DNA of 64,000 bases from Polytrichum commune (taxonomy: Eukaryota; Streptophyta; Polytrichopsida; Polytrichales; Polytrichaceae): assembly GCA_950295325.1 (NCBI GenBank), contig OX485807.1, positions 4,404,501 to 4,468,500 on the forward strand, in the 5' to 3' direction. This document shows, one piece after another, positions 1 to 64,000 of the stretch (position 1 is its first letter; every line of letters starts with the position of its first letter). The notes beneath the pieces are model-generated. The model had not been told where the DNA came from and did no database searches. It was given only the letters and a program-made list of their open reading frames with translations. The position numbers and the translations under genes are program-made.

Positions 1-171
1 ACCCGCATAACAACACTGACTAAGTTCATCTTAAGTCAACAAACAAGCTCATGCCCTAAGCAGTATGCACGTTGAGAAATTTGCATTCATCAACAAAGGG
101 TGACTAAATTTAACTTACACAAGAACAATCAGATTGGACATCTCCAGAGCCTAATTTGTCATGCTAAGTTA

Positions 172-689
172 GGGCCACTTCACACATGAGCCAAGAGCCC
201 GTGACCATTGCACTTCAAGCACTCCCATTGGTGGAAAAGGCGGAGCCGGTTCAAGTTCGCTTCACACTTATGCATGAGGGACCCATGGAGCATGTGAATG
301 CAAGATGGATGGTACAGTCTACATGGATTCCTATGTGGCATCAAATGGATCATGTTTCATGGTCACTTGAACTATTTTCAAAAACCACCTCTTGGGGATA
401 GGCCTAACACAAAACCAGGAGACCATGGCACTCCAAACGCTCACAACCATTGATATATTATATTTTATCATGTGTGAGGACCCAATCAAGTGTGAGGACC
501 CGCATGAATAGAGTTTCATCGAAATAGCATTTGGTTGAGGACCCAATCACATATGACTTCACACTACACTTGAGAATCCATGACCACGCGACGTGATTTT
601 GAAGGTGTGTTGGGATGGTGTTTGGACACTTTCTTTTGGGCTCTCACAATTTCATGGTCACGGCTCTTGGCTCGTGTGTGAAGTGGCCC
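172..689. mobile_element. Harbinger/Tourist-type MITE, copy 1
   Basis: Terminal inverted repeats begin GGGCCACTTCACAC and continue imperfectly for about 35 bp (left end 172, right end 689). The flanks carry a 3-bp target duplication TTA (169-171 and 690-692). A GGGCC terminus plus a TWA target is typical of PIF/Harbinger MITEs. The interior has no credible gene; short ORFs inside it are chance. The same interior is present inverted at 7441-7939. Confidence 0.85.
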
Positions 690-692
690 TTA

Positions 693-2641
693 ATCTCTCA
701 AGAGACCCAAGTCCTCATGCACTTATGAGTATTCTGAGAAGATTTAAACATCATATTGTCCTCTAGTCCAGCAATCGAGGAGCCAGGCTTCCAATCTGTT
801 GTGGGCGAAATCTTTGTCCTCCACCACACCATAAGTCAATTTATGCCCTGCACCCAAATGGTATCAAACAAGGTGTAAGAAAATTCTCCCACCTTGAGAT
901 ACTCACTAAATATCAATATTTGAATGGTTGTACAATTTTGATACTCACGGTTAGGTTCTTTGAAACATGATTGATGTTGATTATTGATACCATACCTTCA
1001 CCTAAGGCAGAAATATCATAACCCGTGAAAACAAGGTGATTCGCATTAAAGATTTGGTCTGACAATCATGAGATAATTTTCCAAGATAGATGAGAAGGAA
1101 TCGTGAAGAATGCAAGTTGTTTCATATTTTTTTGCCCTATACAAAAAATGCTACAATTTTTCAAAGTGGAAAGTTGTCCAAACCCCTACTCATTCACTGG
1201 ATTCTCCCTACACCGAACACAGTAATCCGCATTTTCATACAGAACATCGCCTAAATCGGTTACCTCGTGGGTACATTAACACTTGACTCTCATTGGCTAC
1301 ACTAAGTGTACACGCATTGAAGTTGCCGCTGAGTCATGATCCATTTTAGAAATGGCACTTCACCATTATGACGGCAATCTAGTGCACGGCTAGAGGGTGG
1401 TTAACGGGTTATGGTATTCCTACCTTATATATTGGTCAAACTAACTTTCTTGAACTATTATCTCACAAAATAATGTGCTCTATGTAACTTCCTAGACAAG
1501 TCAACCTTTTGAATGACACTAACAATTAATATGTTAATATGTTCTTAGAGTACCATAGATATGGGGTTTTCACATGGACGTGCAAACCCCTAAGCATCTA
1601 AGAGGCCTAGACTCTTCAAGCAAAAAATAGTGTACAATTTGAGCTAAATACTTTCACTTGTAGTTACTCATGTCAAAAGTGACCCTATATAAAATCAACT
1701 TATAAGTCTTCAAAGTACACTATAATTTGAATAAGTTAAACACTTTGATGTTTTTGAAGATTCATGAAGTTCAAATATGTAGCTTGAGTGTCCTTGAATG
1801 CAAATATCACACATATTATTTTGATCATCAATGTCTAATTTGAGTATATTTTATTTTCCTCGACATATAAGACAATGTATGTAATAACTTAGGTCTCAAA
1901 TACATAATTATATGAAAGTCAATTGGCACACATCTTAAAGTGGCTCTTCTTTCTAAAAACACTACAAGCATACGACTCCTGGATAATTGACCTACGTCAC
2001 TAGAAAACTTATATTGTGTAATTGGAAAATTCACAGTTCTAGCACAATGATGGATTTGCATTGTTCTTTCATCAACGTGGAACAATTATGTAGGACTCGT
2101 ATGCTATTAGTCAAAGCAACACCTCCTCGGCAACTCCCAAACTACTTACTTGTAGCCTAAATCATGAGCCTAAGTTCATCTAACCAAATTGAGCATAACA
2201 AGTTTAACATACTCCACCATTGATTTGTCATACTTTGAACATGCTTGCATAGTCTCTTTTTATACTCTATACTGCATTAACTATATATTCAACATTTATT
2301 TATATATACTTCGGCCCACATTAATTATTTCCACACTAATTTTCACCCACACTAGGTCATAACTGTTCGGGAAACATCCTATCATGGAGGCCTTAGGGCT
2401 CTCTATTCCAACAAAAAACAAAAACAATTCCACTCAAAAGTAGCCACATGTTATTCCTACATTGGTTGAGATCACTTGAATCCAATGTGGAATTATCTAC
2501 ATTCGTGAACTTGTAAAGATGAAATAGAGTGCCTCGTATTGTCGTTCATGTTTAGATATAATTAATTTTTTCTTTGGCACAAATTGAAAATTCAATTATA
2601 AGAAAGGACCCAAAATACAACCAACGCAACCCGAGTGGAAA
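693..2641. other. AT-rich intergenic stretch, nothing recognised
   Basis: No ORF here has exon-like splice signals or recognisable protein motifs, and I see no terminal repeat pair. The longest frame (minus strand, 1828-2085) has no family character. Confidence 0.5.
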
Positions 2642-3055
2642 TCAAAAAGTAATACCTATATGTGGTCTAACTTTCCAAGTGACAACTAAGTTGCTCCGGG
2701 TCACAATAAGGCCTTTGACCCCCCAAATTGAGTTGAATTTGTTCAAAATATCTTGGTAAGCAACATCTAGGGCCTTTTTCAAGTCCAAGAGAGCCCGCTT
2801 CCATTCAATCCTACCATAATCTTGCAAGGCGCCCCAAATGGCTTGGCAAAATTTCTCAACAGGCCATTGTAGATTATTAAACACTAGATTATTCCGTTGG
2901 CGCTTGGTAATCCATAAGATACTGCTCCTCAAGAAGAACCATATGCGATTTAACCATCTGAGTGTCTTGCAAAGTGGTTGATCAAAGAGGCATTGCATCA
3001 TAGAGAAGGATTTCCGTGGACTGAGATTCCCTCTTTTGACAAAGAGTTGCCACAT
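2642..3055 (-). pseudogene. Non-LTR retrotransposon (LINE) 3' remnant, zf-RVT-like region
   Basis: An open frame of 137 codons reads like the region after the reverse transcriptase of plant LINEs: MWQLFVKRGNLSPR, then the hydrophobic stretch IWFFLRSSILWITKRQRNN and W-rich spacing (VEKFCQAIWGALQDYGRIEW). In LINEs this part lies near the zf-RVT domain. No RT catalytic motif or full-length element is present, so it is a short fossil. Identification is by pattern only; a profile search against the zf-RVT family would decide. Confidence 0.4.
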
Positions 3056-3339
3056 GATGTTGGTAGCGTATCACCACCCTTGTTGAGCGAGTGGACAACT
3101 GTAGGATTTTAGATGTAATCAGAGGACAATAGTGAACTGAATTTCGTTGGTTGTCAACCGAGTTGCAGCAACATGTGGAATATTGGAAGATCGACTACTC
3201 TAAATATCATATTTAGTGTCATATGATAGTTTATATCATTGTGGTAAAATTTCAAATGACGCTTTTATGAATCAATTTATAAAAATTGTCATCCCAACAT
3301 ACTTTTAGTTCATCCACACATGTGAATCGGTACAAAATG

Positions 3340-3520
3340 TACCGATTCACACACAAGCCAACGGGCCATGACCATGTAATTGTGAGGGCCCTTGACTCTT
3401 ATCCATAGTCCTCATGATGAGAAATGGAAAAATCATTTTGTGTTGTCATGGGTCCTTGAGCATAGTGTGAAGTGAGAATGGATCATGTTGAGGGACCATT
3501 ACATATTTTATTGGTGGAAA
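3340..3520. mobile_element. Decayed fragment of the GGGCCACTTCACAC MITE family
   Basis: It matches the interior and subterminal parts of the Harbinger-type MITE at 172-689 (CCATGACCATGTAATTGTGAG, then a TGGGTCCTTGAGCATAGTGTGAAGTG-like segment). Clean ends and a target duplication are not visible. Confidence 0.45.
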
Positions 3521-3924
3521 AAGAGGGCATAACTACGTCATTTGTTACATATCTTCATTCTTTTGCTTTTTAATTTTTTGTATTCCACATTGGAAAGGAA
3601 GGAAAGAAGAGCACGATGGATCATCTTAAGAGAAGAAGGGTGGATTCTTGTTGTATTAGAGCTTTGTATTGGTGTTTGCACATGATTGTGCAACATGTGC
3701 TTCATATGCAACCATTGGCACACTCAATGAAGAATGTGAGGATGCCTTGATATTGAGCATTTGCTTTGCCAGTATGAAAATGAGTGATCATAGTGTGTGG
3801 ACACTTGAAAGAAGTGTATGCTTCATCAATAAATTATTCCTGAATTCTTTAACGTGATAAAACACTCAACCCAATAATTCATATATCTCATAATACATTC
3901 AAGTTTCTTTTTGAAAATTCAAAT

Positions 3925-4110
3925 TTGTACTTGCAGAGGAAGAATGCTTGTATAAGAAGGGCAATTTTGATTGAAAATAAAGTATCCATGCCATCACAAA
4001 GGCTTGGGATTGGAAATACCTTTTGTGACATTGGAAAGCTATATAGGGTGGCCGAAAATACAATTCCAAAACTTATAAGACGATTTTGTAGACTAATAAG
4101 AGTTCAATGA
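3925..4110 (+). pseudogene. PIF/Harbinger transposase fragment
   Basis: A 61-codon frame contains SMPSQRLGIGNTFCDIGKLY followed by RVAENTIPKLIRRFCRLIRVQ. This pattern (helix-turn-helix, then a conserved I-x-R-F-C stretch) occurs upstream of the DDE domain in HARBI1/ALP1-like transposases. The related piece at 17127-17522 has the matching VEERTISNIVRNFYRLVRVHLQ. No catalytic residues are present here and the frame stops after the match, so it is a fossil. Confidence 0.5.
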
Positions 4111-5708
4111 TAACATATAATTGTCCAATTTCCAAGCCCAACTCAATATTGTGATGGAAGCCAAATAGTGATGAATTGTAGACAATCATAAGACTTTACA
4201 ACCATTCTAAGTGTATTGTTATATTCATGTTAGTTTAATAGTATTTTTGTTCATGTTTTAATCAGTTGTTAGGTTGTAATTTGAGCTTTGGTTTAACATG
4301 CATGTCTCTTCTTTTTGACATGTTCTAGTTTGCTTTCTTGTGGCAGTTGCTTCCACCTTTGCTTGCATGAATGCATCTTCATTGGCTTCCATATTTGGTG
4401 GCATTTGTGATCCAATCATTTCTAGTTTTGCATCATTATGAAAGCCCAACATGAAAAACTATAAATTTTGACCTACATGTTGAAAATCACTCACATTCCT
4501 AGTTGCCAATGAAGGTTCATGCATCCAAATTGTGGTTGATTCCATGTCATCCAAGGAAAATTTTGATTCCAATGTTGTGCTTCGGAACAACTATCATTTT
4601 GCGAGAAGCATGTCATTGACAAAAAAGAATTATCTACTAAAAAATACAAGCAAGCTCCCAAAATTTGGAGTTGTGGCCTGACGAGAGAGACAACCCTCTT
4701 CAATTAATATGACTTGAAAAAAAATTATGTTGGAAAAAATGTACAAAATAACCATGGCAACCGATGATAGTTGTTTAATTGCCATAGTTTGCCAAAATTT
4801 GCATCATGCCTACCTCTATTGGAGGTGGGGCTAATGCAAATTCCAGTAGACCACGAAACATCATCCAATAGTTTGCCATGTAAGGAATCCATGTAGACTT
4901 TTCATCCATGATATTCTATTTAGGCCCTTAAGCCTTCACCTTTCTAGTGTGAAGTGATCTTGAACGGTCTTGGCCTTTTTGACCAACGAGAGATCTTATT
5001 ATGCAATAGTCATGCGCCTCCACTCTCATGTATGAAGTGGGCTTGAATTATGCCCGAGTTTGTGAACCGGCTAAGTGCATTGGAGTTCTTGAAAGTGTGT
5101 GAGTACTTAGAGCATGTTCACATGTTATCAATACATGGCCTTGCAACTTGATAATGTTAGGTTTAGCCTGGGAGTTGGATCTACGCGTCAGACTCAACCA
5201 CTATTGTATTGCTAGCAGGGCCCATAAAGCTCTCCCTGGCTGTAATAGCTTGGATTTAGTGCGGTCCAACTTTTAACTCATCTATAAGACTATCAACACC
5301 TCAAAATATAATCTCAACTTTAACTACTTCTATGTAAACCTTGCGTATTGTAAGATATTAGTTTGGATCACAGGACTCACAATTTATGAAGCTCATATAG
5401 AGTGAACGTGTGGGACATATAAAGAAAATACTTTCCTCAAAATAATGTTACCCAATTTAACACCCCTTTGTGTTAGTGTTTGGTGTACAAATGTATGAAC
5501 ATGCTCTTACACAAATGTTGCCTGGTCTTATTTGGACATAAGTTTACATTGATTAAAAATATGATGATTTCATGCTTTGAGGTGTTTGAGATGGTATTTA
5601 TTTTTATTTTGAATTCTAAAGATTGTGACATGTCAATAGATCTCATTGACTTAGGATCATCTTATTGGAGGCAAGCATTTGAAATATTATAAGAGAGTGT
5701 TAGACTCC
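4111..5708. other. Intergenic, repeat-derived; a decayed MITE piece at about 4830-5045
   Basis: No gene is recognised. Positions 4830-5045 resemble the interior and right end of the GGGCCACTTCACAC MITE family (TTCATCCATGAT, CTAGTGTGAAGTGATCTTGAAC and CTCATGTATGAAGTGGGC), without intact termini. Confidence 0.4.
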
Positions 5709-5853
5709 GTAACATTATTCAAATCCAGAATAGTGTTCTATGGGATTTGCAATATTACACAGAATATTCCTCACATTCAAATTGAATGTGGGGCATATTT
5801 TGCAAATTACTATCAGTCCCATAGACCAATGTTATGGATTTGAATAACGTTTT
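5709..5853. repeat. Foldback hairpin element, copy 1
   Basis: Two imperfect arms of about 38 bp (5709-5746 and about 5815-5853), sharing GTAACATTATTCAAATCC and its complement, flank a centre that is itself palindromic (ACATTCAAATTGAATGT). The same element with better-preserved arms lies at 9067-9213. A transcript of it could fold into a long hairpin. Confidence 0.75.
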
Positions 5854-5913
5854 GTCCATGCTTTGTAAGCTGATGACATTTCTGCTTCACTACACTCTTA
5901 GTAGTGATTGTTG

Positions 5914-7574
5914 TAGGTCAAATTAACTTCTCTAAATTAATATGACCTACCACCTATATTTCACAACATTATCTAGCCGAGTTTATATGTTGGGTGGGTA
6001 AGCCAAATTTTATTTGGAGTTATGTTTTGTTTGTTCTCTCAATAATCCACTGCTCTGGCATATTCAACTTGATAAACTTAGGTAAAGTAATGTCATTGAT
6101 ATTATTAGAATGGAACGGCTGATAACACTTGATTCATGTTATGTAAAAATTCAATGTGCACGTCTTATACAAAGTCATTTAAAACCTCCAATGTAACACT
6201 ATAGAAGACCACACCCAACGCTTGAAACTTAAACTTGATAAAATTGACTGCTTTGTTGTTGTACAATCAAAAGAAAATATAACAAACGAACCTGAAAATT
6301 TGAATGAGATTTATAGTGGATAATACATGCAAAGGCCATAATTCAATAATTCCATCACAACTCTTGAGAGATGTCTTTCCCCATAGAATAGGTATCTATT
6401 CATGGAGCTACATGCTACAATGAAGAACGAGCCTTCAATTTGACTTACTTGCAAATTTCAGTTATTTGATTTCATATGCTATTGCGTCACTGTAGATCTC
6501 CAACAACTGCTTCACAAATTAGACTTAAACAACATACAAATATATTTATACCGATGATCCAAAATCCAACATGAAATTTAAAACTGTACAATGGATCTAG
6601 CCAATACTTGACCAACTGGACAAAATTGACACCCGTCTTTGATTTCTTTGCTATACTAATCAACTTATTTTGAAAGCGCTTCTCTCATAGGAAATCGTCG
6701 TAAGTGAAGCTATCAACATGAATTGCTGCACTAGATTGAGTGAACAAAAATCCTATCGATAAAGAAGAACACGTATTTCGTACTCTAAAATTTCCAAATT
6801 CTGAACTGAAGAGGTTCGGGTGTGCTAAGTCATAGTTTCTCTCACTTCTGTGAGTAAAAATCGCACTAAGTTAGGTCATCTGGAGTATCTTCATGAACCA
6901 AATTTCCTCTTGGCAGTTGTTTCGCCAACCTTATAATCTGCATGGAGTGTGGATTCTTATGAGAAAGAAAATTCAGTTAGATCAATCATTAGCCGTTGCC
7001 TCTGTTGCAACATGTCCACAACTCATATATATAATCGACTCATTCTTCGATTCTAACCATCTTTGCTATGAAAAGAGATGATTGATGATAAACTTCAACA
7101 TGGTTGCTCAAAAACGTATGGTCGTACCATATGGTCGAGATGAGGGACGACATTGCTATTAGTGGAGACCAAGCGTTTAATTTCATCGGCTCTTGCCTCT
7201 CTATACGCCTCCAACAATTGCTCCGCAAATTGGTTTTGCTCACTTTTGAAAAAGTTATCAATCCTGCCTCCTTCCCAGAAGTTGAGCAATTTATGCCATT
7301 TCTATGTTATCAAAATATATACCTTTGTCGTTTATTGCGTATTGTGTATGCAACTACACTAATTAAGTCCAACCAAGTTGAAACTTTTGTGATGACTCGG
7401 ATGCTCTCACTTTGATAGTTGGGTTTGGCGAGTTGCCTAAGGGCCACTTCGCACTCTTGCCAAGAGCCGTGACCATGAAATTGTGAGAGCCCCAAAGGAA
7501 GTGTCCAATGGCCGTCCCAACACACCTCCAAACTCAAATAGTGTGGCCATGGATCCTCGAGTGTAGTGTGAAGT
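5914..7574. repeat. Segmental duplication, copy A (gamma-SNAP 3' end and downstream)
   Basis: This block matches about 61425-63419 in the same orientation, colinear over about 1.65 kb. Copy B additionally carries a 340-bp inserted element. The block spans sequence downstream of gamma-SNAP, exons 9 and 8, and the first ~130 bp of the MITE in intron 7, where homology stops abruptly. The duplication therefore postdates that MITE insertion. Confidence 0.9.
6465..6518 (-). pseudogene. Extra exon-8-like remnant of gamma-SNAP downstream of the stop
   Basis: On the minus strand this reads FVKQLLEIYSDAIAYEIK, closely resembling the exon 8 core FAEQLLEAYREARADEIK of gamma-SNAP a few hundred bases upstream. 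It lies past the stop codon and runs into a stop soon after, so it looks like a decayed tandem exon duplication. The equivalent piece exists in copy B at about 61998-62051. Confidence 0.6.
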
Positions 7575-10500
7575 CATGTGTGACCGGGCCCTCAACCAAA
7601 TGCTATTTCAATGAAATTCTATTCATGTAGGTCCTCACACATGATAAAATAAAATAAATCAACGGTTGTGAGCGTTTGGAGTGCCATGGTCTCCTGGTCT
7701 AGTGTTAGGCCTACCTCCAAGAGATGGTTTTGTGAAAATAGTCCAAATGACCATGAAACAAGACCATTCGATGTCATGTAGGAATCCATGTAGACTTTAC
7801 ATCCAACTTGCATTCACATACTTTGTTGGTCCCTCAAGCGTAGTGTGAAGCAAACTTGGACCGGCTCCGCCTTTTCCAACAATGAGAGTGCTTGAAGTGC
7901 AATGGTCACAGGCTCTCAGTCTCATGTGTGAAGTGGCCCTAATATCCAATTCTTTTCAATATCTTGAGCTCCAAATGATGAAACTACCTATAGATCAATT
8001 CTTTTTTTAGGATCTCATTTGGATCTTCTGAAAGAAGAAAGGGCAAAAATGGAATAATACCCGGAGCAGTCTCTGTGGCAAACTACAGCATCCTTGTAGC
8101 AATCCGCATACAAATAAACAATTATCGCGCTCAAGTATGCCTAAATGAAAACAAAAACCCCAAAAAAACAATTGATATTAGTTGCAACCATTTCTTGAAT
8201 TGAAGAACAAAATAAGCACATGCAATCCATATCATTGGTACATTTATCTATCTATCCCAAGAACATATGAGAGAGACCAAAGAGAGTTAACATCCACCGG
8301 GGTCCAACGTGAATGAGAGATGCTTCATCTTTGGGCATAAGCTTTAAGTTCATTACCAAGAGCATAAGTCTAAATCCACATACACCATAGTAAATGATCA
8401 TGAAAAGCTCATCCAACATCCCGACAAATCTATGTATGATATTCTGTTGACATAGCACAAGGATCACATGTTATTGCGACTACACTAAACGTTGCATTTG
8501 TCACAAATTTAAGCATTGACAATGTTTCGTTCCATCAATATTAGGATGATGAATAAACCAAACTTTGTTTCAAAAATCAACATGGATTACATCATATTTT
8601 CATTCATCCTCAACCACACTTGTAGATCAGAACAATCTCATTCGAAGAGTGACCACAATGACATAAAATATCACATGATAATAGATACAATATTTAGTGT
8701 AGATTTTTTCCACTATGAAGTAGATTTTAGGTATTCAAATCTACTGGTGTATAGATTCGGATGCTTGAAATCTACCTTGTAGTGGCTGATGGCAAAAACC
8801 CCCAACAACATGTGATCCTTTTAGTGTGATTGAACCACTATTTAAACAGTTTGCACAGTAAATATGTTGAATGGTCATGATTAGATGTCCTTCTCTTTGA
8901 AGTAGCCCCCCATTGATCTTTCATGAGGTAGAAACAATATCAACTATACTAAAAAAACTATATCTACTTCCTTTCATTGATACAAACCCATAAGTAGCAC
9001 CCAAAATCCAAAAGTAGTCTCATGAAATCGAGTTAGGAAGATTCACACGAATATATGTTGATGGTGCATAACATTATTCATATCCATAACAATGTTTTGT
9101 GGGACTAACAGTAGTCTACAAAATATTTCCCACACTCATATTGAATGTGGCAAATATTCTACAAACTATTGTCAGTCCCACAAAGCATTGTTATGGATAT
9201 GAATAATGTTATGTGGGGTGTAGGAAACGTGATTGAATTTAAACAAAGGATTAAAAAATTATGCACAAGAACATTGAATACGGAGGGAGTGGCTCTTCAA
9301 AGGCCCATGATTTGAAGTTACTCACTTTACATTGACTTGAAGTAGCTTTATGTTTGTCAGCTGATTCACCCAATCTCAACAAAATTGTTGCAGCATCCTC
9401 AAACCTGCAGATGCATGTAATCCGATCGATTCATAAGTGATGAATAAAAGGAATGTTAGTGTTCTCATACATTGATGTGCGAAGTCCGTTTACCACATGT
9501 TCTTCATGTTCGCGTGACTATTGAGAGCAAGGGTGGCTTAGTTCCTATTTTCAGTAGGTGATACATAAGTGATAATATCAAGAAGGAAAGAAAAAAGAAA
9601 AAAAAGAAAAATGTTGAATTTGAGGATGTTGATCCTAACCTACTCAAGAGTCTTGTTGGTGAAAGGTGGGATTTATTGCAAAATTTGTGGTAGGTAGGCT
9701 CCTCTTTGTAAAACTTATGTAATTTTTAATATTCATTCAGTACAAGGGGGGAGAGTACGGGTTCTTGTTTACTATCGAGTTCTCTCTTGCACGGGTAGAT
9801 CACTTGGTGCATTTTAAAAACGACGTGCGGCATAATATAGAGAGGATTAAAATCATTTGAAATAAAAATTATAAAGGAATTCCAAATAATGAAGGGGCCA
9901 TTAAATGTAGACAATCCCATTATAAGTAAGTTAGATGGACATAAAACGTGGGCCATTATTTTTTTGTAAAATTAATATAGGGGCTAAAGATAAGGATCCT
10001 AGAAGGTATGTGTAGTATGGTATGTAAATGGGTTTAGGACTCACGGGGATGGATGATAATTGGGATTTCCATCTGTCCAAAATTACTTAAAAGGAATATA
10101 GAGTACAAAAAATTGCAGTGACTTGGACAATACAAGTAATGGAAGGGTGCAAACAAATGGGCCATTTTTGAAATTTAAGTAATTATAGGGAGGCTTTAAT
10201 TCAACCCTTGAAGGTAAATAGCCCCAAAACAAAAAAACCCCAGCCGCACGTGGTGCACAAAAATGCCTTACAGTGATCTACCCGTGCTCTCTTGTTAACT
10301 ATGAAATATGAGATATATTTGATGACTATTGGTGGATATTTTTCATGGCTTTTTAGTTAATAGGTGAAAACATTATTTGAGACTATTAGTTTTTTTGTAC
10401 CAATGCCTTTGGTTTCACATTAACTTTTAATGAAGAAGAAGAAGAATTGTAGTTACTTTTGAAGCTTTAGGTAGGCATTGCAAGCAGCCCGATACATGTC

Positions 10501-12677
10501 AAATGCCATGAGCTCCCGACCATCGTCCTCTAGCAAGCGAATTGCATCCATGTACATGCTAGTTGCATCGATTGGCCTTACCTCTTCGATTGCTCTATCA
10601 GTGCACAAAAAAACCTTATTTGAAAGAGAAATTAATCAAGATATCATTATTTTGCAACTACAAAAATTATGCTCTCTTAAGCAAGGAATCAAAACCATAT
10701 ATAATGGACGAAAACAATACTTGTGTCAAAATGCTTCCAAATTATTGTTAAATGTAAGAGATAGTACTAGAATGGCCTTTGTGGCATTCAATATAAGTAG
10801 GTCTCATTGGATGTGGTACAGTGGGACAAGCCATCTTTCTCTACTTGGTCTATGATCCCTAAAAAATAAAATAAAAAATAATGTGACTTCACATACATAG
10901 AAAAAGAGAGCAATGCATAGTTGTTGCATAATGTTATGAACATGCAAATGATATAAGAAAAGAAAAGAAAAGATTATTTGTACATAATTAGAGAATGCAA
11001 ACTCTAGGGTGAAATGCTAGATCGGACATGTTTCAAATTTTTTTGCATCCAATTGATCTCCTTGCATTGGAAAGGTGGACACTTCTATACAACTTAGAAT
11101 GTCACTTATAGAGAACCTCAGTTGCTTAAAATGTTGGAAATACTAGTGTGTTATTTAAAATTAGACCTCGTCCATTTTACTTTCAAGTTGAAGTCATAGT
11201 GGGTGAGGACTTGAACTTGCACACCTAGCACCCTTGGAGAGGGCATCAGCACCCGGTTGTGGTTTTTGGCATTGGATGTATAATTTGCTTGCTTGTTTGT
11301 ACAACTCTGCCACTTCATCCCAATTGCCAAGCTCTTTTGCTAAGGCGGCTGCTGCTTCCATGTGCTTTGCAGCTGTCCAATATCTAGCAATAGTTTTAAG
11401 GCGAAATGCACAATCGACTTGTTGACCTAAATTAATCCCCTCCCCCCCTTATAAACGGATGGTTTGCAAAATATATTGGAGTTTATAAGTCCAATCTAGT
11501 AGTTTCATGCTTGAACTCAAATGTGAAAATGGAATGCATGTGTTTATTGTTAAGATGTGAATGTGGATGAAGAATAATGAAAAAATAGAGCATTGTGGCC
11601 ACTGATTGAGCACTTAATATAATAAACCCAAAGTGTTGGCATAGTTGATGCAATGTCAACCATGTAAGAATGTAAACAAAAAAAAACAAAAAAAAAAATT
11701 GCACTTACTTCAAATATACTTCTTATTCATCAATGAAGACATTGTGAAGTATTTAGAATCCAAAAATTGATTTTCTAAAATTGATTTGACATATTAACAC
11801 CATAAGAACATTAAATATATTAGAACCCCAAAGTGTGCATTCGAGAATGGATACGTTGATAGCTTGGTTTGGCCATGTGCAGCTTGTGTGAATGCATATT
11901 TGGCTGCCTCATGGTTCTTTGTGAGCTTGAAATCTAAGGCTATTGCATGACCCGCAAACATATGATGTGAGCCATGTAGGTTGGTATAGGCACTTATATG
12001 GATGTGATCTTAATTTGCATGTATTGCATATATAGGTATATATGCGCATATAATTGAATATTTTGAAACAAATCACTGTTTGAATATTTAAGTTTGTGGG
12101 CTATAGGTTCTCTAGGCACATAAATGAGGCACCTGCTTGCTCAAAGAGGGGTGTTGCAGTTGCCCAATCTCTACTCCATCTCGTGAAGGTCAATGTAGTC
12201 CTAGATAAAACCAAAAACCCTTTGACGAGTAGTGAGTTCAATGCAACGGTCAAATTGTGAGGTCATCAATCAGATCACAAATTGTTGGGGTTCTACGATA
12301 TTGGTGAAAGGAAAACAACTAGTCCAACATACACAAGCAAATCATTTCATGATCAATATAGAATTGATTAATGACTTTGGTTGCATGACAACATGAATGT
12401 GAGTTACACATTTGACACACAATCTTCCACTTTAGTCCACGTTTTTAAATGCAAATTTGGCATTGTGAACTCTATTTTGACCAAATGTGTTGTGATTTAA
12501 AAAAATTAAATTCATGCACATCCACACAAATTCCATGCAATACAATTTGTTTGACTTCCTAAGGTCAAGGAACGCTTACAAATCTTTGGCCTTGCGTATC
12601 AATCTTTCAGCTTCTTTAATCTTGTTCAATGTGTGTTTGTTGGTGTCCTCGCGGGCTTTTGGGGTTGTGATGCACAT
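6866..12677 (-). CDS. GSNAP: Gamma-soluble NSF attachment protein (gamma-SNAP), nine exons, complete
   Basis: SNAPs bind SNARE complexes and recruit the NSF ATPase that takes them apart after membrane fusion, on the cytosolic face of endomembranes. I reconstructed exons 12677-12580, 12200-12133, 11939-11855, 11383-11226, 10594-10457, 9404-9326, 8140-8061, 7263-7128 and 6937-6866 (exon 4 end uncertain by 1 base). All introns are GT-AG and phases agree throughout, giving about 304 residues, normal for the family. Diagnostic stretches are TFTRWSRDWATATPLFEQA, YWTAAKHMEAAAALAKELGN, RLLEDDGRELMAFDMYRAA, AYLSAIIVYLYAD and DEIKRLVSTNSNVVPHLDHM, which belong to the TPR-like helical repeats. The ATG at 12677 opens the only frame into exon 1; the stop is TAG. 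Exon 2 uses a weak GTGCCT donor, chosen because it joins as the family alignment requires. Introns 5-7 are swollen by four MITE-like insertions. Alternative: a recently silenced copy, but no lesion is visible. Confidence 0.93.
7441..7939. mobile_element. Harbinger/Tourist-type MITE, copy 2 (in gamma-SNAP intron 7)
   Basis: Terminal repeats GGGCCACTTCGCACTC and ATGTGTGAAGTGGCCC, flanked by the target duplication TAA (7438-7440 and 7940-7942). The interior is the reverse complement of copy 1 at 172-689. It lies between gamma-SNAP exons 7 and 8. Confidence 0.88.
8483..8699. mobile_element. TA-target MITE, short copy (gamma-SNAP intron 6)
   Basis: Ends CACTAAACGTTG and CAATATTTAGTG form an imperfect terminal inverted repeat, and each end abuts TA (8481-8482, 8700-8701), the duplication expected of Tc1/mariner-like elements. 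The interior has no coding capacity. The same end motif marks 17611-18709 and 19915-20294. Confidence 0.65.
9067..9213. repeat. Foldback hairpin element, copy 2 (gamma-SNAP intron 6)
   Basis: Left arm CATAACATTATTCATATCCA and onward (9067-9105) pairs almost perfectly with the right arm (9174-9213). The middle also pairs around CATATTGAATG, so the whole 147 bp can fold as one hairpin. It is transcribed with gamma-SNAP in antisense orientation or as part of its intron. Copy 1 is at 5709-5853. Confidence 0.85.
9790..10286. mobile_element. hAT-type MITE with 8-bp target duplication, copy 1 (gamma-SNAP intron 5)
   Basis: Terminal repeats CACGGGTAGATCACT and AGTGATCTACCCGTG, flanked by a perfect 8-bp duplication CTCTCTTG (9782-9789, 10287-10294). 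An 8-bp duplication without coding capacity fits a non-autonomous hAT-like element. Nearly the same 497-bp sequence lies inverted at 16291-16786. Confidence 0.9.
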
Positions 12678-13885
12678 GCACACACGTAGGGCATTGGGCC
12701 CACTTTGCATGATACTCACTCAAAGAAGTAATTTATGCACAAATTTTCCTTTGCTCATCAAAGATGTGCCAAAATTGTTCCTATAAGATGAATTGCAACC
12801 CCCCGATTCAAATCGATACTCGGATTGCAACCCTGTTGGCCAAGCATTCCGTTTTTGGTTGCAATTTTAAACTTAAAACAACAAATTATTGGTTGCTTAG
12901 CCACACATTGTGCGTAGTGAGCCCTAAATAAGAGAATGGACTTTGTGCAACTTCATTTCAAAACCAAAATGAGGAAAAATTGCCAATTACGTCACACACA
13001 CATACTGCCACCAAACCATGCTAGTCATGGAAATGTGTGTATTCGTGGTCGAATTTACAAATAGAAAAGCATCGTCAAAATTTTAACAATCAAATGTTAT
13101 TAATGGTAGTGTTAGTGATATATGATTTCATATTCTGATGCATGTTCCATGTTTAATAATCCTATGTAGGTCATGGGTCATGAGATTGTTTTGAGGATGA
13201 TTCTTGCTTAGAAGGCTAAGTTTGACTTGCCAACTTGCAAGTTGAAGGACATGGGTGGTCTTCCAAAATAGACTTGTCTGAAAAATTGGAGGCAAGTGAC
13301 GGACAAGGCGACTCTTCATAGCCCATATGGACCCATTTAAACCCACGTGACTGTTAAAAAGACATTGTTTTGAGATGGTGGTGCAAAACTTGATATGCAC
13401 TTATAGGGTTCATGTGTTCTTTGTATCTAGTGTGTGCAAGTATTTAGGTGATTGAAATTTTACGGTGAGGGTAAGAATCTTACAACCAAAGAGTTGTAGG
13501 TTTGTCAACCTTCTCATAAGTACATGAGTTTGTCTTCCTATCGTAGGCTCAAGCATTACTTCAAATATTCTCACAATTCTCTACAATTCAACACATACAT
13601 GGGACTTGAATTCATAATGACGTGTCCACATTGTCATCCTCAATTCTGATGAAGAGTGTCTGCCCCCCCCAATTAATATAGCGACTCGTCTAAACAAGTC
13701 ATCACTTAAATGAATGCTAATAATGTCTTTGCAAATAAATGCAAGCCAAGGTCATGGACATGTAAATACATATAAACTCTCATGTATAGCAAGGAAAGCT
13801 AAAGTTTGGCCTAAGTATAGTACGTTTTTTTTTACCTTTTTTGAATTTAAAAATAGGTTTGTAATTGAGCTTGTGCATAAGATAA
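12678..13885. other. Upstream region of gamma-SNAP, nothing else recognised
   Basis: This AT-rich stretch must contain the gamma-SNAP promoter and 5' UTR, but I cannot place a convincing TATA box or start site. The minus-strand frame at 13128-13400 has no recognisable motif. Confidence 0.4.
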
Positions 13886-13944
13886 TGTCAGTGTGGCAAT
13901 CACCAATGTAAAAATAAAAAACATTTGCAATTGCCACACTGACA
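13886..13944. repeat. Inverted repeat / small hairpin
   Basis: TGTCAGTGTGGCAA at 13886-13899 is answered by TTGCCACACTGACA at 13931-13944, a perfect 14-bp stem around a ~31-base A-rich loop. A related TTTGCCACACTGATT occurs at about 16087. It could be a tiny foldback element. Confidence 0.6.
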
Positions 13945-16290
13945 ATCACACTTCTAGGTTGGTTTGACCACAATCCTTTGAAAGTTGCATTTCATCTTTT
14001 AGCACAAATATTCAATTTTGGTAATCTCACAATGTATGCTAAAAAACGGCGGACATTTAACACCTCCCCACGAACTTTCAGGGGGTGTCAAATCCGGGTT
14101 GGGGCAACCCCCATAGTTCTTTTAAAACTTTACGAGCACGACCGAAAAATACTGCCCACCCCGCCCAACTTTAAGAAAAACATTGCCCTTTCATTCTTGA
14201 AGGCCGCTTGACTACAAATCCCATATTGAGTGCACTTCACCTTCAAGGTCTAAAATCCAATATATATGTGCACTTCCAATTGGTAAATGAGCAATTGATT
14301 GAGATTTCATTCCGGAAGTGAAACCATCAATGAAGCATGTAAATAACTTGGAGGTCAAAAACATTACAAAATCCTCATTGACATTGAGGTTATTAATTTT
14401 GTGACTTAACATTTGAAATTGCCTTTGTCATTCTACAATGTAACTTAAATTAGTGTGTTGATTTAGTATGTATATTTTACAATATTTTAGGTAATGCCTT
14501 CTACTTTCACAAGTATTCCTACATAATTAAGCACACCAATAAGGGATTTGAATTTATACAAGTGGCATTTGTGATTCAACTGCCTCCTCAGGCAAGGGAG
14601 GTTTCACATAAAAACCGGTCAGTCTTTTACAACTGCATCTATTTTTTGTAATTTACAACCGGAATGTTTCATAAACTTGTATATGAATTACTACACTAAA
14701 TATTGTAGTTAGTGTCATTTACTATTTGGAATTACACAATGCTATAACTATTTATTGCAATATATTGTTTTCTACCAACAAAGGTCAAGAACCAGATGTG
14801 AACCAGATGTGGACCAAAAATAATGACCATGTACCAATAAGCGAATGTGTTGATTTTTTTAAATAGATGCCCAAAAAGGACAATTTAAAAACAAAATTCA
14901 AATTTAATCATCCTCTTGTCTTCTCTTGGTTTCACTTGTCTTCACTTCATGTTTTCGCTTGTTTTCACCTTGAATTTCAGTATACATTTTTTGCACACCA
15001 TTTGTCAGGTTACACAAGAAAATAGATTGTTTTGCTAAGTTGCCACTGCAAATTGATTATAACAAGACCAACTGATCAATGAGTTATAAATCTTCACTCC
15101 TCAAGCAACTAGATCTAGAAAAGTGAAGAGGAGGCCCCTATTAAATGGCAAGATTGTGAGATCAAAACCCTCATAGCCATTTGTGTTGATATGAAAGAAA
15201 AATTCAAAAAATTAACAAGAAAACAAAGTACAAAGTAGTGAATTTGAATCATTGAAGTTGATTTCAAAAAGATTAATTGAATGATTGAAAATAAAAAAGA
15301 CAAATTTAGATTGGGCCAATTGTGCATTTTTAAAGGCTTTTGCCTTTGCCTCTTGCCCTAGGCCCCCCCGCCCCCCTTTCTCCCCATTGAAAACTTAGTC
15401 ATTTAGTGATAGTCGGGAATCAAATTCCCGACCTTTTGGTCATGGCCAAACACCTTAAGAGGTGCTTTAGACCACAAAGTTCCTTATGTCAAATTGATAA
15501 ACTTTATCACATATAAAACTTAATTAAATGGTACTTTATTCAAAAATCCAATGGTTGTATGTGGATAAGAATGAATGTTTGGATCAATTTTCATGCTCGT
15601 ATGGTTTTGAATTTGCGGAATTTTGAAAATATTGGTTGGCCTTCAAGAAGAAATACAAGGTTCTATTGATAGAATACAAAATTAACAAGCATTCAAATGA
15701 AATTTTGAAGTCATGATAGACGTGAATGTTAATATTATGAGCAAATGGATATGTGAAATGTACAGTGTGTAAGCGTTGTTAATTAGATGCCAGCAAGTGC
15801 TCAAAAAGACAATGAATGCCACAATATTCAAGCCACGCAACGGAATTCACCTACAAACACTACAAATGACAAATTAAATTAAATTAAAGACAAGAAGGAA
15901 GGACTTTTAGAACAAATTGTTAGCAATTCTTCTAGTTTGATTGCATATTTTCAAGTTACAACAAATTTACCAAACATTATGGATGTTCATATGATAAATT
16001 TAATAAAAAAATTATGATTATTCACTTATATCAGATTCTCTATCTATATCCTGAAACTCCAACTTTGATTTTTTCTGAAGCTGCATTTGCCACACTGATT
16101 TGGCTATTGCTTTATGCATTTTTGTAGCCCCCACTAATAGTCCATTTTTTAAAAAAATAATGAAAAAATACAATATCTTTGTCGATATCTTCTATTTTTC
16201 TTGTATTATTTTCTATAATATTGATATTTTTTACCTCACCTATAGCTGCTATTTCAGTTCTCATTTATTATTATTACTTTAATAGTTTGT
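13945..16290. other. AT-rich intergenic stretch
   Basis: No gene is seen. A MITE end of the CACTAAATATTG family occurs at about 14695 without a partner, and a weak tRNA-like segment is at 15403-15480 (listed separately). Confidence 0.4.
15403..15480 (-). other. Possible tRNA-derived (SINE-like) fragment
   Basis: On the minus strand a box-A-like TGGTCTAAAGCACC is followed about 40 bases later by a T-arm-like stem-loop CGGGA-ATTTGAT-TCCCG. Spacing and loop size suit a tRNA-derived sequence. The acceptor stem does not pair, so this is not a functional tRNA gene. Confidence 0.2.
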
Positions 16291-16786
16291 AGATCACTCT
16301 AAGGCATTTTTGTGCACCACGTGCGGCTGGGGGTTTTTTGTTTTGGGGCTATTTACCTTCAAGGGCTGAATTAAAGCCTCCCTATAATTACTTAAATTTC
16401 AAAAATGGCCCATTTGTTTGCACCCTTCCATTACTTATATTGTTCAAGTCACTGCAATTTTTTGTACTCTATATTTCTTTTAATCCATTTTTGGCATTGG
16501 ACAGACGGAAATCCCAATTATCATCCATCCCCGTGAGTCCTAAACCCATTTACATACCATACTAAACATACCTTCTAGGATCCTTATCTTCAGCCCCTAT
16601 ATTAATTTTACAAAAAATAATGGCCCACGTTTTATGTCCATCTGACTTACTTATAATGGGGTTGTCTACATTTAATGGCCCCTTCATTATTTGGAATTCC
16701 TTTATAATTTTTATTTCAAATGATTTTAATCCTCTCTATATTATGCCGCATGTCGTTTTTAAAATGCACTAAGTGATTTACCCGTG
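16291..16786. mobile_element. hAT-type MITE, copy 2, inverted and missing its outer left tip
   Basis: Reverse complement of 9790-10286 across its length. The right end is complete (AGTGATTTACCCGTG) but the left starts at AGATCACT, lacking the outermost seven bases. Even so an 8-bp duplication TAGTTTGT flanks it (16283-16290, 16787-16794). Short plus-strand ORFs inside are not genes. Confidence 0.88.
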
Positions 16787-17126
16787 TAGTTTGTTCTCTA
16801 TTTATTTTTTCAAACATCACTTTGCTTCTTCTATCTATTTTATATTGAATTTGTCCTTCCTAATTATACATATATTGTGTAGCATAATACATTTAGCAAC
16901 TATATTAGTAATATGCCGTAATAATATATCAACCCTTCTTATAATAATTCTTCATTTGCATTTTAGAATTCCGAAAATATGTTCTACACACATGTAACTA
17001 GAACTTTGAATAAAATTTCAATTTGCTTTGTAACCTTCCAAATACTCTACATAAACTTTGAATGGGCTGTAAATCCACGGCCGCATTGAATATGCACAAT
17101 CTTCAATCAACTTATAAGATAAGAAT

Positions 17127-17522
17127 TTACCTTTCATGTAATCGTTTCCAATTTTTATTAGTTGAAATAATGTTTAATTCTACATATTTTGTATTAACTA
17201 TACCTTGTAATAAAGCCAAATGAAATGACTTTCTATAATATAAAATTTCTCCTTCAATTACACGTGCAAGGACTGGAATACGAGATCCATCGATTGCTCC
17301 TATAATATGAAGAATCCCATAAAGGGCCTTAAATTCTTGTGATAGAACCTTAAACCGAACTGGACTTGGAAATTGTACAAAAATCCCTTGCAAATGAACT
17401 CTTACTAATCTATAAAAATTTCTCACAATGTTTGAAATTGTACGTTCTTCCACCCCATGTACCTCTCCAACAGTACACAAGGTATTTAGCCAATGCAACA
17501 AGAATCCTCCCTCTTCTCTCAA
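17127..17522 (-). pseudogene. PIF/Harbinger (HARBI1/ALP1-like) transposase fragment
   Basis: A 131-codon frame contains the family's pre-catalytic part (VEERTISNIVRNFYRLVRVH) and the first catalytic aspartate block IGAIDGSRIPV, followed by YYRKSFHLALLQGIVNTKYV. The second and third acidic residues of the DDE domain are missing because the frame decays after NIISTNKNW. It could have mobilised the GGGCC/TWA MITEs in this window, which are the right type, but this copy is inactive. Confidence 0.75.
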
Positions 17523-17610
17523 GATGATTCATCGTGCTTCCTTTTCTTTCCTCACCACTATAAAACTCAAAAAACCAGTGAAAAAAATAGAGAATGAAGA
17601 TATGTAACTA

Positions 17611-18709
17611 CACTAAATAGGTAGATTAGTGTTAGATGAAGATTAGTGTTAGATGCAATAGTTACCTAAAGGGTCCATTCACGATTGAGGTACTACTTTT
17701 GGGACAAAGGACTTAAGGTCTTCGCAATATTTGGGTACGTTTAGGGTATTTTTATTAATTACCAAAAAATCGGGGAGAACCAACGGCCGGGATCTTCTCG
17801 GATAAGCGTCAGCGGGGAGGTGATGGGATTTCCAGAGCAACATGAATCCAAAATAAAAATTGACAATTTGGCGACATCAATGGCATTTTTTGTTATTTAG
17901 GTGTGCATTGGTGGTCAATTATTTTCTGTTTTGCATCTTGGTACCTTGGCATAAGTGTCATGTGTCCATTCATATAATTTTTTTTGTCCAATTCTTATAC
18001 TAGACGTTCCTTTTACGTGTGGCCATGTACATATGTATTTTTGGCCATGTTTGGTGCCACATGTAAAGTTGGGCAATTGATATTGAATACATTTTTGGTT
18101 CTATTGGTACACACTTGAACGATGATTGTGAGGAAAAAATTTGGGATCGTTTCGACTAATTCTTGTTGTCCTTTTCATTCCTTGATCCTAAGGTGAACAA
18201 TTAAGACAACACTCCTAAATGTCCTTTAAGGAATCAAAATGATATCTCAGATGACCCTATTCCTTCTAAATTAACTTTGTTGGTGTACTCAATATGGAGT
18301 ATGAATCGTAGGTATGATCCAAAATATGCTTCACAATACAAATCCAAGCATACCAAGCATGTGAAGTTATCCAAAAAACTCCTTTTTCCGTTAGACACCC
18401 AAAAGTAGTACCCCAACCGGAATGCCCCCTAAAACACTAATTTTCAACTGATATTAATTAGTGTTTGAATAGGGTTTGAACAAATTATACCTTTTACGAG
18501 GTTCTCATATTCTTCTTCCTTTAATTCTTCATTCCAAGATTTACAAAATATCATCTAACACTAAATGCGCTCATGTAAATATTTAAAGTTACTACTTGGT
18601 ACAAATAGTGTTAGAGTTGACATTTAGTGTTCTAACACTATAGAGACAATTTACATTTAGCGTTTTCGTCGACTATTAGTGTTTCCAACACTAATCTACC
18701 TATTTAGTG
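17611..18709. mobile_element. Long TA-target MITE-like element (1.1 kb)
   Basis: The ends form a 23-bp near-perfect inverted repeat beginning CACTAAATAGGTAGATTAG, flanked by TA on both sides (17609-17610, 18710-18711). Extra copies of TAGTGTTAGA-like subterminal motifs occur inside. No transposase is seen. The outer CACTAAATA motif is shared with 8483-8699 and 19915-20294. Confidence 0.7.
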
Positions 18710-18729
18710 TAGTGAGGTAGGGCTACCCC

Positions 18730-18914
18730 TCTTTTACCACTAATAAAATATGAAATGGTCCCCCAACATGATGCATTCTCACTTCACACTTTGTTTGAGG
18801 GATTGTCACTACACAAAATGGGTTTTCCAACACCCATGGTATGGCCTTTGGATGATAGTCAAGGGCCATCACCATTTTATGGTCATGGCCCTTGGCTCGT
18901 GTGTGAAGTGGCCC
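18730..18914. mobile_element. Partial copy of the GGGCCACTTCACAC MITE
   Basis: The right terminus is well preserved (CCCTTGGCTCGTGTGTGAAG, then TGGCCC followed by TAA). The left terminus is degenerate. The interior CCATTTTATGGTCATGG matches the other copies. Confidence 0.6.
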
Positions 18915-18933
18915 TAATCCACATACAAAGCAA

Positions 18934-21393
18934 CTAATGGAATTGTTTCATAAGGCATTTGCTTTTGTGGGCCTCCAGACGTGCTCTGTTGGTGGAGTTG
19001 GTGTTTAAATATATATGACAGTTTGGACACTCCAAAAATTCCGAGGTTCCAGAAGGTGGTAATGTTCGGCCACCAACTCCTGCCAGAGAGGGATTATTTC
19101 CTTGTAATTGAGAGATTATTTCCTCAGTTTTTTTTTGTACATCTTCCCAAGTCTTCCACAATGCATCTTGAAGATCAAGCTCAGCCTTATCCTCCTCCTC
19201 CAACTGCAAACCATCTTCACCCTGGAATCTCATGAATGCCTCCGATGTTGAGAATGAACGCCAAAAACACAAATTTGCGTGGAATTGTTTGGCGTTTTGT
19301 GAGTTTTTTGTAATGCGGCGTGAACAAGTCAGGTGCTCCTTCAATACGTAGGGCAATGTTTCTGTGAACAACTCAAAGAAAGCAACCCCCACGACCAAGG
19401 ACGAGTCCTGGCCTTCATTGATGACCTTCAGATCTCGTAGCCATTTCAGCAAAAGTTCAATGCACTCGCGAACACCTCGTGATACAGTCAAGGTCTTTGG
19501 ATAGACACCTTCTGGAGATCGGTGATCAAAGTGATAATAAATCTTTGGGTAGGTGCTGGATTTTTTCATGAATTTCCAAAAATCGGAACTGTTTTGCACT
19601 TTCACTGGCGCTAGATCATCCTCGTCCAATTTGGCAAGGAGGTCCTTCTTAAGATTCTCCAATGTTTTCTGATAAGCCTCTACTCTGCCATTTACAGTGT
19701 ACTGCAAATAAATGGGTTTTCGTATCAGTAACATTGTAAACAAACATACTACTTATCAGCATGTTTCTTAACATAAGTACTTGTTAAAATGTTGTCAATT
19801 GGAATAAATCATTCTTAAAATTGGGAGGGGCAGGTTTTTGCTCCACACCCCATAGTAGTTGTCATCAACTGAAACCCTTGCCAGTTTAATGCCTAAGATT
19901 CAACCAATCTACTACACTAAATATTGAATTTATTGTCACCAATTCTATTTGTCTTGCTCAATACTAAGTTGTAAACCGCCCATGTAGTGTCACTAACGCT
20001 AAGTGTAAACCAAACCTTATTTGTCATTCCTTGCTAAACAAAGAAAAAAAGGTACGATAGATTTCCAATGTTGCAATTATTGTCACTTACTAAGTGATTT
20101 TTCATCTAAATTTCAATCATCCGTGACAATAGTTCATAATGCTTATGTTAGGATGCATAACATACTAAACTTTGTTTCAATAAAAGGTAAGTTGGGATGA
20201 CAGTACTTGTAAATTTATTCATAAGAAGTTTCATCAGAAAAGTTACCACAAGTGACATAAAAAAATACTACATGACTAAATGCAACATTTAGTGTAGTAC
20301 TGGTAGCCTAGTTTCCTGTCCAAATTTAGTTGGTAATTCTGATCAATATCTGGCAAAGTACTGTAAGTTGAAAAAGGAAAATAATCCACATGAGACCTTC
20401 ATATTATAATCTGTGGATGTATGAAAAGTGTTTACTTGAAGAATAAGGTGGAGTTGACAGGAACACAGTAATCTTGTGTCCAAGTACAACCGTGCAAATT
20501 TCTTGATTAAAATCAAGTTAGGAACACATGAAAACATTTCAAGGTCGACAGTGGACCAATATGATGATTGAATATTTGTGATCACTTTTGAGTGCACAAA
20601 GACAAGTGAGTTGTAAGTGGTGCAAATACTCTCCATTTATCATGCCATTACCCACATGGAGCTTTGGGCAAATTACCACCTAAGGGGATGCCATGAAGTA
20701 GAGAGGACAAAGCCTGGTGATTAGAGCCCCGTTCACTAGGTTTTGTCCATTTTATCACATGGTTCTTTATTTTGTGAACTGTCCAAAGTTTTATACAACT
20801 TGGTGCTAGCAAGTTATCAAGTATCATAGTCCATATGTGAACCCGAAACGGGCTTATGGAGCAAGGCTATGGGAGAAGTGTACCAAGTGTTTAATAAATA
20901 TCTCTAGTGGTCAACAAATTCCATGCACATGGGACAACATGCAATGAACCTAAATTGAAGCTTGAGTTAAAATGTTTACCTCCTTAGGTTTTTCATGATA
21001 TGGACGCATTCGAATGTTAAAGTCCAAGAGCTGCATCATCAAAGCAATTTTTTTGATGTTTTGAAAGATTCTTTTCTTTACCAATCGACAAATCTTCTGG
21101 AGTTGAAAAGTCTTCCGGGTTAGAGTCTTCTCCAATGCGTCAGCTTTCAACTTGATCTTGTTCAAAAGTGGTTGATTGTGGCTCAATTGTATATCTAGAT
21201 TAGGCACTTGCTCCAAAGTGTCCAATATGGTCTTTATGCACACCAAATTTGTGTCGTTAATACTATCCTTTATCATGGTTTGTATGCGCTTCAAGATTGT
21301 CGCAATTTGCTTCCAAATAGCTGGCAAAGCAGCAAGAGCTACAGGTACTACTATTTGTAATGCACCCAATGCTAGAGTAACTGGATCACCCAT
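18934..21393 (-). CDS. Two-exon gene of unknown function (about 393 residues)
   Basis: Exon 1 runs 21393-20980 and exon 2 19701-18934. The donor GAG|GTAAAC and acceptor TTGCAG|TAC join in phase 0, leaving one open frame. The N-terminus MGDPVTLALGALQIVVPVAL is hydrophobic, followed by long amphipathic helices with heptad-like spacing, suggesting a helical bundle. The C-terminus carries a compact cysteine/histidine cluster (CPNCHIYLNTNSTNRARLEA, then HKSKC) that could bind zinc. The middle (KIYYHFDHRSPEGVYPKTLT) is not recognised. No transposon hallmarks surround it, although a TA-target MITE sits in its intron at 19915-20294. I do not know the family; coding status rests on the clean splice junction and length. 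Confidence 0.65.
19915..20294. mobile_element. TA-target MITE, 380-bp copy (in the intron of the unknown gene)
   Basis: Ends CACTAAATATTG and CAACATTTAGTG, each next to TA (19913-19914, 20295-20296). It is of the same family as 8483-8699, with extra interior sequence that also appears, decayed, around 3200-3300. Confidence 0.7.
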
Positions 21394-21429
21394 CGTAAAA
21401 TCCCGTAATCAAATATTTATGGAATAGAT

Positions 21430-24400
21430 TGCTCTGATCTGCAGCCTACACCACATTAAAAATGTGTCAGTCAATCAGCCAACCATATGAGTGTCAAATA
21501 TATAATCAAGCTAACATGATGACACTTCCATAAATATTGGTCCATTTCTATCATCCCCATGCCATTGTGGATATTCTTGTTCATTGGTCGGATTCTAACA
21601 ATACCACAACGATGAAAAACTGTAACCTATACAACCTTCATGAGAGAAGCTAACTTGAGACAAATGTCAATAGAAATAAGAAACCTACGAATCGGCAAAA
21701 AAACTGTTGAAATACTGAGAAATGCAGAAACCCCAGGCACACAAACATTTATGGAGAGTTCAAAGTGTTCATTGCAAGGTAAAGCTCACATTATTGTTGT
21801 GTTGAGCTGAAATATCCCCAGTAGGTGTAAATTAATCAAATAAAAAAACCAACCACAACCCTTACAAAGTGCCCACATGGGGCCAGCCATAGCCATATAG
21901 CCTCAGCCAGAATGAAACTAATGCTCCAGAAGAGCCCACCTCAGCACTTGCCACAAGCTTGTGGATGCCCACTTCATTCTTTGTTGAGCCAATGTAATTT
22001 ACTGCTGACGATGCTTTATAAGCTAAGGTTTAAAATTTATCGGCCCCGCAGTTTTGTCACCTCAATGACATTGTTCTTATCATCAAACTATTTTCTATCA
22101 AGTTGACTCAATCTCTCACGTCCTTGCCTGAAATTGCGAATAATTTAACCAAAAAATCAACTCTGTCACCATTTCCTTCAAGTACCAGGAATTTCAGGAC
22201 CTCCTACTGGTGGCCCTCCTTGATCAGTCCTACACCTGAACATGCACTACTCTGTCAACACCAACATGTGCAATGAGGTTGCCCCATGCTAATGTATCGA
22301 CATTGACAGTTATTTTTGAGTATTTATTACTGCAGGAACAAAATGCAGAGAGTTATTTATTTTTTGTGTGGTTGTTATACATATGAACAAACGAAGCTAT
22401 AAGTTTTTGTCATCTGATGTTGACACAAGGTGATTTACATGGGTAAAAAGGCAACCTAATTGCACATATCAGTGTAGCTTACATGGGTCACACAGAAGGC
22501 TTCAAAACCACAGATCTACTCAAACATAGTCACCACCCCACCACTCAGAGTAACACAATATCGAGATGACAAAAAGTACACAATAGTCAAATTGTAACTC
22601 ATGTAATGAATAATTAAGATTACAGTGTCTTCCTCTCTCTACTCACTTTATCGATACAACCAACAGCCACTCGCTTTGCTTTTCTTGAACAACTCAAAAC
22701 TGACCCACCTACTTACTTAAGGCACTGAACCCCTGCAATCTACGACAAGAAGCCTGAACCACTAGAACATACTCCAATTTCACTTTCATTACATCATTTG
22801 AAGAACTAGAAATGGAGGCACATAAAGATTTCTAGTCACCGTGTATATTTCAAAGTCTCTTCGAGTATGCAAACTTCCTCCTCGGAGGTATCAAAGAGAT
22901 GCTCGAGATCTCCAATATTGACCAATACTGTCAATTTGAACCCATACTCCAATCTTGTCGTCTTTCTGGTATCTGTTCCTAACTACAAGCCATGCCATAC
23001 ACCAAGTCTCACAACATAGGAGTGCGATCAAAAAGCGTTACCACATAAGGCCTACATACCTCGAAGCAAACAATTGTAGACTTATTGTTGAATCTCCTCC
23101 TTCCATAAAACTCTGCATGACCTGACCAACTTAAGGCGAAGAGTGGCGTGTCACAGCTATTGATGAAACTGGAGAAGGACAAATCTGGGCCCCGAGTTGA
23201 GAGATGAGAACAAACTTACAACAAAAGTGAGGAAATGAAGAAGCAAGACATGAACACAAAGTGACTGAGGAACTCGAGAAGTATGTGTCATAAGAAGCAG
23301 AGGCAGACATTTTTGTGGTGACTGCCTGACAATACCAGCATGCATGCTTACATTATAATATTTTAATTCAAGGTATGTGTACTACTGAAAATGTGTAGAG
23401 ACAATCCAGACACTCCCCTGGCAGGTTCAAGCTGAAAAAATCGGGTGAAGCATTGTACTGATATTGTTAGAATTGAGTTGTTGATAGCAATTCTTTAGGG
23501 GTTGATACATTGTTTATTTACAGTGCCGACTGGCAAGCTTTACCACGGATTGCCGACTTGCAGACACAATTATTAGTCTGTAGGACTTTTCAACACACAT
23601 GAGTGCATAGGTACTGAATAATGATTTGAAACGTTCAAGCCTTGAGGAGAGCCTTGAGGCCCAAGGAGGCCCACAAATCATAATTAGAGACTGATCAGAT
23701 CTTTCTATGCCACGTTCTTCGTGTTTTGATTTGACCTTCATTTAGTTCCAGTCACATGTTAGCTTGTTGGGGGAAGTTTGGGAAGTGTAAATGTAGTGCA
23801 GACTGCAGACTACAGACTACAGACTTACTGTATATATTGGTACAGACACAATGTAGGCCTACATAAATAGTGTACACCGATGTTGGACTGGTATATGTAT
23901 AGATGAACGCATGGTATCAATAAATGGTACCAAAGAACCTATGCGGTTGGTATCCAAATTCTAATATCAGTCAAATATTAATATTGGTGAGTGTATCATC
24001 ATGATAAAAGGAGGATCTTTGTATATTCAAGTTATTGTTTGGGTCAATACTATCTTAAGCCATAAGTTTGATACTAGGGTGGTTTTATCTAGGTGTAAAA
24101 TAGGTTCTTAGATGGTATATAGACCCGAATGGTATCGGAAACAAAACAAGATTTTAACTATCCATACCCTATTTGTATCAAAAAATGCAAAATTCTTGTT
24201 ATAAATACCCGGATGAAATCAAAAACTGATGATATTAATCAATGGTGTACATTCTAGAGTATATGAATAACATGATTATCCTGCCGCCATAAATGGTCCA
24301 TAAGAAGTATTCTAGCCTTTCAAAAAAACCTTAGTCAAACATAACTTAAGTTTGAAATTACCAAAAATATTTGCAAAAAATCTTCATTTTCTCAAAAAAG

Positions 24401-25889
24401 AAACTTTGTCTCATCAAACAACTTAGCATACTTCAACAAGCTAAGCTTCTTCTGTGGGCCTAAGAATAAAACACGGAGATTTGGGATCAAAACGTTCAGA
24501 TTGCTAGCATGCTATAGCTTTCAGTCTGAACATGAGCTCAGCAATGACTATTCATTTGACACTATAGAGCATGAAGGTCGTATCCAATACTAGAAAAATG
24601 AACATGACACCACCTCTTAGTAATGTTATGAGAGTTTCAACATTGCATCTAATTTCTTTGCATGTGTGTTGTTGGTGGCGTCATTGCCATGGCAAGATGT
24701 ATACATGTTGAACCCATTTTGTAGGAAAAACCGCCAAACCTCCATAATTCAATGTGCATTTGCCACATGTGTCAACGGGTCTCAGATCATCCATTCATTA
24801 CCATCTCCATAACATGGTTCACTCAAACTCCTGGTCATGGTACAATGGTATAGTCCTACCTCTTTAAGAGACACTCGATAATAGGACAACCTCAATATAA
24901 TGACAAAAATAATGTAAACCATACTTTTTAGTTAGAATCCACCTTTATAATACGACACTCTCGGACCCCCAAACTATCATGTTGTAGAGGTAATAAAAGC
25001 ATATATGGTGGGTAGCCCACATGTATAAGTACATAGTTAATATGGAATTCATGTAACTTTCACACATGAAATGTGGATAAAAGAAAATCTCAATGTAAAA
25101 TGATGCTAAAACATGGGAACTAAGGGAACTAGGTTCTCTATCTCAAAACTCAATCAAAGAGACTCATTAGCTTGTGTCTCTTTCGCAACAATTTTTCACC
25201 TAAACCTTAAAGCAAGGTGCACAATTTGTTTTCAATCATTTGGAACTTAATTTTAATCATATTGCTTTGATTTGCATATCACTAGAAAGTTGTTGAGATT
25301 GTGCTTCTTTTGGTGGTAGTTTTTCTTAATTATGAATTGTATTGGTAGAGTTATAACCGTTTGAAGGTTGTTTGAATTGCAAAAGTTGATAGTTAAGAAG
25401 TTGATTGACCTCCATGTATTGTAAAACTGGCATATGTCAACATCATGCTCAGTTGTTAGTTGCATTGTCTATGAACCACCCATTAGATTTTAATCTTACA
25501 TACATAATGAAATTTCATGTCATAACACTATATTCGTTAATCGGAGACTTTTGAAAGTCTCAAAATAAAATATGCCCATAGTTTGGGATGCCAATATTGT
25601 GGGCATATGGAATGTTGGGAACATCAAGAACATGACAATTTAAAAATTCGCACGTAAAGAATATTCCTAATACTAAAAATAGAAAATTGCAATTATAATG
25701 AAAACGTGAACTCCATGTGGAAAATAACAAGCGAATCTAAAAAACAAATGGTTTATGTCATTATAGAGTTTGGGGTGCGCATCCCATAAGTAAGGTTCTT
25801 ATGGTTTTGGATGGCACATCCCAAACGTATACCACAATGGAGTGTGACAAGTCTACTAAGTCTATTAAAAACCAAGACTACTAAGCACT
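21430..25889. other. Gene-poor AT-rich stretch
   Basis: I recognise no gene over about 4.4 kb. The only structure I can support is the dispersed repeat at 23872-24235 (listed separately). Short ORFs here lack motifs and splice context. Confidence 0.4.
23872..24235 (+). repeat. Dispersed repeat, copy 1 (partner at about 59245-59600)
   Basis: The stretch from GTTGGACTGGTATATG to the run about ATACCCGGATGAAATC is colinear, in the same orientation, with about 59245-59600. Both copies are rich in GGTATCAA/GGTACCAA words. Neither has visible termini or coding capacity. It may be part of an unrecognised LTR or non-coding element. Confidence 0.6.
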
Positions 25890-26129
25890 AATGTTTTTTC
25901 CCGCCGTTAACTTTCACCTATGTTATGTTTACCCATCTCCATCTTCCGCTTCATATCCATTCTCGGCGTCATTTTCCGCAGCTGCAATACGTGCCAAGTT
26001 GTCTTTGGCAAAATCTAGATGTTTTTGGGGGATGGTCATTGCTTCTGTGTTGGAACCTTTGCGCGGCTTCCAAGCACAAAGTATAGTATCTGTGTTTATC
26101 CAAACCGGTGTGTACGCTGAGTCCACTGT

Positions 26130-29056
26130 TCACTTAAAATTCTTTTTGGTGTCCCAACCTAAATAAGTGCGGAGCACGTTCTGGTCTTTAGTGCTTGGAC
26201 GACAATATTCCACCTCAATTTGACGAAAGTTGGGGCTAGTTCGAACAAAATTGGGTGAAGACAATGCTTTTACCAACCAAATTGGTTTGGGATGCTCCTC
26301 ATCCCCTGCTCGTACGAGGACCAAATACCCTTCATGGCAATCAACACCTACACGAAACGACGGTGCCGGTCGATTGCGGGCAGGGCCAACGTAATGCTCG
26401 TCCATTGCGAACTCTTCACGAACGTCTCCATTGCTGAAAAACATAGTATCGGACTCAACAACCGTCAAACGACTTTGTGGCCAAAATTCTTGTGTCAAAG
26501 TCGTATGGGTGTCGCCACCAAGTGTCATCAAGGCTGAGCGAATGCGATCCCAATACGCGATCAACGGTTCATGGGTATCTCTAACACGTCTTGTGATGTC
26601 CTCCTCGCACAACTCTTTCCAATATTCAATGAATCCGGATATGCCTTTGATGATTTCCGGCCCATTCCTCATGGGTTCGGGTATGCAAGGCTTTGGTTCC
26701 CCATCCGGGACCAAACATTTCCCATCATTGTCTTGACGCCATACGAGTATACCATCATCCGGGCCCCAATTAGGAGATGTGCACAAAAGCTTGAATTGCA
26801 TGGCCGGGAGACCATCGTCCCTCATATAAAATCGGAATTGTTGTGCTTTGGTATGCCCCACCAAACGGTCCCCTCCCTTCAACATGTATGGCTTGATGAA
26901 GGCCTTGAAATTTGGTACTTCCTCAATCAAGTGCGGAATTACTGGCATATGGTCCAAATCCATATACGATTTCATAAGAAGAGGTATGGTTGGAAAATCT
27001 TCTTCATGCAACTTCATGCTCCACCGTCCGAATGATGCATCAATGTCGTCGTGTGTATGTCCCACCATCAAGAAAGACACAAACACCTCCTTGAAGATTC
27101 CTTTCGCCACGAGCAATGACCAAAAACAAAATACGTATCGACATTTGTTGTCCTTCGGACAATTATCAAGTTGAACGTGGAGAGTTGGAGGCAATGGTTT
27201 TGCACAAATGGGCTCTCCGGGTGGTTTTGGCAATGACGACATACAAACCTCCTTCCCCGCAAGCACTGCCTCATAAAGGGATGTGGTTCCACAACCATCA
27301 AAAAGTGCACGGGAAGAATGTACCGGTGGCTTCTCAAGATCGCGCAACAGTTTTGCAAATGAACCCACCGTGTGGTTAGCATCCCCAGGGTAAAAATCCA
27401 AACCATAATGGGCATACTTTACGTCCCCATGGCCGTGGGCAATCATACCTGGAAAAAACAAACGATGCGTGACCAAAATAATCAAATAACCACTAAACGG
27501 ATGTATGGAGTTGGACATTTGCCAAACACACCCAAAAAAATTGGATAGACTTTAAACACGTAGTTGTGATTTCATACAAACCTGTGACAGCTACGGGCAA
27601 CTTGAAGAGACCATCCGTGGCCTTTATTTTGCGTGCATAACAAGGGCATGCGGTTTTGGCGTGGTCCATTTTATCATGGATGACTGTTAGAACCTCTGTG
27701 GGCCTCATTATAGATAGAGCACGATTCTTATAGTAATCTTGACGGTGTGCCTCTTGATTGTTGACATGTTCAATATATTTTTTCTGGTGTCTGGAATGAG
27801 ATTCAGTGCCTATGGGGTGGGCGTCTCGAAGACCTTTGTATTTTTCACACGTCGTACATCTAGCGAACTTGTCCCCGGGTCTTTTCAGAATGTATTCCGC
27901 AAACTGCTGGTTTTTAATCACACTCAACTTGGACAAAGAAATGAGCCCACATCCCGCTATGCGACCCACTTCATTGATGTCCGTTAAGATGTTCTTCCAT
28001 TTTGTGCCCGTGGGCAACACCATTTGAACAACCTTCTCCCCTGACGACAATGTCCTCGTCTTGTGGGGCATTGCATCGGCCAATGGTACTATGATGGTGG
28101 ATAGTATCGCGGACGCTTGCAGTGTAGCCTCCCTAGGTTTCTTTGTGCCCGAGTTGCCATGAAATCGAGAGCGGCGACCCAACGATGAATACTTTCGAAA
28201 CCTATAAAAGTCAGCCTTGGAGACGGCGTGGATGGTATACCACGCTGTACAACACACATCAACATTCTCAAGTGTCACCACCTTATGCCCATGGGTATCA
28301 AGGTGCAAATTTCTGTGGACCTCGAGTTTCTTAGCCGACCTCATACGAAAATCCGCAAGCCACATCTCTTGACGCAGAGATCTAATTTTCTCCCGCGGGA
28401 AAAATTGGCAACATTTCCTCGCGCAACAATCCTTGCCGGACACTAGACGGATAGATTCGTCCCCCAAAAGCCGATCCCGTCGACGCTCCTTATCTCCGCG
28501 AGGCACACGGTTTGAATCATATCTACGGAGGCCTTTGCGAGGACGTGTTGTGGCCAACAAAGCTAATTGTGTTTGCTTATGCCGCCGCTCATGATCCCAC
28601 AAACTCACTTCCTCATGTAGAACTTGACGAAGCGGCCATCGACGCAAAGAAAATCTCCATGTCACCGGGACCTCTACCGGAAGCAAAGAGTTCAAGATGC
28701 ACACGCCAACATCATCGAGACCTAGGGCGTTGGCATCGACACAATCACGGGGATTGGAATTTCTACATATGCCATCTGCCACCGGGACACCAACCTCGTT
28801 GAGTAGAACGACATCAAGGCCAACCCATTGCTCCCTCCCGAAACCGGCACACAACGGAATGTCATCGTGGTCATCTCCGGAATGCAGAGATTGTTCGTGG
28901 ACTTCCAAAGATTCATGGGAGGATGTATCCACAAACACCCCCCTCACGTTTGGCACACCATTACTATCTGCCGACGGGGAACACAGTTCACATTCAGCAT
29001 CGGATGACGATGCATACGTCGATAACTCCAATGAACTATCACCCACATGCAACGCC
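26130..29056 (-). CDS. DUF7869-type transposase-like protein, two exons
   Basis: Exon 1 ends ACAG|GTTTGT near 27582 and exon 2 begins TTCCAG|GTATG near 27451. They join in phase 1 across a ~130-bp intron, continuing one frame of over 900 codons. I start at the Met at 29056 (MALHVGDSSLELSTY) because the frame further upstream runs antisense through an unrelated palindrome-bearing repeat. In order come Cys-rich CARKCCQFF, CTTCEKYKGLRDAHP, IHDKMDHAKTACPCY, then LHVQLDNCPKDNKC and VGHTHDDIDASFG. These three acidic/His blocks (about 27.65, 27.16 and 27.06 kb) are the hallmark of the DUF7869 proteins repeated in many eukaryote genomes and suggest an RNase H-fold transposase. The intron and frame are intact, so the copy may be recent. 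I could not find its terminal repeats. Function is inferred from family pattern. Confidence 0.7.
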
Positions 29057-29299
29057 ATACCGCCTAGACCAACCACCAGGAAATGATCAACCCAACCACC
29101 ACCGCAATGCATACAAGAGAGGATAGAATATATGTGGAGATAAATGGCCCAAAATTGACAAACAAATTTTGGTACACCATTGGAGAACCTCACGCACAAA
29201 GACGAACACGCGTCCCAAAAAAACGTTTTAAGCATACGTCTATGAGCCTCACTAATGTAAACAATACATGGACAAAGAGGAGAACAATCGTTAGTCGTC

Positions 29300-29765
29300 C
29301 AGGAGGGCCCTGCTGTTCGGACCAGCGCCTGTCCCCATACAACCGACGACGAAATCACAAATCCGAGAACGCCACATGCATTTACGAACGTGCGTTCGTG
29401 ACCTCAGTAACTTCTCCATGTGCATCCGGCGGCCTTCGAGATCCCTCATCTGAGAGCACCCTTAGGAATATCGGTTTTGTAGGTCAAAATACCATGTTGA
29501 CTTAGGAACCTGCGCGATATACTATCACAAGAGAACACTTGTCCATACGCACAAAAGTAGTAAATCTGCGGATGATGCCTGAATCAACTCCAACAATATT
29601 TTGAACACTGAACACCTCCATATTGCAAATTTGATTATGTTGACTTTTGCATACCTACCCATTTACGAACGGACGTTCGTAAATGGGTGCGACCCCGTGT
29701 TCACATCCTTCACGGACGAGCGATGAGCATATTTTTCTTGCTATTCTGTGTTCGTAAATTACTGC
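29300..29765 (+). repeat. Degenerate copy of the intergenic block at 38420-38990
   Basis: Colinear with 38420-38990: GGAGGGCCCTGCTGTTCGGA, the CCTTAGG...TTTTGTAGG segment, ACTATCAC, the TTGCATACC...palindrome...GGTGCGACC segment and GAGCATATTTTTCTTGC all have counterparts in order. It carries two 16-bp palindromes (29384-29399, 29665-29680). It is the surviving piece of a second copy of the large element seen at 33.6-48.4 kb, or of a duplicated arm of the same element. Confidence 0.7.
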
Positions 29766-30301
29766 CATACTGATGTGCATGAATGAAGATGTGTTGCTGG
29801 ATGCGTAGACAATAATGACATGTATTTACGAACGTACGTTCGTAAATTCCTGACCATCAGGTACCAATAGATACGGGTCAAATAAGTATGTATGATCCTC
29901 GAAGGCATATTTACGAACGCATCCTCGAAGGCATATTTACGAACGCACGTTCGTAAATGATTGTCATGGATTAAGTGCATGTGACTAACCATATGAGTAC
30001 CTCAATCCAGAACATGCTCTCATGTGGGATTTACGAACGCACGTTCGTAAATTACCGACCATCAGGTACCAATAGATAAGGGTCAAATATGTAAGCATGG
30101 TCCTCGAAGGCATATTCACGAACGCACGTTCATAAATGACTGACATGGATTACGTGCATGTGACTATCCATATGAGTAGCTCAATCCAAAACATGCTCTC
30201 ATGTGGAATTTACGAACGCACGTTCGTAAATCCTTACCATGTACAGGTCCGAATCGTTTGTCTAAACCTGAAGCTCCTCATCTTTACGAACGTGCGTTCG
30301 T
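29384..30301. repeat. Cluster of 16-bp palindromes ACGAACGNNCGTTCGT, left block
   Basis: Copies start at 29384, 29665, 29828, 29939, 30033, 30118 (degenerate), 30212 and 30286, plus a half-site near 29913. Most are extended on both sides by TTT/AAA or ATTT/AAAT; at 29665 the symmetry extends to CCCATTT...AAATGGG. The central dinucleotide varies (TG, GA, TA, CA), as expected if two half-sites rather than the centre are under constraint. Between them no coding sequence is visible. Confidence 0.95.
29840..30225 (+). repeat. Two tandem ~190-bp units, each carrying palindromes
   Basis: CGTTCGTAAATT...GACCATCAGGTACCAATAGAT, CCTCGAAGGCATATTTACGAA and ACATGCTCTCATGTGG occur in the same order from about 29840 and again from about 30045. 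In the first unit CCTCGAAGGCATATTTACGA is itself doubled (29898-29945). Each unit ends on a palindrome. Confidence 0.85.
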
Positions 30302-32490
30302 AAAGTTCCGGTATTTACGGCGGTATATGCGGTAGGTACAGCCTGTACTGTACCTGGGTGGTGTAGGGTTGGCGCACACGAAATGGCTTGAGCGCGTTCG
30401 GTGAGGTCTGTAGAGCGCACACTTGCATGTGCCGCTGAAAAGAGCTTTGTTGTGGGGGGAAGAGCTTTAAGTACTTCACCCCGCTGGTTCAAAATCCCTT
30501 GGATGCTCTTTAAAAAGCGGATTCCCGCGGCCTTCTTTGACCTGACAATCTCCCATTCCATCCATGCGGAATTATATAAATAGCATTGTCATGTATGGAA
30601 CATGCCTTGCATGCACGCCAACATATTGAAAATATATAAATCGGTTGCACACCTTAGTTGTGACCAAGGTCTCATCGAAATATATGTATATACATACATA
30701 TATATATATATATATACACATAATGTCTAAATATGAAGATGGCTAACATTGAATATTTAATTATTTGCGACTAAGGTATGAAGTCCAAGTTAATTGACAA
30801 TTGATGCCTAATAAAGTTATGAATGTCGAAGTCATATATATATATATCTATACATATATACACATATACACACATACACATATACACACACACACACACA
30901 TAATGAGGTCAGAGTGGCTAAGAACATGTTGCGGACGCCCCTAAAATTATAGGTATCATATGTTTCACATCAAAAAATGACCGTAATATGGTTACCAAGT
31001 GCATGAATACAACTAAAAAATCGGGTTAATCCATAATGGCTTGCACTAGGGTAGATTGAGGACATTATGAACTAATTATACCTAATAATATATGTAAGTT
31101 AGGTCTTCTTTCAAATGGTATCTAGGTGTGAAAATAAGGAATTAAAATGGCATGAGTAGGAAGGATGAATCAATTTGTAATGCTGCATAGTATGATAGCG
31201 TAATGATCATTGAGACTTGAAACCATACTAGCTACCGTAACATTGAATCATAGTTACAATTATTATGTGTTTGACGTCCTATTGGAAATTGAATTTTCGT
31301 CCACTTGTTGTAAGGGTACGGATACACATTAGTTAAATGTTTATTAGATCATTGGTGATATTTATAGTTGAATGCATTGTTCAATTGTTAGTTTAAGTTG
31401 ACATATGATTAAATGAGTTGAGGTCCTATTGGAAATAGATTTTTAGGGTTTGGGGAAATGCATTATTAATTTGGAATGGTGCATACAATAGTATGTACTT
31501 ACAATTAATATATGTTTTGCATCCTATGAGAAGGATGTGCATCATCATAGCTTAAAGTGTTGATATAAATTGAAGTCTTAAGACATGCATGTTATTATAA
31601 TAAGATCGTGGATTGTGTGATGAAATTTCACTCAGAACTATTAAGGTGAAAGAGAGAATATTTGAAATTTCACTTATCACCTAAACCAAAGTTTTATATC
31701 AAATCTATTAATTTGGAATGTAAAAATGACAATTGGCATCATTATCAATTATTATAGTTGTTATGAACGGAATTAAGCATTCTCCATCCACCCAACATTG
31801 GTAGACCAATTTGACCTGCCCTCAGAAAACAACATGGCCACATATAAGAAAGGTTGGTAAGATAAAAAGATGCAGGGATGTAGGGTTTAGGGTTTGCGGT
31901 TAGGGTTTAGGGTTAGGGTTTGGGGGTAGGGGTTTAGGGTTTGTGAAAGTTGTGTATGTGGTATTTGGGTTTAGGTTCTAGATTGTTACTAGGATACATT
32001 ACACACACAAACAATATTGACTCCTCAAAAACCCTTGTAATTGCACTAACTTCATTCATCGCAAGCTCGTAGTTGATGCTAGCAAAATAGTTGACCACTC
32101 CAGAAATGCATTAGTTCAAGCTAACACCTAATATTGGAACTTGAATTGACATCCTATCGTATAGCAACTCTGCGCAATCTCATATTATTATGAATTCCTT
32201 TTTGCATGTAATATTTATGTGAGGAACCATCGAATTAATTGAAAGATATCTAGCTCTTACATAAACTATATTTTAAAACACCATATACATATCTTTGGGG
32301 GTGGATTCTACATTGACAACCTAGGAAATGACATGCATTGTTTATTACGAATTAACTGAGCATATTTTTCTAAAATATGTTTACAAGGAATCCAAATGTA
32401 GAGGTACTAAGGAAAGAAAACGAGTAAAATTCATGTATTTTAACTAAGCTTTTCAAGTTAATGCCCTAAACGCGTCCATTACATATAAAT
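30302..32490. other. AT-rich stretch with simple repeats and telomere-like repeats
   Basis: No gene is seen. TA/CA-rich simple repeats lie at about 30675-30720 and 30835-30900. TTTAGGG-like repeats lie at 31877-31942 (listed separately). Confidence 0.5.
31877..31942 (+). repeat. Interstitial telomere-like repeat (TTTAGGG)n, degenerate
   Basis: About eight imperfect copies of the plant telomere unit run together (TAGGGTTTAGGGTTTGCGG, then TTAGGGTTTAGGGTTAGGG and TTTAGGGTTTG). They lie internally and are not a chromosome end. This supports a green-plant source. Confidence 0.85.
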
Positions 32491-32531
32491 ATGTCAAAAC
32501 ATGAGAATAACATGAAGGGTTCCAATATACA

Positions 32532-32615
32532 ACCATCTCCCATCTCCCATCGCATCCCATCCCATCCCATCCCTTCCCTTCCCATCACCTCCCATACCAT
32601 CCCATCCCATCTCCC
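32532..32615 (+). repeat. CCCAT microsatellite
   Basis: Imperfect CCCAT/CCCTT repeats. ORFs through this stretch on both strands translate it as low-complexity sequence and are not genes. Confidence 0.9.
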
Positions 32616-32782
32616 TCCTAGCCCTAGCCAGTGGAGTTGTGCCACGTGGCAGGTGCTGGGAAACCCTAGCGGCGCACCTACCTCCCCGCGCCCCTTCCTC
32701 TTCTCCTCATTTGTCATTTCGAGGAGAGGAGGAGCGGAGCGCTTAGAGAGCGAAGCTCTTGCTTTTTTTAGTCTTGAAGTTT

Positions 32783-33120
32783 TAAATTAGTTTTGTTGCA
32801 AGTTTTGAGAGATTTCAGATTGAGAGCTTGTGTGAAAGCTTTTGAGTTTGTAAAAGCTTTCATTGTGAAAGCTTGTGAGTTTGTGAAAGCTTTCAGTGTG
32901 AGAGTTTGTGAGTTTCAAAAGCTTGAGAGCTTGAGTAGGAAAGCTTCAAAGTTTCGGATTGAGAGCTTGAGGGTGATCTTTAGAAGCTTGAGAGTTTAAG
33001 GAAGCTTGAGAGTTGAAGCTTGAGAGTTTAGGGAAGCTTCAGAAGTGAAGCTTGAGAGTTTAGGGAAGCTTGAGAGTTAAGGGTTTGCTTAAGAGTTCAG
33101 AAGCTTGAGAGCTACAAGCT
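32783..33120 (+). repeat. Degenerate tandem AGCTTGAGAG(TTT) array
   Basis: Units such as GAAGCTTGAGAGTTTAGGG recur many times with irregular spacing, grading on the left into TTGTGAAAGCTTT variants. The frame running through it (32793-32999) only reflects the repeat. Confidence 0.85.
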
Positions 33121-33486
33121 TGTGAGTTTTGTGTACATGGGAGTATACTAGGGTTTGTATATAAGCTGTGAAGGCTTGAGGTCTGCATTAGAGAGTTATT
33201 TGAGTGTGCATTTGAAAGGCAATTGAGTGTGCAGTTGTGAGGATTTCTGGGATTTTCAGAAAGAGAAGAAGCAGGGTTTGAAATGTGCAGCATTTCAATG
33301 TAATTTGTTATCCTTTCCAACTCCTCTCACATTCTGAAAATGTTGCTTCTTGAATTCAATTTCTTTTGTTACATGCAATGTGAATTATCACTTTCTTCTT
33401 CATGTTTCATTCTGCATCTCATTCTGCATCTCAATTGCTTTATGATTCAAAATTTGTATCATTCTGACCAAAATTTTGCAGGCACG
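33120..33486 (+). promoter_or_regulatory. Possible promoter and 5' leader of the palindrome-associated gene
   Basis: TATATAAG occurs at about 33158 on the plus strand, followed by a ~300-base non-coding, T-rich stretch and an acceptor-like CCAAAATTTTGCAG ending near 33480. The next large gene downstream on this strand begins at 34194. It could equally be the end of an old LTR. This is pattern only. Confidence 0.25.
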
Positions 33487-33599
33487 GTTGCAAGCAGAGT
33501 AGCTAATAAGTGAGTTATATACATATATGTATATATACGTATTTGTATATATACGAATACATATATGTACGGACAGGGGATCCCAAAACCATCACATTT

Positions 33600-34162
33600 A
33601 CGAACGCTCGTTCGTAAATGGACATACACTGCATACCGAACGTGCGTTCGTAAATACACACTCCACGTTCTTTGAAATGATCTATATTTACGAACGCACG
33701 TTCGTAAATATACTCAAAATATCACTCAGATGGAACCTTAACTTTAATATGAACCTCTACGAATATCTAAAGAACAAATATAATTTTGCGAACACCAATA
33801 AAACAAATCACATGTACTTACGAAAGATAAATCAACCAAATATCCGAAAAGATAGTCCAAATGGACATACTTACGAACGCACGTTCGTAAATAAATCCAA
33901 ATCTATAAAACCTATATCTTTTACGAACGATCGTTCGTAAAAATAACCAAATATATTACAAATACATTCATGACGAGTAGTCTCTTTGATCTTCATATCT
34001 TTTACGAACGCTCGTTCGTCAACTCAATACTAAAAATTTATATGATCTTGCAACCCCTCATTTACGAACGAACGTTCGTAAATATAATTACATCAATTGC
34101 AAAGACGCATTAACACTGCGTAGTCTGTGGGATATGCATGTCATTTACGAACGTTCGTTCGT
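33600..34162. repeat. Cluster of 16-bp palindromes upstream of the DGQH/MTase-like gene
   Basis: Copies start at 33600, 33636 (one mismatch), 33690, 33873, 33923, 34004, 34064 and 34147, eight in about 560 bases. The last lies 32 bases before the presumed start codon, just ahead of TTCTGTTGCAG. Extension by TTT/AAA is present on most. They lie in AT-rich DNA, so the GC-rich sites stand out sharply. Confidence 0.95.
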
Positions 34163-34193
34163 AAAGTCACTAATTCTTTATATTCTGTTGCAG

Positions 34194-37100
34194 ATGGCAA
34201 GATCAAGCAGAAGCGCCATTGAGATGTTCGCGGTGAAGGTCGATGGCCTTCCAGAGTCGGTGTTAGACGATAACGGCAACGACAACTATGTCCCCAAGGA
34301 AGACTTCATGGGGGAGTGGACGGCACTGCCAGAGAAGATCGGGGACGGCCTCTTCTGCATGCGCTTCACCTACGAGCTGGAGACAAGACCGGACCAGCCC
34401 GAACAGTGGGTTCAAATGAAGACGTGGGAGATAGAGTCCATAGAGGCCCAGGGGGAGTATGTAATTCTGGACATGAAGAACAAGAAGGATCATATCAACC
34501 TCTTGTTGCATTTCCAGAAAAATACCTTCTCCTACCAATACGCCACCAATAACGTAGCGAAAGATGCCAAGCACTTCGACCTGGACGGCCTCTTCTCCAA
34601 ATATGCGTTGAGCCCATACTGGACGGCAAGGAAATTGACCGCCCTTGCATTGAACATCTCCAAATACAACAGTGTGGTCACTGAGGCAAACAAGAAGAAG
34701 AAGAGCCCCAGGAAACCATCCACATCAGGGGCAGGAGGATCTAGAAGTGCACCCAGGCCTGTGCCTTCCGCTAGCAAGGCGACGGAGGGCCCCAGTAGAC
34801 ACTCCACGCCATCGAAGAGGACAAGGGAGGAGATGGAGAAATCGGGAGTAACAGAGACCGCGGAGGTGACCTCGCCTGTCGTAATGCCCACCCCCTTGAA
34901 AAAGGGCGAGAACCCTGACGCTGTGAAGGCCACGAGGATCCTTCGAGACTTCAACAACTACTCGAAGGATTGCTGGCCCATGGGACGCCACTTCACATTC
35001 AACGTGGACTGCTTCAAGTGCGAGATGTCCCCCAACAAATGGGTGGTTTAGTCTCGCGAGAGCGGTGGTGTGAAGTGGCAGATAAATAATCTAATGAACA
35101 ACGTCAAATGGGACAGGCAGACCGTTTGCGTCATGCCGAAGGGGCTGACATCCCGTCCGACGGAGAAGGACTGGCCACGGATCCAGAATGGAGAGTTCTG
35201 GATCATAGACGGCCAACACAGCTTGGAGGCGTCCCAGATAATCCTCAAGGACGACAACTTCCAGCATGAGCTGAAGGAGGACTTGCGCTACTGGAAGGCG
35301 TTCTTGGTGTGGTCGGACGATTGGGACAAGCTGCGGAAGATATCCACCTTCCTCAACTCCGGCAACAAGATCAAGGCCTTCGAGGCGTCATGGGCAGCCA
35401 ACATAGTGGCTGCAAGGGACGTCTGGGTCGCCCACGGGTGCCCCCCTAAAGAAAGGGAGAACGCGAAGACGCCATCTCCACAATGGAAGGTGAGTTTACG
35501 AACGAACGTTCGCAAATATCTTTGACATTCAAACTTACGAACGTGCGTTCGTATTTTGTGCGTTACTGATGCCTTTCTTGCTGCAGGCATTCTGCGACGC
35601 GATGGTGGACAAGTTCTCCTCCATCGACATGAAGTCTACAACAACCAAGTCTGTCCTGGAGCTCAAGGGTGAGCTCCGCCTCATCTGTTGCAACAGGGAC
35701 ACTTGGGAGTTGTGGACACAATTTTTTGATGCGCACAGTTCGGGCGATCTGGTCAACCCCGACACCGAGGAGAAGTACAGCGCGGAGAAGACCGGGGAGG
35801 CCCCTCCACTACTGAGGGAGTTCTTCATGTCCCTTCAAGGGTTAACAGAGTCCGAGTTGCAGAGGTGCGCGGTGCATCTTGTTGGGAACACAATGGGAAG
35901 AACCATCCCATACCCGAAGATATTTTTGAAGAGGCCAAGACACAAGCCCGGCACGTATTCCATTAAGGAATGGTGCGAACACCGCAAGCTGAAGACTGCT
36001 GCAATGAGGGAGTTGAGCGCCCTAATACCAGAGTACGCACTCATCCTAGCCGACGGGGACATTAATTGGGCCAGCTGGAAGATGTTCAAGGTCGATTACA
36101 ACATCTCCGGACCCTCAATGCGTTGTCTTGTCAAGGAGCACGCCTCCATTTTGAACTAGAAGGGGAACAAGAGGACAAAGAAAACTGAGACGGATCCCCA
36201 GGAGGTGGAGCAATACAGAAGCTTTTTGGCGCGGAAGAGGTTGGCCACATTCGAAGGAGTGGCCAGATTTTGTTTGGTGACAACCGGAGTGGAGAGGGTC
36301 ACATTTTCCAAGTGGGACCGGACCATGAGCAGGGCCGAGGTGAGGGAGGATCGACGGGGGTGCCCATTTGCCCTGATCGATTTCAGGGGGATCCCCGGTG
36401 CGTCGAGGCAGGGGGGGAAGGACATACCTTTCTACGACCCCTTCATGGCCAAGTTCAAGGAGCACAAGTCTCCGGACATGAGGGAGCCTCACGTTTGGCT
36501 GTGGATAGTGGAGCAGGAAAAGCTCTCTGCTGTAGTCGACCTGTACGAGAAGACGATCAAATTCGAGTACATCATCTTCCACAGCACTTACGTGCCCGCC
36601 AAGACGGAAGGGATCGTGGCCATTAACGAGGCCAGGGGAAACAAACAGGTGGGGGCGGTCAGCCTCGTCTTCTTGACGTACAACGCGCTTCGGAATGGGC
36701 GAGCCCCTGTCAGGGCGAATACTACGTTCAAGAAGATCTACAGCATCCCCCATCCCCCTCCTAAGGATCTGCTGCAGGAGACCTTGTACACTGTCTTCCC
36801 GGCGATGGAACTCAGGTTGGAGTTCTACGTCTCCGTTTTGCAGAGCGTGGCAATAAGCGGAGAGACCGTGTACAACGTTTGTGGAGGCAACAAGTTCATG
36901 TACGCTGCGATGGTAAGCTCTCCAACTAATATTTACGAACGCTCGTTCGTAAAGTTCACCTCAACTTGTCTTGGGTTTTGATGACATTGTTTCTCGTCGT
37001 TGATGTTTACGAACGCACGTTCGTATATTCTAACGTATTTACTTGAATCTCAGATGCTGGGGCTGGCCGTCAACAGCTTCATTGAAGCCATCGACGAGGA

Positions 37101-38472
37101 GGACTTCCACGTGCACAGGGCGAAGGCCTCCACGATGGACCTGGAGGACATGTCCCTCCCGAGGACGGACATCAACATGCCCGTCGACGAAGGCATGCCC
37201 GCCATGGAGACGGACGACGACGAGCCCGCGCCCTCCTACAACGTCGAGGCGATCCTCCGATCCTTGGACGTCACTCCTCTCCGCATTTTGGCGCCGTCGG
37301 GAAATCCATCCGACGTGCAAGGGACTCCGGGTGGATACACGGGGTCGTCGGCGGGGACAACCCAAGATGTCCTCCCCGCGAGAACGTCTGGAGCGGAGGC
37401 ATTCGGCACTCCCGGGGGATGCTTGACATCCGTGTCGCCCAGGCCGATCGTGGTTCCCAAGATGGAGAACCTCGACCTTCTGGACCAACGGTCCCGACCG
37501 ACGTTAGACCACTACCGCAACACGAGGCGGAGGATGAAGAAGACCCCCTACGTGGAGCTGCCTCCGGGGGCAATCATAGAGGTCTCCGATGAGGACGAGG
37601 GCGACATGGAGATCATGGTCGAGCTGGGGGTAGACTTTGACAAAAACAAGAGGGTCAAAGAGGAGGCGTTGTCCGTCGCCAAGCTCGAGCAAAAGATGAA
37701 GGAGGACATGGCGAAGGCGGCAGAGGAGAATGCCAAGAAAATGTTCGCAATTCAGGAGGAGCTGAGGCAGTCCAACGAGAAGACGGACGCCATCCTCGCC
37801 ATGCTCCAGCGTATGCAGAGCTTCTCGGCGCCCCCCCAGCCGGCCTACCCCTTCCCTGGAGGATACCCCTCCCAATCCCCTCCACCAGGCATGTTCACCG
37901 GAGGGCCTTCCCGCCAGCAGGCGCCCCACCCTACGCCTGTTGGCACTCCTCCGCCCCCAGAGGTTCCCTCGACCACCTCCCACGATGCTGTGGCGGCGGC
38001 CATCTAGGAGGACGAGGATTTACGAACGCGCGTTCGTGAATCTTCAGGTCCTCCAATCCTCACCCCTCCCCCTTCAAGGGTAGGACTGCCCTCATACACC
38101 GATGCGTCGTCTTTCACCGTCATCCCCAGGGTAGTAGACAGACATGGCGATGACTCTGCGCGACACACTGACATGGTCATTGTGGAGGACACGCAGGGGA
38201 GCCCCAATGACGCACCATGGGTGCATGGGATGGACGTGGAAGAAACCCATGCGGCGTGGATGGAGGATGTCAGGATGGACGCGCTCGACCTGGGCGCCGA
38301 GGAAGAAGACGCGCTGCGCATCCAGGCGACACAGGCGTCTCAAGCGGAGCGTGAGGCAGAGGCCATGGAGACAGAGGCGGCTGCAGCTGTGGAGGTTACG
38401 AACGCACGTTCGTTAATCGTTGAGGAGGGACCTGCTGCTCGGTCCAGCGCCGCTGCCCCTCCCCCCCGATGA
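34194..38472 (+). CDS. DGQH-motif (ParB/DGQHR-like) and degenerate DNA-methyltransferase-like fusion, three exons
   Basis: Exons 34194-35489, 35587-36912 and 37054-38472 join in phase 0 at both introns, giving about 1,346 codons. The frame is open except for three in-frame TAG codons at 35049, 36157 and 38005. Residues ~1-285: unknown domain and basic linker (KKKKSPRKPS). At ~335-345 WIIDGQHSLEAS resembles the DGQHR/ParB-type motif. At ~690-880 a region resembles the beta-class order of DNA amino-methyltransferases: CPFALIDFRGIP where DPPY is expected, VSLVFLTYNALRNG, HPPPKDLL (like HPTQKP), then VYNVCGGNKFMYAAM and GLAVNSFIEAID (like the SAM-binding motif). The catalytic DPPY is missing, so activity is doubtful. 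The C-terminus has a coiled coil (KLEQKMKEDMAKAAEENAKK) and Pro-rich tail. GC-rich codon use is unlike the flanks. Domain calls are by motif only. Confidence 0.6.
35490..35586 (+). other. Intron 1 of the DGQH/MTase-like gene, with two palindromes
   Basis: AAG|GTGAGT to CTGCAG|GCA, 97 bp. It contains palindromes at 35498-35513 (one mismatch in the right arm) and 35537-35552, which fill a third of the intron. Confidence 0.85.
36913..37053 (+). other. Intron 2 of the DGQH/MTase-like gene, with two palindromes
   Basis: ATG|GTAAGC to CTCAG|ATG, 141 bp. It contains perfect palindromes at 36935-36950 and 37009-37024. The intron splits the putative SAM-binding motif. Confidence 0.85.
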
Positions 38473-38955
38473 CGAGGTAACTCTCCTCTGAGAATACCAT
38501 TTTTTTACGAACGCGCGTTCGTAACCTCTCTAACATCGCGATGTTTTTCTCTTCATCGACATCCAGTGGCCTTGCGAGAGCCCTCTTCAGCGGTCCCCCT
38601 TAGGGCCGAACAGTTTTGTAGGACACGGCATCATTTTGCCTTAGGAAAATATGATAGACTATCACGTGAGAAATGTAAATATTCAACGGATTAATATATG
38701 AGCCCATGTTATCTGCATCGCGTTGCTTCAAATTCTCTGCCCTCGACCCCTTCTCGTATATTGTATATGTTGATGAGATTATGTTCATTCTTGCATACCC
38801 ACCTCATTCGTGAACGCTCGTTCGTGAAAGGGTGCGACCCACTGTCCACCTCATTTGCGAACGACCGCTCGTAAATGTACGTGTAGCCGCGCTCACGAAC
38901 GAGCGCTCGTAAATGATGCGCACTGCCCCCGCAGCCTTCATTCACGAACGCTCGT
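38022..38955. repeat. Palindromes in the gene tail and the following spacer
   Basis: Perfect 16-bp cores start at 38022, 38398 and 38507; more diverged ones are near 38810, 38852, 38894 and 38943. The sites at 38022 and 38398 fall inside the open frame past the third TAG. The cluster near 38.8-38.96 kb is the counterpart of the site at 29665 in the duplicated block. Confidence 0.85.
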
Positions 38956-39094
38956 TCGCAAGTGTGCGCTTGAGCACATTTTCCTTGCACTCTCCTCACT
39001 TCCTCGTCTTTCCCCATAATGCACCGTCTTCATTTTCTACGCAACATTTCATTATTGGATCATAGAATTAAACTAGTCGAGTTGTTCATCACAG
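38473..39094 (+). other. Spacer between the MTase-like gene and the phosphatase-like gene
   Basis: Non-coding, with palindromes as listed, ending in an acceptor-like TTCATCACAG before the phosphatase exon at 39095. The same block, diverged, is at 29300-29765. Confidence 0.6.
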
Positions 39095-39267
39095 GACCCC
39101 CCGGAGATAGGTTGCAACCCCTCGACCAGTGGACCTCCCACCCGGCACAAACCTTTCATCGTTTTTGACCTCAACGGGGTGTTGTGTCACACCCAACACA
39201 TCCCAAGGGTCCCCACACGTCCCTTTCGTCACCCCGACGAAAGGGACTACGACGGCGAGCTCGACAC

Positions 39268-40210
39268 TGTCGCGACCCTTGCTAGTTTTTCTCCACTTAG
39301 CTCAATCGCTTTCCAACTCTAGCAAGTGTCCCGAGCGCTAACCTGCACATCCCACGCACATGCATGGTTAGCTCCCAAAACCGCGGACCTTCAATCCCAT
39401 ATTTGGTCACCAAACCCTCCTACACATGCATTCGGGACTCTTTCCCCTTAGTAGGTAACCCATCGCTAAGGTGGACTTCCATCCATGGAAGTCCACTCCC
39501 TACTTGGTCATAGTGTTGCTAGGACAACACTACAACCACCCGGAGCACATTGCCAAGTATGCTCCGGGGGGGGGGTCGGTCGGCAAAGCCGCCTCACCCA
39601 TATAAGCCTCTAGGACTTTTGGCGGGGCCCCTCCCCCACCGTCAACATCCCTTTTGTCTCTCTACCAAGAGTTGGGGCCAAGTAGACATTTTCCCTTAGC
39701 CGCTGGGTCTAGAAGCCTCCCTGCAGCTTCAGACCTTCATAACTTCCACGTGCGGTCTCTGAATCTAACAACCAACCACTCTATCGTCATCTACATTTCA
39801 CGTAGATCCCTATGGACACCTCACTTGCCCTATTCGGGCAAGTATTGAGGAAGTTATGCCTGTTTAAACCTTTGCAGTCCCGGGAGCCACTCCCAGGCCC
39901 CTGCTGTTCCAGGGCGCTGTCCCGGGACAGCATCCCACTCAAAGTGCCATATCTCCTAGCTCACACCTCAGATTGAGGTGTTCTTTAGCATTCTAGAATC
40001 GGGACGCCATAAGCTACTCATAGCTTATGGCTTTACCCTCATGACTCCTAGTCTTTGTGGGTGGGAGGCGTTCTAAACGCCCGGGGCCCTCACCCACCTT
40101 AGGATCACTTGGTCCCTCTCACCAATGGCGTCACAAGTCCCGGGTGTCACTCCGGGGTCCCCCTTGTGCCCATGGTGTTGCGGGCACTCCTCATGGAGAG
40201 GTGCGCGACA
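39268..40210 (-). repeat. 3' LTR of the chromovirus
   Basis: 943 bp, the same length as and apparently identical to the other LTR. ORFs within it, such as the one at 39654, recur identically at 46116 and are not genes. Confidence 0.95.
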
Positions 40211-41038
40211 CTCACCCCCACCAAATGGAGTCGATGCCCTCATCGACTATACTTATAGTCGGGCACACCAATTCTCAAGTTGCCATCCTCTCTTGGTGTG
40301 GCATTGTGTTTTCTTTAGGGCGCTACCCCCACAATGCATCTTCAAATTTGGCAAAGTCTCAAAGGTGTCGATCCTAGGTGGTCCGTTTAGGAAAACCCCG
40401 GACATCTTGTCCAAGGACCTAAACTACACTAGACTCACCTACTTTGAGACTTACTTGGGTGACCCTTCCTTTGGGGCCACCCAAGTTAGGCTCCACTAGC
40501 CTAACTCTATCATTTTGACACAACTAGGTTGGACCTCAACGCTTCTACTAAGTTGCCTCGGTTGCCACTCCGAGATGGCTTTCCTTTGTTAAGCCACGTC
40601 TCGATCGCACGGGGGTGATGCCAAGTCCCGCCCGACTTGGCTCCCACTTTGCTCTTTCGAGACATGGGTTCATGACGCCCATGCGCCAACTCGCATTGGC
40701 TCGTGGGTTGCACTTTTATAAGCACGCGCCATCACCTTGCCCCCGCCCGGACAAGACCATGGCTAAGAGGTTTTTGGTTTTATCCAAGACCCCTCTAAGC
40801 CATGGTCCCCATTACTCGGCCTACCCAACCTAGTTTAGCATATATATTCCTCCCTCTTCCACTAACCAAGCACAAGTACAAGACTAGGACCTCATCTTAT
40901 ACTTTTCTCTTTGCACCACTAAAGTTGAACTTTATTGCCTTAAGCGAAAATGAACAAGTACATAATGTGGAGGACATTGCCTCCAAGTTAAGGGTGCTAC
41001 TAACATCTCTCCCCCACTAAAGGAGATTGATGTCCTCA
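40211..41038. other. 3' untranslated part of the chromovirus
   Basis: About 830 bp between the polyprotein stop and the 3' LTR, with no coding capacity of its own on the element's strand. It ends in the candidate polypurine tract. Confidence 0.7.
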
Positions 41039-44000
41039 TCAATGCCTACGTTTCCTTTTGTTGGACCCTCTAGCCCTAGTTTCTTCAAAGCGCTTCACTA
41101 TCTCCTTGGCATTCACCATGTCCCTTGCCGCTACCCAAGTGGCTTCTTTCTCATGAAACCCCCGCCACTTCACCAAATACTCCTTTCCTTTTCGCTTGTG
41201 GTTCCTACACTTGAGGATGCCTTCTACCTCGTACTCCAAATGATCTCCTACAAGGTCGGGAGGTGGCCTAATCACTTGCTTACGATTAGGCCATAAGGTG
41301 TCTTCCTTGAACGGCTTTAATAGTGAGACATGGAATGTCGGATGCACTTTGATCTCGGGCGGCAACTCCAACTTATAAACATCTTTGAAAACTCGTTCAA
41401 CAATCGGAAACGGACCCGCAAATTTTGACATGAACTTTGGAGTGAGGCCTTCGGGCATTGTGAAGTTTTTTACATTCAACAACACCTTTTGGCCCACCTC
41501 ATACTCCACTTCGCGTCTTCCGGCATTGACTTGTTTTTCATAGCGTTTTTGGGCTTTCTCCAACAACAACTTGGTCTTCTCCAAAACTTGTTCACGCTTT
41601 TTGGCTAAGTCCTCACCATCTTGGTTGAACTCTAGTGTTGAATGTGCCCCCTCGAGAGCTAGGTCGGCGGGTTGGAGCGGATCCACTCCATAAGCCACCT
41701 TGAATGGCGATTGCTTGGTCGCCGAGTGCGTGGCCGCATTATAACTAAACTCCGCTAAACCCACATAGTCCGCCCAATCTCGTTGGTCCGCACTCACAAA
41801 GTTCCTCAAGTATTGGTTCAAGACTCCATTCACACGCTCGGTTTGGCCATCCGTTTGGGGATGGAAGGCCGTGCTAAAGGTTAGTTTTGTTCCAACCTTC
41901 CTAAAGAAATGCCTCCAAAATGCGCTTGTGAACTTCGGATCTCGATCGGATACAATCACTCTCGGCAACCCGTGATGCCTCCACCATGCATTGAGAAAGA
42001 GCTTTGCGGTCTCCAAAGCGGTTGCCGTTCCCACGGTTGGCACCATATGCGCCAACTTACTAAACCGGTCCACCATCACCAAGATGGCATCGTAGCCTCG
42101 TGACTCCGGCAAACTCGTGATGAAGTCCATGGACACACTATGCCATGGCCCCGGCGGGATAGGCAACGGTTGCAATAAGCCGGCTTGCTTTTGATAAGAG
42201 GCTCGGTTTAATTGGCATTTGACACAAGTCTTCACAAAGTGGGCGATTTCTTCTTTCATGCATGGCCAATAATACCTCCTTGACACCGCCGCTATGGTGG
42301 CTTTTTCTCCTCTATGGCCGGCGATGGGACTATCATGTTCCTCCTCCAAAACCAATAGCCTCAACTTGCCTTGTGGCACATACACCCGACTTTGCTTATA
42401 CTTGAGCAATCCGTCCACCAACTTGATCTCCTTAAGCGCCTTGCCTTTGCGAAGCTCGCCTAGAAACACTTGTGCTTCGGGATCGTTGACGTACCCCTCC
42501 CTTAACTTACGATGCAAGTCACATTCACCTTTGTACATTAGCCACAAGCTTTGACTTGTGCCCATTTCTTGGAACTCTTCACGTCTACTTAACGCGTCCG
42601 GCACCACATTATCACGGCCCGGTTTGTGGATCAACTCCACGTTCATAAGCGCCAAGGTATCGTGCCACCGCAATTGCTTGGCGCTCACTTGCGTTTGTGT
42701 CTCGAAATACTTCAACGACACGTTGTCCGTGTACACCTTGGTCTTGTGCAACCCCAAATAATGTTGCCACGTCTTCAAGCAATGTACTACGGCGAAGAGC
42801 TCCTTTTCATGAGTTGGCCATCGTCTTTGACAACCATCGAGTTTCTTGCTCTCATAAGCAATGGGCCGTCCATCTTGCATCAACACTCCGCCAATTGCAA
42901 AATCGCTCGCATCCGTATGCACCTCAAAAGGCTTGTCAAACTCCGGGAACTTTAGTACGGGCGGCGAAGACAATTTGCTCTTGAGCTCCCAAAAAGCTTG
43001 GTGACAAGGTTCGTCCCATTCTTGGGATACCCCTTTCTTCAACAAGTCGGACAAAGGCCTAGCAACCTTAGAAAAATCTCGAATGAAGCGGCGGTAGTAA
43101 TTGGCTAGGCCAAGGAACGACCTAAGCCCTTTTTGAGTCGATGGCCGCTTCCATTCTTGAATCGCCTTTACCTTTTTCATGTCCGGCTTAATTCCATCCT
43201 TGGTCACCACATGGCCTAAGAACTCAATTTCATTTTGAGCAAAATCGCTCTTCTCCCCGTTAGCATACAACTTGTTGTCCCTTAGTTTTCGAAGCACCAC
43301 CTCAAGGTGCCGTGCATGCTCCTCCGCCGTCTTGGAATACACCAAGATGTCGTCGATATAGATTATTACGAAATCGTCGGTTTCCTCTCGAAAGATGGTA
43401 TTCATAAGGGTTGTGAATGTCGAGGGCGCATTACACAACCCGAAAGGCATCACCAAAAACTCGTAAGACCCATACCTTGTGCGGCACGCCGTCTTTTCAA
43501 CATCTTCATTCGCGATTCGAATTTGATAATACCCGGATTTTAAGTCAATACGACTAAAATACTTAGCTCCCGCCAATCGGTCGAAAAGATCATCAATCCG
43601 AGGTAGCGGGTAGTTGTTTTTGATAGTCACCTTATTCAAGGCCCTATAATCGATGCACATGCGTAGCTTGCCATCTTTTTTATCCACAAAGAGCACCGGG
43701 GCCCCATATGGTGATTTACTCGGCCTAATGTAACCTCTTGATAGCAAGTCATTGAGTTGTTTCTTCAATTCTAGCAACTCTTTTTGGTTCAATCGATAAG
43801 GTGCCTTGGACGGTGGCTCGGACCCCGGGATCACCTCGATCTTGTGATCGACTTTTCTCGTTGGCGGTAACTCTTGGGGCAACTCGTCGGTGAGTACATC
43901 CTTGTACCTCCCTAATACATCGCGAATGTGCTTTGGAGGAGGCCCATCGGTTTTAGCCTCCTCGTGAGTTCTTTGGTGTTGCTCCATTCGGACCACCACA

Positions 44001-45679
44001 ACCATTTGTACTTTGGACATTCGGTCTGTCGAGACCAAATTCAACTTGCCTCCTCCCGCCATAGGAGTCCTCGTCAACTTTAAAGTCATTTCCTTGCCAT
44101 TACGACAAATTACAAGCCGCACCGGCTTGCGCCTCACATCCACCGTGTGAGTCTCGAAGAAGGTGTCCCCCAAAATGAGGTCCACCTCATCCATTTCACA
44201 AAGTGTGAAATTCTCCTTAAACTCCAACGTCCCACACTTTAAGTTCACGTTCAACGCTACCTCCTTCGTCTCATGCGGCTCGCCCTTTGCGAACCGCACG
44301 TTAATGGGCTTGCCCGCTCTACCCGTTGGCAAGCCCAATTCCTTCGCAAGTTTCGGGCTCATGAAGGAGTGCGTTGCCCCTGTATCAACCAAGCATGAGA
44401 CATTCCGACCATTGATTTCGGCTTCAAGGAACAAAAGACTTGGCCTTGGCTTAAGGCTACTAGCCTTGGCCACAAAGCCACCTTCTAGCATTTGGTCGGC
44501 GGTACAACCACGATTTGTCTTGACACTCACCTTGTTGTCGGGGCACGCCGCTTGAAAATGACCAAGTTTGCCACATTTGTGGCACCGCTTGTCTTTCATG
44601 TCGCCTCCTTTAATTCCTACATTGGGTGGTTTTCCTCCTTGGTAGCCACCCTTGGTGGAATTTGTCCCGTCGGGTTGTCCTTTGAAATGGTTGGATGGCC
44701 CAAATTTCTTGCGCTCTTTGCCTCGAGACATATTTCGACTCGAGCCGCTTTGTTGTGCGGGGCCGCTTGACTTTCTTTCGGGGCCGTCGGCTTCAATTCT
44801 CTCCGCGATCTTAATGATCCCCGTCACGTCCTCGGGAAGCTTTGGAAACTTGAACAAGGCGTCTACCACCCACTTTTGTAAGCCACCTAAGAAAATGCAT
44901 CTCTTGGCAAATTCATCCATCTTAGGTGTAGCATTCATTTGGGCGTTAAAATCGCGCACATAGGCCTTAAGGGACCCCGTGTGCCTCATTTGCACCAAGT
45001 TCATTCCCTCCCGCAATTCTTGGTACTCCGGCGTGAACCTATCAACAAGCAATTCCTTGAAGCCGACCCAAGTCAAGTTTGCCACCAACTCGGGCTCTTG
45101 TTCTTTTTTGCTCGTCCACCATTGGAGCGCATGGTCTTTCAAAAAGGTCACCGCTATGGAGACCTTGTCGTCTTCATCGGGCCTTTGGACATCGTAGTAG
45201 TTGTCCATTTCCAATAAAAATTCTTTGACCTTTCTTGCCTTACCAAGCCCCGAAAAGGTACTTGGCATATTTACCTTGGCCAACTTCTTTGTTGAAGAAG
45301 AAGGCCTAGCCCCTTGCATCATAAGGAGCTCGATCATTTTGTCTTGGCGAGCTCTCTCGTCCTTGACACGCTTGAGCTCTTGATTCACGGAGTCCATGAA
45401 CTCAAGCATTTTGAGTTGGAATTTTAATCCAACATCACCACCTTCCAAGCTTTCGGGCGCATTTGGAAGTCTAGCCCCCGAATTTTCTTCGAGGTTTTCG
45501 GGACCCCTTTCTAGGGACTCCTCCACTTCCTCACCGGTTGCACCATCATCCCCACCATTGTTAATAGACTCAATGGCGGGGTCAACATCCTCTTCAACAT
45601 GATCTTTGTTCCGTTTTGAGCGTCGCAACTTTTTAGAAGTCCCCGCCTCACCATCGTTACCCGCACGTTTGGTAGCCAT
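41039..45679 (-). CDS. Chromovirus Gag-Pol polyprotein, 1,546 residues
   Basis: A single open frame, with the start Met just inside the primer site. Approximate domain order: Gag core (~140-300); zinc knuckle [14 protein letters not shown] (~365); aspartic protease with DTGATHSF (~430); reverse transcriptase with the YIDDILVYS active site (~775); RNase H with [11 protein letters not shown] (~919); integrase zinc-binding HRGEKATI...CVKCQ; integrase core with [18 protein letters not shown] and [15 protein letters not shown] (~1240-1286), keeping the D,D,E residues; and a C-terminal chromodomain ending [13 protein letters not shown] (~1476-1523). RT before integrase defines Ty3/gypsy, and the chromodomain places it among chromoviruses, whose integrase tail can target histone-marked chromatin. 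Length is normal and no frameshift is seen. Confidence 0.97.
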
Positions 45680-45729
45680 CTCTCCTTCAAAGTGCTAGCT
45701 CAAAGACGAAACCCTGCTCTGATACCACG

Positions 45730-46672
45730 TGTCGCGACCCTTGCTAGTTTTTCTCCACTTAGCTCAATCGCTTTCCAACTCTAGCAAGTGTCCCGAGCGC
45801 TAACCTGCACATCCCACGCACATGCATGGTTAGCTCCCAAAACCGCGGACCTTCAATCCCATATTTGGTCACCAAACCCTCCTACACATGCATTCGGGAC
45901 TCTTTCCCCTTAGTAGGTAACCCATCGCTAAGGTGGACTTCCATCCATGGAAGTCCACTCCCTACTTGGTCATAGTGTTGCTAGGACAACACTACAACCA
46001 CCCGGAGCACATTGCCAAGTATGCTCCGGGGGGGGGGTCGGTCGGCAAAGCCGCCTCACCCATATAAGCCTCTAGGACTTTTGGCGGGGCCCCTCCCCCA
46101 CCGTCAACATCCCTTTTGTCTCTCTACCAAGAGTTGGGGCCAAGTAGACATTTTCCCTTAGCCGCTGGGTCTAGAAGCCTCCCTGCAGCTTCAGACCTTC
46201 ATAACTTCCACGTGCGGTCTCTGAATCTAACAACCAACCACTCTATCGTCATCTACATTTCACGTAGATCCCTATGGACACCTCACTTGCCCTATTCGGG
46301 CAAGTATTGAGGAAGTTATGCCTGTTTAAACCTTTGCAGTCCCGGGAGCCACTCCCAGGCCCCTGCTGTTCCAGGGCGCTGTCCCGGGACAGCATCCCAC
46401 TCAAAGTGCCATATCTCCTAGCTCACACCTCAGATTGAGGTGTTCTTTAGCATTCTAGAATCGGGACGCCATAAGCTACTCATAGCTTATGGCTTTACCC
46501 TCATGACTCCTAGTCTTTGTGGGTGGGAGGCGTTCTAAACGCCCGGGGCCCTCACCCACCTTAGGATCACTTGGTCCCTCTCACCAATGGCGTCACAAGT
46601 CCCGGGTGTCACTCCGGGGTCCCCCTTGTGCCCATGGTGTTGCGGGCACTCCTCATGGAGAGGTGCGCGACA
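45730..46672 (-). repeat. 5' LTR of the chromovirus
   Basis: Carries the promoter side of the element on the minus strand. It is followed immediately by the tRNA primer site. See the partner LTR. Confidence 0.95.
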
Positions 46673-47382
46673 GACACCCTCATTAACCGCAAGGCTGTCC
46701 GCGCCCGTCCCGGCTTGCGTGACTTCCTTCGCGAGGTGGTCGAGTTCGCTCACGTCATTGTGTGGAGCTCCATGGTCATGGAGAACACGGAGCCCATCGT
46801 CCACTTCTTTTTCCGCGATCTCCCGAGCCCGTGCCTCGTCCTCGGCCAAGAGGACTGCGACGAGCTGCTCGACGAGAAAGGTCAACCGGTGCCCAAGTTT
46901 GGCAGTCGGGGCGGAGGACAACAGTTCCTCAAGGTCCTCCGCTCGAGACTCTGGCGAGGCGTCCCCCGTCTGCAAGGGACGCCGCACGGGTGGTGGCCGA
47001 CTCCAGAGAACACCGTCCTCATCGACGACAGCCCCACCAAGAGCGTCTTGAACCCCCCGGGAAACGTCATCTTCCCGGACACTTGGACCGGCGATAGGCA
47101 AGACACATTTTTGGTCGATAGGCTAGCCCCCTACCTTAGAAGGCTCGTGCTCCACGCCGGTAGCATCCCATTTTTTGTTAGGTCCAACCCCTTCGGCAAT
47201 GCGGCACTAAGCCCCCGCGATAATGTATTCTAGAGCATCATGAGGCTCGCCAAACTCAATAAATTGATTTGAAATGCCTCCATGTCTTTGCTTGTATCAT
47301 GTGGTTCACATTTACTAATGCTTGCTTCATTTTTGGATGTCTTTTGTTGTTGTGATTGTTGTTGTTGTTGTTCTTGCCCATA

Positions 47383-48382
47383 GTCTGCCCCCATATGCGA
47401 CGCCCCTGTGGTCGACGACCCTTCCCGTCCCCTCTCGCCCCCTGCCTCCCCTTCCCGCGACGTCACGGACTTCCAAATGCCATCCCTCTACCAGTTCTCG
47501 GCGGTGGACGCGGCCTCGGCCGTGGATTACTCCCGCGACATCGGCATCGACGACGGCGTTGTCAACAGCCCGCCCCCCGCACTTGTTGCCCGCGCCTACG
47601 CCCCGTCGCCCTCCCCCCTCTCCAAGGAGAAACGGACGCTCGTTCGTTTGGGGCACCTCTCGCCCTCTAAGGACGACGCCGTCGCTCGTCGCGGGCCGAG
47701 CCGGCGTCTCCGCATGGAAGGCCCCCGTTGCCACACCTCCCCCGCCGACTCCGTTCCTCCCCCCGCAACGTCCTCCGCCATCGTGAGCCCTCCACGCCTC
47801 GACTCCCCCCCCGCCACTCACTAATACAATAGTTCCATCGGCTCCGGATGCTCCCGTCGACGCCCCCCTCGTTCCCACCGTTCCCCGCATGAACGTCCCC
47901 AAAGCCAAGGTGCCCTCCTCAACCTTAAACCCCTTTCCCGCTTTTGCTTCCCTTGTCTTCCGTTTGCGTGCCGTTCTCTTTACGAGTGCCCATCCCAAAC
48001 CGCCCTCATTATTTTCCCCACTCCATTCCTATTCTTATCTTCCTATGACGTTGTTTCGCAGGTGGCTACCCGCTCGCTTGGTGCCCGGCCCTCCTCCACG
48101 TCCTCCTTGGATAGGCACGCCCTCAAGGCCGCATCTTCCGAGTCCGATCGTTGTCTGGCCCTCCGGAGAAGCGCAAGACGTTCCCTTTCGCAAACACCCT
48201 CGCATTCTACTTATAATACCACCTCTTACAATTCGGGAGCGCGTCCTGAAACATGCAAGAACGACACATATTCCTGTCCAGGCAACACACAAGGATACAG
48301 TCGTGGGCCTGAGATTTTTAGAGCCATGGAGGCTGCCAAAAAAAAGGACTTAGCCGCCAAAAAAAATAGTGGGTCGGACTAG
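47383..48382 (+). CDS. Proline-rich, low-complexity exons downstream of the phosphatase-like gene
   Basis: Two GC-rich plus-strand segments look like exons. 47383-47824 follows a TTGCCCATAG acceptor and contains RPLSPPASPSRDV and LVRLGHLSPSKDD; 48062-48382 follows TTTCGCAG and ends MEAAKKKDLAAKK. Composition is Pro/Ser/Ala-rich and disordered with no recognisable domain. At 47634 the coding sequence contains a 15-of-16 match to the palindrome (ACGGACGCTCGTTCGT). They may be the 3' part of the phosphatase-like gene or a separate cargo gene; exact exon ends are uncertain. Confidence 0.35.
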
Positions 48383-49243
48383 TGTGACGTCTAGAAGCGT
48401 ACTAGTGGGACGGACTCCCTAAATGGGCTTAGGTGTAGAACATATTTAAGTGCTTACTTTCTATGCTATTCCAAGTTACTCAAGACATTGATGGTATTTC
48501 CATTATAATTGTATTTCAATCCCAATTAATTCATTCAACTTCCATTCATTCTTCGCATCTTCCCTTCCATTCATAACGAGTTGTCATTTCATACGCAACT
48601 ATTCTCATGTATGCCTCACATTTTTGTTCACTTCCATGCCTTTATGTATAATAATAGTAGCATACCATTATACATATGGGATTTTTAGTCGTCATTACTA
48701 GTCCAATTTTGAAATGTGCATCCTTATATAGTCTCATAATCAACAAAAAGTCTCCAAATACCGAATATAGTGTTCATATTGGAGAAGCTCAATAAGATAG
48801 TTGTTGCTAATTTGAAGTGGCAACATTAATTGATTATTGATTCCTTCAAGTCCACATAGATTCCATGAGACAAATTTGCATATTTGTAAAGACATTTGAA
48901 ATGATATTTATTTATTTATGTGGCCAAATACCTAATGTGTGTTTTCATGAAGTCAAGGGTTGGGGGGGGGGGGGGGGAGGGGGGTTGACTACTTAGAGAG
49001 GGTTGTATATCACATGCAACCAAGGGGTATTAATGTAGGGGGTATTATGATGGCATGGACTAATTAAATGAACCATTCAATTGCCTAATTATCTAATTCA
49101 TGTTGTTTGAAGGGTCCGTATAATTACTTACAAATTGTGAAGGGGGGTATTTTTCCAACCTCTTAATTTATCATATTGAATTGAAGTAAAGTAGAAAATT
49201 GAAATCCAAATATTATAGTTAGAGATATTTCTAACAATTTGAG
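48383..49243. other. AT-rich spacer with a long poly-G run
   Basis: No gene is seen. A G-rich run at 48961-48983 is followed by TTGACTACTTAG, which resembles an isolated end of the CTCGGGGGG transposon family but lacks a partner. Confidence 0.4.
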
Positions 49244-49251
49244 TGCCAACT

Positions 49252-52200
49252 CTCGGGGGGTTTACTTCCATTTCATTCCAACTGACGTCCAAAAAAATAT
49301 AGGGTGCAACAAATTGTTTCAAAGTAAAAATTACAATTCATTTCAAAGTAATAGTGCCTGTCTTATATTCTTGAAGACTGATTTAAATAAATATAGGGTC
49401 TTATATATTGACTGATATTATAATTTTTTAAAAATTAATATTAGGGGTTCAAAAATTGTAAGGGACACGTGTAACGGTCCTATTGGTCGGGTTGTTTGAA
49501 GACCTCGCTTCAGATGTGGATCTCGAAGGTTTTGGGACGGATAGGGCTCGGGATAGGGTTTAGGAATCAGGAGGACAGTTAATCTTCCATTGCATTATGT
49601 GAGAAAGTAAGGTTTAGGGTGCAAGAACCCAACAACATTGTATTTGATTTGTTTGCATCTAGTGTACTGAGAATGCAATCAGCATGGCTGGAGTTAAGCT
49701 AATCCTTTGGACTTTGTTTAGTGAGGATGCCAATCCTCAATGTCTCGGCTCTCTGGATTGTACAGAGAACGATTCTTATGCCGCTTTGAGAGTGTTGTTG
49801 GAGGAGGCCGAAATACTTGACGGCGATTTTGATTTCTGGGATCCTAGTTTAAAATGCCGCATTAGAAAGAAGCTGGAGCAGTTGAACAAGATTGGATCTG
49901 ATGCTTTCATGATACCGGCGGTTGGAGAAGGAGACATTGGACCCACGGTTGGAGAAAAGAGGAGGAAGCGACCTAGATCTCCTGCTCACCTTTCGTCTGG
50001 CAATGGGGAAGAGATGGTTTCGGATTTAAACCTGCCCTTTGACGATGACCCTCCACCGGTTAGTCTGTTTGATTCGGAAGTTGGTAGCACTTTACCAACC
50101 ACTTCGACTGCCACTGTTGAGGTGTTGTTAGATGATATGAAGTCGACCCTACTGTCAACCGAGGTCCTTGCGAAGTATTCAGCAGCTGTAGATAAATTGA
50201 AGGTTGAAATGAAGAGGACAACTGTGGATGATCATATGTGGTGTTTGAAATCGTGGGATAAGGATGGGAAGGGGATAGTGAAGTTGTATTGTGGGGAGTG
50301 CAGCAAATTATACGGTAATTCGGTTGGAGACCATAGCAAAACGACCATTTCTACCCTGTTCGGAAACTTTAGCAAGAAGCACCTGGTTTCAACTTCGCAC
50401 ATTAGAAATTGGTGCACACGAACAAAGATTGAATTCAGCTCACTTCCTCAATCGGAGTCCAAAGAGAAAGGGGTTGTTATGATTCGGGCAGATCATGAGA
50501 AACTCGCAGACGAAGGCATTCACATTGTGGATCTGATCAATGACAGTGTCGATCAAGACCATAAACTTGTCGATCAAGACCATAAACCTTTCGTAATTAT
50601 TGGAGATCGGTCTTCGCCTCATATGCGTTGTTTTTGGCTGAAGGTAAATTGCAAATTTTGCGGGGATTTTTTTCAGCTTTGTCCGCCTAGGAGGAATTTA
50701 GAAGCCAACCTTACCAATCACATAATGGGTCCAAAACACGCAAGCGCAGTGGAAGCGGCACAGAACACTCGAGGCCGATCTGCTGTCTTGCGAACAGGGA
50801 AGAAAGGCCGTCCAGCAACATCCAGTGTATGTCTGGAGAACCAAGGAAGCCTTCACTCTTGATTCACTAGCCAAGGCTCTAATAGCCAGTCAGGTCATAT
50901 TCACCGTCCTCTCTCACTTCTATGTTGGGGATACTGGAGATCTGTCTGTAGCTATGCTGGGAAAATGTATTTGGTCCAAAGGTTGTTGCTGGATTTACAT
51001 CTTGGAGGTTCATGGATAGCCGAGCCAGAGACTAAAGGCAGGGTTGATTTGGGGGCAGGAGAGACCAAGATTATTGAAGGTTGCTTCAGACACAAGGGTT
51101 GTAGGAGGGTGTCAATGAGCGGTGCTCCGTTTGACGATCTGACATGTACACGTTGCGCACGGATTCCACAGGAAGTCGACTTTCGTCATCGAGTAATGCA
51201 TGAAGAACTAAGCCTGGAAAAGAGAGGCACCAGATCCAGTGCTGGGGGTAGGAGGCTAGGGTTTTTGCAAAGCCATGAATTGTTTCAGTATTCTAGGCAT
51301 AGAGCATATGAGATTCGGCTTGCTAAATAGAAGCTATGTAGGATGAGGGCGTTGGTGTGTCAATTAAAAATCACAAGGCCAACTTTAAGAGAGGCAGCTG
51401 CAGAGTGTGAAAATAGAAGGGATGTGTTAAAACTATGTAACAACATCATTCTAGCACATAAAACTAAAGCGTTTGGGGGAAAGGCAGCTCTTTGGGATTT
51501 CATTGTGGATGTTGGTAACAATCTAAATAAGAAGTCGGCCAAGGGAAACAGATTCAGCTCAAACACAGCTGCATTTGTCCAGACAGTGAAGTTATATGGG
51601 GGTAGACGCTTAACAGACTTGTTTTCATTAAACCTAGCAGGGCCTTCATTGTCTACAGTGAAGCTAGCAAACAAAAAAGGTGTGCAGTTTGTGGGTGGGT
51701 TTAGGCCAGAAATATTCTCAGCAGTGGCGTCAATATACAAAAATGCCATAGAAGCATATGAATTGGTAGGACCCATTCCAGTTCTCATGGCAGAAGACGA
51801 AACCAAAATCAAGACTAGGGTTTCCTGGGAGAGCCGATCTGACACGATGATTGGGTTTTGCGGAAGGGTGGATGACCACGTTTGTGAACCTGGATACAGT
51901 GTGGTAGTTGGTGACGACGAAGCTGGCTACAACAAGATCCTGGACAGTTTCCAAAACTGTAGGATGGGTACTTTTGCAAGGGTAATTATGGTCAACCCAT
52001 TACACACAAAGCTGCCCCGACTTGTGATAGCCATCTGCTGTACTTGCAACTCCTTCAATTCAAGTTGGGTTCGAGAGCAGTGGGTCCACATGGAAAAATT
52101 GTGGGCTGCCGAGTGCAAGCAGGTTGTGGGTCCCATTATCGGGCACGCTTCAAACGGTGATAGTAGGCGTCGACAACTTATGTTGCAGGATTATCTCTGT

Positions 52201-54492
52201 GACGATGTAACAAAAAAAAGACGATCGATTCCGTGGGTGGGCTGGAAGCTATCTGTTCTCCTAAATGCAGATGGGGAGAGTATGGGACTACACGATCAAG
52301 ATTTTATTCACAATGGAAAGAAGCTCATAAATCCATTGGACAGTCCTGCTAAGACACTTCAACTGGGAATGGATGTTGCATGCATTCAACACATTGAAGG
52401 CATTTACAACAAGTTCAAGTTGGAAGAGCACGGACTGAAGCAAGAAGACATTGTTCGTAAAGACAGACAAAACTGGGGGAGCGCTCAGAGGATCTGCCAA
52501 CAGCGAGTTCAGAAGTGCCTTGAAGTTGTGCGAGGCAGGGGGATGCATCAAGAGCGCACTTTGGGCACGCAAACATATCTTTCCATTTGTAGCGATTACA
52601 TTGATATGTTTTTGTCCCCTATATTGGATTTACGTGGCAAGATTGTGGTGGCAACAAGGGTTTGTTTTTTCCTTAGGCTATGGCGATTGTGGATTAAACA
52701 CGGTAGCCACGGTGTAGGTGGAAACTCAATGTCTTTAACATTAGTTGACTGCTTCGTGTCAAATCAATGTTTTATAGACATAACTATGTCCTGTCACTTT
52801 ATAGTTCTCTTAATTGTCATTTTTCGTGACAATTATCGGCACCTAGCGATTCCGTTCCATCTTACAGGTTCAAATAGTTGCGAGATTTTTTTTAGCAAAG
52901 TGGGAGGCATGGCTGGTATGGAACGCGTATATGACTTTCAAGAGCTGATTCAATGTGCAAATGCCTTGAATCAAATGTCTGCAATCGAATATGGAAGCAA
53001 TGGTCTGACTTTCAACCGAGTACATAACAAAATGTGCAACGTCTGGGACCAGCTACACTCGGTGCAGCCAGGGGAGACTATTGCTGACTTAAGCGACTAC
53101 ACATTAGTTGAAACAGGTAGGTCCTCTTGATTTACAGTTGACTGTTCTACTTAAAGGTGCCTACTTGGCTGATACAGGGCTAGGCCATATTTTTAATAGT
53201 TACTAATCAGGTTTCTTGGCTGGGTGTAGACGACCTAGTTGTCGAAGCGTTAAAAGAGGGCTTTAAGCAAGCGCAGGGGTTGATTAACGGGTGTAATATG
53301 GCCCCTTCGATTCAAGCAAAGAATCGCAAGTGGTTCACAGATCCTTGGTTGTTGGAATCAGAGGATAAGACATTCGTGTCTTTTAAACTTGCTGCAAGGC
53401 CGGTTCAGGGAGAAGATGGAGATGGTGAGGTCATGCGTGAAGATGTCAAAGTTTCAGTTGAAGTACAACTTGAGCCCCCTCTAGGCGTCGAGGTGGATAC
53501 CTCCCTGGTGTTCGATGACGGTAGCGATCCTACTGCAACGGTCGAAGACGAGGTCAGGGGTATTGTGAATGAGATGATCTCTTGTGCATCACAAGAGAAT
53601 GTCATCGTTCAGAGCAATGTCCCTTTTAGTAGCACAGTGAAATTCGAAGATAATATTATCTTCAAATCAACTTTGGTTAGCCAGCTAAATGTCAATCCAT
53701 TTTTGAGTAAGAATAGGCTAACTCGTGTGAAGTCATCACTCTATTTCAACAACTCTGAGTCTTATCTAGCTGCCGCAAATAGTTCTTCAAGTTGTTTTGT
53801 GGGGGTAGGTTCAGATGTCGGAGTCTATTTTGTTCAAAGAATATCCACGACTCAATCATCTGCTGTAAGGGCTGTTCAAAAAAGAAATAAACAGAAGGGG
53901 GGAAGAAAGGGTATAGCTGCACCAGTTACTGCAGTAGTGGATCAAGGGCTATGGTATCTAGGTAGAATCCAACGGCTGAAGGTGAAGAAAGGAAATATCT
54001 GGGGGAGACTTAACCAACCAGTAGACTTGATGAATAAGCCGTCCATAACGATTGCAGTGCACTTGAATTATTTTTCAAGAGCCCCAGGCCACTTAAAATT
54101 CAAGTATGACTTGACAGATAGTATATGGGTAGATTTAGAAACACTTATAAGTTCAGTTACTATGACCTACAATGAGCGACAAAATGTGTACACTCTTGAT
54201 GCTAATGATGCCGAGGCTCTTGCTGAATTTATTTCCAGTAAAAAATAAAAAAACATTGTTTATTTCATTTCTTTTTGTTATTAGATATTACATTTTTTGT
54301 AATATACCATGGTATTTATTTGATGATTGGTGTTAAGTTAAAGAAATATACCATAGTGTATAATAGTCAATATTACATAATTACATAATAATAGGGTGCC
54401 TATAAATCAACCAAAAAAGATTAATACCCCCATGTAAAATACACCATTATCTCAGGTGCCTATAGCAAAATACACTAAGTGAACCCCCCGAG
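49252..54492 (+). mobile_element. Complete DNA transposon, 5.24 kb, superfamily uncertain
   Basis: Terminal inverted repeats CTCGGGGGGTTTACTT (left) and AAGTGAACCCCCCGAG (right) match at 15 of 16 positions. A perfect 8-bp target duplication TGCCAACT lies on both sides (49244-49251, 54493-54500). Inside is one plus-strand gene occupying most of the length. The 8-bp duplication fits hAT, P or MULE-like groups, but the G-rich terminus is not one I know, and the protein is not a typical hAT transposase. Two short relatives are at 57272-57610 and 62493-62832. Confidence 0.93.
49684..54248 (+). CDS. Putative transposase of the 5.24-kb element
   Basis: The frame runs from ATG 49684, shifts at about 50.83-50.86 kb into another frame and back at about 50.97-51.0 kb, crosses an in-frame TAG at 51328, and continues to 53116. 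A clean phase-1 GT-AG intron (53117-53229) joins it to the last exon (53230-54248). Near residues 200-250 and 315-360 are two zinc-finger-like segments (YCGECSKLYG...H...C; CKFCGDFF...NHIMGPKHA). The central region holds PVLMAEDETKIKTRV, MIGFCGRVDDHVCEPGY, RVIMVNPLHTKLPRLV and GHASNGDSRRRQLML, which look like the acidic blocks of an RNase H-fold transposase and recall P-element-type spacing. Position between matched terminal repeats makes a transposase role likely. The frameshifts and TAG suggest this copy is slightly damaged. Confidence 0.7.
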
Positions 54493-54500
54493 TGCCAACT

Positions 54501-55424
54501 AAGGCTAAGCTATCAAGGAATGGCACCAAGAAACATTGAGTTCCAAATGGTAGTGCTTTTGTAACGATGATCATAAATTCTAACTTTAATAGCTTAGGTT
54601 TCAAAAACATTACGATTACACACTTAATGGCACAAACAACGCACAAATGTTCCATCATCAACATGAAAATAAGTTGTAATACACCGTATGTTATATCTAA
54701 ATAAATAAATTGGATGTGTAATATATGAGCTTATGTTAGTTATATAATCCAATATGACATATTTTATTCATCATATATTACCGCTAAAAAATTTCAATAT
54801 TTTTAGATACAAATAATGTACTAAACCATATGTTTGGTCACACCATTCCAACCAATTTTTTTTGAAGTGAACCCTCCTCTGGGCATGAAGTGCCTTATTA
54901 TTATGACAAAAGAGGTCCAAATTGTCATATTATTGAATTTGTGACACCTCGATAATACAACAAATTTCTCGTTTCCTAAACGTGTCATACTAAAGAGGTA
55001 GGACTTATCACTGCTGCCATGGCCAATCCACATGAAGGAATAAAAACTCGATGTTATGAAGCTATGATCTTTGGCCACATCTTCCTCCAAAAACAAACAT
55101 ACATCTTGACATTGGAGCATGTATCTGAGGTCCCTCTTCAACACTTGGTAGCAATGCCTGTGGCATGTCAACCCATACTCATTACCCTCTTCCATGTGAA
55201 TGCATGAGGAAATGGTGATGGGTGCAAGCATGATAACGTGGACCCAAAAAAATGCTATAGTATACTCAAATCATAGTTTTTTGGTTGGATGCCTGAAAGT
55301 GGTAGCGAAATGTTGATTAAATTGGATAGGTATGCATGGTACTCTTTCTTGTTGTGTTAATTAGTCATACACAAAATATCAATCTACACCCATAGCTCAT
55401 TCATCCCATGAGAAGTAGATCTTC
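54501..55424. other. AT-rich spacer, nothing recognised
   Basis: A 136-codon minus-strand frame (54821-55231) has no motif I recognise and no splice support. I leave it unannotated as a gene. Confidence 0.4.
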
Positions 55425-57214
55425 TGTCACGACCCTTGCTAGCTTTCCTGAATTTAGCTTGATCGCCTTCCAACTCTAGTAAGTGGCACGAGCGCTAACC
55501 TGCACATCCCACACACATGCATGATTAGCTCCCAATACCATAGACCTCCAAGCTCATGGCTTGGTCACCAAACCCTCCTACACATGCATTCGTGTCGCAA
55601 CCCTCGCTAGCTCGCCTTAACTAACTTGGTCAATTTTATTTCTAGCAAGGGTCACAAGCACTAACCCTTTGCATTCCACCATGCTAATGATTAGCTCCCA
55701 ACACCGCAGACCTCAGTTCATAGAAGGGAAACCAACCCTCTTACTTTGTTTTTGGGACTCACCCCTTAATCGGTAATCAATTCTTAGATGTGTACTTCCA
55801 TCCATGGAAGTCCAACCTTATGTTGATCATCATGTTGTTGGAGCAACACTATAACAACCCGCTACCCCGCCGTTAAGAAACCTTTTGTCTCTCTACCAAG
55901 AGTTGAGGCCAAGTACACATTTCCCCTTAGGCGCTGAGGCTAGAAGCCCCCAGGAGCTTCAAAACATCATAACTTCCTTGTATGATCTTGGATGCTAATA
56001 AGTGACCACTTCATCATCATCTACGCTTCACATAGATGCCGATGGACCCCTCACTTGTCCTTTTCGGGCAAGTCTTGAGGACGTTATGCCTGTTCAAACC
56101 TTGGCAGTCCCAGGAGCCACTCCCAGGCCACTGCTGTACCAGGGCGCTGTCCAGGGACAGCGCCCCACTCAAATTGCCATATCTCCTAGCTCACACCTCC
56201 AATTAAGGTATTCTTGAGCATTCTAGAATCAGCACACCATATTTTACGCATATCTCATGGCCTTACCCTTGTGCCTCCTAGTCTCCGTGGGTGGGAGGAG
56301 TTCGCAACGCCCGGGGCCCTCACCCACACTAGAATCACTTGGGCCCTCTCACCAACGGCACAACAAGTTATGGGTGTCAATCCGGGGTCCCTCTTGTGCT
56401 CATGGTGTTTTGGGCACTCCTCATGAAGAGGTGCGCGACAATTCGGGACTCTCCCCTTAGTAGGTAGCCAATGGTAAATGTGGATTTTTATGGATGGAAG
56501 TCCACTCTTGAGTTGATCATTGTGTTGCCAAAACAATACTACAACAACCCGGAGCAAATTGCCAAGTATGCTCGGGGTGGGGTGGGTCCACTAAGCCGCC
56601 TCACCCATGTAAGCCTTTAAGACTTTGGGCAGGGCCTCTACCCCACCATCAAGTATCATTTTGTCTCTCTACAAGGGTTGGAGCCATGTAGATATTTTCC
56701 CTTAGCTACTGGGGCTAGAACCCCCTAGCAGCTTCAGACCATCTAACTTCTACAAATGATCTTTGATGCTACTAAGCGACCATTCTATCGATATCTGTTC
56801 TTTACGTTGATGCCGATGGACTCCTCACTTGCCCCATTTAGGCAAATATTAAGGAAGTTATGTTTGTTCAAACCTAGGCAGCCCCGGGTGCCACTCTCAA
56901 GTCATTGTTGTCCCAGGGTCCTATCCCTAGGCAACGCCCCACTCGAATTGTCATACCTTCCAGCTCACACCTCCAATGAAGGTGTTCTTTAGCATTCTAG
57001 AATTTGGCCGCCATAAGTTACTCATAACTTATGGCCTTACCCTCATGACTCCTAATCTCCATGAGTGGGAGGCGTTCTCAACGCCCAGGGCCCTCACCCA
57101 CATTAGAATCACTTGGGCCTTGTCACCAATGGCGCCACAAGTCCCCGGTGTCACTCCGGGGTCCCCCTTGTGCCCATGGTGTTGCAGGCACTCCTCATAG
57201 AGAGGTGCGTGACA
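55425..57214. mobile_element. Outer solo LTR of the chromovirus family (interrupted)
   Basis: It starts TGTCACGACCCTTGCTAG and ends GGTGCGTGACA, and follows the chromovirus LTR throughout with many differences. Without the nested copy it measures about 937 bp, close to the intact 943. The flanks read TCTTC and TCTTT, a 5-bp duplication with one mismatch. No internal region is present, so it arose by LTR-LTR recombination or internal loss. Confidence 0.88.
55593..56440. mobile_element. Inner solo LTR nested in the outer one
   Basis: 848 bp, TGTCGCAACCCTCGC to GTGCGCGACA, flanked by a perfect 5-bp duplication ATTCG (55588-55592, 56441-56445). The outer LTR sequence resumes exactly after it (CATGCATTCG | GGACTCT). 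It is a diverged member of the same LTR family. Confidence 0.92.
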
Positions 57215-57271
57215 TCTTTAAAACTTATAATTAAAATTAATGTTCCAAAATAAATGGCCATAAAATCTAGT

Positions 57272-57610
57272 CTCGGGGGGGTCAATGTGTTAAAAAGTTA
57301 AGGATATAGGTGCGAACAACCACTATTTTATAGGGGGGTATTACTTTCAATTCTCTTCTTTTTTTCACATGCTATCATTATGTAAATTTCTACTTTGGGT
57401 TAATAGAAAAATGGCTTGCATTACTTATAATTCCAAATTACCTATTATTCCATACCCTATAGTACTTTAAAGATGTCCAATGCCATTTTTGATACCCTAT
57501 ATTACTCTTAAGCCCAATTATAATTTTTTGCTCCCATGTTTTTAAAATACCCTATCATTTGTTCGCACGTATATTGCTACTCCAACCAATGACTACCCCC
57601 CCCCCCCGAG
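57272..57610. mobile_element. Non-autonomous relative of the 5.24-kb transposon, copy 1
   Basis: Ends CTCGGGGGGGTCAATG and CATTGGTT-side ...TGACTACCCC through CCCGAG, with a perfect 8-bp duplication AATCTAGT (57264-57271, 57611-57618). The 339-bp interior has no gene. Reverse complement of copy 2 at 62493-62832 with few differences. Confidence 0.92.
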
Positions 57611-58955
57611 AATCTAGTTTGGAATGTAAATTTCATGACCTTAAATGTTTTGGACTTGAATTTTTGTTCATATTCCTTAAATTCATTATAAATGAGAGCC
57701 CCCTAAGAGCATCATTAAGAAGATATAAAATAGTAATAATATTATGTAATTCTATCATACTTAAAAAAGAATTAGATACTTGTTCAATATCACCTACTTG
57801 CACAATACTTGCACTGTTTTCTAAAATATGTAGAAGTGTTTCGAAATTGTTCTGTCAACATAAATTACTTTTCTTTGTGAATCAATATGTTTTGTTAATA
57901 TTTATGGATTTGTTTTCACAAATTTCAAAATTAATATATAGGTATGGATCACTTTCGCTTAAAGCTTTGCAAGGATCATGGATTGTCCACTTTTATTGCA
58001 CATCTCATCCCAAAGCATGGTTGTTGACCTTGATGAAATCCCGGTCGGAAGAACCAGTGGTTAGTTACATATGAACTGGTTGAGTTTGAGAAACAACCGG
58101 TTGAAGTTCAAGACTTTAGAAGAATCTATACAATATACCTCAATGAAGAAAGCAAAACTGGAAAATGTCAACATGTAACCAGTTGGATTTAGAATCACTA
58201 GGATCTTGACTGACTATGCCCAAAAACTTCCTGGGCACTGCTTCAAACTAAGGTATGAGGGGGTTGTACGAAATGTAAGACATTCAAATTGAGCATATGA
58301 AGCTTTGAACTCATAGAGGCATACTCCCACTCCTCTGTAAACTTTCAAATTTAGGCTAAAAGAAAATCAAGATTATGCATCTTGAACTTTCATTCTAGAA
58401 TCAAAGTGCACCTAAGTCAGGGTTTCCCTTGCCTCATATGAATAAGAAGATGCTATACGTGTACTTCCTCCCACCTTCTTGACCACGACCTAATACGTGT
58501 GTTTCCTTCTGTTCATTTGTCTTTGTAGGGGCATGTTTTTGTACATTTCAACATTTTTGTGGACATGGGCTTCTTGCTATTTTTGGTGTTGCAATAATGG
58601 CAGGCGCATTACATGGGGCGTTCATTACATGATAGTGTATGTGATGTCGCATTTTGCAGCTGAAGTACACTTGCTCCTTTGGAACTCAAGGTTGGAAGAT
58701 GTTTAATTGCATTAACACTTTCCTATCATGCATGACACGTACGGACAAAGTTTTTGGTTGCAATGGACACATAAATCTTTCCACATATGAGTCCATACAT
58801 AATGCATTGAACATATGAAAGTCATGTATTGAACATGGCATTGTTATTTGCCGTCAAATTGTGGCATTGTAAGCACCTACATCAAGCTACTTGCTTGTTG
58901 TCCATGGCAATCACATTTTCTCGCCCTAAGTTGCAATGGCCAAGTCGCAATGGAC
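57611..58955. other. Intergenic, no gene recognised
   Basis: The 171-codon plus-strand frame at 57559-58074 begins inside the 339-bp element and is not conserved with anything I know. I regard it as chance. Confidence 0.4.
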
Positions 58956-59012
58956 ATTATTATTATTATTATTATTATTATTATCTTCTTCTTCTTCTTC
59001 TCCCCCCCCCCC
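58956..59012 (+). repeat. (ATT)n-(CTT)n-(C)n compound microsatellite
   Basis: Adjacent ATT, CTT and C runs. Frames through it are artefacts. Confidence 0.95.
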
Positions 59013-59244
59013 CCTCTTCTCCTACTCACTTATCAATCAATAAAATAAAGAGCGGTCTTGTTGTCACAAGTTGATGCTGAGATAAATTGGCTCATGCATT
59101 TGATAATTCTACATACCCAGGTCCTAGACTGGCCAAAGTGCCTAGAATAAGTTGTAGTTATTATCAAGTGTGTCTCTGGGGAACAAAAGCAACAAGAGTG
59201 GTGTTAGGCTCCCCAAGCACACTGTCATAGGCCATCTTACAAAC

Positions 59245-59600
59245 GTACAACCAATGTTGGACTAGTGTATAGGTGAATGCATGGTATCAATAATCAACTT
59301 CAATGATGGTATCAAAGAACTTACCTAGGGTATCAAAATTGTAACACCAGTCAAATATTGATACCAAGATATATATTGGTGAGTATGTCAAAGAGAGAGA
59401 ATCCTTGTATACCCAAATTAATATTTGGGTCAATACCATTCTAAATCATATTCATACTAGGGTGAATATACCTAGAAATGAAAATTCTTGCATGGAATAC
59501 CCGAAGGATATTGAAAACAAAATTACCATCGAAAAGTATGAAATCCTCATTATAGGTGCCCAAATGGTATTAACAAAAACACGATACCCGTCCAACACTG
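59245..59600 (+). repeat. Dispersed repeat, copy 2
   Basis: Partner of 23872-24235, with matching order from GTTGGACTAGTGTATAGG through GGTGAGTATGTCA and TTTGGGTCAATACCAT to the ATACCCG words. Confidence 0.6.
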
Positions 59601-59962
59601 ATCGGTACAAACGGCCTCGAAGGACGAGAAGCGCCTTGGTTGCACCGAGCCACTCTTCATCTTCCTTCTTCGTCTTGTGCTAATACGTTATCGATCGCTG
59701 AAACAGAGGGTGACCCAGTTGCCACAACTATTCTTGCTCCTTGAATCGCATCCATTTTGTGTCCCTCTGCACTCGCACCGCTTCGCATCGACGGACAGCT
59801 GGAACACAACACAACGGAACATCAAAAACAGCAGCTCAGACTACTTTAGCGCCAACTTCAGCTCATCACGGCGTTGCTCTCGTAGGGCTTCAACGTGCTT
59901 CAATCATTTCACCCCAATTCCACTGCGTGGATGCTGTAGACGGAAGCGGTCAGAGTGAAGGA

Positions 59963-60140
59963 TTTGGTAATGTTTACTTTGGGTAGTGAGAGAGCCTCGA
60001 CCACATAATTGAGGCTCTCAAGAAGAGGTGCGAGTTGTTGAGAACAGTTCTCAAATGTGGATTCCACTTGGTGGAACTTCTTCTCTTTTGGTTGATCGAG
60101 CGCTTCCTTCACCAACTCTTTGTCTCTCACGACACAATCT
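59963..60140 (-). CDS. Candidate exon of an unknown gene
   Basis: The minus-strand stretch between an acceptor-like AATCTTCAG (near 60140) and a donor-like AAA|GTAAAC (near 59963) is open and protein-like: VRDKELVKEALDQPKEKK, then STFENCSQQLAPLLESL and NYVVEALSLPK. It would be a charged helical segment. Minus-strand frames at 60.3-61.1 kb could hold further exons but I cannot link them. Low confidence. Confidence 0.25.
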
Positions 60141-62387
60141 GAAGATTACGCGGAGCTACCACCGGCGGCTCTGTCAAAGTGCATTGTAAAGAAACGATCC
60201 AAGTCATTCCTGTTTGTACGGATTGCTTATTGATTGAGAGTTCATACCGTCATTGTCGAGGAGTTGAGAAAACAAAGTGCACATTGAGATTTATGTTATG
60301 CACCTCGAAACATTTGAAGGATAAGGACTATACACACAGTGCCTCATCCATCGCTGCGTCAAATAGCTTTGGTAAATTACAGCATTGGGTTGATCATCGT
60401 TTCCAATATTTTTTTCTTTCTGCAGAGTCAGTTTCTGGGTGAGACACACCATACCGAGTTTTCTCGAAACCAAGGACAGGTGGTAACTGTGGAAGTTTGC
60501 TATGCGAGTTTTGAGAAGTGTTATGTATGTTGTCATTACCCATAGACACACAGATTGACAAATTGCACCTAGGAGCCGGAGAAAAGACAACAGGAAGAGC
60601 GCAAGGAAGATTGCGCTCTTGAAGTCGGCTAGGACTGCTTGATCTCCTTCTGTTTGCGTCGTCCTTATCAAAATAGATGGAGACGTAGATTTGTTCACTC
60701 GCAACACTTAAAACTCTTCATAAAAATCGTCCAATATAAGCTGCAAGCGGACTGGAGAAGCCGGAGAGTGAAAGCTTGGATGTCGAAGATGGTGAAGTGA
60801 CGCAGTGAAGGATCAAGCTGTGTTTCTGATGGCTACAATGTTGGAGCTTTTCGGTCACTTCTTCCCGGAGGACGGCTGTGGCTTCGAACATGCCTTGGGT
60901 ATCTTCAAAAATTTGTAAGCAGTATGCACCAAAATTCTTACTCAAGTGCCAGGACCTGTAGTGTGTGTGACAGTCATGTGATATGACTTCAACAAAAATG
61001 CCAGAAATTTGCACAAATATTCTTACCCAACTGCCAGGATGTGTAGTGTGACATTCTTGTAACATAATTTCAACAAGAATATAAGCAATTTGCACCGATG
61101 TTCTTACCCAAATGCCAGGACCTGTAGAGTGACAGTCATGTGATATAACTTCAACAAAAAATGTAATGAATTTGCACCAATATTCTTACCCAACTACCAG
61201 GAGCTATGGTGTGACAGTCATGTAACATAACTTCGACATATTGCAAGCAATTAGCACCATTCGTACCCAACTGCTAAGAGCTGTAGTGACACAGTCATAT
61301 CAATGATATAACTTCAATAAGAATGTATGCAATTTGCACCATTCTTACTCAACTGGCAGAACCTGTAGAGTGACAAGAGTCATGTGACATAACTTGGGAA
61401 CTAGATGATACGTAGTGGTGGTTCTAGGTCAAACTAACTTCTCTAAATTAATGTGACCTACCACCTACATTTCATAACATTATCCACCCAAGTCTATATG
61501 TTGGGTGGGTTGGGTATAAGCCAAATTCTATTTGGAGTTATGTTTTGTCTATTCTCTAAATAAAGCACTATACTGGCATAATCAACCTCATAAACTTAGG
61601 TAAAGCAATGTCATTGATATTATTAAAATGGAATGGTTGATAGCACTTGAATCATGTTATGTTAAAAATCAATGTGGATGTCTTATAAACAAGTCATTTA
61701 AAATCTCCAATGTAACACTATAGAAGACCACACCCAAGGCTTGAAACTTAAACTTGATAAAATTGACTGCTTAGTTGTTGTACAATGAAAATAAAATATA
61801 ACAGATGAACCTAAAAATTAGGATGACAATTTGAATGAGATTTATAGTGGATAATACATGAAAAGGCCAAAATTCAATAATCCCATCACGACTCTTGAAG
61901 ATGTCTTTCCCCATAGAATAGGTATCTATTCATGGAGTTGCATGCTACACTGAAGAAAGAACCTTCAATGTGACGTACTTGCAGATTTCAGTTGTTTGAT
62001 TTCATATGCTATTGCCTCTCTGTAGACCTCCAATAATTGCTTCACAAATTAGACTTAGAAACTAAACAAATGTATGTTTACCGATGATCCAAAATCCGAC
62101 ATGAAATTTAAAGCAGTATAATGAATCCGGCCGGTACTTGACCAAATTGGACAAATTTGACACCCGTCTTTGATTCCTTTTGTTATAGTAATCAACTTAT
62201 TTTGAAAGGTCTTCTCTCATAAGAAATTGTCGTAAGTGAAGCTATCAACATAAATTGCTGCACTTGGTTGAGTGAACAAAAATCCTATCGATAAAGAACA
62301 ACACAACTTTCCTACTTTAAATTCCCAAACTCTGAATCGAAGAGGTGTGCTAAGTCAGAGTTTCTCACTTTGTGAGTGAAAATCGCA

Positions 62388-63109
62388 CTAAGTTAGGTCA
62401 TCTGGAGTGTCTTCACGAACCAAATTTCCTCTTGGTAGTTGTTTCGCCAACCTTATAATCTGCAAGGAGTGTGGATTCTCATGAGAATAACACTCAGGGG
62501 GGTAGTCATTGGTTGGAGTAGCAATATACGTGCCAACAAATGATAGGGTATTTTAAAAACATGGGGCAAAAAATTATAAATGGGCTTAAGAGTAATATAG
62601 GGTATCAAAAATGGCATTGGACATCTTTAAAGTACTATAGGGTATGGAATAATAGGTAATTTGGAATTATAAGTAATGCAAGCCATTTTTCTATTAACCC
62701 AAAGTAGAAATTTACATAATGATAGCATGTGAAAAAAAGAGGAGAATTGAAAGTAATACCCCCCTATAAAATAGTGGTTGTTCGCACCTATATCCTTAAC
62801 TTTTTAACACACTGCCCCCCCCCCCCCCCGAGGAATAACATTCAATTAGATTCATAAGCCATTGCCTCTGTTGCAACATGTCCACAACTCATATATATAA
62901 TTGACTCGTTCTTCGATTCAGAAGAGAGAGAGAGAGACGATTGCTGATAAACTTCAACACGGTTGTTAAAAAATGTATGGTTGAGATGAGGGACGACATT
63001 GCTATTAGTGGAGATTAATCGTTTAATTTCATCTGCTCTTGCCTCTCTATAGGCCTCCAACAATTGCTCCACAAATTGGTTTTGATCACCTTTGAAAAAG
63101 TTGTCAATC
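62388..63109 (-). pseudogene. Gamma-SNAP 3'-end pseudogene (exons 8 and 9 only)
   Basis: Exon 8 copy (63109 to about 62977) still reads IDNFFKGDQNQFVEQLLEAY and DEIKRLISTNSNVVPHLNH. Compared with the intact gene it lacks 13 bases covering the last Met codon and the GT donor, so it cannot be spliced to exon 9. The deletion lies between two ACCAT words present in the intact copy. Exon 9 (62459-62388) keeps its acceptor and frame to TAG. The intron between them hosts a 340-bp transposon. No upstream exons exist here. Confidence 0.88.
62493..62832. mobile_element. Non-autonomous relative of the 5.24-kb transposon, copy 2
   Basis: Ends CTCAGGGGGGTAGTC and a C-run ending CCCCGAG, with a perfect 8-bp duplication GAATAACA (62485-62492, 62833-62840). 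Copy A of the segmental duplication (about 6960-6975) gives the empty site, with one copy of the target and no element. The left tip reads CTCAGG instead of CTCGGG. Confidence 0.95.
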
Positions 63110-63286
63110 CTGCCTTCCCAGAAGTTGAGCAATTTATGCCATTTTTATGATATCAAAATATACCATACCTTTGTATTTTGTTGCATATTGTATATGCAAC
63201 TAGACTAATCAAATCCAACCAGGTTGAAACTTTTGTGATGACTTGGATGCTCTCACTTTGATAATTGGGTTTGGCGAATTGCCTAA

Positions 63287-63418
63287 GGGCCACTTCACAC
63301 TCTTGCCAAGAGCCATGACCATGAAATTGTGAGAGCCCAAAGGAGAGTGTCCAAAGGCCGTCCCAACACACCTCCAAAATCATGTAGTGTGGTCATGGGT
63401 CCTCAAGTGTAGTGTGAA
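63287..63418. mobile_element. Truncated GGGCCACTTC MITE (copied with the segmental duplication)
   Basis: Left end TAA|GGGCCACTTCACACTC as at 7441, then the sequence is cut off after about 130 bp. It was carried by the duplication rather than inserted independently. Confidence 0.8.
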
Positions 63419-63419
63419 T

Positions 63420-64000
63420 AAAATAAAATGAAAATGAAAATGAAAATGAAAAAGAACTTCAGGGTTTAGTTTGTACCCCGACTTGAATAGGGAGCCCGTT
63501 TCTCTATGCCATGTTCATGTTCGACCAAGCGTCACCTTAAGAGTACTCTACCCTCTCGGGAGGTGAGCTCCTTTAGTTTTCGAATAAGTCGTATCTACCG
63601 TAGCACCATAGTTGGTTCATGCAAAAATAATTCCCCAAAAAAAACCAAAAATTATAAGCCCAATCAAACGAAAAAGTGAAATTTTGTATTAGAAAAAAAA
63701 ATTTAATGAAAAATTTGGACTCTTCTAAGCTCCAACCACGTTAACGCGCCATAAGAGGCTTTATGCTAACGCGTTAATGGCTCGGCACCCTACTCACGAG
63801 CTCCACACTAATAGGGATAAAAGCACAATCAACTCGTTATTGTTTTGGTGCCATTTCTAACACTCTTCTCACACATGTCAACGTGCAAATACATACAAAA
63901 GACCTAACACATACAATGTGCAAAGACAAACAAGAGCCACACTAAGTAAGGTTAAGGTGGATACTTAGGTTTAAGGCCAAGAAGTTGCCACGAATGTATG
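63420..64000. other. Terminal stretch with a short (GAAAAT)n run, nothing recognised
   Basis: TAAAATGAAAATGAAAATG repeats at about 63422-63450. The rest has no ORF of note and may belong to a repeat that continues past the window. Confidence 0.4.

Follow-up and report, generated by a model that had tools for sequence, protein, structure and literature searches.

A palindrome array around a predicted ParB/sulfiredoxin-fold gene in Polytrichum commune: a candidate self-recognition system of a transposon-like family

The window, the whole 64-kb stretch of Polytrichum commune DNA analyzed here, contains a three-exon gene on the + strand (34194-38472, delimited by reading frame and splice signals) and an array of short palindromes (Table 1). 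Three in-frame stops are found in the gene (35049, 36157, and 38005), all of them TAG. Relatives carry arginine at the first and mostly leucine at the second (glutamine in P0010 and serine in P0014), indicating that this copy of the gene is broken. Reading of TAG as a sense codon was considered and rejected, as ordinary lesions fit the residues at both positions. Beyond 38005 the frame of exon 3 is open to a TGA at 38470, and the third TAG may be either the natural end of the protein or another lesion. The sequence GCAG stands directly 5' of the ATG, and the eight palindromes upstream of it are perhaps located in an intron of the 5' untranslated region.

Table 1. Features of the gene and of the palindrome array in the window
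Feature	Position	Strand	Description
8 palindromes (29384, 29665, 29828, 29939, 30033, 30118, 30212, 30286)	29384..30301		3' tail of a truncated second copy
8 palindromes (33600, 33636, 33690, 33873, 33923, 34004, 34064, 34147)	33600..34162		just before the start codon
Exon 1	34194..35489	+	N-terminal domain and predicted ParB/Srx-fold domain with DGQHS; in-frame TAG at 35049
Intron 1	35490..35586	+	97 bp; palindromes at 35498 and 35537
Exon 2	35587..36912	+	conserved; in-frame TAG at 36157
Intron 2	36913..37053	+	141 bp; palindromes at 36935 and 37009
Exon 3	37054..38472	+	defined by frame only; charged, low-complexity C-terminus
3 palindromes (38022, 38398, 38507)	38022..38522		at or after the gene end
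4 less exact palindromes (38810, 38857, 38895, 38944)	38810..38959		3' tail

A pattern search of the window found 20 exact copies of ACGAACGNNCGTTCGT and 28 with two or fewer mismatches, 27 of which lie within 29384-38959 and the 28th at 47632. Dinucleotide shuffles of the window gave no exact match and at most one at two mismatches. Both the number of about 27 copies in one region and the lack of a comparable cluster elsewhere in the window, as reported in an earlier note on this DNA, are thereby confirmed, with a single stray. A count of all perfect palindromes with 7-bp arms and gaps of 0 to 6 in the window returned ACGAACG with a gap of 2 in 20 instances, compared with a maximum of four for other arms; TACGAAC with a gap of 4 (n = 16) and TTACGAA with a gap of 6 (n = 14) are the ACGAACG sites read further out.

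Alignment of the half-sites gives a full site of approximately ATTTACGAACG-NN-CGTTCGTAAAT. G at position -6, A at -5, C at -3, and G at -2 are invariant in 54/54 half-sites, and conservation extends beyond the 16 bp originally described, with T at -10 in 52/54 (a position not used for site choice), T at -11 in 45/54, and A at -12 in 37/54. The center had been considered free, but CA/TG (12/27 sites) and CT/AG (6/27) are preferred and G is rare as the first central base (2/54 half-sites); the center GC, previously named among the variants, is absent from the 27 sites, and CG occurs twice. At each position from -11 to -2, the number of the 27 sites with identical bases in both arms deviates from expectation by at most 0.7. 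Such a lack of covariation is expected when two protein subunits each read a half-site, but not for an RNA stem maintained by compensation.

The sites form two groups, one around the three-exon gene and the other in what is left of the 3' tail of another copy, such that the earlier placement of all sites around one gene applies to the 19 sites of the flanks and introns but not to the eight on the left. Exons 1 and 2 and exon 3 up to 38004 contain none of these 19 sites, although they represent 3573 of 5428 bp. The noncoding placement of the palindromes holds for these exons; two sites (38022 and 38398) are within the frame that is still open beyond the TAG at 38005 and may or may not be in coding sequence. 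The second copy is recognizable because 29288-29722 aligns with 38410-38867 at 66%, as a diverged copy of the 3' tail of the gene; its remnant covers 29288-30301, and its sites are 3.3 kb from the next site. A tandem duplication at 29824-30231 multiplied some of the left-group sites (repeat families D9 and D11).

Comparison of the two tails favors conservation of the palindromes relative to the surrounding sequence; a comparison of this kind had been proposed earlier for the introns of related copies. In the two site pairs that can be aligned, 26/28 arm positions are identical versus 300/419 flank positions by hand count (one-sided Fisher P = 0.008, two site pairs), and a scripted, wider definition of the site gave 36/44 identical positions in the same comparison. 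A diverged tandem repeat (70%) is also present at 33871-34192; it was left out of the drift test, as the palindromes themselves may anchor its alignment.

Exon 1 is predicted by structural modeling to encode a ParB/sulfiredoxin-fold protein. The sequence modeled was exon 1 of the relative P0016, which is 95-98% identical to the exon 1 pieces of the window. Residues 281-410 of the model had block mean pLDDT values of 73-94, and the top ranks in Foldseek and VIA-align were ParB, Noc, KorB, and Srx. The N-terminal domain encoded by exon 1 has a weak PH/PTB/FERM-like match. GQH is present in 72/119 relatives, in 68 as DGQHS. The ParB arginine patch GERRxRA is absent, with arginine within GQHxxxx in 0/119 relatives, and a loose G[EQ]xR is found elsewhere in nine of the 119. 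GQHSxxA appears to occupy the place of GERRxRA, and absence of the arginine patch from the sequences predicts that no CTP clamp would be formed.

No DNA-binding domain was identified. Exon 2 lacks a family or fold match, and the model including it (mean pLDDT of 45.5) had no fold match under an E value of 0.7; a helix-turn-helix PHROG match was found in one of 19 members (E = 0.2). Pfam searches of 60 exon 1 and 19 exon 2 members (E up to 1) detected neither DUF1985 nor DUF287, and no methyltransferase Pfam match was found for exon 2 in the 19 exon 2 members, for which the fold model is of low confidence. The motif [DNSH]PP[YFWHL] occurs in 2/17 proteins, in an intron peptide of P0012 and at the N-terminus of P0005, and never in exon 2.

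Three protein searches yielded at least 119 distinct relatives (12 in the first, 72 additional ones in the second, and 35 in the third), a list that is incomplete, as the second search scored only the 7992 candidates sharing most words. The relatives are archive sequences (ena, jgi, lgn, ncbi, and src), and all are annotated as hypothetical proteins without a precomputed Pfam domain. They were not found in viral contigs or prokaryote genomes in nonexhaustive scans using 2 to 6 short peptide patterns each, and viral contigs contained no exact match to the palindromes of groups I and III. Many relatives were predicted as genes on short contigs, with models that extend into the intron following exon 1 or exon 2 or begin ahead of an exon; their peptides consequently expose intron DNA. 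At least one such peptide of four or more residues is present in 73/118 grouped relatives (P0122 was left out). In the group of the window, the peptides LRTxVRK, YERxFV, and FTNxRS correspond to three frames of TTTACGAACGNNCGTTCGTAAA, while other relatives carry FTDARP, YGRASV, and LRTRVRK or VWVDRPK, FGSxDPN, and LGRSTQT. Intron 2 peptides of P0006, P0007, P0009, P0012, P0013, and P0014 are compatible with the palindrome, and for peptides preceding the start codon the fit to the palindrome of their own group is exact in two relatives (P0016 and P0110) and near in four (P0008, P0011, P0053, and P0100).

The half-sites were also sought blindly: every one of the 4096 possible 6-bp half-sites was combined with a central spacing of 0 to 4 and scored, in any frame, against 88 peptides cut at fixed sequence anchors (the exon 1 peptide of P0015 was uncut at exon 2 and hence overlaps its exon 2 peptide). 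With a gap of 2, the best half-site was CGAACG in group I (19/24 peptides; runner-up, 10), CGGACG in group IIa (11/20; runner-up, 3) and group IIb (4/5; runner-up, 2), and GGGTCG in group III (17/38; runner-up, 5). Gaps of 1 and 3 gave a maximum of three peptides for any half-site. A gap of 4 finds alternative readings of the same peptides (ACGAAC in 17, ACGGAC in 11 and 4, and TGGGTC in 17), as does a gap of 0, and the DNA of the window, together with the variable central residue of the peptides, is therefore a better guide to the gap than this score. The palindromes predicted from the peptides are TTTACGGACGNNCGTCCGTAAA for group II and TTTGGGTCGNNCGACCCAAA for group III. The three groups would thus share one palindrome geometry with a group-specific half-site, as read from translated intron sequence: the palindromes of the relatives are known from peptides and not from DNA.

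With 7-bp arms, peptides fit their own type in 17/24 cases in group I, 11/20 in IIa, 4/5 in IIb, and 17/38 in III; none fits solely a foreign type, and 200 shuffles gave a maximum of one match per type. Ten of the 17 fitting group I peptides also fit type II, and for seven of these ten there is a second peptide compatible with I only; a fit to both types was found for 1/11 in IIa and 2/4 in IIb. This ambiguity results from codon degeneracy, as a single frame cannot separate I from II. No palindrome is fitted by 39/88 peptides (7 in I, 9 in IIa, 1 in IIb, 21 in III, and 1 in IV), 11 of them with 4-8 residues and 28 longer, with near-misses in P0010, P0016, P0048, and P0097. When only peptides following exon 1 are considered, 8/9 fit in I, 10/13 in IIa, 4/4 in IIb, and 16/32 in III. 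The only matches in coding parts (four) come from peptides of P0101 and P0110 that were missed by the cutting. Group IV is represented by a single peptide, VSLGRAA followed by a stop, that is compatible with a further palindrome, TTAGGCCGNNCGGCCTAA.

In a tree of 58 exon 1 proteins (those carrying DGQH and at least 350 residues long, minus a small number of atypical ones), groups I, IIa, IIb, and III each form one clade with bootstrap values of 96 to 100. Identity is about 40-50% between I and II and about 32-36% between I and III. Members of the distant groups I and III have introns 1 and 2 at the same places, which indicates that the intron positions are old; the gene in the window shares the position of intron 1 with P0004 and P0015, and in P0005 (IIa) exon 1 runs directly into exon 2 without intron 1. 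Within a clade the palindrome appears to be conserved, whereas from one clade to another it appears to have been exchanged for one of identical geometry, again with CG at the inner end. Such clade-wise replacement, if the peptides are read correctly, is as expected of a protein and a binding site that change together. Common inheritance of the gene and its intron repeats would also yield the clade pattern, with a third factor binding the palindromes.

Overall, the locus probably belongs to a multicopy, transposon-like family in which the ParB-fold protein recognizes the family's own DNA through the palindromes. What has been observed is the array, which spares exons 1 and 2, together with the ParB fold and the peptides that fit three palindromes, one for each protein group. 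The protein would bind, as a dimer, a 7-2-7 palindrome repeated in the noncoding parts of its own element, with DNA contacts perhaps supplied by the exon 2 part, and protein and palindrome would have changed jointly, so that each group addresses its own copies. The earlier interpretation of the palindromes as the footprint of a dimeric DNA-binding protein and, as one idea among several, as a self-marking signal of a mobile element gains support from the ParB/Srx-fold gene and the three group-specific palindromes. The most likely use would be to maintain the chromatin of the element in an open state or to work against silencing by the host, as VANC does for VANDAL; autoregulation and marking for transposition are close alternatives for this use. 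Mobility is suggested by the second, truncated copy in the window and by the number of relatives. Confidence in this explanation is tempered by the 16/32 group III peptides following exon 1 that do not fit and by the possible third factor. A further-reaching form, which we advance tentatively, is a eukaryotic counterpart of ParB-parS, in which the protein would load at clustered palindromes and spread over its own copies, with at least three private addresses and an arms race with host silencing. A fourth and a fifth private address are hinted at by single peptides each.

Pure autoregulation is rather unlikely; in this case the palindromes would be an operator set by which the protein represses or adjusts expression of its own gene, much as plasmid-borne KorB does, and would have no part in silencing or mobility. 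Eight sites within 600 bp 5' of the ATG, the site with which each intron begins, and the position of KorB among the nearest folds agree with regulation, and KorB can reach promoters from distal operators (PMC11790492, available text), but eight sites are in the gene-less remnant tail and seven at or beyond the gene end, and so many are hardly needed. It is also doubtful that the sites serve mainly, in the manner of parS or of subterminal transposase sites, to assemble the protein on the element so that the latter can be excised, synapsed, or maintained. The ParB fold and the sites in both flanks are in line with such a complex, as is the likewise 16-bp palindromic parS of bacteria (TGTTTCACGTGAAACA; PMC7022226, available text), but sites also occur internally in introns, no terminal repeats or target duplication marking element ends were found, and a Pfam scan of the window open reading frames and exon pieces detected no transposase and no ParA-like partner. 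A tiny self-copying repeat, or a host-factor site not serving the encoded protein, would be consistent with the sites multiplied by tandem duplication, and binding by the encoded protein is something we infer; this explanation is improbable, however, given the single stray elsewhere in 64 kb and a palindrome type in the peptides that follows the protein group. RNA hairpins in pre-mRNA, with the palindrome as a stem for splice control or RNA binding, are very improbable despite a first site 25 bases or fewer from the 5' splice site in each intron and the potential transcription of all sites, as the arms do not covary over the 27 sites, a pair is broken in 6/7 imperfect sites (by eye), and sites are also found far downstream and in the gene-less tail.

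The best analogue of the proposed self-recognition is VANC antisilencing of VANDAL transposons in Arabidopsis. According to the available text of PMC5735166, VANC21 of VANDAL21 removes DNA methylation and occupies introns and other noncoding parts of its own element through a 9-base motif present there at high density, its relative VANC6 uses other motifs, and the targets grow by tandem repeats. Features shared with this system are a protein encoded by the element, the dense motifs in introns and noncoding parts of its own element (PMC5735166 and PMC10398659, available text), here as a putative target, the differing motifs of related proteins, and the presence of tandem repeats. In contrast, VANC has the DUF1985 and DUF287 domains that were not found here, its motifs are 8- to 9-mers in one orientation rather than palindromes, and loss of methylation has been demonstrated for VANC, whereas the present system is known from sequence alone (comparison based on the available text of the VANC papers).

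The nearest known in kind are accessory proteins with a ParB domain in algal transposons. In Ectocarpus, a Sola1 element of 21.5 kb encodes a ParB-like protein with a methyltransferase, and the authors of that study suggest accessory proteins that bind and modify their own element (PMC12477816, available text). Sola1-1, as this element is named, resembles the present family in that a repeated eukaryotic element carries a ParB-like domain, but Sola1-1 has a DNA methyltransferase, a family without a match in exon 2 here, and no target array is named for it in the available text of PMC12477816. Among the matches listed in the literature, none concerned palindrome arrays with a eukaryotic ParB-like gene, and the Ectocarpus study was the closest, as far as its available text extends. 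Bacterial ParB, Noc, and KorB resemble the present system in the fold of the N-terminal domain and in short palindromic sites, here putatively bound, and differ in that GERRxRA is absent here, the gene has introns, and no ParA partner is seen. En/Spm-type plant elements have subterminal arrays of short repeated sites bound by the transposase of the element. Binding of an element-encoded protein to short repeated sites would be common to both, whereas the sites described here are palindromic and also internal, and no transposase was found.

If correct, the proposed recognition would provide a set of protein-target pairs in which both partners changed specificity jointly while the fold stayed the same, and in which the element itself displays the target. 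How a ParB-fold protein encodes specificity, and how it has coevolved with DNA, could then be tested directly. The published idea that ParB-domain accessory proteins bind the algal transposons encoding them would gain target sites, and VANC-like self-recognition by sequence would have a second, unrelated example. The differing palindromes could serve as separate address tags for DNA imaging or epigenome editing.

Repeats of the TTTAGGG type near 31886-31939 give a slight hint of the green lineage. CpG retention was considered as a sign of an unmethylated element and rejected, as values in a Gypsy element (0.92) and a DUF7869 gene (0.91) are as high as those of the exons (0.73-0.88); the AT-rich surroundings have values of 0.44-0.51.

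Additional palindrome types may exist among relatives of the ParB/sulfiredoxin-fold gene, and the intron peptides of three related proteins provide leads to them. The peptide of P0119 (group IV), LGRAA followed by a stop, is compatible with TTAGGCCGNNCGGCCTAA, and that of P0021 and P0030 (group IIa), LRPRGRK, is compatible with ACGGCCGNNCGGCCGT. In the half-site scoring, CGGCCG was compatible with 3 of 20 group IIa peptides.

The Ty3/Gypsy-like element adjoining the palindrome array has an ORF with 16 Pfam rows (E up to 0.01). It probably inserted recently, as suggested by the 100% identity between its 300-bp stretches at 39268 and at 45730. The NIF-matching ORF adjoins this element, and the frame at 39077-39322 contains a start, FDLNGVLC, that resembles by eye the start of this ORF. 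Farther along, the three successive ORFs had no Pfam match above the cut-off and gave the impression of belonging to one transposon gene that is interrupted by introns or damaged by lesions.

Features of the window outside the ParB-fold gene
Feature	Position	Strand	Pfam evidence
DUF7869 gene	26130-29358	-	Match in ORF 26130-27518, E = 8e-40
Ty3/Gypsy-like retrotransposon with chromodomain	39268-46029	- (ORF 41039-45679)	Yes
ORF matching NIF (NLI interacting factor-like phosphatase)	46571-47233		E = 5.5e-13
Three ORFs in succession (392, 595, and 322 aa)	49684-54248	+	

The DUF7869 gene stands where one would expect the main part of the second, truncated copy of the ParB-fold gene. A short run of TTTAGGG-type repeats, resembling the plant telomere motif, lies at 31886-31939.
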